A DNA stretch of 64,000 nt from Neckera pumila. Its lineage: Eukaryota; Streptophyta; Bryopsida; Hypnales; Neckeraceae. The position numbers and the translations under genes are program-made. Below the pieces are notes generated by a model. The model searched no databases, was not told where the DNA came from, and worked only from the letters and a program-made list of their open reading frames with translations. The stretch lies in assembly GCA_963969595.1 (NCBI GenBank), contig OZ018409.1, forward strand, positions 6,896,520 to 6,960,519, in the 5' to 3' direction. Shown in pieces: positions 1-64,000 of the stretch (position 1 is its first letter; every line of letters starts with the position of its first letter).

Positions 1-177
1 CAATTTCATCAAAATTAGTTCTAAAAATTATTCAAAGTTATCAATGATGACAACTTCTACTTAAAATATCATCACTTTCAATGAAAAAGTTTTTAAGTCA
101 TCTAATTTAAAATTCAACAAAGGAGAAAAAAGCATTGGTTACATGAGTTTTTTTGTGCTTAATTAAGATGAAATGAT

Positions 178-716
178 CTTGGGTATGCAACTCCCATATT
201 ATATGGCCCTGATTATAATCACTTATAATGCATTTTAGTCTAATCTCAAAGGACATAATTTGTTTTAATGTAGAAAATTCTTGTAGCCCTTTTAATAAGG
301 AATCCAAAAATGTGATTATATAAATGAAATGAATATTTTTGAGGACAATAATAGCATTAAAAACCTAATTATATGAGTTTTTTTAATAAATGTATCATAG
401 GACAAGGTATCCAACTTTTGGGGCTTTTTAATAAAATTTTATTTATAATTGAAGGGAAGTTTTTGTAAGATTTTTTAAAAACTATGCATAGGTCTTGTAG
501 TTCTTTATATATATTGTGAGTTTTTTTTCTAATATGTATAGAACCCAACATTTTCTACATTTAGTTCTTTTTTAATTTGGTTTTAGTTTTTTTTTAATTT
601 GGTCTTCAGCCAACTTTTTGGTCTTTTTAATTTGATATAATTTTTACAAAAGCCATCCTCTAAGCCTTTTTAATGCCGATGACCCCCACATATAATATGA
701 GAGTTGCATACCCGGG
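178..716. mobile_element. hAT-type non-autonomous element (MITE)
   Basis: The two ends form a 28-bp terminal inverted repeat: the left end reads CTTGGGTATGCAACTC and the right end, reverse complemented, reads CCCGGGTATGCAACTC; the match continues through CATATTATATG with three mismatches in all. The element is flanked by the exact 8-bp direct repeat GAAATGAT at 170-177 and 717-724. An 8-bp target duplication with short inverted ends is the signature of the hAT superfamily (established knowledge). The 539-bp interior is AT-rich with no coding capacity, so the element depended on a transposase encoded elsewhere. Confidence 0.75.
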
Positions 717-724
717 GAAATGAT

Positions 725-1491
725 ACATTATAAACTATGTAATAGTAAAACATGACACTATAATATTTGTGAAACATGAAGTATGCTTATTTTGGAGAAA
801 TCTAAAAAATTTGAGCTACACAATCAATAATGGTAAAAAAAAAGCATTAGCTAACCATAAATTAGTAACACAAAATATTTAAGCATTGAATCAATGTCAA
901 TGAAAGAATATCATCTATCCACCAGAAACTGAGCCACCGGAAACTCTACCCTGACTGTTGAACAGAGCTTCTGGCCTAATACTACTCTGGTTCACATGTC
1001 CTCGTGGAGTAAAATCAATGCTAACAAAATGAATTGAATCTGTTTCAGCTCTCACTAGAACTTCCTATGTCGATCTAGCAGGCTTCGGAAGCAGACAGAC
1101 TCGCTCCTCTATTTCACCGGCCCAGACTTCTTCAACTACAAGACAGTCGGCGTTTTCCTTCACCATCAGAGCACGTACTCAGGTAGCACACTTGCCTATA
1201 ATTAATATCTTCTACCCCACACTAATTGAACAAGTCATGTGAACGCCGAGCTTGGCATCTTTCACAAAAAAGAACTGATATTCCCGGGAGCTCACTATTC
1301 CTAGCACCAAGCAAAGCCAATACTACAGTGAAACGGGCGAAGTCGACTCGAACTGATAGATCGACACCATCGACCCCGTCCGATTTCGACTAGTAGCAGC
1401 AGTCGATCGATCGCAACTCCCAAGGCCAATCAGTAACTTTTTGAATTATTTGCTAATCAGCAGACTTGCATGCGGATTAGGGAGGGTCGCC
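725..1491. other. 3' flank of the peroxidase gene, no gene seen
   Basis: Intergenic sequence downstream of the peroxidase stop codon. It contains a moderately GC-rich stretch (about 1070-1430) with repeated TCGA/GATC-type words. No coding region, RNA gene or clear repeat end was recognised. The part closest to 1491 probably holds the peroxidase 3' UTR. Confidence 0.4.
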
Positions 1492-3769
1492 TCAATAGGG
1501 GTTCAGAGTGGAGCACTTATTGCGAATCTCGCCCTGGGTGCCGGTCAGAGGCTTGATTTCACTCAGCTTCTGGTACGCCACCGTGAACGTCTTCTTCCAG
1601 GCGTTGGCGTCCGCGGCGTACAGCTTCACGTAGGGCAAGGTGCGAGGGTCCCAGATGAGGTTGTCGTCGACCTTCATGACGCCCTGTCGTTTCAGCAAGA
1701 TGATGAAGTAGTGGTTGTCGAAGGTGAGCGGGGACTCCGGGTCGTTGCGGATGTACGTGAAGTGTGTGCTGGTCGGGTGCACGGGGCAGCGCGTCTTCAG
1801 TGTTTTGGCGAACTTGGCGCTCAGCTTGGGGTCGAACGAGGGGTAGATTCGCTGCCAGAAGCTCACGCAGTGAGCTCGGCCCACCGTGTGTCCACCTGGG
1901 TGCAACAATATCCAATAGGCTCATACACTAGTGACATTGGAATGAAAATTGCAACGTTAAGCGCTAAGCGCTCCGAAGTCCATATTCTGGAGTGCTTCTG
2001 AGACAATGTTGTTCGCATATAATTCCTCATTCATCCAAAGTAAGTCTTAAACCTTTAAAAATCAACCTTTACTCTACGACCAATCTGATGGTATTGAGGC
2101 ACATTATATAAAATTTTATACAAAGATATTGATATTACTTAGCTAGCAAAAATGTGCAAACTTTCGAAAAAGGATTTGGGCGTTAAAGGGTTAAAGACAG
2201 AACTCTAAATACTGACATAGATGATAGATCCCAAGTGACATGACGGTCAATATGATTCTTTTCTCCATGAGCAGGGCGTGATCGAATCCAATGAGCCTGA
2301 TCGCTCGGGAGATGGAACCAGTGAGATTATTAGTATTAATGGTGCCAGAACTGTGACGTTCAAGTGTGCAGAAGCTCTGAACTTAAATGAAACTAGGACT
2401 GTGAAGGGCCCAAAGCTCTAAAAACTAAATTTCCCGGCTCTAGGGCTGAAAGAGATCTGAGATTTCAATCAGGCTACTGAAACTGAGCCAATTTTCACTG
2501 GAATCCGCCATTTTAACGAATTAATATGAGTTTTTCACTTGCTTGTAAACTTGGAAATTGGTTAACAGTCACTTACCCATAAGAGCAACAGCCTCTGCGG
2601 TGTTGATGCCAATGCTCTTGAAGAATCCCAACAGCTCATCCACAGTGGCATAAGGGAGGGGAAGCTTGTCTGCGGAAGATTGCAAGCTGATGCGGCTGTC
2701 CCTTCGCCCAGTCTTGACCTTGATGTAGGGTCCTCCCATCTGCAAGATTCGATCAACACAATTAGTTTAATTAGTTATATGAAATATAAGGAAGGCTTCG
2801 AAGTTTCTGAACGTATTCATCTAAGCAGCGTCTATTAATATTTTTTTTATTAGAGGACGTACCACATTGACAGCAGCAGCTCCGGCCACAGCCAACACAT
2901 CAGCACAAGACACAACACGTTTGGGACAGGCAGCATCCACCGCAATCTTGATGTCATTGATGTACTTGCTGTTCCTCATGCCCACTTGGGTCACCGAGTC
3001 CTTCTCAGATGTGTTGCTCGGGAAGTTGGTCGACACCAGCAGGAAGGACGCATCAGCGCCCTGAATGGTCACAAACATCACACGTCAGAAAATAATCAAA
3101 GCCTTATATTCTCTATAACGGTAGACTTTAGTGAATTTGTCACTTTTTCTTTCAATGGCCAACTCAAAGCTCAGATCTACACCAGTCCTGCACAGGAAGA
3201 CCGGGGAGGCGTTACCCTCCCCGGTGTTTATTTCCACAGTGCAGCTTCACCCCCCCTTGACTTTCTTTAAACGGAAAGTCAAGGGGGGGTGAAGCTGCAC
3301 TGCGGAAATAAATACCGGGGAGGGTAACGCCTCCCCGTTCTCCCTGTGCTGGTCTATAAAGCTCTGAGCGCTGAAACGTCACAATTTTGGTGCAGCTCCG
3401 AAACGCGCCATTTTCAAGAATACTAGCGTTCAATCACATTAAGAAATTTAAGTAACTACCACCCTAAGAAGTTTTGATTTTGATCAAGCGGGTATATGGA
3501 AAGTGGTGACAGAAAAGGAGATGATGCAGATTGAGTGTCCTTACGTTGAAGAAATCGTGGAAAGCCCAACGGACCATCGAAATGGCGGTGTTGTTCACAG
3601 GAGAGTGAAACAGCTTCGACACATACTTGTAAACTTCCGCCTCCATTTGAGGACAACTCTTGGAGTAAAAATTCTCCACGAGAAGGCTGTTAGCTTCTGC
3701 CACGTTGACAGATCTCATTGCCCAAACCAGGACCACAAGAGACACCAGAGCTCCAACACGGGATGCCAT
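1492..3769 (-). CDS. Class III (secretory) plant peroxidase, 4 exons, 329 aa
   Basis: Heme peroxidase that would oxidise phenolics with H2O2 in the wall or vacuole. Exons on the minus strand: 3769-3545, 3060-2863, 2739-2577, 1895-1492. All introns are GT-AG (donors GTAAGG, GTACGT, GTAAGT) and the joined frame has no stop. The start MASRVG (Kozak AAAATGGCA) opens a hydrophobic signal peptide ending near ...VNVAEA; an in-frame ATG at 3799 in weaker context is the alternative. Visible signatures: FYSKSCP, distal Arg/His in RWAFHD, VVSCADVLAVA, GRRD, proximal His in GGHTVGRAHC, FDNHYF, GEIRNKCS. Length fits the family. Six of the eight usual cysteines remain; the HDC and GCD cysteines are Phe and Ala (HDFF, GADAS), so exactly one disulfide pair (C44-C49 in horseradish peroxidase numbering) is gone. 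The usual distal Asn after the EK motif appears to be Gln. The gene seems intact; activity is an inference. Confidence 0.93.
3187..3352. repeat. Snap-back inverted repeat inside peroxidase intron 1
   Basis: Two arms of 79 bases (3187-3265 and 3274-3352) pair with about five mismatches around an 8-base loop (TTTAAACG). The arms hold a C7/G7 run and a CCGGGGAGG-type GC-rich block, unlike the surrounding intron. It lies in the 484-bp first intron, so the pre-mRNA would carry a long hairpin. The downstream sequence near 3409 (CGCCATTTTCAAGAA) resembles the end of the AAAATGGCG MITEs nearby, so it may be the core of a nested MITE. Confidence 0.85.
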
Positions 3770-3800
3770 TTTCAGTTTTCTGAGTAGCACCAAGATCATA

Positions 3801-3804
3801 CACT
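3801..3804 (-). promoter_or_regulatory. Probable 5' UTR intron acceptor of the peroxidase gene
   Basis: On the minus strand a pyrimidine-rich tract followed by TTACACAG lies about 33 bases upstream of the chosen ATG. This is a good 3' splice site and suggests a leader intron between here and the TATA box near 4120. The donor was not identified. Confidence 0.35.
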
Positions 3805-4118
3805 GTGTAAGAAGAAGGAAAAATCAAAACAGGGGTGAGAGTGCCGATCAAATCACATCTCAGTTATTCTTCTTCCTAGTCAAAGTATCAAACGTACTGC
3901 TAGTACTGTACTGAGCTCACAGCTACCGAGAGATGCAACAACTAGTGCCATCCTTTACTAGAATTATGACATTTGTGACTGGAAATATCAAAATAAGCGC
4001 TAACTCACGATGGATGAAAGCGCTGGAGGGGAAGTAGTACGCTTGCTAGATATGATCAGACTACTGATCGACTGTGCAGGCTCTGCAAGCAATGGCTTTC
4101 ACAATGGAAACCCGTTTC

Positions 4119-4126
4119 ATATATAG
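4119..4126 (-). promoter_or_regulatory. TATA box of the peroxidase gene
   Basis: The minus strand reads CTATATATG about 350 bases upstream of the start codon, in a less AT-rich stretch than most of the window, so the match is not simply compositional. It would place transcription start near 4090 and leave a leader of roughly 300 bases that may be spliced. Confidence 0.45.
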
Positions 4127-4374
4127 CTAGGGGGTCCGGAGCCATGGGAGCAAAACTTGCAACCGTGTGCAGATTTCAGGGATTCGAACTGCCATTGGCC
4201 ATTGCAACAGTCAACTACAGTGGTCAACCTCCAAATTATCAACCAATTCTATATCCGGGATGGAATCTCCTATTTCCTTGGTATCGGCACGTGCTGGCCA
4301 TAGTTTAACAGCATCGACGGAGCCAACTTCCCGAATTCAGTGTATTTAAGCTTCACGAACTCACCGACCCAATT

Positions 4375-4515
4375 TTTGTTAAAATGGCGGATTTCAATGA
4401 AATTGACGAAGCTTCAGACAAGAGTTCCCTGAAAACTCAGCTATCTACACAAATCCTTGTTTCGGCAGTAAAAAGACACGATTTCGGAGCTTTGAAATAC
4501 GTCATTTTAACGAAT
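4375..4515. mobile_element. Short MITE, AAAATGGCG family
   Basis: The left end TTGTTAAAATGGCGGATTTC and the reverse complement of the right end TTCGTTAAAATGACGTATTT form an imperfect inverted repeat of about 22 bp bounding 141 bp. The same termini occur at 7241-7564 and 9018-9160, and single ends occur near 2500-2515 and 3409. No coding capacity. No convincing target duplication was seen. Confidence 0.55.
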
Positions 4516-7240
4516 GTCACCATCGTACTGCTCTTGATATGAACGTTCTCTGAAGTGAGGTCATTTATGTCAAAGCAATGTCACATTACAATCTACACTG
4601 GGAATGGATGAAAAGTACTGAAAACCTCATAGTTGTGAATAAGATAGGTTTCAATGAAACTAATTGACAAATGTTCTTCACTTGACTAAAACCTTAATCT
4701 AAACAAGCCTTGAATCAATGTTTCATATTTTCAAAACCTCTTGATTCCTCCGAAGCACATCGCTAAACTAAATTTAGATGCATTGTAATAGATTGCACTT
4801 GTGCTGAAATCTTATTCAACTGTGGAATGGAATGTATTTTTTGAGTGCACTGATGGCAATGTTCTGAGTCTGAAACTGCCTATCATTACTAGGTTTTGGT
4901 TAATTAATTTTGATTAATAATGCCTAATGTATTTCCTTGCATGCTGATCATTTACGTCATTTTCTCTTACGGAGTGAAGAAATAAGAGTAGTCTTCAATC
5001 GGTGCTCTTTACGATTCAAAAAAAGGACTTATGAGTGTTGAAACTTTCTGCAGCAAGGGAAAAGAGATCACATCCATGTTCATATTCGTTACATTAGAGT
5101 AACTTCACAAAATTGGTGCATCCGAATTCTGAAAAGAGGGCTCTTACTCGGACCCAAGCAATTTCAGACACCCATCTAGCATTGGATCAGTTTAAGACAT
5201 TCATCTAAACTCTCATACCGATATCTGTATTTGATTTTAGATATATAATCTAAATATACTAGATTTTAGAGCTCCAGCGTTTCAAAAAGCCTCTCAACTA
5301 GGAACAGAAGCGGATTTAGGCCACTTACTCATCTGAAATCTGAGATGACATTGAAATCTCCTACATATATTCTGCCTAGATTTTAGACCACAAAGGTTTC
5401 AAAACCCATATGAACATTTGAAAGTCCTTATTTTCACCTGGCACATTTTGGCATAACCGAATACAGGATGCGGTTATGAGGCTATCCTGTGCTCCAGTCA
5501 TACAAGACCTCTTAACTTTTTATAATTCTCCAGACAACGGTTTCGTAAAAAATTATACACTGAATCAGTTATACGTTTTTATCAATGACGTTACAGATTA
5601 AAACAACCTAAGTAAATTTTTTTATTTCTTTGAAACGAATCTTGGCAAAGGTACCTGGTTACATTGCTAGTGAAAGACAGAAGATGAAATGCGGTATTTT
5701 GGGCGAAATCGCAGAACCCCAGGTCGAGGACATGGTTAATTTTCTTTAAGCTCCATGGATCCTTCCACCTGTACCCAAACCCGGGGATCGGCGTAGCACA
5801 TGCAGTGTTGGACCAAAAATTAGAGGAGCTCCGTAGAAGGTGGCTAACCAAATCACTGGTGATCTGGCTCCAAATCTTTCTGAAATCCTTCCATGAAACC
5901 CAAAATAAGCCTTCAATTGACCGTTTATGGATTGATCGATGCTCGTTACGCTCGTAAATCTTCCATGATGGAAAAGAGACAGAAGGTGCTGAAATGCAGG
6001 ATTCTTCTTTGACCAATTACAGATACACTGTTCAATGCTTGCTTTTGAGGACACCTCATAACCTGCATTCCTTGCCGCCTTGGTACAGACCATGGCTGCA
6101 ACTGTGCAATTGATTATTTTATGGGTGAACTTGTAGAAATACCCTAATTCATGCTCGGAGTTTCCCTTTCAACTGGAACCTTTTCGGAAAGCCCAGCATG
6201 GAATCTTTATGACTTGCGGATGACTCGGAATGAAAATTAGGTCAAATCAAGACTTCTATCATTATTCGTATCTAGACAGATGTGCCACTGTTCATTTGGC
6301 TTTCAAGGGATCTAAATCAGCCTGTAACCTGCAGTCCTGCACACGAGTGAGGGCAGTTTCGGTATCCCGGAACTCCCCAAGCTTTCAGCTGAAACTTTTT
6401 ATTGTTTAATTCATTTAAATTGAATGATCAGTAGCCTTTAATGAAGGTAGAAGAAAAAACAAACTTAAGGAGATCAATCCGGATCCCAGACAAGCCTGGG
6501 TCATTCAGCTGAAATTGATCAAGAGAATATTGCGTTCTTCTTGCATTGCAGATCTCTTAGTATCATTGTTATTATAATCTGCGTTGGTTACATCTACTTG
6601 ATTTGAAGAGTTTTTGAGGATCTGCTCTCCAAGCGTTAGTGATTACGATCGATTGTGTGATTGTGTCTGTCAAACGTCAAAATTTATTTGGTCACTGAAG
6701 TCCAGAGTCCAGATGTGCAAGGAAGTTCTTTCAGTCTTCACAACCAAGCTCCAGAATTGAGTAATTTAGGAGAAAAATCCGAATGAAGCAGCTATGATTT
6801 TAGATGATCGGATGGAGGAGCAAAATAATCTCCTCGAAGCTCAGCATAAGAAAAAATCCAACATCAATACCCGTTAGAGTGGTGAATGTCACGACTTCGC
6901 ACTATTCAGAGAGCCTGAAATGGAAATCTATACCAGTCCTAGTTTTTGAGCTGTGTGAAGATGAATTTCACAATTTTGGGGCCCAGAATCGCACCAGTTT
7001 AACAAAATTGACAATGAACACAAAGTGGGGAGTGGATATGGCTTACAATGCAACCCCTCTTGTTTAATTGCTGACTGGTCATTCTAATTCTTCCTTGTGA
7101 TGACAATATGTTTAACAGGACCTGTGATGTACGGGCTCAGAAGTTTCTCAAAATTCACCCTAAAATGACTCAAGCAAGCTAGCCCCTCTTGTACTTCAAT
7201 TGCCTTCGACATTCAACCAAACTGCCCAGGACCAAGAAAG
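4516..7240. other. Intergenic, no gene recognised
   Basis: About 2.7 kb of mixed-composition DNA. Short open frames exist on both strands (for example 5746-6093 minus and 6804-7067 plus) but show no family motif, codon regularity or splice context. No RNA gene or clear repeat ends were found. Confidence 0.4.
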
Positions 7241-7564
7241 GCAAATTTCGTTAAAATGGCGGTATTCCCAGTGCCATATTTTCCTTGTGCCATATTCCCC
7301 GTGCCATTTTTTCAGACCGCCCGTTCTGAACATCTAGAACAGGTATAGATTCCAAACATCTAAGATAGTTGTAGATTCAAATATCTAGGAAATATATAGA
7401 TTTCAGACTGACCGTTCTAAAAAAACTAGGACTAATATAGATGTTAGATATCTAGGACTAGCATAGATTTTTAGAATGTACTCCGAATGTAGATTTCAGA
7501 ACAGCCGTCCTGAACTGAATAACGTGCCATTGTAATGGAATACCGTCATTTTAACGAAATTTGC
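7241..7564. mobile_element. MITE, AAAATGGCG family, best-preserved copy
   Basis: The terminal inverted repeat is about 28 bp. The left end reads GCAAATTTCGTTAAAATGGC and continues GGTATTCC; the right end mirrors it with about one mismatch. The 324-bp interior is non-coding and contains several near-identical short phrases (TCTAGGA, ATAGATT and similar). It is the longest and cleanest member of a local family of at least three copies within 5 kb. Confidence 0.7.
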
Positions 7565-9017
7565 CATAAGAGTAGATCAAATTACAGCGTTTTTGTTTGA
7601 ATTGTTTCGTTAGCTAGCATACGAGCTTCAAACATGGGTATTCGTTTTAACTACCATAGATCAATCAAAGGTCGTATAGTGATGGCCGTAGAAGTTAACT
7701 GGAGTGTTTCACATCGCCAAAATTGTGGCAGTTAAGTGCACAGAGCTCTTAAAACTATCATGGGTACAGACCTGGGGTTTTAGATTACCATCTGGAAAAG
7801 AATAAATTCTTGAAATTTTGTCATATTAGAAATTATAATATTAGATCTTCAATATCCCATAGAATTGGCGTGATCTGGATGCCAAAATTAGCATTCATCT
7901 GCTCAAAACTCAAACTAGGATTGCAAAAGATTTACATTTCAGGCTGAGTGCCCTGAAAAGTGCCAGTCATGGAAATTCGCCAATTAAATGAAATTGATGT
8001 TGTAGAAAGCAAAATGTGGTCATAATAGTTAAACTGAAGTGTTTAAAGCACCTAAGTTGTGGCTTTTCAATTGCACAGAGCTCTAAAATCTCAGAGTGCT
8101 AGACTACAGGTCAAAGTCTGCAGACGGGCGCCTAGAAATGCTCCAAGCTTTGGAAATTTCGCCATGTGACGATCAGAATGGTGCCTTGCAGACGAATACA
8201 CTGGGTCCGTCATGCTCTGTCACGCTGACGATGATCAACTCCGCCATTATAAGTGCACGTGCATGATGGAGAGAAGGATTAGGTGTTGCATATTTGGATG
8301 GTCAACAATATCTATGGTTGACTTGTATATAATGTGTGAACAGGGGATAGCTAAATGTGCCTATCAAGAATATACTCCGTATCAATCGTCCGGCGCCGTT
8401 CATTGTCTCCTTGATGCCATGATATGAAATTAGAGACCCCAGGTCTGGAGTTCATAAAAGAATTGCCATACCTCTCTGTTGAGAGGAATTACAATCCATA
8501 ATATCAAACAAATATATTAAGCTCATATCTTATGATTGCTTTCACATTAATCTGTGACATCTTGATATCAGCCTCTCGTATACTAAAGTCGCTACCCTAG
8601 ATTCCCACGATGTTTGTGTAAATAAGTTTCGAGGATGTTTCTGAGTTAATTATATTACAAACTCTTCCCTAAACATTCTCAGAAGTCATGCAGTGTACTC
8701 ATCGAATTGCAGTCAATGGGTGATAGATTTATTTCAGGTGGTGCACGTTGCGTAGTCTTCACGATATCAGAGTCGAAGAGATTGTCGAGTTCAGGCTTGT
8801 AACTCCTCGAGTACCATAAATCAATTCAAATGGTGCCAAGGTAGAGCTGCTTTCAGATATGTCACTGTATAGCGAGGTGCCTGTCTAGCTAGTCTTTCAT
8901 TAGTCTACTGTTTCTTTCTCATTTCCGCCGTCCTGAGCTAGCAAAAGTGGTTCCACAGCTTGGCGCCTCTTGAATAGATTGAGTTCATCTCAACTCCTGT
9001 TGCAACAGTTATGGTCA
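7565..9017. other. Intergenic with degraded MITE-like phrases
   Basis: No coding gene recognised. The phrase around GCACAGAGCTCT(T)AAAA occurs near 7740 and again near 8080 and resembles wording near 2370 and 9060, so much of this stretch may be worn copies of the AAAATGGCG family. An open frame at 8212-8427 has no recognisable motif. Confidence 0.35.
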
Positions 9018-9160
9018 AATTCACTAAAATGGCGTATTTCATCGTTTCAAAATTGTGACAGTCTAGTGCTCAGACTTCTAGACACTAGGACCCTTATTAG
9101 ATTTGAGGCTCCCAAACGAGCACCTGGAAAGTGCTAATTTCCTGCCATTTCAACGAATTT
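9018..9160. mobile_element. Short MITE, AAAATGGCG family
   Basis: The left end AAATTCACTAAAATGGCGTA and the reverse complement of the right end AAATTCGTTGAAATGGCAGG form an imperfect inverted repeat bounding about 143 bp. It belongs to the same family as 4375-4515 and 7241-7564, which supports recent local amplification around the peroxidase gene. Confidence 0.5.
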
Positions 9161-9499
9161 AACGCCTTAGTTCAATAAAATAGCGTTCGTGAACGTCTCG
9201 TTAGTGCCTCCGAGATGTTCTCCATGGCCGGCATGGCTGAGCATCCCCCTGCAAGTGCAACCCTGCCAGTCACACAACCCGAAGTCCACAACTCGCAAGC
9301 TGGTGCTGCTTCACCAACTGTGCCCACCATAGACACCAACAGAAGACACAACTTCAATCATGAATCAGCTCCCCAACCTCGTGCTGTCACGCAGAGCGCG
9401 CCATTAGCGATGCTACAAGCAGTCCAATATACCAACGCAACAGAGCAAATGTTACTCGGGAAGCTCCAGGGACGAAACCAACCCTCGACGAGGGAGCTT

Positions 9500-10425
9500 T
9501 CCACTTGGTGTAAGAAACACCTCCACTCCACGTTCCTTCACATAACCTGTCTCGGTCTTGGTACTTCGAGGTCGCATTCTCTTCCCGAGATGGCAAGGAG
9601 GACACACCCCGACGCTGTGGCTTCTTCCTTGGGGACATCGAAGTTGTGTTTTCCCCCTGGCAGCCCTCGTTTGAGCCCGAGGATCCTACCTGCGTGAATG
9701 CGTTTGCAGATGCCATCTGGGTGCAATCCTCGGGCCTGAACTCGTTGTTGCGAACCAAGGAGTGTTTGACTGAGATTGGGAAGCACATTGGCGTGGTGTT
9801 GATGGTGGAGGAAGATGAAATCAACCGAGCTCAGACCGCAGGTTTACGAGTGCGAGTATTGGTATCCGCGGAGGATCTGAATGCTTTGCCTACAAGGATT
9901 GAGCTTCCGCAGATTGGAAACTGCAGTGGGAAGACGTGTAAGGTGGTATACTCTGGACTCCCTGAGAGGTGCAACGCGTGTGTCACATAGGCACATTCAT
10001 CACAGAAGTGCCCTCTGGAAATGGGGGAGGAGGATTCTCTAGAGGTTACTACAGTTGGCCAGACTCTTTACCCGACTAGTTATTGTACCACGGAAAGGGG
10101 CATGAATATTGTGAAAGCTCTGCAACAACAACAACAAGAGACGAGTCTGCTGTCTGATGAACGCACGGTTTTGAAACAGGCTAATTGCATTCTGGAGGGT
10201 GATCCCATTGAAACTGATTGGGGTGATGCTCATGGGAAATGTGGCAACAAAGGGTTGGCAGCTTCTGTTAAATCGCAATACACTATGACTTTGAGTGGCC
10301 CTCTTTCGGCTCCGCATTCTCCTTCTCATTTTCAACAGGAGGTTGCGTCTCGGGGGGCTAGCTTGTGTGTGGGAATGTCAGCCATGTCACATAAGTTCTC
10401 ATCGCGACCTGCGTATGATTTGTAA
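9500..10425 (+). pseudogene. DUF4283 / zinc-knuckle (LINE ORF1-like) fragment
   Basis: The frame running from about 9511 reads WYFEVAF, then FSPWQPSFEPEDP, then a stretch ending LPERCNACVT, which matches the plant DUF4283 domain followed by a CX2CX4HX4C zinc knuckle. This pair is typical of the gag-like ORF1 of plant LINEs and related retroelements. A TAG at 9988-9990 falls inside the knuckle, between the second Cys and the His; the frame then continues to 10425 with a Gln5 run and a Ser/Pro-rich tail. An overlapping frame at 9215-9697 may hold the original N-terminus after a frameshift. No reverse transcriptase follows, so this is either a truncated LINE or a dead single-copy DUF4283 gene. 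It would have bound nucleic acid; no other function can be claimed. Confidence 0.65.
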
Positions 10426-11609
10426 CTGCTTAATATATGTTATTTTGTTAGATATCGGTGCCGATTAGAGCATTTTATTTTGTTGATAGTGTATGGGCCC
10501 CCAGGGTTCAGGATGACATGATTTGATTTATATCTCGATGGGATGCTATAAGGTAGAGTCCTTAAAGGGAGGCCTCACAAATGGGTAACAATCGCTTCAA
10601 GAGAACTTGCAGCCTCATGACAAAGAAAGGATGAACAGTGTAGATCTAAGCTTGATGATATGCAACGTAGAAAATTAGATTTAGCCCTTAAAAGGACGGG
10701 TTGGTCACCGTGGGAAAAACAGCAGCTTGAATGAAGGCCGGTAGAAATTGAGTTCTGAAGTACACGAGAAGGTGGCTGATTTGTTCAGTAGCTTGTGGAT
10801 GTAGTTGACAACACATTCAAATAGTTGGACCAGATGAAGACATGAAGCAGATTTAGAGAGAATCAATAATTCAATATCACCTTGGACATAGTACTTGAAA
10901 TAGTCCAGACAGAGAAGGGAAAAGATGAAAATGAAGCACGCGCTTTGCTGCATTATCACCATGTCAGAGATGCTAGACAGTCTACAAACTCCATGTCCAC
11001 ATATAAAAAAAATTGGATAAAAAAGGGCTCTTTTACGATCAGCAGACGATTTCAATGTCATTCACATAACATTATTAAGCAACGCTGGGGGTCCCTTTTG
11101 CATCCCCGAAACGCAGAGGCCCCCAGCGTTGCATCCACCGATTACGTCCACAGGTATCTCTGACAGCATTGCCCCAACTAGTCACGTCCCCTCAAATATA
11201 ACTAAAATCCCCCCCAAGCATCCAGGGGGGATTATACCTCATGTCAGAGGGAAAGGAATCCAAGCATTAACAATGTTATGTCATCTGACCAAATATATCT
11301 GCAATGTCTTTTAAGAGTTAAATATTTTCATTGTAAGTACTGCAATGGTGAATTTATTAATAAACCACACAATTGTTCATACCTTTTTTTTCTTGGAAAC
11401 ATACGGCCTTCTAGGGGCCAGGGCTGCAGCTAGACTAACACAACACAACTAAGGCAACCTAGCACAAAGCCCGGAAATTACACACCTTGGGTATCCCCGT
11501 CAAGATTAAATGAAGGGACAAACAACAACTCCTCGTGTTGGCCAGCATGAAGAGCCCCCATGCGAGCAATGTCTACATGGGGAGTTGAACTAGGAACCTC
11601 ATAGACTCT
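10426..11609. other. Intergenic with two G/C-run hairpins
   Basis: No gene recognised. At 11079-11132 a 13-bp perfect stem (GCAACGCTGGGGG with its complement) closes a loop of about 28 bases. At 11207-11233 AATCCCCCC pairs with GGGGGGATT. The two hairpins lie about 75 bases apart in otherwise AT-rich DNA. Confidence 0.45.
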
Positions 11610-13801
11610 CACTACAAAAAAATGATGGAAAAAACAACTGCAAAAAATGAATGAAAAGTAGTCGTTGTGGACACAATGACTGCAAAACAACTCAAGGCCT
11701 TGGAGTCGTTGTGGACATGTCGTTTAGGACAACAACTACAGTCTATTATTACTATCCATTTCTACCTTGGATGTAGAAATGAATGAAGTGATAAAGAAAG
11801 TTGGGCTTAAGGAAATGTCTATAAAGCTGCCATGTGAAAACTGGACCCCTAAAACATCTAACGTGGACATCCACGTGGTCAGTTGTTTTTTAGTCATTCT
11901 AAAGTTGCGGGAAGTCGTTTTGGAATCACAAGAAGTCACTTTGTAGTTGCAAGAAGTCATTCTGCAGTCGCAAGAAGTCATTTTACTGAAGGTGAGAAAT
12001 CCAATTTGTGACACTATGTCATATTAGTGCACATTGCAGGTTTTGAAAAATGCCCGAATGATACCAAATTGTCACAAACCTTTCACGGCCTGCAATTATA
12101 ACTCAATCTATAAAACCATACTTCAACGGTACTGGAGAAGCAAGGTTGTTGTTCATGTAAGAGGGGAACGGGACTAACAATTGCTTTAGGACTATGAAAA
12201 CACCTTCCAACCTTTATGTTGGGACCTCAAGAATGTCTATTTTGAATCATATGAAATGTCTAGAAATATTACAAAGTTACCAATGCAAATGGACCAAAAT
12301 CATAGTTGTTGTCCTAGTAGGAGTGTAAATGAATCTTAAAGTGGACCTCGACAAAGAAAACAATAGATCCCAACAAAACAAAAAGGTCACTGGGAATGCA
12401 TAATTTATAAGAAACAAAAAGAATAGTTTTTTCTTTTTAAAGAAGGTCAAAGAAATAAACTTAAGTCAATAAACAAAAAGTAGAAAAGAGAAAGTTAAAA
12501 AAGAAAAGTAAAAAGTAAAAAAATGAATAACAAAAAAAAATTACAAGGATTACAAAATAGGAAATAAATTTGAAGGAATGAAAATTACCAAAAAGAAAAA
12601 AATAATTCTATTTGTTTTTAGAATTTTTTTTAGGAAATAACAAAAAATAAAACTGATAAGAGAAAAATAAAAAAACAACAGCACATTAAAAGGGAAAAGA
12701 TACAAAAAGAGATGAAAAGATTAAAATAAGTTTTAAAAAGAGAATAAATAAGAAATAAAAAAGAAAACAAAAAATGACAGAGAATAAAGAAGCCATTTTG
12801 TATGCATCATTTTCTAAAGCTCAAATAAATGACTTCAAATCATTTGATCCCTATGAAAAAACAAAACAAAATATAAACAAAGAGTGCATACTAAGAGTAT
12901 TTAGGAGCTAAGACGCTTTAATTGCCTAACATTTATTAATTTATTTGTAGACAATACATCATCTTGTTAAAGTTGCCATTAGATGATATTTGGGGGTCTT
13001 GGAGGGCCGTTTTAGGCCTGTTCCCTAATCTGCCCAGATTCAGTGAACACTGGTACGGGTGTGTCAGAATTTAAAAAAAAATAAAAAAAAAATTTACCAA
13101 AATATCATTTTAAGCAAATTTTTTTTTTTTTTTTTTTTTTTTCAAAAGTGACGTGGCAGTCGCTCGACCACGTCAGCCAGCTATTGTTGCTGCGTTCCTG
13201 CAGTCTGGGAACGCAGCAGACAGCAGGGGAACTCGGAGCCCTCCAAGACCCCCGAATTTCATCTAATGATCTTTTAACAATGTAGCACATAGAAACATTC
13301 TAACGAATAAATCTATTTTGTGCCAAAATTCCTAGTAAGGTGCAGTGATTATTCAATCATTCTATAGTGGCCCTACAGTAAAATTAAAGTTGCTCGGAAC
13401 ATCTTTTTCTACCATGTCTTTTGTAGTGGCCTCTTTCTTTTTCTTTTTCCATCAATAAGCCAAAACTTCTTGAATTCGTTTGCCAGTTACACTACAGTCA
13501 TTTTTTAGTCGTATTGCAGTGAAGGTAAATTACAATAGTTAATAGCCGCCCTCTTGTCTTCAATGCCACCTTGCCACATCAGATTATTGACAACGCTATC
13601 AACGGAATGTGGCGGATGAAACTCACCCTTTGTTGACTCTTCATCTTGAAGTTGTGGATGCGACTCTGAGGTAACTTGAGCACTAGGGGATTAGCAGCAT
13701 TGGTGCAATTAGGGATCCCCAGTTGTTTTGAAGTCACATTTTTCATACAGGCATTCTTTGCAGTCATATATTTGGCCATTTTTTTGTAGTGTCCATTAGA
13801 A
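11610..13801. mobile_element. CACTA-like non-autonomous element (candidate)
   Basis: The left end reads CACTACAAAAAAATGATGG and the right end, reverse complemented, CACTACAAAAAAATGGCC, as expected for En/Spm (CACTA) elements. Subterminal repeats typical of the superfamily are visible: CAAGAAGTCA recurs with about 23-bp spacing near 11926-11985, and TAGTCGTTGTGG-type words occur near both ends. The interior (12340-12900) is an A/purine-rich tract with no transposase. It hosts a nested MITE at 12964-13280. The flanking 3-bp repeat is imperfect (TCT/TCC), and another internal GTAGTG near 13425 could be an alternative end, so the boundaries are tentative. Confidence 0.45.
12964..13280. mobile_element. 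MITE with A-run/T-run core, nested in the CACTA-like element
   Basis: The ends form a long imperfect inverted repeat: TTGTTAAA followed by CATTAGATGATATTTGGGGG on the left and its counterpart (GAAATTCGGGGG) on the right, continuing through TCTTGGAGGGC, about 45 bp in all. The interior has an A-rich run (13071-13092) followed by 24 T (13119-13142), and a second hairpin GCTGCGTTCC/GGGAACGCAGC near 13188-13218. No target duplication was established. Confidence 0.6.
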
Positions 13802-13835
13802 GTCCCTATCACTTGGCCATCACCTGGAGTAGTGC

Positions 13836-14120
13836 ATTAGAGAAAATTTTAGGCCTTTGGAGGGCTGCTCTACAACCCTCTAAGGCACCCTGAAATTTAC
13901 TTTTTTTGCTCAAAAATTTGTTTTTCCCCTATTCTGTCTAGCTAAAACTGCAGCGGCAGTGGCACAGGAACTGAAATTTACGAGTAATTTTTTTTTTTAA
14001 TTTTTTTTTTATACTCATTAAAAAATTATCAAAAATAAATAATAAATAAATAAAATCGCAATTTTAATAGCTTGGTTTGTCTCCGGAACAGCCCTTTGGA
14101 GGGCTCATATTTTTTCTAAT
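13836..14120. mobile_element. MITE related to 12964-13280
   Basis: It begins ATTAGAGAAAATTTTAGGCC and ends with the inverse of ATTAGAAAAAATATGAGCCC. The left end shares the CATTAGA...TTGGAGGGC phrase with the element at 12964 and likewise has a homopolymer A/T core (13988-14045). The right terminus is more worn than the left. Confidence 0.45.
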
Positions 14121-15520
14121 ATAAGGCCATTTCATACCAATTGTTCATACTTTTGAACTCAAGAGTTCAAATTTTTATATCAGAGGCATTATTTAGGCAT
14201 TAGAAGACATGACTGCATGAGGTTTGTATGGTCTTATGCAATCATAAAAACATGAATAATTATACGTTCTATTCATATAATGAATATAAATTTGTCCAAT
14301 TGTAATGATTGTCTTTTTATAACAATAATTATGGGTGTTCTCTACCAATTGAACCCGTTCTTGAACGTTCACCATATTTTAGTGTTTCTTCACTCTCTAC
14401 TCTACTCTGTGAGACCATTTCAATCGTATGTTTAATACCCAAAATGACCATTTGTGAAAAGAACAATTAATCTTTGTTGCATCTGACAATAATCACCCCC
14501 TTCCAATCTTATAAGATTTGGCAAAATCAAAATGAGCTTAGATATTCTTTTGCAACAGAAGTATCTATTTCTTCTCTAAGGTAAGCAAGTCTCAAAATCT
14601 GCCAAATTTAAACCTTAGTTGTCTAAATACAGGTAAATTACCCCCTAAGGGCTCTGACGCCCAAAAAGTGGACATTGAATAGAGTTGAGCGCTCATAGAA
14701 GAAGGAGAATGACAAATTTTCATTCTTCAAATTTTTTCTGATTTTCAACATGGGTTTTTTGATGGAATGATGGTGACGGCAATGGTTGTATTGCGTGCAA
14801 TTGGAAGAGAAAAATGTGTATATTGAGAGATCTCAGGATGTGGAGGAGATTTGCAATTGCCAAATTGAATGAAGTGCTTGAATGATGTTTTTTGGACAGA
14901 ATATGACATTTGGGCAATAGACTGCGACCTTTCATTTCTCACTCTTTTATTCACTACAAAAATTACGACAGTTGCTTACAATATTCCTCGGAGGGTGCAG
15001 TCCTTGAAAAAAATATGGATATAGGTGTGAACACCAACTAATTAATGGAGGGGTATTATTTTTTGCCTACTTATTATTTTGCATGCTATTGTTATGTAAT
15101 TTTCTAATGTAGGTCATTAAAGGAGGGTCATACATTAATTATAATTTCCAATCGCAAGGAATATATCATATGCTATATTAATTAAATTTCTTGGAACTAC
15201 TTAGAATTTTACAGTCAAACGGCCCAATATTCATATGTAATTCCATGAAGCTCTAAAAATATGAAATAATTTGAAATAGATGCTAATTTTGTTTGTCTCT
15301 AAATTCAAATGTAATTATGCAAAGCTCAAAAAATGTGAAATGACTTGGGGCTCCTCCCAATTTTAGGTCTCCAGACTTATATGCAATCTCAATGTAATTT
15401 CACAAAGCTAAAAAAAATATGAAATGAATTGGGAACTGGAGCTCCTCCCAATTTTGGATCCTCAAACTCATATGCAATTCCACTGAGTATAATCGAATAT
15501 GAAATAACTCGGGGTAGATG
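14121..15520. other. Intergenic with a degenerate tandem pattern
   Basis: No gene recognised. From about 15235 to 15500 a unit containing ATGCAATTCCA...AAAATATGAAAT...TTGG recurs three to four times at irregular spacing (about 70-85 bases). The same wording appears in the 173-bp tandem array at 41.6-42.2 kb, so the two arrays may share an origin. Confidence 0.4.
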
Positions 15521-15600
15521 CCAATAGTGTTTGTATGTGAAGGTAGAGTTTGGAGAAAATATTTCATAAAGTCTTCTCCTTCATATACAAACACTATTGG
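15521..15600. repeat. Hairpin with arms of about 26 bp
   Basis: CCAATAGTGTTTGTATGTGA at 15521 is mirrored by TCATATACAAACACTATTGG ending at 15600, with three or so mismatches along the arm and a loop of about 25 bases. The size and shape resemble a small-RNA precursor or a tiny foldback MITE; nothing else supports expression. Confidence 0.6.
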
Positions 15601-16004
15601 GAAACTTTGGCAAACTTCAGGAAGTCTAACCTCCCCCAATGTTGCTTTTGCCATAAAATGGTCGGCTTATGAACCTCAAACATTCAATTTTGAGAACAAA
15701 AACATGTAGGGTGGACCACAATCTTCAGCAGACATTGTAGTTACGGAATTACACACAAACATTTGGAAGCTGTAGTCGTTGCCGGCAGTTTCCGGTTTTG
15801 TCCCATTTTGTGTTGTATCTAGTTTATGATAGGCAAATTGTAAGGGTGAGGTCGGATTTATGACCGACGAGACTCTTTTGTTGTGGGTTGTTGTACCTAT
15901 GGTAATTCGGAAGTGATGACCGGTGCACTACATAGTTTGGTGTTTTTGCAGATGCAGGTTGCCCTAAACCTTTAGATAGTTGCAGGTACCCAAATAGTCC
16001 GTCT

Positions 16005-17586
16005 ATGGTGCACACTAGAAGTCAATATTATTGATCTCCGTCACCAGACTATTTTGGAGGATATCCACATCGACAACTTTGAGCCAGCGGTGGATATCAG
16101 CAAGGCTTTTGAGCATATTTCGGCGTTGGATACCACTAGTAGGCTTTGAGTTGGGAGTGTGGATACACTTCACAAAATAGAAGACGATCACCGCAATTCA
16201 ATGCGTGATCAATTCTTGGGGCGTGCTAGGGGCATTTCTTTACCAGATTGGAAGCTCCATTTTTGCACTTGGATGAAGGAGAAGCGTCAGAGGTCATCCA
16301 GTTTTAATGACTAGCATGCCTTTGAGCTTCTACTTCAGCATTTGGAGAGTGAAGCTCTTCAAACATATGAGCAATGGACAGAGGCCAATTGGCTCAATCT
16401 TCAGCAAGTTGAGCAGTATTGGGAGGCTCAAATAGAGCTTATTACTGCTCTTAAAGAGGGCGCTACATCTTCCTTGTTGCCTTCTGAGACTGCAAGGGAG
16501 ACAAAGCTTCAGACTTCTTTTGAAGAAACTTCTGAGAAAGATACTAAAACAAAGTAGTTGATGCCTACAAGGAGGCAAGAGAGCGGCTAATTCATTTCTT
16601 GGATGGCACTAGCTACCCAGGCAACCCTGCAAACCATTGGGCCACCGCTTGCATTTGAACCGCTATGGTTATTTCTTGAGCATCTGGATGTTGAATACGG
16701 AGGCTTTTGTCGGGATTAGATGCAACGGATCCAAGACTTCAAAAGGGAGAAGGAAGATACTCCGAGGATCATATATATTCATTTGGCTCGCTTTGCAATA
16801 GAATACGGAGGTGTTTTTACTGAGAGCCAGCTGGTCAAGATCTTTCTTTCAAAGATTGATAAGCGGTTACTTGATTTGGCTTCACCGCAGATTATTTTGG
16901 ACTATGAGGATAGGGCCACTTTGGCCCAAGCCTTCTCAATGGTAGAGAGGTGTGATCAAGCCCTTTGTCAGCACGATGCTACAGACATGGTCTCGTGGAT
17001 GGCTGACACTTCAAAGTCCAAGAAACCTCCTTCGATTTTTGGCAATTTGGCTTATTTAACACCTGATTGCTACTTGCATTGCTGGCGTTGTGGTGAAGAT
17101 GGACACACCAAGAAAGATTGTCCAAAGCTTTCTAAAAATTCGCCTCAGCCTTCACAGTCTAAGAAGAAAGAAGAGATCAAGGCTGAAATGAAGGTTGAAG
17201 CAAAGCCTAAGAAGAAGAAGAAGCTAAAGTGCAATTATTGTAGCCGTATCAATCATGATGATGATCATTGCTTTTAGCTTCATCCCAAATTATGGCCTGC
17301 AAGTTATGTGTCAGCTAAGTCACAGCGGGAAAAAACTCTTAAGGCTAAGGTTGTAGAGCTTGAGCAGAAACTTAAAACTTCTGCATCTCTTGCCCAAATC
17401 TTTGAGCCAAGAATAGTTCCTAATGCTCTAGATTCTAATATGTATATGTTTGGAGCATCTGGAGAGATGGTAGCAACGGTTGCAACTTGTGCTCAAACAA
17501 CGGGGAAGTCTATAACTTCCACAAGCAATGATAGTAGTGGACATTCACAAGTTCGTCACAATGGTCCAGCAGATCAGATTGGCTAA
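16005..17586 (+). pseudogene. Ty3/gypsy gag (nucleocapsid), broken
   Basis: Structural protein that packages element RNA. The ATG at 16005 opens MVHTRSQ, a common gag start, but the frame shifts within ten codons. The following reading carries TGA at 16147 and TAG at 16312, and another shift near 16553. The central part (16720-17050) shows the retrotransposon gag pattern with LARFAIEYGGVFTE and FLSKIDKRLLDLA. Two CX2CX4HX4C zinc knuckles follow: CWRCGEDGHTKKDC and CNYCSRINHDDDHC, separated by a Lys-rich linker. A TAG at 17275 interrupts just after the second knuckle, before the LHP phrase; the frame then continues with a coiled-coil-like stretch (KAKVVELEQKLK). Confidence 0.85.
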
Positions 17587-18060
17587 GCACAATTGCCTTT
17601 ATCGTTTGGCTTGGCTGATGTTGCCACTACAACTAGGACTCCAAATCCTTTATTTTTTAGAGATGGTGATTCCATTTCAAAAGATGTTATGCAATCTTTG
17701 GCTCACAAGGTGTTGCAAATGCCAATCTTCTCTGGTTTAGAGTTGATGGCACCAGGCTTTAAGTCTACATGAGTTTTTCATTTGGCGGGGACTATGTTAG
17801 AAGGAACAACGGATTTGCCATCTCTACAAGTCTCACAAACTGTTATTGAGATGCCTTTGGTTGAGGATGTTGAGGAATTAGCCAAATTACCGTCTAAGCT
17901 TGCAACTAAGATTGTTTCTGCTTTTGAAGGGCACAAAGACATCCAATCTTCAGTATATTCATCTTTAGACATGTCTCTTGTGACATGAACAGCTTATCTT
18001 GCAGATGTTTTTGCAAGACCCGCTCGAGAGCGTCAAAATTTATGACCTGGAATTGTTCGC

Positions 18061-18492
18061 TTGATGAATGACAATGCCATTTTTGTCGTTTCACGCACGG
18101 ATAGTCATACTATTACTACTATACCACTAAGAGTTATGATGAACTCAAGTGCACAACCAATTATGATTGTCAAGCAACTTGCTGAGGCTCTTGGTTTGAC
18201 AAATGCGGACTTAGAGCCTTGTCCCTTTACCATTGTGACTTTTGTGGGAGGCACAAAGCATGCCACATGTTATACTAAGGAGCCATTGCATTTGATCTTC
18301 CATGTGGGTGTAGGACCTACTTACTCACATTTCTCTGTAAGATGTACAGTCACGGGAGTTATCAACTATGATATCTTAATTGGTCAACAAGTTCTTTATC
18401 CTCTCGGTTTTGCCATTTTGGTTTGGATAACTGAACTCAGGAGGCATGGATTAGACCGGGTTGGTCTTCAGGCAACGGGAAGAAGCAATTGA
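18061..18492 (+). pseudogene. Ty3/gypsy aspartic protease, catalytic Asp lost
   Basis: Retropepsin-type protease that would cut the polyprotein. The expected D-S/T-G active-site triad is replaced by Asn-Ser-Ser at 18142-18150 (MMNSSAQP), so both the catalytic Asp and the following Gly are changed. The second conserved block (NYDILIGQQVLYPLGF) is intact. The region ahead (17587-18060) is a poorly conserved linker with stops. A TGA at 18490 separates this part from the DNMT-bearing section. Confidence 0.75.
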
Positions 18493-18810
18493 TTTCTGTA
18501 GCATTTGCAGCGGCTGTCATAACTATGTCAACAGAAACTATGTTTAATTGCAGTGCCTTAACAACAGATTTGTCAAGTGCACCACTTATATTGGAAAAAA
18601 CTTTTGCACATATTTGCAGTGCAGAAGAACAGCATGATTTGCTACCTTACTCGTCAATTCAAGGTTTCACTTCCACCATGGGATACTTGTAAAGAATTAT
18701 CTCAACATTGCCTCCATATTGTAGCATCTCTAAAACCTTTACAGATTCCTTCTACTTCATCTCTATCCCCCTTTGTCCAACCGATTGATTGGCATCCGCC
18801 ACCTGAAGGG

Positions 18811-19773
18811 ATTACTCTTGTGGAGCTATTGGGGCATTGACATTGATTTGGCAGCAATTTTGGAGGCTGGGCTTAAAATTAGGTAGTACATCCATGTGGA
18901 TAATGGATTTGTATCCAACCGAGCGACCCGACATCATCTTCCAAGGTTGTTAGCGCTCTATCCAGAGCAATTGCCAGCTTCTGGCATCCATGGTTGTTTT
19001 GGCCAACTTCCTCGAGATGTTACTTTCATTAGTGATAAAGATTTGAGGAGGTTGGGCCATATTGATTTACTTATTGCTGGATGGCCTTGCCAAGGTCATT
19101 CACAAGCTGGAGCCAGTCAAGGCTTGGATGACCCTTGGTCTAGTCTATTTATGGACTTGATGCAACTCATGCAATGGTGGTTTACACATCAATCAACTCC
19201 GCCAGCATACATTTTTGAAAATGTACCTTCACTAGGTGATATGCGGCAGAAGGTTGTAGAAGATGGGTATTACGTTAGCCAATTTCTTGGTTCTTCAATC
19301 TTTGCAAATGCTGCAACTTTGGGTTCTTATGCCCACCGGCCTCGTTGATTTTAGACAATTTGGCACCATCACCTGAGCTTTCAACAACACTTGCTCAAGT
19401 TCCTCAACTTGTGGATCACAAGGTCGATGATATTTTAGATGATCATCATATTTCTTTGGATGTTTTCAAAAATGATGCGTTGCCACTTGCAATAGTTAAC
19501 AAGGTGGGAGCCCCTCAAGGTGCATTGCCTATTTTTGTGACATATCCGAGATCTTATGCATTTCGATCTCGTGGGCCAAGCATGGTTTGGGATTCACAAT
19601 CTCAAACTCATGAAAAGCCTATTGCAGATGAGCAGGAACGTGCCATGGGCTTTTGTACGGGCACCACAGCTGCCCATGATCTCAAAGAAGGTCAAAGACA
19701 TTTTCTTTTGGGCCAAGCTATGGATTTCAATATGCTTATGTGGATTGTTGGCACTTGTTGTTCTATTCAGCAA
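18811..19773 (+). pseudogene. Retrotransposon-encoded C5 DNA methyltransferase
   Basis: Would transfer a methyl group from S-adenosylmethionine to cytosine C5. Motifs in canonical order: motif I region LVELLG, then after a frameshift near 18830 IDIDLAAILEAGL; a motif II-like VDN (18894); motif IV GWPCQGHSQAG with catalytic Cys (PCQ at 19085-19093); motif VI ENV (19217-19225); motif VIII-like HRPR (19334-19345); motif IX-like ADEQERAMGF (19624-19653); motif X-like GQAMD (19711-19725), with Gln where host enzymes usually have Asn. A TGA follows HRPR. Motif order is not permuted, which argues against a plant DRM origin. Length is about 320 codons, a bare catalytic domain with no BAH or chromodomain. 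It sits between protease and RT within one polyprotein region. The fold is clear; specificity (CG or other) cannot be read. Confidence 0.88.
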
Positions 19774-20124
19774 TATAATGATGGCCAATTGATTACTCTG
19801 AGGACAAAGAGCAATAGTCAGGGGGCAATGGAGCCACAATCCAAGCTTCACATAGAAGTCGAGGAGTCTGAGGCACTTTTTCGTTTAAAGCAACATGCTG
19901 AGGAAGAGCTTCAGGCTCAACGTGTTTTTACTACTTTGGCCCAAGATTTTGGAAAGATGAAGGCTCAAAGGATGCTTCCACGACTATTTCTTCGTGACAT
20001 TTCACCTTTTGATGGCTATCTAGCTTTACGGACTGGTTGTAGTGGAGAGGCTTCTCATTTGGCTTCAAATGTAGATTCTGGGGGCAAAGAAGTTGTCCCT
20101 TCCATGGATTAGCAATCACAAGCC

Positions 20125-21621
20125 GTGCTAGTACCAAGTAGTGATCCTTTTGTGGAGAAGGAAACCATAGAGTTTGATAACTGGCCATTGGAGTTGAAGC
20201 CACATCTTACTGGTGCCGAAGCACAAAGGGTACGGGCATTTATTTGCTCGGATCGCAGTTGTTTTGCCTTTAGCCTCCAGGATCTTGAAGGCTACAAGGG
20301 CAAATCCGTTCATATTCATCTTGAGGACGACCATCCAATCTTTAAACGGCCTTATAGGCTTAGTGCATCCAAGAAGGTGGGTGTTCAAACTCGATGCCAT
20401 GAGTTATTAGTAGCGGGAATGATTGAACTCTCTAATGGAGAGTATGCTTGTGCTACGGTTATCCCTTCAAAGAAAGACATCCTTAGCAATTGGACAGAAA
20501 ACGGATGTGTGGTGACTATTGTCCAGTTAATCGTAAGACTAAGTCAGACCAATATCCAATGCCAATGCCAGAGGAGTTGTTTGATGTGGTGGGATTTTTT
20601 CGAGTTTTTAGCACTTTAGACTTGAGATCTGGTTATCATCAATTACCTCTACTTTTGGGAGATCGAGTGAAGACAACATTTTGAGGAGTTGATCAAGATG
20701 GCAAAGATCAACTCTATCATTGAAATTTTTTGCCATTTGGTCTCAAGAATGCACCAGCTGAGTTCTAGAGGGTGATGGACCGAGTATTAGCCGGCTTGTC
20801 ATTTGCTAGGTGCTATATTGATGATGTTATCATCTTTAGTAGTCCACAAGATCACGTGAGACATTTGCAAGCAATGTTTGAGCGGTTGCAGCAGTAGCGA
20901 CTACGCTTGCATCATGGCAAGTGCAAGTTCTTTCACGATCAATTATCATATTTGGGCCACATAATTGTTCCAAAGGTCTTGGTGTACAACAAGCAAAGGT
21001 AGATGCTTTGCAAAATATCCTAGCACCTAGCGATGTACCATGGCTTCGTGCATTTCTTGGCTTGGCAAATTACTATTGTCATTTTGTTAGAAACTTCAGC
21101 TTATTTACCAAACCTCTTACTATTCTTACAGGCAAGGATCAGCCATGGACTTGGGGACGTGAACAACAACATGCATTTGATATGTTGAAGCAGAGGCTCG
21201 GTTCAGCGCCAGTGCTTTGACGCCCTGATGTTTCTAGATCCTTTCAATTGCACACGGATTGGAGTGCTGTAGGCCTGGGAGCAGTATTGACACAGAAAGA
21301 TGAGAAGGAAAGGAGTATGTTGTGGCTTATGCATCTAGAAGCAATAATAGTGCAGAATCTAACTATTCTTCATATGAAGGAGAGGCTTTGGTAGTAGTTT
21401 GGGCCATTGTACACTTTTGGCCTTATTTGTATGGTCAAAGATTTACTTTGGTGACTGATCACCAACATTTGAAATGGCTTATGGAGTCAAACAAACTTAT
21501 TGGCAAGCTTGCTAGGTGGGCATTATTGCTCCAAGAGTATGATTTTGAGGTTGTACATCGAACAAGCATCACTAACTTGGATGTAGATGGACTTTCACGC
21601 AATCCAAGTCTTTTAGACTAG
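20125..21621 (+). pseudogene. Ty3/gypsy reverse transcriptase and RNase H, broken
   Basis: Copies element RNA into DNA. RT begins near 20200 (FKRPYRLSASKK) and shows CATVIPSKKD, LDLRSGYHQLP, NFLPFGLKNAPAEF and the catalytic box YIDD at 20814-20825, intact. The thumb/connection has FLGLANYYCHFVRNFS. RNase H follows with HTDWSAVGLGAVLTQ, SSYEGEALVVVWAIVHF and LVTDHQHLKWLM, ending at DGLSRNPSLLD. Frameshifts near 20490 and 21310 and stops at about 20682, 20766, 20896 and 21218 break it. The region just upstream (19780-20112) links DNMT to RT and is Gln/Glu-rich. Confidence 0.92.
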
Positions 21622-21837
21622 GATTTGACTAGAGTCAGGTGGCACGGGGACTGCAACAGAGAAGCAGTTCCAGGTTGGCATGCAGCCTTTTATCTTATAT
21701 TGATGTTAGGATCTACTTCTGAAGCATCTATTGAAGACCAAGATGAAGAGTCTGACAAGTCTCTAGTTGTGAGTGATGTGTAGGAAGATCTTGCAGTCTT
21801 GCACAAACTTCAACAAGGGACATTTCCTTTAGCTATC

Positions 21838-23072
21838 TTTGCTATGGAGCGAGATAGATTTAGTCATTGAGCAGCAAGGTTTCATTGAGATAACGATTTG
21901 CTATTTCGTATGTGGCCAGATGGAACTAGGCGCATGGTTCCAAGGCCAGATCAGAGAGCTTCTTTGGTGCGGCAAGTTCATGAAGATCTTGGACATTTTA
22001 GAGTGTGCAGGACACATTCCATGTTGCGCAACCAATATTGGTGGACTAGCATGTATCAACATGTTGCCACTTATGTTTCTCGGTGTGAGGTGTGTGATCA
22101 AGTTAGGTCAAGTTTTAACACATTATCACCTCAGTTGAGGCCTTTACCTATCATGGGCTTGAGCTATCGTTGGTCTTTGGATTTTGCTGGGCCGCTTGTA
22201 GTCACCTCACGTGGAACTAAATATGTATTGGTGATGGTAGAGCATTTTAGCAAGTGGATCGAACTTGTGGCTCTACCACAAAATTTGGCAGAATTGGCGG
22301 CTAAGGCTTTTTTTGATCGTATTTTGGCACATTTTGGAGCATCTGCTGAGGTGTTGACGGATCAAGGACAGGAATTCCTTGGTTCATTTGAAAAATTGTG
22401 TACTAAGGCCCTAATAGATCACCATACTACTTCTAGAGATTATCATGAGGCAGATAGCTTGGCTGAATGAGTTGTTCAAATAGTCAAGCGTGGTTTACGA
22501 AAGTATGGATTGCTTTGTGGCAACCACCATGATTGGCCTTGATGTTGCCATGGATTGCTATGGGCTATCGTTTCAGCAGGTAAGCTTCATTGGCGTCTTA
22601 TAGCCCTTACCAATTATTGTATGGCCGAGAGCCAATTTTATCCAGCTCGGTACGCAAGAAATTGGCTTCAGTTGTGAACTTAGATGCTCTTGATATTTAG
22701 GCTCAATGTCTTCATGATCGAGCAGCGTTTTTCAAAAGAGCCATGCCAATGGCTATGGAGAACTTATCTATTGCTCAACATCATGATACTTTACGTTACG
22801 CCCTCATTTGTAGCGGCGCTTATCGACCTCAATTGCAGAGATTCTCTAAAGGAGATTATGTATATTTGCAGCGTGAAGCGCCTACAACGTTGGATGTTAA
22901 GGCAGAACGTACTATCCTTCGAGTGAAAAATATTTTGCCTAATGATATTTTGCTATTGGAAGGCAAGGACGGGCGAGAGTGTCAGGAGCATACAAAAAAT
23001 TGCGATCCTTGTCACTTGCCCATTGATGGCATTGTACGCCCCGAATTGGCAGTGGTACCAGAAGGTCTTCCT
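21838..23072 (+). pseudogene. Ty3/gypsy integrase, broken
   Basis: Would insert the DNA copy. The zinc-binding HHCC domain reads HEDLGH ... CEVC (21979-22095). The catalytic core has D in WSLDFAG (22180), D in LTDQGQEF (22360) and E in ADSLAE (22465), followed at once by TGA; 34 residues separate the second D from E, close to the usual 35. All catalytic residues survive. After several stops the C-terminal part resumes at 22743 with GDYVYLQREAP, the beta-rich integrase tail, then a small Cys/His cluster (ECQEH..NC.PC) leading into the PHD finger without a break. Confidence 0.9.
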
Positions 23073-23207
23073 TGTTTTGTTTGTAGAGAGAAGAAAGGTG
23101 CGGCTACTATGTTATTGTGTGATCAGTGCCAACATGGTTGGCATATGGCATGCTTGACTCCCCCCTTATCGACTTTGCCTCCACGAGATTGGATTTGTCC
23201 TTGTTGT
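23073..23207 (+). pseudogene. PHD finger at the C-terminus of the gypsy integrase
   Basis: Zinc-binding histone-tail reader module. The C4HC3 pattern is complete: CFVC, CDQC, HMAC after GW, and WICPCC, within the open frame 22743-23249 (residues 111-155). The block CLTPPLSTLPPRDWICP resembles PHD fingers of the AIRE/BHC80 type that bind unmodified histone H3 (family knowledge; binding here is inference). It occupies the position where chromoviral integrases carry a chromodomain. The frame ends 14 codons later. Confidence 0.9.
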
Positions 23208-23249
23208 CGGATCTCTTTAGGTCATGCTACGTCTTTAGACAGGCGCTGA

Positions 23250-23612
23250 AGATGTTTAGAGAGACAAACCACTTATGCTCATGATGACAGCAATGCCATT
23301 TGAGTTGACTAGACGCCAAATACATGGTGCAAAAGATTGTGATTTGGATTAGAAATTGACATAGAGATTCAGCATCAAAAAAAAAAAAACTTGCTGAAGG
23401 TGATTAAGGATGGGGCTCCCTATTGCACCCAGCCTACAGTCTCTTGTTACTCCAATTTGAACTCACTTTTGCACACGTCGGCTAACCCACGACCTCAATT
23501 TAGATGTGCAAAGCTGTTGTATAGATATTTCAACATAGCATTTGAATCCAACAACATTTGTTGTGTAGTCCTAGCTACTTGTCGGAGCGACATTGTCGCT
23601 AGGGGGGGCACT
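23250..23612 (+). other. Gypsy 3' noncoding tail and polypurine tract
   Basis: Sequence between the last codon of the PHD frame and the 3' LTR. It holds an A13 run near 23380 and ends with AGGGGGGGCA (23601-23610), a good polypurine tract for plus-strand priming, directly before the LTR start. Confidence 0.6.
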
Positions 23613-24129
23613 TGAGAAGGTGTTTTTTACACTCTCTTATGTTGATTTTGATTGATGTTTTGATTGACGTTTATAATTACACAATGTGTTGTGTATGGCA
23701 ATCTATAATTACACGACAGGTGTCACGTAAGGTGACATTGGGGCCATTCTACATCATATTGTTGTATTAGATGAACTTCTAGATGAGTTCAGATTAAATG
23801 AGTATTAGATGAACTCCTAGATGAGTTCAGATTAGATGAGTATCAGATGAGTTCATTTTACTTTTGGATGAGTTTCATCTAAATGTTAGGGTTCATCCAT
23901 CTTAGGGTTTGAGTGTTTAGGTGGAGAGAGCTCCTTGACTTGACATTGTTGTCAAGTCAAATTTTGTGAGCGTTTTGAGAGAGAGTTGTATTTTTAGTTT
24001 TGTTTGGAGATGGTGGATTATCATTTAGTAAAGCTTCACTTTTTCTCTTACGTTTCCACTCTTCGATTCTCCCTTTGTGGAGTAAGAGTTGCTTGACTTT
24101 GTGTGTGTGTTGATACAATAGTTTCTCCT
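23613..24129 (+). repeat. Gypsy 3' LTR (about 517 bp)
   Basis: It begins TGAGAAGGTGTTTTTTACAC just after the polypurine tract. Its first 100 bases are repeated at 24130-24231. Internal short tandem copies of GATGAACTCCTAGATGAGTT and close variants occupy about 23770-23870. The 3' end is set by the start of the second copy and does not finish in a clear CA, so it is approximate. Confidence 0.6.
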
Positions 24130-24231
24130 TGAAAGGGTGTTTTTGACACTCTCTTATGTTGATTTTGATTGATGTTTTGATTGACGTTTATAATTACACG
24201 ATATGTTGTATATGGCAATCTATAATTACAC
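24130..24231 (+). repeat. Second, truncated copy of the gypsy LTR start
   Basis: TGAAAGGGTGTTTTTGACAC and the next 80 bases repeat the LTR start at 23613 with a few differences, then similarity stops after ATTACAC. It lies head-to-tail against the first LTR, leaving an LTR-LTR junction with no element between. Confidence 0.7.
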
Positions 24232-24364
24232 AATAGCTTTCAACATTTTCAAATAGAGTTTCCAAGAACTGCTCGAAAAATCTAAGCTCCAAATTTCTTT
24301 TATGCTTGATGTTATAATTTGTTGTGCAATTTTTCACAAAGTCCTCCTCGAGCAATCCCTTGAG

Positions 24365-24555
24365 TGTTGAAAACTAAATCTAACTGTTGTACATGAGCAA
24401 CGCTTGAAATGTGTATGTATACTCTGTGTGCTTTACTGAGGAAGAAATCAATATAAATACAAGACCATGAGGTCAAAATGAATGAAGAGAAAGTAAAATT
24501 GAGCAAATGAAACATGACGTAGGCTAATCTAAACTACCATGAGTGTTATCTTTCA
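24365..24555 (-). repeat. Copia 3' LTR
   Basis: It matches 29461-29606 in the first 140 bp from the TGTTGAAAACTAAATC end. The inner end TTTCA borders the purine-rich AGCGAGGGGAAGTAT (minus strand, 24556-24570), a good polypurine tract. Confidence 0.8.
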
Positions 24556-25089
24556 ATACTTCCCCTCGCTCATGGCATTCTTTGTGAGTGTTATTTCCGC
24601 CTTGCTCACAGCCTAAGGCAAAATGTCGTGACTCTCCCATTGGCCTGGTGACACGAGCCAGGGATTGCGTGTGCATTTTGATGAATTTACACTGGTGAGT
24701 TTGCCTTGAGTTGAGTGTGGTCATTTGATTTTCATGAATTAAGAGCTAACTGGAGGTTGTGACGTGCAAATGGGAGTTTTCTTCGCTTGGATCTGGTTGA
24801 CAGCATATATGTTGAGGAAGATCTGCATCAAGGTTCTTGAAGGATGTTGGTATACTCTATGTTTTGTACAAGGGACCTCTGAGAGTTTCAAGAGTGAAGG
24901 AGATATTACCATACAAGCAGGTGGCTTGAGAAGTACAGCTAGGATTTTGATAGAGGGTAGTAGTGTGAGCAAGTATGCAAATGAGATGCACTAGGTAGAT
25001 TACTTTGAGAATCCTAGTGACTAGTGGGACAACATATCGACAAGGCAAAATCCAAGAGCTCCTAACTTCAAACATAAAAGAACTAGGCA

Positions 25090-26400
25090 AGCATTATGGA
25101 TAGATAGCTGGACCACTCCTCATTGGATTAGGGTGAGGCTTGAGGATAATACTAGCATGCTGTCTGTTTGTATTGAAAACTGTGTAAGGTAGTGGTTTAG
25201 TCAAAAAATCAGTATGTTGAATGTGAGTTGGGACATGACTCACCTATAAAGTGCCTGCTTTTGAGACCTCTCTAATGAAATGGTGTTGAAGGTTTATGTG
25301 TTTTGTTCTTGAGTGCATGACTAGATTTTGTACAAGCTTTATACAAGACTAATTATCACTAAGTAAGGGAGTAGGTGCTACTATTTCCAGACCTAGTTCT
25401 GCTAGAATACGTCGAAAACATATGATATCTTTTGCTGTATCCGTAAGTACACGATATTCAGCCTCCGTACTGGATAGCTCTGATACTATTGGTTGCAATT
25501 TACTGGACCAAAAAATACTTGAGTCACCTATCTTGTGAAGAATGCTTGATCTGCAAGGATCCAAGTCACGGCCCCAATCGGCATCTGCGTACATATGATA
25601 TTCTGTAGTATTGTCAGTTGGAAAGAAGGTTCCATAGTCCATTGTGCCGCTGAGGTACCTGAGAATTTTCTTTGCTGCCTTGAAGTATTCTAATTGGTTG
25701 GTCTATATAACATGAAACGCAGCTTACAGCGTATGATATATCTAGGCAAATATGAGATAAGTATAAAAGATTGCCCACAAGAGAACAATAAAACATAGTG
25801 TCAGCTTTTGCTGTATCCATATTCTCTTGCAACTAAATTTTTAAATCAAAAGGAATAGCAGTGGGATTACAGTCTTGAAGATCAAATTTCTAAAGTAATT
25901 TTTGGATATAGCTAGGTTGATTAATGAATATCCCCATTTTTTGTCTATGAATTTTGACTCCCAAATAATATGTTGCCTCTCCAAGATCAGTCATTTCAAA
26001 AGAACCTTGAAGTTTGAGTTTTAGTGTTGCGATTTATGAGTGATCATCCCCAATAATTAACAAGTCGTTAGCATACAAGAGTAAAACGGTTAATTTTCCA
26101 TCTTTTCTTGAAAAATAAAGATTGGGGTCACTTTCACTGCGTGATAATCCATGACTGAGCAACCAAAAATTTATACATTTGTACCATGCTTTCAGTGCTT
26201 GTTTAGGTCTATATAAAGCCTTTTTGATTTTACACACCTTAGTTTGATCTCTAGCTAATGGAAAACCGTCAGGGATTTCCATGTAGATATCTTCATTGAG
26301 TGTTTCGTTTAAAAATGCATTGACTACATCCATTTGTAATAGCAGCCAATTATTTTTGGTTGCCAAAGCAAAGAGAATAAGAATTGTAGATCACTTGACG
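25090..26400 (-). pseudogene. Copia reverse transcriptase and RNase H, broken
   Basis: RT shows LLLQMDVVNAFLNETLNEDI, MEIPDGFPL, CKIKKALYRPKQA and LLLYANDLLIIGDD. The second position of the catalytic Asp pair in the usual YVDD box is Asn here (YAND), so the polymerase would be inactive. RNase H shows MYADADWGRDLD and SSTEAEYRVLTD, then HSRTKHIN and an HV.T..Q.AD-like tail. Stops occur at about 26036 and 25833, and near 25349. Confidence 0.9.
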
Positions 26401-26669
26401 ATAGGTGTAAAAATGTCATTGTAATCAATCCCGTACTTTTGTTGAAAATCTTGTGCTACGATTCTTTCTTTAAGCTTATTAAAACCTCCTTGCATATTTT
26501 GCTTAATTTGAATATCCATTTCCTAGTTATTGGAGCCCTTCCCTTTGGCCGATTGACAATCTCCTACGTCTGATTTTTCATAATGGAGTTTATTTTGCTG
26601 CCGATCGCTCATTGCCACTCTTGTTGTTGATTTGCAGTATGAAAGTCAATGGGCTATTCTAAAATTTTG

Positions 26670-28330
26670 GAGACTAATGTCCAAAAATCTTGTAGTTTAA
26701 TTGAGGGATTTTTATTCCTGCTTGGATAGCGTATGCCAGCGGTCCAATGGCTCTGTCTATAGGAAGCGGCTTTTGTGGACTTTTGCTTGGGGTTCGGCAA
26801 CTGGAGGCAGCAGAGGAAAGATCAAAAGGTGAGAGGTCGGATTGGTTGTTGGAGCTAGGAGTCAAGTTAGGGATCAAGTTAGGCTCTATGCTAGGTACTT
26901 GATCTAGGCTAGCCTCTGGTGAATTATGATCTGGAATCGGAGGTACTTCTATACTGACGGGGTCTCTGATGGCTGGCAATTCCAAAATTGGAACTTGTAA
27001 CATATCTTCAGATGAATCATGGCAAGTCAAGTATTTGTAGCCAACCCTTTGCTCATCAAAAATAGCATTTCTACTTATGATTACCTTTTGGCGGATTGGG
27101 TCAAAAAGACAATAAGCTTTGGTTTCATTGTCGTAACTCAAGAATATGCATTTCTGCGTTTTACTATCAAGCTTATTGCGATATTCTCAAGGTACATGAA
27201 CGTAAGCCAAGCATCCAAATATTTTGAGATTGGAATATCCGATTTTGTACCTGTAAATTTAGCTTCGGGAGTCTCTCCATGATTTGCACGTATAGGGCTA
27301 CAATTTATCAAATAGGTTGTTGTAGCAACAGCTTTGGTCCATAGATAGATTAGCAAGTGGCAGTCATGAGACATACTACGAGCTCGTTTTAGAATTGTTT
27401 GATTTCGCCGTTTTGAGACACCATTTTGCTGAGGAGTGTGGGCTTGTGTGAGTTCCCTTTTGATCCCATGAGTTGATTAATAATTGTTGAATTCATCCGA
27501 CAAATACTCTCCACCACGATCTAATCGCAAAACTTGCATCTTGTTGCCAGTCTGTACTTCAATGTGCTCCTTGAACTTGCGAAATTTTGAGAAAGTTTCA
27601 CTTTGGGCCTTCAAAAAATATGTCCACCTTTTGCACAAATAATCGTCTGTGAAAACGAGAATATATCTTGACCCACCTAAGGATGGTTGTGGCATTGGGC
27701 CCATAATTTCACTATGTATACGTTAACCTGGTTTCTCAGATCTGGTGACTGATGATTTAGGAAATCTTTCCCTGTATTGTCTCCCAGCCAAATAGCAGTG
27801 ACATATTTTCTTTTGATAACTAATCAACGAAAGTCCAATTATTGTTGGTGAGTGAGACATATATTGTAGTCCCTCATGACTCAAATGACCCATGCAAAAA
27901 TGCCAAAGAAATGATAAGTCTGAATGATTTATAGTTAATGCATGATGGATAGATTGAAAATAGTAGAGGCCATTAGTTGAGTCTCGTTGCCCAGTTGCAA
28001 TAGTTTGGTCATAATTATCAATAACCAAGCGTTGGTGATCTGAGAAGACAACTCGGTATCTACAATCCGAGCCACAATCGGCAAGAGCTTCAACTGAAAC
28101 CAAATTCTTTGTCATATTTGGCACATATTTAACTTCATTCAATTTTATTGCTCTAGTGTTTTTTTGAACTGTTGCAATACCTGAGCCCTTTACGATACTC
28201 CCTTCCGTACATACTTCCTTAATCTGCACTCCTGGTGTATTGGGCTGCGAGTCCAGCTTCTCATAGTTTCTTGCTACATGGCCAAAAGCCCCACTATCTA
28301 TATACCATGGCCCATTTCCCAATGATAGTA
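26670..28330 (-). pseudogene. Copia protease and integrase, broken
   Basis: Protease motif WYIDSGAFGHVARN is intact near 28310. The integrase zinc region is altered (WHFCMGHLSHEG then CHCYLAG, with only one residue between the Cys pair). The core has FTDDY and LRLDRGGEYL, but the catalytic Glu of the NGVxER block is Lys (NGVSKRRNQ, near 27410). A Pro/Ser-rich linker (26674-27141) joins to RT. Confidence 0.88.
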
Positions 28331-28389
28331 GGGATCATAGTAAGGAGCATAGTACTGCTATACTATCTGAGACTCAAAAAACTCAGCAG

Positions 28390-29322
28390 AATTTGCAAAT
28401 CTCGTACCTTGTTGTGATGGTGGTGCAAAATTTTCTTGGACAAGCAAAGGGTTTGGAGCTGATCTGCAATCTTGTGCAAAGTGTCCAGGTTTACCACAGT
28501 TGTAACATACTAGTGGTGGTCGCAGTGATCCAAAATAACTTCAGCCAGGAAAGGTGTGATTAGGGAAGCTCCGTCCATGAAATCCTCTTCCTTTGTACAC
28601 TTGTGGCCATCTGCCACCTCGTCCCCGATTTGGTGTCGATGAGTTCTGGATTGTTGTTTATTTGGTGAAGCTTGCCACAAGAGCCTCTGAGTCTCCAAGT
28701 TGTTGATCACGATATTTACGTCGATGTGACTCTGAAAGTAAGCTAGAGCTGAGTTTCTCGAAAGTCATAGATTCATTGAGATGCATAAGAATTTGGACAA
28801 TGCTCTTGTATGATCTCGGCAAGCCGTTGAGAATAATTTGATTGAGATTTCGATCTGTCATTTTTTCCCCCATACTAGCAAGCTTGTTCTTGAGCCCTCG
28901 TGCTTTCTTGAGATACTCCTCGACTGAACCTCCTTCATTCATCTTGTGAGTTTGTAACTAGCTCATCAGTGTCAATATCTATGACTGGTCTCCGGACTGA
29001 AATTGGTCCTTGAGAGCTTTCCATGCAAGAGCTAGGTCTGTGAATTCTGCAATCATGTCAACAAGATTGTCAGATACCAATAATATGATCAATCTACATG
29101 CTAATGTCTTCTTCTGTTTTAGCTTGACCTTGGTCAACGTGCCCCGTCGATGGTAGCCGGAAAGTCATTGGGGCTCACTATAGTTTCCGTAACAAACCAT
29201 TGGTTTTCTGCTCTTAGTATGGCTCGCATCTTGAGAGCCCAATCGTAGTAGTTGGTCATCCCTACAAGCTTATCTCCCTCTCTGATCGATAAACTAGAGT
29301 TTTCTGTCATATTGTCTAACAT
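28390..29322 (-). pseudogene. Copia gag, broken
   Basis: The N-terminal part reads NYYDWALKMRAILRAENQW, the common copia gag start. A later block has GGSVEEYLKKARGLKNKLA and LPRSYKSIVQILMH (UBN2-type gag). The zinc knuckle CYNCGKPGHFAQDC (28466-28507) has the full CX2CX4HX4C pattern. Frameshifts occur near 28940 and 28690. Confidence 0.85.
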
Positions 29323-29448
29323 CTGTACTGTCTGGCTTTCTGAAGGATGGTATATGGTTTAGGAGCAAGGCTTCAACTAAAACTCTCTCTTTCTTTCTCT
29401 CTTGCTTCTATGGTGCTGAAACAAATTGCTTCTATTCTGATCGAACTA

Positions 29449-29460
29449 GCTCTAATACCA
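29449..29460 (-). other. Copia primer-binding site
   Basis: The minus strand reads TGGTATTAGAGC immediately inside the 5' LTR, one base from the TGGTATCAGAGC complementary to the 3' end of initiator tRNA-Met that primes most plant LTR elements. Confidence 0.85.
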
Positions 29461-29610
29461 TGTTGAAAACTAAATCTAATTGTCGTACATGTGCAACGCT
29501 TGAAATGTGTGTGTACACTATTGTGTGCTTTACTGAGGAAGAAATCAATTTAAATTCAAGACCATGAGGTTCAAAATGAATGAATAGAAAAGCAAAATTG
29601 AACGTCAAAA
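29461..29610 (-). repeat. Copia 5' LTR, outer part lost
   Basis: It shares about 140 bp with the LTR at 24365-24555, beginning TGTTGAAAACTAAATCTAAT on the plus strand. Similarity ends after AAAATTGA, so the U3 end has been deleted or replaced. Confidence 0.75.
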
Positions 29611-30033
29611 TTAATGTGCACACAATCCACCAGATCACTGGCATTAATTTGCCAAGCCTAGAACTTGACAAAGCATTAACTAATAACAAACTTCTTTGCT
29701 ATGTACATGTGTTGTGGACAACGACAATTCACAGGGACTACTAATGTAATGTACAAAACAAGAGTAGCGACCGATATGAAGGAAAGCAATAGCAGCATAT
29801 ATCTGTATAGAAATACGTAGCTTGTCACTCAGTCGTCATTCCTGAAGGGCGGCACTAGGCTGCCTAGTACTAGCAAGAGGCACAATGCAGGGCTTTATAG
29901 AGGCCAGCATATCCTCTATTTCATGGGTTGAATGATTAGGTTGTGGCTCCTCATATTTTTTTTTCCCCTTAACGAGTTGCATGCCATTGCTGAGAACATC
30001 GGAAAGAGTAGACAAGCATTGAACGACTTTTAC

Positions 30034-31200
30034 TTATCTCCAAATGGATAGTAACATTGTTTCATTTGCTATGCATGTATTCTCTTGTAGCCTTCGATCT
30101 TTCTCGCGTTGGTAAGCCATTTGTTCACTGAAGAGCTTCAGTTGCACTTTCCTTTTCGATAGCTCCAATTATTTACTTACATCAACCATATTCTTCATTT
30201 GGCTGGCCATGATGTTGCCACTAGCGTGGGTGGCTTCGGCAGTGATATTGTGCCCAAGCACATTCTTCCTACAAACTCTTGTATTATCCGCTTGATAATT
30301 TGCTTGACATTGAGAATTGTCGCTGGAGCTAATGAACTGTGGGATAACTCTTGCGAAAAGAATGTTCCTTCAACGTGGCATTGGAGACACAGTGGAACTA
30401 GTGTTTTGGGTTTGTACTCCTGCAATTGCAAGCAGTGTGGCATGATCTGTTGTACGGGGGCGCGCACTTCTGGAGCTGTCCTCAGTTTTCTCTGCAGCTA
30501 TAGCATTCGCAAGATCCATGGGGTCTTCAGTTTTTGGATCATTGTTGCACTGCTCTTGCATGCCGTCACAGCAAATCGCTAGCACCTAGTAATTGCTATT
30601 GTGATTAGAATGCACATCTCGCATGTGAGGTGGATTCATGCTTGGACGCTTACCAAACCATTTATGAATGTTGTAGAAGACATCTTTTGCAAAAGAATGG
30701 GGAAGTCCCTCTACCTTTCTGTCTGCAGCGTTGAGATCCCAGTGAGCTTTGGAGCCGTTGGTGCCTGTCCTAGCGAACAAATTTGCAATTTTCTTGTAAT
30801 CCCGAATATCAAAAATGATCTGATTCCACTTTGTCTTGCATGCAAGGCCATCTCGTGGATATTGTGAACATGCAGCCCGGATGACGTCTGAGCTAATGTG
30901 GACCCACTTGGTGGCTTTGAGATTCATCAAATCTTGACCATCAACAGCATCCAGTTCTTCGAGAAACAATTGGCGTTTTGCATAAATGAGTGCACTTATT
31001 TCCATGGGATTTCAATTGGGGCCTCGGTCTTTGTGTGCATGCTTTGCTAGGTTCTCGGCAGGTCTAGCATTTGCTGCAGTTGCAAATGTAAGCATTCTGA
31101 CTGCAGGACGACGCGACGTTCCTGATCTCTGTCTGCCTGAACCTATGGTACCTTCACAAACCTCGACTCTGAACAAATCAAAAAATTGAACGATTGGTAC
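30034..31200 (-). pseudogene. Myb/SANT (trihelix)-like protein gene, nonsense-riddled
   Basis: One reading frame runs from about 31200 to a TAA at 30034 with no frameshift but in-frame stops at 31012-31014 (TGA), 30586-30588 (TAG), 30370-30372 (TGA) and 30169-30171 (TAA). The longest segment (MEISALIYAK..., 139 codons) has a Trp-based helix pattern (KWVHISSDVIRAACSQYP, CKTKWNQIIFDIRDYKKIA) like plant Myb/SANT-like or trihelix DNA-binding domains. The C-terminal segment reads SKRKVQLKLFSEQMAYQREK, a basic/coiled-coil tail usual in such proteins. Preservation of a single frame suggests recent decay by point mutation, or that the gene is spliced in a way not detected. Family assignment is by pattern only. 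Confidence 0.55.
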
Positions 31201-33429
31201 TCATTGTAGCATCGGAGTGTGTGTTTGTGGTGTGTAGGTCTATTTGCCTTCAAACAAACTCAAAAATCAGCATTTACAGAGAAGGGAATTCACCATCACT
31301 TTTTGCGCCAATCACTTGCGCTCCCACACCATGAGATCCTGACTCCGGACGATCGTCCATTATTATGATTCTGCTTTTTATGAATAAAATGAAGTTAACA
31401 AACTTGCTATATTCATGTATGTCATGCAGGAAAAGCTAATTCACACTACATGGACCAGTTCACTGGAAGGCAACGACTCTCACTTGATCAGTTCACGTAG
31501 TCTTCAAGCTTTGCAGATCTATCGCTATTCACGCCACTGTAGCGATTCTAGTCAACCAAGCACGTACAGATTCGAACAAGGCACAAAAATTTGGTGGGCA
31601 CATACGGATGCGATGAACACAGAGGGATTTCAGGAGTACAGACCAATTCCATGAAGACGGGGTCACTAGTTGTCATGAAGGTGGTATATATCAGTCTGTC
31701 CACATTTAATTGCACGCATCTCTTGTGGGGTCCAAGCAAATAGACAACAGTGTTTTCTTTTAAAGCCCATGCCGGCTTCTTAGGTAGTGGCACTCTTTTC
31801 TAATCAGCCATCAAGACCCACATTAAATAACACCGCTCTTCCACTTCTGAAATCTTTATTTTGCTTGATTCTTGTGTTAGCTTTTATCTGCAAGCTATGC
31901 CGCTTCTATTGCAGCTTGGTCGTAGTTTCTTTTACTAACCACTTGCTTTTATCTTGTGCTAGGTGCCCCTCCAGCATAGGCATCGCAGATCTAAACACAC
32001 AGACTTTTCACACTAAAAAACTGCCTTGCGACCTTAGCCTTAAGCCCAAGTGTATACATACTATTAGTAGTGAAATAATGACTTATAGCAAGCCATTTGG
32101 CAGCTTTGCTTGTGTTTTATCCCTTTTGAAACAATAACACCATTCTATTTTGCTTCTTTTGAGGTTATGGTTGTGACATATTTGTAAAACAACATGAAAT
32201 ATTGTAGACGGGAAAGTCAAGAAAATTTGGGAAAGTAAAGTGCTATCCTTGCCTTTCTAATGACATTCACGATTGACTAAAATTTCTTGATTACACTTAA
32301 AGATATAGAACAATTGAATTTGAGTACACATAAGGCCATAATTGAGTTAGTGAATAGTGATAGGTTCTCTTTAAAAATTCAATTTTTCAACTACCAGTAT
32401 TTCATAATAGTGGAAGACACCAAGATACCTATCATTATTCCTTAGTGATAGCACGTAGTCTTCATTAATGCAATTGATATTTTGCTTTGAAGAAACAATT
32501 AACAAACAATGACTCATTAGTGCCAATATATATGAGAGGTATATATGGTGCAATACTTGAGCATGATAAAGTTTAGATGTGAAATGACATTAAAATGAAA
32601 GATGCTAATTGTTGAATTATCAGTCTAATGTTTGTGTCATACAGTTGTGTCACATGGCTTGCCACATTTTAGTGAATAATTCATATTCTAAAAGTTAAAT
32701 ATGGTATTATACATTTTTCCACAACCTACAATAGTTAAATTCTTTGCAAAAATCAAGTTTATGAAGTCTATTAGTCTCACTCACATTGTTAGAACTTAAT
32801 AAAATCAATGTAGCCTCTGTAACGTAACGCAACCAACCTTCAAACATAAAGAACCATTTTGTGCAAGATGAAATGTTCCATAGAAATAATTTTCCTTTCT
32901 AGTGAAATTGATTTGGAAGATTCATAAATCTTATTAAAGTTAAAGGTCCAGTATCTTGAAATTCAAGTATATTATATGTGAACTTGGTTTAGAAGAATAT
33001 TAAACAAGTTTAGAAGGTTCTTAAATTAGTAGCACATTTTGGTGACATTGCTTGAAAATTCTTGAACTAGCTTGGAATCATCATGATATTGAATTTGCCT
33101 TTTTGCAAACTCCACTTATCAAAGAAATAATTGAATGTAACAATACAAGGTACTTAAAATGATTTATGATTTTGATATTTTTCAACAATTTAAAAACATC
33201 CAATTCTTTCTAAGAGTACTTTTTTAATAATACTAATTTATATGATAGTATAGAGGTGCTAACATATTGAAACATAAATGTGCAGTAACCTTGGGGTTCA
33301 CTAGCCCCTAACATAGAAAAGACATGAAAGATAAATTAGGGTACTATAAAATCCTTTCACCTAAGTTTTATAAATTAAGTAGATATAATTAAGCATATAA
33401 AGGTATAAGACTTGGAGGTAAGTAAAAGT
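31201..33429. other. Intergenic, no gene recognised
   Basis: AT-rich beyond about 32.1 kb. Short open frames at 31415-31654 and 31787-32137 have no family motif. No repeat ends or RNA genes were identified. Confidence 0.4.
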
Positions 33430-33651
33430 CACTATAAGAAAATGGGGTGTTTTAAGTGAGTTTTTAATTATAGTCCTAGAGATTACATTTTAAGTAATGA
33501 CCTTTAAAGAAATTTTCAACAAAATTTTACAAGAAATACATGTATTTCTAGTAAAATTTTGCTGAAAATTTCTTTAAAGGTCATCACTTAAAATGTAATG
33601 TCTAGGACTATATTTAAAAACTCATTTAAAACACCCCATTCTCTTGTAGTG
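33430..33651. mobile_element. CACTA-type foldback MITE
   Basis: Nearly the whole 222 bp is one inverted repeat centred on ATACATGTAT near 33541. The ends read CACTATAAGAAAATGGGGTG and, reverse complemented, CACTACAAGAGAATGGGGTG, the terminus typical of plant CACTA elements. The flanking 3 bases are AGT and AGC, close to but not an exact 3-bp duplication. A transcript would form a long hairpin. Confidence 0.75.
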
Positions 33652-34831
33652 AGCATAATAAGGTTCACCAAAAAGAAAAAAAGAAAAAATATTTTCTTGT
33701 AGCATGGCAGTAACTACAGGCAATCATTTTCTGAATTGCTTGATTAGTATATATCAGTTGCATAAGGTGCTCCAAAATAAAGGATTATTGTATTCCATCC
33801 CATGTATTAGATGAGCCGATTCTGGATGAATGCACCATTTTCAAACTTTATGAGAGGCATATTGTTCATACAAATTTCATTTTGCTCCTTTTGAACATGT
33901 ATTTTGGAGGATAAATAAAGCATAGTTCACGTTACATAGAATTGTGCATTGTGAATCTGGGCTTATATTTGTTTCAAGCCAAGATTGTGAAGTTGAACTT
34001 ATGCTTGGATGCACTATTAAATGAAACCCTCTAAACCATTGAAATGCATTTTTCTAGTTTTCCTTGGATCTTTCATTACTTGAAGCTAGAAACACAATAT
34101 CAATGTGCAAACTCATGTTGAATGTATGATGCCTTTTTTTATGTAACTACTATATACATCTTTCGAAATTGAGTTAATTATTGAAATAAGGGATACCAAA
34201 AAATAAAATTTATAATCAAATTAGGATGGCATTAATATTAATATTTACTCTTACATTTTTATAATTTCCATAAAAGTTACACATGTTGGTATCAATATTA
34301 AACTAGATACTTATAGGATGCCTTAAAAAAATTAAAAAAGAATGTAATCCCAAATAAAATATCTATGTCTCACATGTGGTGTACTATATTTATGCTAAGT
34401 ACCCCTAGGCAATACCACAAAGGTAGAGTCTTAAACCGTCACTTTAAAAATCCTAATGTCTAAAGCCTCAAGCTTTTCACATTCATTCCTTCAATATTTC
34501 ACATATTGCAACCATTTCTAATATTGAAAGGGCATAGGACAAATACAAGAAACGTTGAATTGAAAACATTTGTTTCCAATGTCTTATGCTATTATAGAAT
34601 TGCGCTAGTCTATTGTGTATATTTATGGCATACTACCATTAAATAATACAACGAATGTGTCAAATGAGTCAATACATATCAATGCTTTAATTCCTTAGTA
34701 CTTCAAAGTTTGTATTCTAGATTACAATTAATATTTTCTAAGAATAAAAATTTGATTATTTCTTATACAAATTATTTTTTTTCTTAGCAGTATGAAAAAG
34801 ATCCATTTAGTTATCAATGCCAACATAGTGC
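33652..34831. other. AT-rich intergenic, nothing recognised
   Basis: No coding region, repeat boundary or RNA gene was seen in this stretch. Confidence 0.4.
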
Positions 34832-35560
34832 TTAACCCCTAAATGCCAAAGGGGGGGCTTTCCTCCAAAATCACCTCCAAAATACCATTTCTAAAATGAA
34901 AATACGCATTTTTTTTTAATCATTCTTTTGAAAAATCTAACCACAAGATTCTATTCATTACTATCAAGTCACTATATCTTCCAAGTTTCAAAAACTTTGA
35001 CCATACGGATGTTAAAGTTCAGCTTTTGAAAAATAAACATTTCTTTTCCTAAGCACAATGATTTTTGCGGACCACATCTCAAAAAAATTACAATAGAAGA
35101 GTTTGCCATATTTGAACAAAAGCAATGATGATTAGTTTAGAACATACATGTCATATATTCACAAATTGGAGTAACAGAAGATTATTTTCAGAGACTTTCA
35201 GATATATTGGGAAATAAAAATTCACTTGACCATGCCTATGGAGTACATGCTCTAACCAATCAACCCCTTGCCCCTTTACACCTTTCGGGAATTTTTTGGG
35301 ATGGCCTTTGATTGTCTAGGTTTCTCTCCCAAAGCAATTCGTAGTGAGCATTCGTATCCTTGGAGTGTTTGAATTTGAAGAAGCAACAAAGGCGGAGCTT
35401 TTGTCCAAATCAAAAGTTCTTTTCATGTATGGAAAGATAACTTGTTGTACCACACGAGAAAATGTGAAATTTCAAAAAATATATCTTCGGGAGATTGGTC
35501 AATCTCTAGAGTTGGCCAGTGATAAAAAAAAATGGTCGAATTTAGGCATTTAGGGGTTAA
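34832..35560. mobile_element. TTAA-type (piggyBac-like) MITE, perfect ends
   Basis: It starts TTAACCCCTAAATGCC and ends GGCATTTAGGGGTTAA, a perfect 16-bp inverted repeat including the TTAA at each edge. Interior non-coding. A TTAA target duplication with termini starting CCC is the hallmark of piggyBac; Kolobok elements also use TTAA, so the superfamily is inferred. Confidence 0.65.
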
Positions 35561-35730
35561 TAGTGGTATTTTGTCCAAATATTTTTTCATTCCTCCAAAA
35601 TAATGTTTTTGTCTTCAAAAAGAAATTTCCCTCTATGACCAACTTGATGCATTTGAGGATAAACTACTATACTTAAAACACAAAGATATATGAAAAATAT
35701 GAAAAAATTCAAAAAATAGTATTTAGGCAT

Positions 35731-38387
35731 TTACCCTTTGAAGGACCTATGGCCTTTTTTCTATCAAAAAACGCTCAATATTGCCATTTCTATTACAAGG
35801 TGCAAAACTTTAAAAAAAATTGCATATTGAACCTTAGGATCTTGCGTTAGACTAATATAAGCATGTGTCGTAGAAATTTCAAAAACTTTGACTACTTAGA
35901 TTGTAAGATATTTATGTTTAAAGTTAAAAGAAAAAGATGATTGCAAGAAACACCAGCCAATTTTGTTGCATTTTGATTTTGGAATGCTATAGCTTTTGAA
36001 TTATAAAAACAATGCCAAAAAATTTTAAATCTATTTTTAGGTATTTTGGTGAAACTCATATTTTTCTTATTTTATAAAAAAATAGAAATTATTTTATATT
36101 TAAAATTCAATTTTCTTAATTTGTCACACTTTGACGTTTAGGATTTTTTTGATCTATTGAGCGGTGTAAATTAATGATTTTCAGCTGATATTTCTATAGT
36201 AGTCAAACATGTTTCTACCAAAGGACATTTAAAGATACATTATTTTATGTCCTCCACATTTGTACAAGCAGGCTTCCCTTGCGTGTGCATTTCTGAACAT
36301 TAGAGATGGTTTTGGCCTAATTTTTTTTGTCAAATCTCATCACTAAGAAGTGTCAGAAGTGCGTGCACAAGGGAGGCATGTTTGCACAAACGTGGAGGAC
36401 ATAAATAATGCATTTTTAGATGTCCTTTGGTAGGAACATGCTTGACTACTATAGGAATATACCACAAAAATTTCAGCTAAAAATCAATAATTTAAAGCAT
36501 TCAGTAGTTTATTAAAATCCTAAACGTCAAAGTGTGACAAATTAACAAAATTAACTTTTAAATATAAAATAATTTCTAAAAAATTCTAAAAAATATGGGG
36601 TACAAATTTCACTAAAACATCTAGAAATCCAATTTTATTTTTGGCACTGGATTCATAATTCAAAAGTTATAGTGTTCCAAAATCAAAACACAACAAAATT
36701 GGCAGGTGTTTTTTGCAATCATCTAGAAGACAAGTTATTTTGCACCTTTTGTGACTAGATTTTTTACTTCAAATCTTTTAAATTAAAATTTTGCCACTAC
36801 AAATTTTGAATTAAAAAAAATTGTATTGAAGAGTTGAGTTGAGAGTATAAGAATTTTCTTTAAAGAAAACACTTGATTTTCATTCTCTAAAAGAAAATAA
36901 TGTAGAAGTAGGTATGGGACAAAAATAAAAAATAAATCTTTAATAGTTCTAAGATAGAATTGAAACACACCAATTGCAATGGTGAGATTGTTCTAGCAAG
37001 CAAACTTGACCATGTGGAATTTTTTTTGAAAAGTTGTGAATAATTGAGTTAAAAGATGAATCATATAACTTATTTTTGAAGAAGATGCTTGGATTGCCTA
37101 AAAAATAAGATTCTTTATAACTTTTTCACCACTAGTCCGAATAAAATGAATCAAGTCTTTCCATGTAAAAAAAGTATTTTCTGTAAGAACTTTATAAAGT
37201 TTATTTTGAGATTTTGTGTATTCTTTTGTATTGCTTCACAACCTTTGTTTGGACTTAGGGTGACGTAACTTTTGCTCCCAGACACTGATTGGAATAAAAA
37301 AATTATTTTGTTCAGAAAAAGCTACTATGTTTTCATATTTTCAAAAGAAAATAAAAAAACCACACCAGAAATTGAAATTATAGGAACCTACCCAAATCTT
37401 GCCCAAATCTTGCCCAAATCTTGCCCAAATCTTGCCCAAATCTTGTAATGTCCTTCAAGGGGACACTCAATTCAAAGTCCCAAGGCATTTTTGTGTCAAA
37501 AACGACTCAAAATTGCTAGTTCTGCTACATTCATCTAGGAAAAGAGAAATTTAAAAAAAAAAATCTAACCGTAGGATCTTGTACTTCACTTATCTCAGAT
37601 CATGTGGTAAAAATTTTATAAAGTCTAACCATACGGATTAGAAGATATTAGCATTCAAAGTTGGAAAATTTTGATTTTTTGAACACTGACTTGCAACTTC
37701 AGATGACTTTGACCGCCATTTGTAAAAAGAATTTGCACTACAGACTTTGAATTTAATTTTTTTTATGTTGAATAATTGAATTGAAAATCTAGGAAAAAGA
37801 ATTCCAAAAAAATACACTTCATTTTCATTCTTTAAAAAATTGTTAAGTAGAAGTAGGTCCAAGATTGAAAGAAAAACTAAATCGTCAATAGCTCTAAGAT
37901 GGGATTAAAACACTATAATCCCAATGGTGAGATTGTTTTAACAAAAAACTTAGCCTTGTCAAATAATCTTTTTTGAAAAAATGTAAAAATTGCATTCAGA
38001 AATAAGTCCTACAAGTTATTTTTTCAAGAAGGTACTCCACTTGCCTGAAAAATAAGATTGTCCATAACTTTCACATAAAAAACCCAAATGGAATGAATCA
38101 AAGCATCCCACATAGATAAAAATACAATCTATGAGAAAATAGTTTTTTAAATTTTTTTAAATTTTTTTGTGTAAGATTTTTGCACGCCGCAACGAAAAAA
38201 AGGACCTTTTGTGCCATAACTTTTGCTTCCAAGCACCGATTGAAATAAAAATTATATTCCCATAAAGCTAATGTGTTTTTCTATCTTCGCGAAAAGTTTC
38301 AAAAAATAATGATGAATATTGAAGCCATAGTAGCCTGCCCAAAATCCATTTTGTCCCCCAAGGGGATAATGGGACTTTAGAGGTTAA
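35731..38387. mobile_element. Composite of two TTAA-type elements
   Basis: The left end is worn (TTACCCTTTGAAGGACC); the right end reads GGGACTTTAGAGGTTAA. Two copies of one unit lie head-to-tail: 36785-37330 and 37735-38290 match closely (GGTGAGATTGTT, ATAAGATT..CATAACTTT and long shared runs). The first unit ends near 37475. A large foldback (35936-36723) is nested in the first, and five copies of the 11-base unit GCCCAAATCTT occur at 37391-37445. Confidence 0.5.
35936..36723. repeat. 788-bp foldback element
   Basis: The left edge GATGATTGCAAGAAACACC is mirrored at the right edge by GGTGTTTTTTGCAATCATC. The arms, each about 370 bases, remain alignable throughout (for example TTTGACGTTTAGGATTTT against AAAATCCTAAACGTCAAA and TATGTCCTCCAC against GTGGAGGACATA), leaving a short unpaired centre near 36310-36350. 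Nested in a TTAA-type element. Confidence 0.85.
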
Positions 38388-38765
38388 GGGTGAAGGATTA
38401 GCTAATCTAAGATTCAATTAAATCAAATACACCAAAATGATTATTTAGTATAGGTAAATAATTGGTTAGTATGAAAATTAGTAATACTAATCTCACAACG
38501 CCACCCCTATATACTACAAATACTATAACAACAACACTATAACCGATGTTAAACAATATGTTCTTGTAGTAAATAGATTAGACCACACTAAAATGACCAT
38601 TTTGTTTTATGACTACATGATTCTATTCCTTTTCCAATATATTCTTTCTTTCTTTAAGTTTAAAGGTAAGCAAGCCTTTCACCATCTATTGTTCAATTTT
38701 GCTACCTATAATTCAATCTATTGTTGTATTATAAGTATCTCTTTAGTAGGCATGTAAGCAAACCC

Positions 38766-39616
38766 TTAACCCCTAAAGGACCAAATGGTGTTTTTTTGGC
38801 AACATAGCGATTTTAGGTAGCTCACTATAAATGGAATTTTTATTTTTTTTATTTAAAATTTTCACACAATATGTGCCTCTAGAGTAGCTTTAAGGCATGA
38901 CAATTTATTGTATGATATGTAGTTTTCAATGTTTAATGTTCAATCCGGGCAATTCAATAGTCTTCTTGAAAAAACACTTTTTTAAGAAATAAAAACTTGA
39001 AAAAGGTTTTTTTATAGAATATCCACTCTCCAATAAACTTTGAAGTCTTTTATTTAACTCAATTTTCAGTATTTTTGAAAAAAATAAAAATACTGGGTGT
39101 AGATTGTTTACTACAACTTTACAACCATTGGGATTGGAATTTTTCAATTCCAATAAAAAATTCTTAACCATTTAATATTTTGAATCATTTCCTACTTCTT
39201 TCTACTAACTATTATTTTCTTATATGTTGTACAATTCTAAATGATATGAAAATTTTCAAACATTTAGCCAACTTGCCTTGAAGAATGAATCCAAAGAAGC
39301 ACCACTATTTGGACATTTTGGACATTTTGGACATTTGGACATTTTTTCATACAAATGTGACTTTGTGAAATGCAGCTACCCAATTTTGTTCAAGGCCCAA
39401 AAAAGGTTTTTTATCAAATCAAATGCTAATATATTGCAATCTACTTGTCGAAAATTGCTAAACTTTTTTTGACATCTTCTCAAACCAACATACTACAAGA
39501 TCTACGGTTACATATGTCCATAAATGCTGTTTTTTCTAAAATTTTGTACTTGTACTAGAAATAGCAGTTTTGGAACGTTTTTGGTGAAAACATAGTAAAA
39601 AAACTTTAGGGGTTGC
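38766..39616. mobile_element. TTAA-type element, family A copy 1
   Basis: It begins TTAACCCCTAAAGGACC and ends CTTTAGGGGTTGC (right TTAA mutated). It shares an internal block near 39040-39180 (TTTATTTAACTCAATTTTCA, then GTGTAGATTGTTTACTACAA) with copies at 51329, 59876 and 63429. A TGGACATTT-type minisatellite lies at 39311-39345. The 81-codon frame 38926-39171 (minus) lies across this conserved block and shows no known motif. Confidence 0.6.
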
Positions 39617-40928
39617 CGATATAGCTTGGTTCTACTTGCAAGTATTTTTTGGTCCAACTTCTCAGTCTCTCAAAAATGCTCGAGTTGCCAATCGGTTGTT
39701 CCAAGATACTCAGGTAGCAAATTAGCTTAACGATAGCCTTGCTTACCTTCGATGTTTTCACAAGTCACTTTTGGTTTCACCTACCTAGTGTTGAATTTCC
39801 ACTTCTAGGTTCACTTGATTTGGTTTCCGGGCACTGAATAATGTTGAGGTATGTTTGGGTGTAAATCTTTATTTCACTTCCAAGGTCATCAGACTGAAAA
39901 AACAACTTGGGAATGGTCAAATAGTTATTTTCTCTATTAAAAAACAAAGATTTTCATCCAACTATGAGTAAAAACTTCACTGTTCACGTTACATGCACAC
40001 CATTTCATTAGTTAAATCCAAGTCAAATTACTGGATTTCTGATTTCATACTGTGTTGGTGTGTTCTACCTTAACTGAGAGCTCACACAATATTGCCCTTT
40101 TTTTTGTCTACTGCGGGGCAAGCATCCAGGATGAGCATATGATAGTACTGTAGTAAATGCTTCATGATTGGCGTTTTTATCCTTTCCTATGGGGAACAAC
40201 CGACCACTGGACCTGATTGACTGAGGATTTGACGCTGAAGGAACTGGTCTTCAATTGGGTAAAATATTGAGCCCTGCAGGTGCAGCAGATTATCGAATGA
40301 TACGTCGTTTCAATTCCGTTGGGTAAAATATTGACAACAATAGGTACAGCAGCAGATTATCAATTATATATAAGGGAAGCCCTGAAGCCCCACTTGAAGA
40401 GCTCGACCAAAGAGATATTATTCTTGCAGCCACCGGTGCTCAGTGCTCAATGCATGATGGAGACTTGAGGAGCTACAATCAAATGAATAGCAAGGAAACA
40501 CCTCAGAGTGGTTCTGTGGCACCAGTCACTCGTACAGTATGATATAGTTCACGCCACTTATTCGGCATCTTCACGACCCCCCTTCAGAGGGTTCAGTTCC
40601 CCACCAAAGATAGATTCGGAGAAGTTCCCTTCTTCGGGCTAGCTACAGGCGGAGCTGGCTGGCTCCCGTCGCGAGAACCTGTCAAAAAAATCATGGGAAA
40701 GGATAGGGAGACAGCGAAGCTTATCACATAGCCGTAGCTACCCCACCCAGGGCAAAGTTCAATCGACTTATCACGTAGTAAGCTTTCTAAGGCACTGAAT
40801 TTCGGAACAAAATAAAACCAATCAAAGAGGAAAAGGATAGAAAACTTGCCAGCCCCAGGAGGGAGAACAGAGCCACTAGATTTCAACAGATACCTTATAA
40901 TGATCGCTCTGCTCAGGTATGATAACAT
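39617..40928. other. Less AT-rich island with TATA-like site; source unknown
   Basis: From about 40080 to 40928 the base composition is clearly less AT-rich than both neighbours. A phrase around GGGTAAAATATTGA followed by GCAGCAGATTATC is duplicated at about 40258 and 40320. TTATATATAAG at about 40355-40365 looks like a TATA box. The minus frame 40593-40928 (111 codons, hydrophobic stretches) matches nothing recognised; composition is reminiscent of plant organelle DNA, which is a guess. Confidence 0.3.
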
Positions 40929-41629
40929 TTAACCCCTAAAGCCCCAAGGGTGTTTTCTGTCAAAAAAACACTGAAAACTGCCATTTCTGCTGCGTTCACT
41001 TAGGAAACCCTTAAAAAAACATTTTTTTAAAATATAACTGTAGTATCTTGTATTTCACTTGTCTAAGATCATGTGATAAAAATTTCATCAAATTTGACCG
41101 TACGGATTGAAAGATATGACCATTCAAAGTTTAGAAAAAAGTTTTTTTGAACTCTGCCCGACAGCTCCAGCTGCCTTTGACCGCCATTTGTGGAAAAATT
41201 TTGCACTAAGGACTTTGAATAAAAAAATCTAATGTATTGAGGATAATGTTATACATATGTCCACCAAAAATCACTTCAAAAAAATGTGTGGAACACATCC
41301 AAAAAAAATTTGAAATGACACAATGCCTAGAAAATTGACAATACACTATCTTTTCTTGCTAGCAAGTTTTCTACCTCATAAATTCAATATATGAAAAATC
41401 CCAACAGTGGATTGAAATATTTATTTTCCTTTAACAAACTCTCAAAAAAAAAAAAAAAAAGAAAGAAAACTCTAATTTCTATTGAAATTAGAATGCTTTG
41501 GTGAGCCAAAGTCTTGTGGGCAATGACAAAAAAAGGGTCCAGGTTTGTTCCCCTGTGTTCCCGATATGTTCCCTACAGCGTTCCATTGCATGGGACCTCC
41601 AACTCACTACATCATCCATCTACAATGTA

Positions 41630-42246
41630 CTCCATCCATCAAATGTTTCTATCCAACTACTTCTCTATAAACTTCAAAAATTCATAACTAATTCCACAAA
41701 TGTCCAAAAAATATGAAACGACTTGGGTTAGATGTCACTTTCATGTTCCTTCCTCTGAAAATTCACTGAAAATTATTACAAGCACTCCATCTTCCCCTAA
41801 AAGGCAATCAGCCCTTGAAAACAGCATACTCCCTTCTCTATGAACTTCAAAAATTCATAACTAATTCCACAAAAGTCCAAAAAATATGAAACGACTTGGG
41901 TTAGATGCCACGTTCATTTTTCTTCCTCTCAGAATTTACTGAAAATTATTTCAAGCACTCCATCTTCCTCTAAAAGGCAGTCAGCCCTCAAAAACAGCAT
42001 ACTTCCTTCTCTATGAACTTCAAAAATTCATAATTAATTCCACAAATGTCCAAAAAATATGAAACGACTTGGGTTAGATGTCACTTTCATGTTTCTTCCT
42101 CTGAAAATTCACTGAAAATTATTTTAAGCACTCCATCTTCCCCTAAAAGGCAATCAGCCCTTCAAAACAGCATACTCCCTTCTCTATGAACTTCAAAAAT
42201 TCATAACTAATTCCACAAAGGTCCAAAAAATATGAAACGACTTGGA
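41630..42246. repeat. 173-bp tandem array, about 3.6 copies
   Basis: CTCCATCTTCC recurs at 41785, 41958 and 42131, exactly 173 bases apart. Each unit includes AACTTCAAAAATTCATAACT and ATATGAAACGACTTGG. Copies differ by only a few bases, indicating recent unequal exchange or slippage. Confidence 0.9.
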
Positions 42247-42352
42247 TTAGCCCCTAAAGGACCATTATCCCTTCGGGGGACAAATGCGTTTTCGGGCATG
42301 TACCTATGGGCTGACATTTTCTCCTAATTTTTTGAAACTTTTTGTGGATGTG

Positions 42353-43200
42353 AAAACAATAAAAAAACTGTGAAAAATTCAAAAAGTGTCCAATGCTTCT
42401 ACAATTTGACATGGAGCTGCTTAATGTAGTAAGCCACACATACACAAGTTTTTAGAACATTCCACCCACCAAAGACAAAGTTGTGGCTATGTTTACTCAA
42501 CTATGACTAATGTGACTAATACCCCCAAGGGGTATTAGTCACATTAGTCACAGTTGAACCAATCTCTTGAAATGCATGCCTTCAAAGTTTGGAAATGGTT
42601 CCAAAATTTCCAATAGTTTCAACTAATCTTAAACAAGCACCCCAACATATAAAATTAGAAACGTGAATGCCAAATCCATTTTTAATCTTAAATTGGAATT
42701 AAAACAATAAAAAAATTGTGAAAAATTCAAAAAGTATCTAATGCTTCTACAATTTGACATGGAGGTGCCTAATGTAGTAAGCCACATGTACACAAGTTTT
42801 TAGAACGTTCCACCCACCGAAGACAAAGTTGTGGCTATGTTTACTCAACTGTGACCAATGTGACTAATACCCCCAAGGGGTATTAATCACATTAGTCACA
42901 GTTGAACCAATCTCTTGAAATGCATGCCTTCAAAGTTTGAAAACGGTCCCAAAACCTTCCAATAGTTTCAACTAATTCTAAACAAGCACCCCAATATATA
43001 AAATTAGAAACGTGAATGCCAAATCCATTTTTAATCTTAAATTGGAATTAAAACAATAAAAAAATTGTGGAAAATTCAAAAAGTATCCAATGCTTCTACA
43101 ATTTGACATGGAGGTGCCTAATGTAGTAAGCCACATTTACACAAGTTTTTAGAATGTTCCACCCACCAAAGACAAAGTTGTAGCTATGTTTACTCAACTG
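42353..43200. repeat. About 349-bp tandem array with conserved palindrome
   Basis: AAAACAATAAAAAAA recurs at 42353, 42701 and 43050. Each complete unit contains a palindrome (near 42500-42558 and 42845-42905) in which GTGACTAATACCCC and its complement flank CAA, with arms of about 27 bases. The third unit breaks off at the palindrome. Confidence 0.88.
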
Positions 43201-43469
43201 TGATTATAATTGTGTACATAGAGTGATGTAATTTCTCAAATGTGAGTGAAATTAATTGCACATGCTTCAATTTAGGTGCCACAAAGTCGATTCATGGCTT
43301 CTTGGTGCTCATGAAGTCGATTTTGAATGCAAATTATGGACTTTGGAGATTCTTCTCATTACCAAATTTGACCTACTTTTGTTTCAAATTTCACCCTAAA
43401 TCCTGATTCAATGATGTAAAATTGACAAATTGAACACCCACAAATCCAAATTGAAGAATCGTCGTGAAA

Positions 43470-43720
43470 TTGAAGCAGGGGCGTGGAGGTGCGGCCTGCA
43501 GCGGAGCCCCGCAGGCGCGGCCTCACAGAGGCGCGGCCCGGTAGAGGCACGGCCTCGCAGGCGCCTGGCCCCCCTCTCCAACTAGGGGTCGGCGCTCACC
43601 TAAACCTCCCCACCCACCTCCGCCGTCCAATGGGCGCCGACCAGGCACGGGGCAGGGTCTTCACCTGCTACCCACCCCGGCCTGGTCCTGGCAGCCCAAA
43701 GTTCTGCCCGCCCTGAAGTC
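43470..43720. other. GC-rich island with short tandem motif
   Basis: About 250 bases of very GC-rich DNA inside an AT-rich element. The start holds four near-repeats of GAGGCGCGGCC (43486-43560), followed by C-rich text. The frame open across it (43483-43716) is low-complexity and unlikely to be a gene. A captured host fragment inside a transposon is possible. Confidence 0.6.
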
Positions 43721-43938
43721 AACAGAAATGTGACAGCCCGGTCTGCCCTTAAATTGAAAAAGACTCATAACTTTTTTTTCTAGAATCCGATTGAAATAAA
43801 AATTACATATCCACGAAGCTCTCGCAAAAATACACAACCTCTAAAAATCCCAAAAAATCTGACTTCATATTGAGACCATAGGTACCTGCCCGGACCCATT
43901 TTGTCCCCCGAGGGGACAACCGGTCCTTTAGGGGTTAA

Positions 43939-45430
43939 CGCAAAAGCTTGCAATGAGGACAATTCTCTTATCAATAAAATTTTGTTCAGTTTCAAAAATT
44001 TGCAAATGAAAATATGTACAGTACGGAGTAATGTTTCTTCGAAGTCATGGTCGGCATCCGTAAATGGAGCGTGAAACTGTCGAAGAATATATAAGGCAAT
44101 GTGCTGAGACTATCATATGATAGCACCTTGGAAGTCCCCGCAAAAGATACTTCTCATTGCAGTCTCCCATTCCGATTGTTTTATTACAGTTTCTTTTTAC
44201 AGATTGAGCACTTCAGTTCACAAAGTTGAATTGAGAATAGGTCCTTGATTCTGAACGATCTCTCTTTCGGAGCCCATAAGGTGATCAGTGATACACCATG
44301 AATAGGGCATTAGGAACAGACTCTTCCTTCTCGACTTTCCTGTTCACTTACCTCTTCAAATCTCGAAGTCGATACTTGCACATGAGTAGCACAAAAGAAT
44401 TATTTCATAATAAGTGTACCAACCTTCCTGCCAGTATCTCCAACTCGAAGGCATCAATAACGTGTGGTGGCCACCATCACAATCTGATGATTTGACCAGC
44501 TGCTCAAATTATGACCAATATTTTCAACTTCACTGATAGAGCATGAATAGACATGTCACAGTGGCCAACAAAAATCGGTTGGACTCATTTTCAAGCTGAT
44601 TGAAGAAACGCATCACGCTCTCAAGAAAATTAAGTGCAATAAACGTACAGTAATGGAGCACACGCGAAAAGACAAAAAATGTCAGTTCATGCTGCATAAC
44701 ATTGCACTGGCTCGACTGGACGACTCCTGAACCTGGAAGCAACTCAAATAAAATAGATCGCGGTTAAAAATCAAGGAAATAGTCATTCTAATAAGCAGAG
44801 CAGATCCAGAAGGAAAGGAAATTGAAGAGATTAGTAATTAATCTTCCATTCCAAGACAGCAAAACGTACATGATAGCAAATTCCGTGGACATTCAAAGTC
44901 AAAGAATTTCGAAGTCACAGAAGTGGTGAGCGATAAAGTTGGGCTTGATATGCTGTGCACGGAAGAGCTTGTCGAGAGAAAATAGAAGAATACAACACAA
45001 TATGAAAACATCAAAACACTTACAGAGCTGCGGAAAGCTGAAGCTTTCACACCAAAGACGAAATCAAATTTATCTGTACTTGTACCCTTTATTCAAATGG
45101 CTCACCAGCTTGACTACGTTACAAGAGCAGATTAGCAAACACTGGTGTCAACAAAACAAGTGGGCACTTTGATAGTTTCATGCCATATGCTGATTCAGAC
45201 AAGTTCAAATAGCAGAAAAAAGCTCAAACACACTCGGACTTTTTTCTGTACCCCTATAACGGCTCCACATAACACGTCAAGCCGGCTTTCGACATGCTTC
45301 ACTATATGTTCTGTTTTGCACAAGTACTAGTAATAAACTCGATTAGGACCAAACCGAAACTAGGAAAATTGTAAATCAAGAATATCAAAGATAATACAGG
45401 AATAAAAGAAAAAGAACTCTCAAAGAAAAA
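43939..45430. other. 3' flank of the LBD gene, no gene recognised
   Basis: Moderate composition. A TATATAAGG sequence lies near 44088-44096. Short frames on both strands show no family motif. The part near 45430-45510 is likely the LBD 3' UTR. Confidence 0.35.
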
Positions 45431-45510
45431 CTTCCTTCTTCGTCTGCCACTGCAAGAGTTCACTCCCTCTTGTCCCAGCAAACGACGTCAAGTCTTAAAA
45501 CTACACATTC

Positions 45511-46807
45511 TTACAAAAGGAGCGGCAGCAGCTGCCGGTGACCAACCATGTCCCCAGCAAACGAGGAGTAGCTGGCATGGTGGCTATGGCTAAGGCTGAG
45601 GCTGTGGCTATGGCCTTGGCGAGGGGTTGTGTCCAGGCTGGTGACCGAGCCCTCGGAGTTCACCGAGTCACAAGAAGGGCTGTCCCCCCTCTTCAGTCCC
45701 GTAATCTGGCCCCCTTTGCCGTCCTTCACCATGAGTGTCAGGCCGAGGTCCAGATGCTCCGTGGACCCAACCACCGTCTCCTGGTCCTCAAACAGAAACT
45801 TGGCGTCTTTCCTGGCCACGCCAGCAGGCCCATACATGCCATACTCACCACACGGTTTCACTCTCCGAGCAGCCGGGGTCAGCACCTGCGCAAAGTCTCG
45901 CTCTCGTTTCTCCCCCACCTTGTGGACGAGCACTTTGTTTCCAAAAGCCTCAGGCCACGACATAACATTAGAATTCACGACATTATTGTTGATGTTACCC
46001 TTGACTGAGTCTCGCACCAGCGGCTGCTGCTGCGGCTGCGGCTGCACATGCTGCACCGGCTTCACTGGCCACTCTTGTTGCTGCATGGCATCCCACTTCT
46101 GACCCCAGCTTGACTTCACCACAACAGCATGATCCTTGCTCTCATAACCATTTGCCCTCTGAAACGGATTTATCGCCTCGATTCCCACCCTTGCTTTACA
46201 AAGGTCATGAGCAGTGTTGGAAGTGTCTTCTTTCACCACGGTTGTAATACTTGGTAGCAGACTCTCCCTTCCCTTTGAGATGATGTCCTTTCCGGGGTTT
46301 GAAGGATGTAGAGGTCCCTGAGTCAGACTGGCAAAATTCAGGGAGCACGGCGATGGTGCCTTCAGGGAGCCTCCTTTTAGCACCGTCTCCACGGCAGCCT
46401 GGCACACTTGCCAGTTGCCAGCCCACAGCAGCCCCACGGCTCCAAACACGGGATTCACGGTTCTTCCACAAGCCTCGTAGAGCAAGGACTGAAACAGCGC
46501 TGCAGAAATAAAACACCAAAACTGTGTTAATCCACTGTAATAATATAACATTAACAAGCATGTATCTTAGGAAAATGATTTAAAAATTACTGTTCCTTTT
46601 TAAAATGTGTGCAGCATACATACCACGGCGCTGCGATTCAGGGACCGCATGTATGAAGCCCATCAAGCCAGCCCGGCCGAAGAACTTCGCCACGAACACG
46701 GTAGCATGTCCCTGGGCATCCGCGCTATCGATCCACTGAAGGCAAGGACGAAGTATACACGACTCGCTGCACCCTTTACGCAGGACACGGCAACCATTGC
46801 AACTCAT
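45511..46807 (-). CDS. Class II LOB-domain (LBD) transcription factor, 390 aa
   Basis: Plant-specific nuclear DNA-binding protein. Exons: 46807-46624 and 46499-45511 (minus), joined across a 124-bp GT-AG intron in phase 1. The start ATG is the first in frame and opens [17 protein letters not shown], the class II LOB start; the CX2CX6CX3C zinc-like motif is complete. The GAS block [18 protein letters not shown] is split from [16 protein letters not shown] by the intron. No full Leu zipper spacer, as expected for class II. The C-terminus is long, Gln/Pro-rich in the middle, with LDLGLTL (residues 311-317, nt 45753-45733), an LxLxL (EAR-type) repression motif, and a His/Ser repeat near the end. 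Angiosperm class II members (LBD37-39) repress anthocyanin and nitrogen genes; the same role here is inference. The gene looks intact. Confidence 0.95.
45733..45753 (-). other. EAR-like repression motif in the LBD protein
   Basis: Codes for LDLGLTL, which contains LxLxL. Motifs of this type recruit TOPLESS-family corepressors in plants (established knowledge); use here is inferred. Confidence 0.6.
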
Positions 46808-46917
46808 TTTCAGCAGACGATCCCCCTCCAAAACAACGCAGTTGTCTGAACGGTAAAATTCGCCCGCACTCTTGCCTGAGTAACCCAAATATCGTTCCCC
46901 CAGAAACGAAGGTACCC

Positions 46918-47050
46918 CTGTAGACCAACGCCAACACCAACATCATGTCAGACATCATCTATTTGCGAAAATTGCTAGCATGCGGTTGAACATCCAAGAT
47001 GATGTCAGATACATCCACGACATGTGTGAAAATATGCGTATGAAACTCAC
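46918..47050 (-). other. Probable 5' UTR intron of the LBD gene
   Basis: On the minus strand a donor TTG|GTGAGT ends an upstream exon at 47051, and an acceptor GGTCTACAG|GGG starts the exon at 46917, giving a 133-bp intron upstream of the start ATG. Both sites are close to consensus. The leader further out (47.8-48.56 kb) is T/G- and CT-rich on the minus strand, typical of a long plant 5' UTR, possibly with more introns. Confidence 0.4.
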
Positions 47051-47051
47051 C

Positions 47052-49170
47052 AAGTACTCAGGCAGGAGGTAGTTGCCGTCAAGTGAAGCTGGAGCAACCA
47101 ACAGTCACGGTCATGGGTCCCGCAGCCCTCCTGACAATGATCTTTGTGTTGGCTTCCGTGTAAATCATGTGCTCCAAGTGTTAACCTTGCTCCACTTCGG
47201 AACTCTCCCGCCTGCATGAACCAACCAGAGGGATTCAACATCTTAGTGAGCCGTTCGCTGCTTGCTTACTGCGATCTGAGACACATCCAAGACTTGCAAC
47301 ATTCCAAATTCTAGAGTGCTTCTTCAACTGCAAAACGAACTTGAAAATGGGGTGCAGGCACTAGATTTCTGGTCTAACACAGTCAAGATTCTGTCACTAA
47401 ACGATATGCTGCCCATGTCCCTCACTCTGGGTAAAATGTTGTGAACAACGATTCGCTCTCGTGACCATGGTCCCTTTTGCAGAGAGCATAATTTTCAATG
47501 GGCTCTAGATAACCAACAAGCCGGCGAACCAAGAAAAAAAGTACTACTTCCCGGAGAAATTCACAAAAAAATGAAATTTAAAATGGGCGTCCCACATACC
47601 TTCACAATTGGGAACCGATCGCTTCGGTTAGTAAACAACGACAGCCTCAGGACCGTCCATGGTTGCGGTCTGTGCTCGGAACTTACAGTCTCCAGCAAGC
47701 CCTTACAAGTCTTCCAAGAACGAAGTGTTGATTTAAGCGACAGGAGCGATGGAGTAGAGAGCGACAGGTTCTACTGACACTGCGCACTGCATCGGGTTCT
47801 TGGTTTTGCCTTCAATTCCAGTTGACTACGGGCTAAGCACGCACCCACGGTCCGTCACAAGGCACAATCCCTCTCCCAAACGAAAACTCAAACCACCGGA
47901 AAACACTCTAACGATGAGTAGGCCTTCAGGTGTTAGAAGATGGCAGCATAGTGAAAACTTCGCGCCACAGAAAAACGAGAAAGTCCAAACCCACTTGAAC
48001 CGAATTCTCGCACACAGAACGACAACGCCGAAATCGAACCAGCGAAGACCAACAAGTCCAGCCAAAACACAAGCTCTTGACACAAACGCAGTGCTTGCTC
48101 ACAGAAGCAGTACTCACAAGACCCCCCAAAAAGATGAACAGTAATCTTAGTCCCTCTCTGTATCTCTCTCCCGAAACTCGTATCCAACACTCAAACCACC
48201 GCCAGCAACAGATCCTCACCCAACAACCCAAACTCCAGCACCCCTCGAATCCCACAAAACGCACTGAAACCACCCAAACTAGAAAACGTCCGCACAAGTA
48301 AGAAAGCGAAGACAGATTCACGCCACGTGATCACTGACACAAGCTATACCGAACACACGAAACGAACACCGAACTCCCCGACTAGCCACAAACTAGACAC
48401 GCAAACCGCGTCGACAACACCCCAAGTAGGAAAAACGAACACACAGATCCAAAGTCGAGCACAGCAAATGATGGCTCTTCAAGACTGGAAGCAAGGCAGA
48501 GCTAGAGAGAGAACTACTGAAGGCGAGATGGCAGGCAGCAGGCGAGCGACTAAGAGCGAAGGGGCGAGGAAGTAATGACCAGAGGGTGGCGTGTAAAGCC
48601 TGGTAAATAAGGCCCTCTCTGCTGCTGCAGTCTGGAACCAGACGGAGCTGGAGTGCGCAAGCCGGGGCTGGCTGCTGCTGCTGACGGCCGGACGCCGGGG
48701 ACGGGATATGCCCGCATGCCAGGAATTTCGGGGCGAAAGGGGAACACGGCAGCCAGGGACGCAGGGTACCTGGGGACCTTCACTTTTTTACCTCCAGTGA
48801 GCATAACTTCTTAAGATGTGCCTTCCGTGAGCTTCCGTCGACGGCGACGGCTCCGCAGCAACCCTTCCGGGCGTTCCGGCTGCCGGCTGCTCCGGATGCT
48901 CCGGCTGGCTGTGGTGACTGGACCCGGACCCGGACCCGGACCCGGCACGGGCACGGGCACGTTCGTTGCAGCCAGCCAGGCTTTCGGCCCCGGCCGACCA
49001 CGCCGGCGAGGGTCCACCGCCACCGGGCCTGGCGCGGGCTTGCCGGGCTTGGGCCCGCACTCTTCGGGTCTCACGGTCCCCGCGGTTCCACTGCCGGGGA
49101 GTGGAGTGGGTTTGGTCGCATTTCTTTTATCTTTTTCTTTTGTCTGACGGACGGGGGACCCACTGCCTGG
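47052..49170 (-). promoter_or_regulatory. LBD leader and promoter region, GC-rich
   Basis: About 47.8-48.56 kb reads as pyrimidine-rich leader on the minus strand (TTCTCTCTCTAGCTC near 48505). A TTATTTA sequence near 48604 could be the TATA element. Upstream, 48.6-49.17 kb is strongly GC-rich with a 6-base minisatellite (GGACCC/GGGCAC units, 48920-48960). Long open frames in this GC-rich part (for example 48811-49371 minus, Pro/Gly/Val repeats) are most likely compositional. Boundaries are inferred. Confidence 0.4.
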
Positions 49171-51328
49171 CTCGAAATTCAGTTGCACTGGGGAGGGAAT
49201 GATGGAAGTGGGGGGCAGAGGGCAGGCAGGCAGTCGGTCGGGCAGCTTCGGAAGGGGGCCCGTGAAAATGTGTTGGGACTTGGGAAAGGAAGTGCATGTA
49301 GTCCAATGGTGTGTCTGAATTCGTTTTTTTGTTGCAATTCTGAGATATTTGGAAATATGTCTCTTTCGCACAAGGGAGAACGTCTCGTAATTTAAAAGAA
49401 TATACTAGTGTGCCGTTGCCACAGCCAAAATAAAAGTAAAAATATTTTTCTAATCTTTTAATTCATACAAAGCTTTAAAATTCAATCATTTTCACATCAA
49501 AGGTCCAAATGCCACAAAATGAAGCCCATGCACCCCTCCTTGCAGAGAGCTTCCAACGGTACCAAGAACGCAACCAAGGGACACATAGTTCGAGAGACCT
49601 CATCGTAACAAACAAACAAAACAAACAAATAAACAAACAACCTAACTTAAGGTATAGAATAGATAAGTAGTAGTTTAGACGATCATTTTTATAATGAATT
49701 CACGCATTTAGAAAAATACAAATTATCACAATTTAAAAATACATAAAATCTTGTGTTTAGTTTAAAAGATTTTGAATTTATAATGATTAACTTTTGAATC
49801 TGCAAATTTGCAAATGCGTAAACTACAAATGTATAAAATACAAATGAATGTACTATAGTTTGTATTTTTGTGGCTTTCAAGAGTTTACTGGTTTTGCAAT
49901 TTCAACATTTTGAAGTTGTAACTCTTTGATTGGTTGTTATTGGTAGCATTGAGAAAAACAAGGCCCTTGTTGTTTATTTAAAGATGTTTAGGAGCAATCA
50001 AAAGGATACAAATAATTTGAAATCTACTCTAAGGAATTCATAACACTAAGGTAAAGCAGCCCATTGTGGTCAAATGACTCACAGTGGACACCTAAGGAAT
50101 GACCCCATTATAGGGGGGGTCAATATGTGACATTTGGGTCACAATGCATGTCTTTCATGACAGTCATAGAATGATTAGTGATTTCATTAGGAACTTCCAA
50201 CTTTCTAGTGTAAATTCATTGTAAGCCATTGGTTGTCTAGGCCTTCCATGTTAGAAAACATTATGACTGCTTTAGGTGAACAAGATGAGCATCATGGATT
50301 AAAATTTGTTGGTTTTGGAGTAGTCTACAAACTCTTTTGGACCATGATGCATTGAACTCTTCAAAAACTCATAGCAAACCCATACTTTGTCCAAAAAAAT
50401 ATAATTTCAATTGCTCTCAGTGTTTTTCACACTTATCTTTGTGTATGAAAAAACTTGAAATTTTTTAGCAATTGCATGAGGCCAAACTCCTAATTCTAAC
50501 CACAGTGGGTTGTTTTACCTTAGTAGAAACAAGGTTCACATAGAATATAAAATGACTGCAACCAGACCTATTAGTAGTCAAATTCAATATATTGGTCTTT
50601 TTGTGAATCATTCTCTAATACCATACCCATCATCAGGGTTGGTGTTATTTAATTAAAAATCAAGAGTTGATTTTTTTAGATATTATTCATGGCGGAGTTT
50701 GAAAATACATAAATGAAATGTTCCAAGTGCTTGAATATTCAAAAATGGGACAAATGGTGAAATTCAAGTCACCTAATGTCAAAATTTAACATTTAAATTT
50801 TTATTAAAATATCATATGTACCATAACTATATCAAAATATTTCAAAGCGGTGGCATGAAGGGCTGTCATCATTAATACCTTGAAAATAAGTGGCATAAGA
50901 GGGTTTTCTTATATTGGTAGTAAAGTTCATTGTTTTTCATCAATCCTCAAAAGTTATAGGATTTGAAGTTCAAAGAAAAATAAAATAATTGTGTTCACAA
51001 CAATATTTCAGAATTCATTTAAGCATATAAATCAACTTCTTTTGAAATGAAGTCAACTAAAAAATGTGGTAAATAAAATTGAGTTTTACCTCCATTTGGG
51101 TTTTGGAATCTTTAATAGAAAGTTATAGACATCTAAAGTTCAATTGGGAAAAAAAATTTATTGCATTATTTTGACTTGACTATGAACAATTGAATTCACT
51201 TTGATGTTTTAATATACATATTCTACATGGATTGTTGTACCTCCTACCTCCCACTTCTATAAAGCACCTTGCCTTATCTTCAAAAACTAAAGTGGATGTG
51301 ACTCTTGTATATAAGGTAGAATTGCTAA
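49171..51328. other. AT-rich intergenic with one copy of a long direct repeat
   Basis: No gene recognised. The 50041-50530 part matches 52361-52815 along its length (GGAATGA.CCCAT.ATAGG, AATGATTAGTGATT, AAGATGAGCAT, TGGGTTGTT.TACCTTA), a diverged direct duplication with a TTAA-type element lying between the copies. Confidence 0.55.
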
Positions 51329-52359
51329 TTAACCCCTAAAGGACCAAACACCATTTTTTAATAAAATAGCAATTTTGGGCAAGCACACTACAAACAAAGT
51401 CTTAATTTTTTTTCTTTGAAATTTTCATACAAGATGTGCCCGAGGAGTAGATTTAAGGCTCAACAATTTTCATAACTTTTGACTACATGGTTAAAAAGTT
51501 ATTGCATGATATGTAATTTTCATTAGTCGGCAGGCAACCCAGGTAGCTCAAAAATTTTCTTTACAAATCATTTTTTTTTAAAGAAAAAATTTGGAAATAT
51601 CTCAAGATTAAAACGCATAATTTCCAAATATTGAAATGAAACAAACCGTAAGAACTAAAATAGTGAAAGTTAAACTCTTTTTAAAACATAATAATTAATT
51701 GAAAAATATATGCAATAGTTTTTTAAGATCTAATTGCACATGTATTTAAAAAACATCATTGTTTCTTAGTTTGAGGGTAGTTATAGCATCTCTACTCTAA
51801 AAGAAACTTTGAAGTCCTTTATTTAACTCAATTTCAATATTTTTTGAAAAAGAATAAATATATAAGATGTAGATTGTTTATTACAAAATTACCATTGTCG
51901 GGATTGGCAATTTTCAATTCCATATCTAAATTCTTAACAATTTTGTATTTTGAATCATTCTCTACTTTTTTCTATTTACTATTTGTTTCCTATATGTTGT
52001 GCAATTTCAAATGATCTGAAATATTTCAAGCATGCAGACAACTTGCCGTGAAGAATGAATTCAAAGAGTAACCACCATTTTGGAAAAAAACTTCTTACAA
52101 ATGTGACCTTGTGATGTGCATCTCCCCGAATATTTGCAAGGACAAAAAAAGGATTTTTTGAATTCAAACACTATTATCTTGTAATCTACATGGTGGAAAT
52201 TTCTGAAATATTTTCCACAACTTTTCAAACTAGTATACTACAAGATCCTACGGTTACATTTGTCCAAATTTTTTTTTTCTAAAATTTGGTACTTAAATTA
52301 GAAATGGCAGTTTTGGAGCGGTTTTGGTGAAAACATAGTCTCTGACCTTTAGGGGTTGA
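51329..52359. mobile_element. TTAA-type element, family A copy 2
   Basis: It begins TTAACCCCTAAAGGACC and ends GACCTTTAGGGGTTGA. It shares with copies 1, 3 and 4 the block around 51810-51930 (TTATTTAACTCAATTT, GATGTAGATTGTTTATTACA). Length 1031 bp. No coding capacity. Confidence 0.6.
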
Positions 52360-52360
52360 G

Positions 52361-54405
52361 GTCAAAGGACCCATCATAGAAACCTATGGAATGACTCCAT
52401 CATAGGATTTTCTTATAAATGAAATTTGGGCTACAATCAATGTTTTGAGTGATGGTAATGGAATGATTAGTGATTGCAATAGAACCTTTTAGCTTTTGAG
52501 TATAAATTTTATGTGAGAAGTGGAGGCCTTCATGTTGTAGCTATGTTTGAAAATATTGTGACTACTTTAAGTGAGTAAGATGAGCATTGTGATATAATTT
52601 TGTTGATTTGGAGATAGTTTAGAGACTCTTTTAGGCCATGATGGACAACACACTTCAAAAATTCATAAGAAATTTATATTTTGACCAAAAAAATTCAATT
52701 GCTCTCGCTATTTCTCACAATTGTCTTTATATTGGGAATTAAAAAAAAATTGCAATAGCATGAGGACAAACTCTGAATGCTAGCTATGATGGGTTGTTCT
52801 ACCTTAAATAATATAAAGATGGATAAAGTGGCCATATACAAGGCTCTAGAATTTTGAAAAAATTAAAAATTAAAAAAAATAATACTTTATTAACTCTAAG
52901 AGTGCTAATCAAGTATTTTTCCAACTTTAATTAATTATTTGACATGAAATGCCAACCCTAATAGCTGAGCACAATATACGCCCACATTCCTACTATTGTA
53001 TCATACTAGAACTTTAAAATACGACTTTCAAATGACCATTACAATATTTGGAATTGTAGTCTAGATTTTGCCTAGCTCGCAAACACCAAGATTATAGTAT
53101 AGGGGTTCAATTCTAGGGAATGATCAAATAGTCTACTTTATTAACCCTAAAGCCACATAAAAATAGAAATAACTTACAAAGACATATATGCTTAAGCGCC
53201 AACAAACTGGTTCAATCATCAAACATATACACTACAATTTACAACTTTAAGCTACAATCCTTTCATGAAACAATTATTTCAAGCCTTACAGAATCACACA
53301 CTACTCTAAGCATATTCAACAACCAAAATTATTCAATTAAGATTAGATATATACAACAACAACTTTAAATCATATAAAATGAATAATTCCTTCTACAGTA
53401 AATTATTCATACAGAAAAATACCCAATCACTGGGATGTACATATAATTTTCAAATATATGCTTAGAGCTTTTTTTACAAAAGATTGTTCACCGAACTGAA
53501 AAACATACACTAACAAACACTGAGAAACGAGTGAACCTCCAAGCCTTTACACTCTCGGGTAAAGTTTTGGTTGCGGTACCTACAAAAATGTCTCCATTAC
53601 AATTTCTGTCTACGTTGGTGTGTCAAACAAGTTCATATTTTAATTATAATAAAATATGACTTCACTAAATGTGTTTTTATTTTTCTACACTTATAAAGTA
53701 TCAAGAGAAAAAATTTCATCACAATCAAAGGTTTCAAAGTATTTTTAATGAATTGTTTAGTTGAAAAAGTAAGTTGTGTCTTAGTTACCTAGAATTCTCA
53801 AAATCAAGCATTTGGAATATTAAACAATTTTATTTTAATGTTATTTTTGGATAATTATAACTTACATTTAGTTGTGCATTGTATAAAATAATTCATTTTA
53901 TAAATAAAATTTTAATAAACTATTCTCTATAATGCTTGCAAGTTTCAAAATTTAGCAGTTTATACCAACAAGTTCAATAGATCCAAAAATAATAAAAATT
54001 CAAAAACAAATTCATCAAGAATATAAATCTTGCTCTCATTTATATGTAAGAATTTTTTTTATCAATTTATAGTCTTTTTATTTGATCAAAGTGAACAAAA
54101 CAAAAAACTTTGGAGGTTTTAATCAAAAATCTCCTAATTCGTATGTCCAAAACGGTAAAAAGTGATACCTTTAACCCACCCGCCAGCTGAAGCATCATTC
54201 TAAATCCAACTCAGTTAAACCATTAAAAACTTATCAATTGCACAACCTTAGAATCCTACTGCAATACCTCAAATCAAATAACATCTAAGCTCTTATCACC
54301 ATGTATTCCTAAAACCAAGTCTTATTTGGACTCCATTCACACAACAAAACAAAAAAAATGTTTATTCACTCATTTTTACACGTTTACAAGGACCAAATTT
54401 ATTAT
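52361..54405. other. AT-rich intergenic, second copy of a direct repeat
   Basis: The first 450 bases are the partner of 50041-50530. The rest contains no recognisable gene, RNA gene or repeat end. Confidence 0.45.
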
Positions 54406-55322
54406 TTAACTTCTAAGGTCCATTGTCCTTTCAGGACAAAATGGATTTTTGGTAGGTTCCTATGGTCTCAATTTTTTTCATATTTTCTTAAAACTTTTTT
54501 TCAAGATAGAGAAACACATTGGCTTTCTAAAAATAAATTTTTTTATTTCAATTGGTTGCCATAAGCAAAAGTTATGCCACCATAAGCCTAAGACAAGATT
54601 CATCAGCAGTACAAAAAAACACAAAAAGTCAAAATAAAATTTTCCAAAATTGTTTTCCTCATAGAAAATATTTTGTCTATGTGAAAAGATTTAAATCATT
54701 CTATTTGAACTAGTGATGAGAAAGTTACAAACAATCTTGTTTTTTAGGCAATCTAAGCATCTTCTTGAAAATATAACTTGTAGGATTTATTTTTTAATAC
54801 CATTTTCACAATTTTTCAAAGAAAAAAGTTCAATACGGTTTAGTTTGCTGTCTAGAACAATTCACTATAGAAATTATTGTATTTCAATTCCATCTTGGAC
54901 CTATTAATAGTTTTGTTTTTCCTTCTATCTTATATCCACATCTACTCAACAATTTTTTGAAGAAGTGAAAATCAAGTATTTTTTTCCTAAATTTTAAACT
55001 CAATTTTTCAATATAATTTTTTTAAATTCAATATTGATAATACAAAAAATTTAACCTACTGTACAGAGATTCAAAGCCTTAAAATCTAGTCAGGCAAGGT
55101 GTCAAAAAATGGATTTCTTCACTTCAAACACAAATATCTTGCAATCTATGCAATCAAGGTTTTTGAAATTTCTTTCATCCATTTTTATACTAGTCTAGTA
55201 TAAGATTTGATGATTAGATATGTGGAAAAAAAAATTCAATTTTTTTTTACACCTTACAATAGAAATGACAAATTTGAGTGGAATTTGATGAAAATAGGCC
55301 TTAGGGCTTTAAGAATTAATGT
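54406..55322. mobile_element. TTAA-type element, worn copy
   Basis: The left part TTAACTTCTAAGGTCC, then CAGGACAAAATGG and GGTTCCTATGGTCTCAA, corresponds in inverse orientation to the right end of the element at 43938 and in the same orientation to 42247-42320. The right end GGCCTTAGGGCTTTAA is degraded. About 917 bp. Confidence 0.4.
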
Positions 55323-58300
55323 TTTATTAGTAAAGATTGATGACCAATTAACTGTTTAAATTTAATTAAAATTTAAATTAATTTAATTCAATAGATACTA
55401 CCTATCTTGTATTTGATAAAGATGCTTTTCTCAAATTTAGTAATTTCACTTGAACAATTTGAAGCATTGAATTGATCTTTGCAGAATCAATCTAGGGTGA
55501 TAAATGAATTTTTCTTATGCACTTAATTTTTAAATTTAAATATGATTAAATATGACAAATCATCTTAAAATTAATAATCTATGTTTATTCTTATAATGCA
55601 AGCAAAATTACAGTGGTGCTATTTGTCATTTTAAAGTCATTACGTATCGAAGTTGACTAATCTATTAAGACCTATATGGCAAAATTTAGTTTTGTAACTA
55701 CTTTAAAAGTCATTCAAGAAAATATTTAATGCATATTTCTCTAAACTACCACCACTTTAGCATACTACAGTCGTCCAATCACACCTTTTAAAACTCATCT
55801 TCATCAAAATTGTAAAGGTTGGATGTGCATTTATTATAAAATAAATAAACTAAAAAAAAATTTAAAATATAGATTTTATTGCATTTAAAGTTTTGTTATG
55901 AAATTGAAGAAAACAACATTTTAGTAGTAGAAATAAATTCCATATAGGCAAAGAAAATGACTAAAAAAAATAATCAATTGTCAAAATTGTCATTTGGACC
56001 TTTATTTATGTCATTTTCCTAATTATTATCATTGCAATGAAGTGATAAATGTTTTAATTGTTTAAGAATGAGATAAATCTCCCTACCAACTTGAATCCAC
56101 GTACATTGAATTTATATTACTTGGTAAGCAATTACTTTAGAACCAATGTCGTTTATATCCATTTGCATCTTTATAATTTTTTAAATAACAAAAACACAAC
56201 ATAGGAAGTATGTGAAAGACTCGAAATCTCTTTTAAATGGTTGTAGTCCTCTCATATCCAAAAATACAAGTAGATTTATTGCAAGAAAAATGATAAAACA
56301 TGTTTTGCTAACTTCTAAAGGATCGAAGGGAACTATCAAGCAAATTTGTCAAAAACCACCAGCATTAACCAGAATTAATAAATAATTGTTTTAACTTCAA
56401 CAATAAAAAATTTACTAGAAATGTATAAGAAGTTTGCCATGTTTACCATGGTTAGCAGACTTCCTACCTTTTGAAGGGAGATTATTGTTCTATTCATAAG
56501 CAAACTTCTACACCATTGAATATTATATCTTATTTAGTTCAATCAAGCTAAATTTTAGAAACAAATTGGAAGCTAGCTTGCTCTAACTTACCTTGTTGTA
56601 TGAGGACGTCACGTAATTTGGACATATTCTAGCCAATTTTTGATGATTTCTTGTACATTGAGAAATTCCATTGGGGACCTTCAGGTTAGCACTAGTTTAC
56701 CTGATTTTTGGAGTGACCTTTGAAGTTTCTTGTATTGGCATGTATAGGGTCCACTTTGCAAACATAGGATTCCTTTGAAGCCACAACAAGATGTCATTGA
56801 AGCCATGGCAAGAACTATTGGTTAAAGCCATAACAAAAACTATAGAATGAAGCCATGACATGAACAATGGTATGATCTAATAATAGAATTTTGAATTCAC
56901 AAGACTAAAATTAAAGCACATAGTGTCTTTTCAATTGAAGGAGTTAAAAAGATTTCTAGGTAACCAATGGGGACCTTTGGTGTTCAATTAATTTACTAAG
57001 AAGAATTTGGATTAATAAAATATGGGAGTTGAAAGTTTTTTGAGGCATCTAATGAGATCTCAATCTTTGAGATTTTTCTATTGACTAAATTGGATACAAC
57101 ACTAGCTCTTGGTCAACATACATGTTCACAATTGTCAAAACTTCTATGTCAAATGAAATCTACAAACTTCTAACCCTCAAAAGACAAGCCTATTATCACT
57201 TCTTCAAACTTCATTTGCAAATACCTATAAACGTGATTTTTGTATTTATGTTTCAAATATGTGATTGCATGTCTTCTACTAGTCATAAAAAAATTGCATT
57301 TTTTAATGAAAATCTAAAATTATCATGAATTTTTAAATAAAAAAGGAAACAATTTATGTCAAATGCAATTGATGTTTAAAGAACTTGAATTTTTTTTAAT
57401 AGGTTTACAATTAAGTGTATTACATCTTAGTGTAAACTTTCTTACCATATCATTCTAAAATTTTAAGAAAAAACTCCATAGTTATAGATCCAAAATTCAA
57501 ATTGCTATAAAATCTTAGTGACAACCTTTAGATTGATTTAGTTAATTTTTGGTGACCTTTGGGAATTTTATATTAACAAATATAAGGTCTACTTTGCAAC
57601 CATTTGAAGTTTCTATTAAAAAAATGGTGGAATGCAGCCAAGATGATAATGGAATTTCAAAGTTACATGACTAAATTTGAAGCCCTCAAAGAAATTGTCT
57701 TTCTAATTGAAGGAGCTGAAAAGTTGAGGGAATCTATATAGTGAAAAGGTAGCACACAACCTGGACTATCAAAAATCCCTACCCTATGCTGCTAAAAAAC
57801 GTGCATCGTCATATTGATATTAAAAAAAATTTATACCACTCTTTGCGTTGTGGATCTGGGGTCTAGAAATAAAATAAGCTCTCTCTATCTACTCACTTGC
57901 GCTGAAATGATCGCTCACTGAAGCTTGTCAATCAAGATTTGTAAGAGTGCGGCTTTGCCGACCATTTTGACCTCTTCGGGTTCTTAAACTTTTCAATTTC
58001 AATTTTGGATCTGTAGACAATTACATTCCCATGACCTCCTTTCACTAATGAACTTGTCTTGTGTATTGCATCAAACACTGTTTTGACTATGCGGAATTCT
58101 TAGTAATGCACATTGTTTGAAAACACTCAACAAGTGCAATGTATGTCTGGATGCACAACGGAAAGTCGTTGCAATTTTAAAATAGAACATCAACCTTGCT
58201 CTTTAAGGAATTCCCTATGGACAAAAGTTGATACTTGACAGACATACAAACCTCAAAGAAGACATTGTGCATTTGAAAACACAAAGAAGTGTGGTTGATA

Positions 58301-59875
58301 GCTTGCATTTACAAAAACAACACTTGCACTTTGAAGATGGAAGTGTTGGCTACATGTTTATTGTGCTTTGATTGAAATAATGTAGTAGGGTGTCCAAAGC
58401 AGTGATTGCGGTACTATAAAGAGGAAATTGTAGTCGCTCATTAGATCATTGTTTTTTGTGTTTTTTGTGGAATTGAAATTTTAATGAATTTAAGATTTTT
58501 CCGCGCAAAGAAAGGAACTGAAGAGGAAGGAAATAAATTTGGAGATTGAGTGTTTCAATGTAGGGAATTGGAAATGATTTTTGTTCAATGGCTACATGCC
58601 ATGTGTACAATAATGTTTCCCTAACTACTTTACTATTAGGTTTGAACATAGTTTTACACTGTGCTATGTACTCAAAAGACAACCTACACCATTGTTGCTG
58701 AAGGAACCAATGCTGGAAATGTTGGAAATTTAGAGATTCGATTCATTTTTGAAACAAAAGGTGAAAGAATTTGGAATTTAAATATATTGTGGGATTAGAT
58801 CTAAATTTAGTATTTTTCTTTTGAAAGAGGTTAAAGTTTTTTTGAAGGAACCGATGGAAACTTTTGGAATTCAATTAATTTTTGAAACAAATGCCATGTA
58901 AATTTGGATTGGAATTTGGATCCAAAAAAATATGAGAGTTGGAAGGGTCCACTTTGCAAATAAGGGTTTGAATTTTGGATTTTTGTATTGGCAAATACTA
59001 TATATAGAGTTCAACATCAACTATTAGTCAACATTCACCTCTAGAAACCACCATAATGAGTTCACAATTACCAATATTTTTATGTGAACCAATGTCTAGA
59101 GACCTGTAACCCTCAAAAAAGGAGACAATAATTATTTTTTCAAAGTTCATTTTGTAAGTGTCTATAAATGTAATTTTTATATATTTTTTTAATAATGTGC
59201 ACATGTTTTTTATTAGTTGTAAAATTTTGAAATTAATAGTGAAATTTTCAATAAAAAGTGAAACAATTTGTACCAAATGCAATATATGCTCAAATTTTTT
59301 GAAAATCTCTTCAAAAGTTTATATTATAGCATAGAACACCATAATGCATCTTTTTTTATTGTATCATTTTAAAATTAGAAAATCAAGACTTCATGGCTAT
59401 AAATTCATTTTTCCAAATTATTGGTTAGTATTTTAGAATTTTTTCTATATATAAATAGAATTATAAATAAATAGCCAAAAAATATTGATGACAAATTTAT
59501 TGCCAATAGAAAACTATTCTACATTAGTAAGTTAATTACATACTTACCAAATTTCATATGTAAAAGAGGAGTTACAAAATTTGGCAACTTAATTTAAAAG
59601 CTTCAAGAAACATAACTTTTTGATTTGGACATTGGATCATGACTTTTATTTGGCAAATAGCTTATATGTCTATACCTTATGTTAAAAATAATTTTGCACA
59701 AATCTATCTAAATATTCAATGGTCCATTGAACAAATACTTGGTCTTTTGAGGAGTTAACAAATGTAAATATAATATCTCACCTGGTGGTGAAGGTTGGCA
59801 TTCTTGGTTGGATAATTGATTAAAGTTGAAAATATAACTTAACAAATGTTTAAAACTGAAGCAATTATTTTCAAA
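55323..59875. other. AT-rich intergenic with a second direct duplication
   Basis: No gene recognised. About 56960-57500 and 58850-59400 are diverged copies of each other (TTCAATTAATTT, GTTCACAATT.., ACCCTCAAAA, TCTATAAA.GT.ATTTT, ..AAACAATTT.T..CAAATGCAAT). Each lies in a longer stretch of similar wording. A small GC-enriched patch occurs near 57890-58000. Confidence 0.5.
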
Positions 59876-60794
59876 TTAACCCCTAAAGGACCAGGATACA
59901 TTTTTGGCTACATAGTACATAGCTATTTTAGGCAGGTACATGTGAAAGAAGTTTTTCATATTTTTGGCCCAAATTTTAATAGAAAGTAGGGACAAGGAAT
60001 ATCTTTCATATGCACTAAATTTCATGACATTTGGATATATGAATCAAAAGTTATGGCCTAATATGTTGTTCTTTTCAGTAAATGGGCGATCCGAACAAAT
60101 TAAAAAAATCACTTTTTTCAAAAACAAAAATTTGAAACTGGATTTCTCTCTCTCTATATATATACACATAGAAAGCTTTAAATCATTCCATTTGATGAAT
60201 GAAGTCAAAAGTTATGAGGAGTTTTTGTTTGCAGGCAATTATGGATTCTCCACTCTAAAATAGATTTTGAAGTCCTTTATTTTACTTAATTTTCAATGTT
60301 TTTGGAAAAAAATAAAATTATAGGATGTAGGTTGTTTATTACAACATTATAATTTTTGTAATTAGCATTTTTCAGTTCCATAATTAAATTCTTAACAATT
60401 TTGTATTTTGAATCATTCTCTACTTCTTTCTGCTTATTATTTCTTTCCTATATGTTGTACAATTCTTCAAGCATGTAGCCAACTTGTCTGGGAAAAAGAA
60501 TTCAAAAAAACACCATCATTTTGGACATTTTTTCATAGAAAAGTGAGCTTGTGAAGTGCAGCTGCCCTGTTTTTTGTAGGGCCAAAAAAATGATTTTAGT
60601 GAATTTGAATACTTATATCTTGCAATCCATGCGGTGGAAATTCTTGAAATTCTCACCACATGTTTTCAAGTCAGCATACTACAAGATCCTATGGTTACAT
60701 GTATAAAAAAAAATCAAAAATTTGGTACTTGTACTAAAATGGCAATTTTTGAGCGTTTTTGATGAAAACATAGTCATGGAACTTTAGAGATTGA
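59876..60794. mobile_element. TTAA-type element, family A copy 3
   Basis: It begins TTAACCCCTAAAGGACC and ends ACTTTAGAGATTGA (worn). It shares the left 200 bases with 62046 and 63429 (CCAAATTTTAATAGAA, AAATTTCATGACA, TCAAAAGTTATGG) and the right block with copies 1 and 2. Confidence 0.6.
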
Positions 60795-62045
60795 ATAAAT
60801 AAATAAAATTTAAATTTTAGGCATCTAGTTTTAGAATTTTTATTTTGCTAGTTGTAACCATTGTGTCCAATGTTACCGTTGAATTAACATTTTGCAATAT
60901 ACTCTACACATTATTGTCGTGGATATTTAAAGCCCCACTAGATAAATTGATAGTCTTATACTATATAATAAAAGCTTCCACAGTCTTCCAGAAGTTCTCC
61001 AAGGGCTCTTTAGTACCTCGTCTTGTCAAACGCCTGTTTTGGAGCAGTCCTCTAGTGTTGTCTTATTCAGCTATCAATCTAGTGCAATATACTTTTGTAA
61101 GAGTTATTCTTTTGTACTATTGTTTTTTTTGTTCTCTATTTCTTGTGTCCATGATAGTTTGGTAAAACTTACCACTAATAGTACTAGACCTTGGTCTTTC
61201 TTAATTAAGAGTGGATTACTTCTTTTCTTAAAAGCACTAAAACCTTTTAAAGATTGAAGAATATCCTCCTCTAGACTAATATTGTTCACATTAAAAGTCT
61301 TTTTGTGATTGAAAGTAGATTATCCTTCTCTTCTAGAAATAATTTTATCATTATAAAGGTTGCGGATAATGTGAGCTTTTAATCTCCACCCTCGAGATAA
61401 AACAAGCACAATCGGGTTCTTGATTTTTTGTTGCAACTTACGATGGGTGTCTAAATCCATTGTGCCTTCCAAGCAATGGATGAATGTTTGATAAGTAGTG
61501 GCTCTTATGAAATTTAATTGTAAAAGGAAAATATTCAAACTTCAAAATATAGCAAATTCAACTATCTTGGCCTAACCAAGCCAAATAATCTGGTCTCTTG
61601 ATAAAGAAATCTACCTAAAATCACAGATTAATTTTCCTAAATCACAATACATAGTTTGCCATTTTTAAAATAATAAAAATCATTCTATTTGGAGTTTCCT
61701 AGTAGAAGTTATGGCTTAATAAAGCTTAGCCTTAAAAGAGGCCTTATAATCTTCATTAATTGACTTCTACAAAATTTAGGACCCAAAGTGATTTTTGATT
61801 TTGGTTATGAATTTAGGTTTAACTCTAGTTTTTAAATTCTAAGTTTGACCTAGACTAGAATAATAATTACTACTTTCATTCAATCTTGAGACAAAACTTT
61901 ATCCTCTGTTATCTTCCTTAGTTTAGCTCTAATTGATAAGTGTATAATAGATTTAAAATTCTCTAAGTATCTTCTAAGTGATGCCTAGTTCTGTTTGTCA
62001 CCTAGTTATCTTCAAAAGATTTTTAATTGGCTATCTACTTAACTC
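60795..62045. other. AT-rich, possible LTR-like text, otherwise nothing
   Basis: The stretch 60845-61180 (T-rich, with TATATAATAAAAGC and a run of TTCTTTTGTACTATTG) has the flavour of a copia LTR, but no second copy or element body was seen. The rest shows no gene. Confidence 0.25.
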
Positions 62046-62310
62046 TTAACCCTGAAAGGACCAACATGTGTTTTTTGGCTACATAAAATTTTTGGGCAGG
62101 TACGTGTGACTAGACATTTTCACATTTTTGGCCCAAATTTTAATAGAAGGTGGGAACAAGGAAAATCTTTTATATGCACTAAATTTCATGACACTTGAAA
62201 ATATGAGTCAAAAGTTATGGCCTAACATGTTACCTTTTTTTTGTAAATGGGCAATCCAGGTAGATCTAAAAAAATCACTTTTTTCAAAAAGAATTGAGAC
62301 ATTTGTAAAA
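62046..62310. mobile_element. TTAA-type element, family A, truncated left end
   Basis: TTAACCCTGAAAGGACC and the next 250 bases match 59876 and 63429; similarity stops near 62310 and no right end is found. Confidence 0.55.
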
Positions 62311-63428
62311 AATAATTTGGACACATTTTTCCAAATAATTAATTTCTTCAATCTAGTAGAATTATAAGATGTAAGTAGTTATAATAATAGTGGTGGTTTC
62401 ATATTGTTAAATTAAAAGTCTTGAATTTATTGATGGATGAGATGTTCAAATAACAATTTGATTATTTATATTTTTATAAATGAATCAAATTACCTTTGTT
62501 AATTTAAAAAAATAGTTTGCTTTCAAAATGACTATTTATTTTAAAAACTATTAGTAATCTTTAGGTTTTTGAGTGGTTTGGTGAGCCAAGATACAAATTT
62601 AAACATTGTTTATTATTATATATACTGAGAGTTTGTAGTAGCCACGTAGAATTTTGAGACCACGTATGTCAAGGAGTATTTTGAGGTCAAATGCCCAATT
62701 CACACCATCGACGAACCTCTACTAGAGTCACTACATCTTGACATACGCTCTTCTGCTTCAACTTCTCTATTTGACAGGGAATTTTATCAATTTGATACAT
62801 GTTGAAATTTTGGATAGTCAAAAATCCATACATGCAACTTGAATACGTTTGAGCGTGGTACAATAGTACCAACTACTAGACTTTGGAGTGCTGCAAGGGC
62901 ATTTTGACCTCATGCGTGTCCTATCTATACATTGTCTACCAAGAACCAACTGCAATACATCAACCAAAACCACCACAAGTGCATAAAAGCAACTAGTGGG
63001 AGTTGAAGAGTTATTTTGAGGCAACCAATAGGAGTTGAAGCATTTTGCGCTTCAAGAGTGGTGGTTTAAGGGGAGTCTAGTCGCATGAGTAGGTATCCTA
63101 ACTATCAACTTTGAAAATTCATAGAATATTGTGTGCATGTTAGAAAATACAAAATGACTTGGGTTTGGTTTCTTTCAATTAGTCTTACAATCTCACATCA
63201 AAATTTCATCATTTTTACCACTGAGATATTCAATGTAGATAAAGTAGTGGTTTTACGTGGAATACTAAGGTCAATTAGTCTAATACTATCAGCATGTTAA
63301 TTCCGCCATCTACATATTCTTCCCAATTGCGCCAGTCTCTCACCCACTTCCACAGAATATATGTGTCATGTACTTTGGGCAAGCAATTAGGTGCTATTGT
63401 CAGGGAATGACACCAACATCACATTTAT
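62311..63428. other. AT-rich intergenic, nothing recognised
   Basis: No coding region, repeat end or RNA gene was identified between the truncated element and the last family A copy. Confidence 0.4.
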
Positions 63429-64000
63429 TTAACCCCTAAAGGACCAACATGCGTTTTTTGTTTGTATAGAAATTTTGGGCAGGTTCGTGTGACTAGAGAT
63501 ATCCATATTTGAGGTTGAAATCTTAATAGAAGGTGGGGGCAAGGAATATCTTCATGTGTACCAAGTTTCATGACATTTCGAAATACGAGTCAAAAGTTGT
63601 GAGCTAATATATTACTTTTTTTGTAACTGGGCAGTTTGGGCAAATTGGAAAAAATCATTTTTTCCGGATTTTTTTTTGAAATTGGTTCTCTACATTTATA
63701 TATACTTAAAAAGCTTTGAGTCATTCCATTTCAATCAATGAGTCAAAAGTTATGAGGTTTTTTAAACTGCGGGCAGTTATGGATTCTCTGCTCTAAAAAA
63801 ACTTTAAAGTCGTTTATTTAACTCAATTTTGGAAAAAAAATAAAATCCTAGGATGTAGATTGATTATTACAACATTACAACCGTTGAGATTGGCATTTTT
63901 AAATTCCATGATTAAATTTTTAACAATTTAGTATTTTGAATCATTTTCTACTTCTTTCTACTTACTATTTTTTTTCTATATGTTGTAGAATTCCAAATGA
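63429..64000. mobile_element. TTAA-type element, family A copy 4, runs off the window
   Basis: It begins TTAACCCCTAAAGGACC and follows the family A sequence (TTAATAGAAGGTGGGG, TTTCATGACATTTCG, GATGTAGATTGATTATTACA) to the window edge. Confidence 0.6.

Follow-up and report, generated by a model that had tools for sequence, protein, structure and literature searches.

A degenerate Ty3/gypsy retrotransposon with a DNMT3-type cytosine methyltransferase domain and a putative leaky-stop signal

We analyzed a 64-kb stretch of DNA (the window, G000:C2:6896520-6960519) and found a Ty3/gypsy element at about 15820–24242 on its forward strand. Alignment with relatives shows the order gag, protease (PR) and DNMT3, then UAG-CARYYA, then reverse transcriptase (RT), RNase H (RH), integrase (IN) and a PHD finger. 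Our main reading, which we hold at a probability of about 0.6, is that this is a dead copy of a Ty3/gypsy family in which a DNMT3-type C5-cytosine methyltransferase (DNMT) is an element gene. A leaky stop would place the enzyme at Gag level, where it would methylate the cDNA or the new insertion, and the PHD finger would steer integration.

Anatomy of the window copy and of a complete relative

With the complete relative L010 as the tblastn query, window positions 16057–23231 are covered in order, with a gap at 19999–20112 (see Table 1 for the parts). The Ty3/gypsy order PR, RT, RNase H and DDE integrase is present in the window by Pfam and tblastn with L010 combined, and in copies from the same genome (339.5 Mb in 18 contigs). 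This is a 5'-truncated copy that lacks left repeat A1 and the beginning of the leader: when L041, a copy from the same genome, is aligned by blastn starting at its A1, the match to the window begins at 15885. The window copy is also a pseudogene: the tblastn segments, which overlap slightly, contain 25 in-frame stops, and tblastn with L010 shows eight frame changes. A candidate second element copy at 24128–24242 was dropped, being repeat B2.

Table 1. Parts of the Ty3/gypsy element, in window coordinates
Feature	Position	Strand	Evidence
5' leader, surviving 3' part	15820–16056	+	blastn to L010 8415–8972
gag region	16057–18045	+	tblastn with L010 ORFs
CCHC zinc knuckle in gag	about 17077–17127	+	PF00098, E 4.9e-05
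Aspartic protease region	18046–18489	+	Pfam, weak alone, E 0.038
DNMT3-type C5-cytosine methyltransferase domain, split over two frames	18803–19770	+	Pfam, identity to L010, tree
UAG + CAAUCA, type I (CARYYA) leaky-stop signal closing the gag-PR-DNMT frame (putative)	20110–20118	+	
Reverse transcriptase, broken	20368–21010	+	76–83% identity to L010 ORF2, three pieces
RNase H	21304–21618	+	PF17917, E 2.8e-26
DDE integrase, H2C2 zinc finger and rve core	21889–22467	+	PF17921, E 2.7e-16; PF00665, E 3.8e-12
PHD finger, C-terminus of pol	23073–23207	+	PF00628, E 1.7e-9; relatives; L010 PHD model and fold matches
Polypurine-tract-like stretch	23597–23610	+	from 23597 onward, 20/20 bases match L010, reaching into the repeat start
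Repeat B1	23611–23718	+	23611–23725 against 24128–24242, 91% identity; layout in other copies
Repeat A2	23719–24127	+	layout in other copies
Repeat B2, right end of element	24128–24242	+	91% self-match; layout in other copies

L010 (CADCWO010000201.1, 9285 bp) was the one strong match in a scan of prokaryotic genome contigs and is binned as a cyanobacterium. Its gypsy content points to a eukaryotic stray in a cyanobacterial bin, and bin contamination is the probable explanation for a whole eukaryotic gypsy element in such a metagenome-assembled contig. The contig ends share 127 identical bases, so it was assembled as a circle, as a multi-copy repeat can be. One open frame (3–3488, continuing over the circle join) encodes gag, PR and DNMT. 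It is closed by one in-frame TAG, beyond which another ORF (3492–6632) encodes RT, RNase H, IN and the PHD finger. Identity to the window is 76–83% in the pol pieces, 47–49% in the gag and protease segments and 38% in the linker before the DNMT. A bacterial or phage origin was rejected: an IMG/VR scan gave nine loci with 30–53% identity over short stretches, and the prokaryotic contig scan gave, besides L010, two Streptomyces loci (44% over 34 residues).

A first-pass annotation had proposed a C5-methyltransferase in a gypsy polyprotein, and this was borne out: the piece at 18887–19348 matches PF00145 with E 4.6e-14, far above chance, which rules out a chance series of motifs. The PCQ (19085–19093) and ENV (19217–19225) codons lie where they had been placed, and HRPR is present, ending at 19345 with a TGA next. 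The motif IX/X block exists in a different frame from the first piece, in an ORF reaching 20109, and the motif I region is legible in part only. Alone, the second piece (19348–20109) gave no Pfam match; it was recognised through 50–62% identity to relatives. Identity to L010 is 69% for the first piece and 53% for the second. The annotation had set the domain between protease and RT. That order holds, with the correction that the domain belongs to the gag-PR frame, upstream of the conserved UAG at 20110. Its claim of gag-pol on both flanks stands through the CCHC gag, RNase H and integrase; the protease is weak by Pfam, with 59–66% identity to the protease regions of the nine best relatives, and Pfam found no RT in the broken window pieces, where tblastn with L010 recovered it. 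The PHD finger had gone unlisted.

In L010 the DNMT has the canonical, unpermuted motif order, its best match is DNMT3 and its fold is that of DNMT3. Host DRM exons (L048, L050) have a permuted order, and a DRM origin of the element DNMT is disfavoured by motif order and score. The DNMT3-type domain is encoded without introns inside gag-pol, in an open frame in L010 and colinear but broken in the window. Nearly all of 70 aligned DNMT rows retain the catalytic residues, including the Cys nucleophile. Motif IV has Glu in place of Pro (as in WECQ) in 25 of the 70 rows, and the Cys column is kept in 67.

A PHD finger follows the integrase in all 97 proteins that have both, 85 of which fit the full C4HC3 pattern; among 106 proteins with at least 200 residues after IN, nine have no PHD match. 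Its neighbours in sequence and fold include the PHD fingers of CHD4, UHRF1, BHC80, BAZ2 and ATXR5, many of them solved with H3 tails. We infer from this likeness that the element's finger may bind the histone H3 tail. At an E-value of 0.1, Pfam listed no chromodomain in window 22701–23249; it listed the PHD finger there. Chromoviruses (Ty3/gypsy elements with a chromodomain) likewise carry a chromatin-reader module behind the integrase, a chromodomain in their case rather than a PHD finger.

Copies, hosts and origin of the methyltransferase

A search for further copies in the genome gave 54 matches to one DNMT piece (the window and some fragments of one copy included). Ten loci (L023–L032) were chosen at the coordinates of further DNMT matches, and are thus copies found through the DNMT. 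In nine of them a protease match precedes the DNMT, the exception being L029, which begins within the DNMT; in nine RT comes after the DNMT, the exception being L028, with no RT in the 3.8 kb downstream. The same PR-DNMT-RT order in the fetched copies and in L010 supports the earlier claim that the DNMT is cargo of the element and not an insertion at this locus only. The comparisons also show several subfamilies in this genome.

PF00145 matches 36 places in the window genome. Reading of the translated exons gives nine possible host loci: two DRM-type, five DNMT3-type (L057, L064, L067, L068 and L070), one CMT-like and one unassigned. Over 50 residues, the host DNMT3 exons are 38–44% identical to human DNMT3A and 34–40% to the relative P0106. 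They are 24–36% identical to the window and L010 DNMTs, so a recent capture from this host is unlikely. In grouping, the window segment is not close to host DNMT3 or DRM exons, in a comparison of 50–80 residues. A chance insertion of a host DNMT gene, or of a DNMT pseudogene, into this gypsy copy alone might be suggested by the host's own DNMT3-type loci, whose exons come about as near to P0106 as to human DNMT3A. The low identity to the window and L010 DNMTs, the 54 genome matches and the same domain order in the fetched copies and L010 speak against it. Since the other copies refute a single chance insertion, we give this alternative next to no weight.

Repeat A alone (repeat positions about 108–517) stands at the left end of four of seven own-genome copies, and B-A-B (1–108, 108–517, 1–108) at the right end of four, one of them cut by the stretch to A-B. 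Three of the seven have both; elsewhere the ends carry a single, partial or inverted repeat or none. The window keeps B1-A2-B2 and has lost the left A. These ends show split direct repeats, A-coding-B-A-B, as the layout of the element. Between A1 and A2, divergence in three copies is K2P 0.059, 0.057 and 0.112, which corresponds to roughly 3–11 million years at 5–9e-9 per site and year, rates that may not suit this host. Inspection by eye of target-site duplications in four copies was suggestive only: two exact 4-base cases (ACTT and ATAT), one with a one-base shift and one unclear. The ATAT candidate is simple sequence, at a right end with a single B.

Relatives were sought among 5.8 billion proteins. 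The window piece found 17 relatives among 31 candidates, the L010 DNMT region at least 37 of 7992 scored, and the L010 pol ORF at least 971 of 7993 scored at E <= 1e-50 (120 listed). The DNMT profile matches 96 of 174 proteins. Of the 118 proteins added by the pol search, 41 match; many of the remaining 77 start in or just before RT, where any DNMT would be hidden. Where 400 residues or more precede RT (16 proteins), a DNMT lies upstream of it in 14. P0112 and P0118 have no detectable DNMT despite room upstream of RT. Haematococcus P0137 and Riccia P0140, both from the pol search, have no DNMT and are too short upstream of RT to judge.

Named hosts of the DNMT-bearing matches, among those listed, are Marchantia polymorpha (its proteins are publicly listed as hypothetical), Calypogeia fissa, Klebsormidium nitens, Closterium and Tetrabaena. 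The last is the chlorophyte case, one named protein (P0158) with a partial DNMT match. These matches show relatives of the element in green algae and liverworts. Together, the DNMT-bearing liverwort proteins and the copies found in this genome imply a family that spans streptophyte algae and land plants. A case so far read as that of one algal lineage would become that of such a family, with a possible chlorophyte branch. An extension toward land plants had been anticipated in the first-pass annotation; the two liverworts bear it out, and the window genome itself has DRM-type and DNMT3-type loci, which along with the genome size would suggest a moss. An LBD gene (45514–46942, reverse strand; a LOB domain, PF03195, over two reading frames, probably two exons) and a peroxidase exon (1495–1920, reverse strand; PF00141, E 2.3e-22) in the window fit a land-plant host.

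DNMT trees were rooted on one half-length human DNMT3A fragment, and in the careful version 10 of 71 rows were dropped as long-branch or of odd composition (P0141, P0124, P0156, P0099, P0113, P0136, P0107, P0150, P0173 and P0174). The window DNMT falls in an 11-row clade with L010 (100/100), beside P0028 (95/95). Marchantia and Calypogeia fall in a nine-row clade (100/100) that joins the window's larger group at 96/63. For P0067, a long branch, the DNMT and RT trees give conflicting placements. The wider family has a second architecture: among 157 proteins (P0018–P0174), 32 have the order RT-DNMT-IN-PHD, with Tetrabaena (Chlorophyta) the only named host, and two have PR-RT-IN-PHD without a DNMT.

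Whether the PR-DNMT-RT and RH-DNMT-IN groups each took up a DNMT3 independently, or one capture was followed by relocation, is close to balanced in our view, with slightly less than an even chance for separate capture. The DNMT sits at different positions in pol in the two architectures, and independent captures have a precedent as described in PMC5890265, where the K. nitens capture is read as independent, within the K. nitens lineage. In the DNMT trees, with their half-length root, the PR-DNMT-RT rows form no single clade, several lying near the base. This, and host exons as near to P0106 as to DNMT3A, led us to raise the weight of separate capture and to lower that of the fuller history given below. 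On the other side, the RH-DNMT-IN rows are one group (97/79), and the RT tree, with 40 of its 96 rows labelled, shows a single change of DNMT position. P0106 and P0119 (both RH-DNMT-IN) are nearer to the window and L010 (36–42% identity) than to the DNMT3A fragment (about 30%, first half only). A fuller history, which we consider unlikely as a whole, would have a single DNMT3 acquisition before or near the chlorophyte–streptophyte split and a move within pol in one branch. In the land-plant branch, the DNMT would then lie upstream of a leaky UAG as a Gag-level enzyme of the particle. The mobile element would bring an epigenetic writer of its own, joined by a histone-reader finger, and would mark its own cDNA before or at integration.

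The stop codon between DNMT and RT

In the window as in L010, the stop that separates the DNMT frame from the RT frame reads TAG CAATCA. UAG-CARYYA is described as the type I readthrough consensus (PMC3542737). We compared junctions in 18 own-genome loci (L015–L032, L015 being the window copy) and L010, leaving out L018, which ends before the junction, and L028, which has no ORF2 match in the 3.8 kb after the DNMT. TAGCARYYA is present at all 17 readable junctions. A script found 16 in frame with the ORF2 head; the remaining one, L021, reads TAGCAATCA and is in frame with ORF1. The hexamers are CAATCA (10), CAACCA (4), CAATTA (2) and CAACTA (1), and L027, with CAATTA, additionally has CAGCCA. 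They vary only at positions that the consensus permits, across subfamilies 44–57% identical to L010 in the DNMT.

At 7 of the 17 junctions TAGCARYYA is the sole stop of its frame. At the other 10, further stops or a frameshift interrupt the frame, as decayed copies would be expected to show, and 'in frame' there means with one side only. In resampled segments (first-order Markov, 500 trials each) the in-frame motif appears in 0–2%. The UAG at 20110 could be merely one decay stop of a pseudogene, given the many other stops in this copy and a motif that is common by chance (4 TAGCARYYA in the window against 4.8 expected). The same UAG and CARYYA at the same junction in intact L010 and in all 15 other readable own-genome junctions, across those diverged subfamilies, refutes a private mutation and makes the decay reading highly improbable.

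ORF1 proteins from the window's 18-row clade (n = 17) end 65–145 residues past the DNMT. The conserved signal suggests that the DNMT may be made together with the element's shell proteins. A leaky stop is not general in the family, since in other relatives a single frame covers both DNMT and RT. A 3' stem-loop that might stimulate readthrough lacks conservation (z -2.8 in L010, 0.5 in the window). A junction pattern scan of viral contigs gave L013 and L014, neither with a tblastn match to the element. In the published account (PMC3542737) the tobamovirus type I signal similarly has UAG directly followed by CARYYA; in this retrotransposon, by contrast, it parts gag-PR-DNMT from RT-IN.

Selection, proposed function and known elements

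Between the window and L010, omega is about 0.10 for the DNMT (320 codons, pS 0.72, near saturation), compared with 0.10 for PR, 0.05 for RT, 0.03 for IN and 0.18 for the gag N-terminus. These values show apparent constraint on the DNMT between lineages. Among eight close own-genome copies the median pairwise omega is 0.71 (range 0.47–1.36, 28 pairs), as in copies that are apparently drifting after insertion. The CpG level is 0.46 in the element, 0.50 in the neighbouring copia element and 0.54–0.65 in the rest of the window. In 134 cases a CG of L010 corresponds to TG or CA in the window; the reverse is seen in 26. Such an excess would be expected from the decay of methylated DNA, though the two also differ in overall base composition. 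The copia neighbour is nearly as CpG-poor, so the depletion cannot be assigned to a particular enzyme.

We infer the mechanism as a whole from anatomy. Most ribosomes would stop at the UAG, giving gag-PR-DNMT at Gag level, and a minority would read through to full pol. The protease would free the DNMT, which, packaged with the shell proteins, would methylate new cDNA or the fresh insertion. The methylated copy would arrive pre-marked as host-like or quiet chromatin, and the PHD finger of the integrase would read the histone H3 tail and steer integration.

DNA methylation is a standard plant route to transposon silencing, and a gypsy family with its own DNMT3, its catalytic residues kept over deep divergence, turns that logic around. 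The DNMT may instead be retained but mainly tame the element, methylating and silencing its own new copies under a tolerant host, as restraint rather than protection. The CpG-poor window copy, the drift of the eight close copies and the CHH and CHG methylation reported on silent KnitGypsy-Dnmt3 copies (PMC5890265) would fit. Decay of old copies is expected of any family, however, and the apparent purifying selection on the DNMT between lineages, at about the protease level, is explained more easily by a direct benefit to the element, so we consider restraint improbable. Less probable still is a domain that targets RNA or serves the particle by binding nucleic acid, with DNA methylation incidental. 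The DNMT would be made with Gag, and RNA methylation is discussed as possible for the LINE version (PMC5890265); the catalytic residues kept in nearly all rows, nucleophile included, and the DNMT3 fold of L010 argue otherwise. For our main reading, the leaky-stop signal makes the DNMT's role in the element life cycle testable through enzyme amount and destination, and bryophytes are tractable hosts for asking what self-methylation does.

We class the element as a decayed KnitGypsy-Dnmt3-like retrotransposon whose host is probably a land plant. As described in PMC5890265, KnitGypsy-Dnmt3 of Klebsormidium nitens shares the gypsy pol, the intronless DNMT3 in gag-pol and DIRS-like split direct repeats. 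The K. nitens protein P0109 (KFL_009030040) has the order PR-DNMT-RT-IN, with a DNMT 35% identical to the window and 44% to L010. In contrast to the published element, ours has a probable land-plant host. The conserved UAG-CARYYA between DNMT and RT, the PHD finger after the integrase and the second domain order in the wider family also go beyond that description, as far as the main text of PMC5890265 gives it. That main text has no mention of a PHD finger, moss, fern or lycophyte; its supplementary trees may hold land-plant members. Among the titles and abstract openings covered, none reports a land-plant DNMT gypsy family, its PHD finger or its leaky stop; a prior mention elsewhere is possible.

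SymbioDIRS-Dnmt3, a dinoflagellate DIRS element, also has a DNMT3 in a retrotransposon polyprotein and A-coding-B-A-B repeats, and the published DNMT activity, as far as covered here, is that of the dinoflagellate DIRS version (PMC5890265). It has a DIRS tyrosine recombinase, whereas our element has a DDE integrase (PF00665, PF17921). An orchid Ty3/gypsy with an AlkB m6A demethylase is a similar capture of a nucleic-acid-modifying domain by a plant gypsy element, differing in the enzyme, an extra ORF and an angiosperm host (PMC9289625). The screen described there covered 121 angiosperm genomes and names no DNMT in the part available to us.

Elsewhere in the window, a degenerate Ty1/copia pol adjoins the gypsy element (25352–28957, reverse strand; RVT_2, E 6.8e-25; Pol_BBD and gag_pre-integrs). 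A DUF4283 ORF lies at 9514–9987 (forward strand; E 4.8e-8), direct repeats of about 418 and 503 nt with 92–95% identity lie at 41660–43203, and long self-complementary stretches lie at 33429–33652 (93%) and 35935–36724 (76%).
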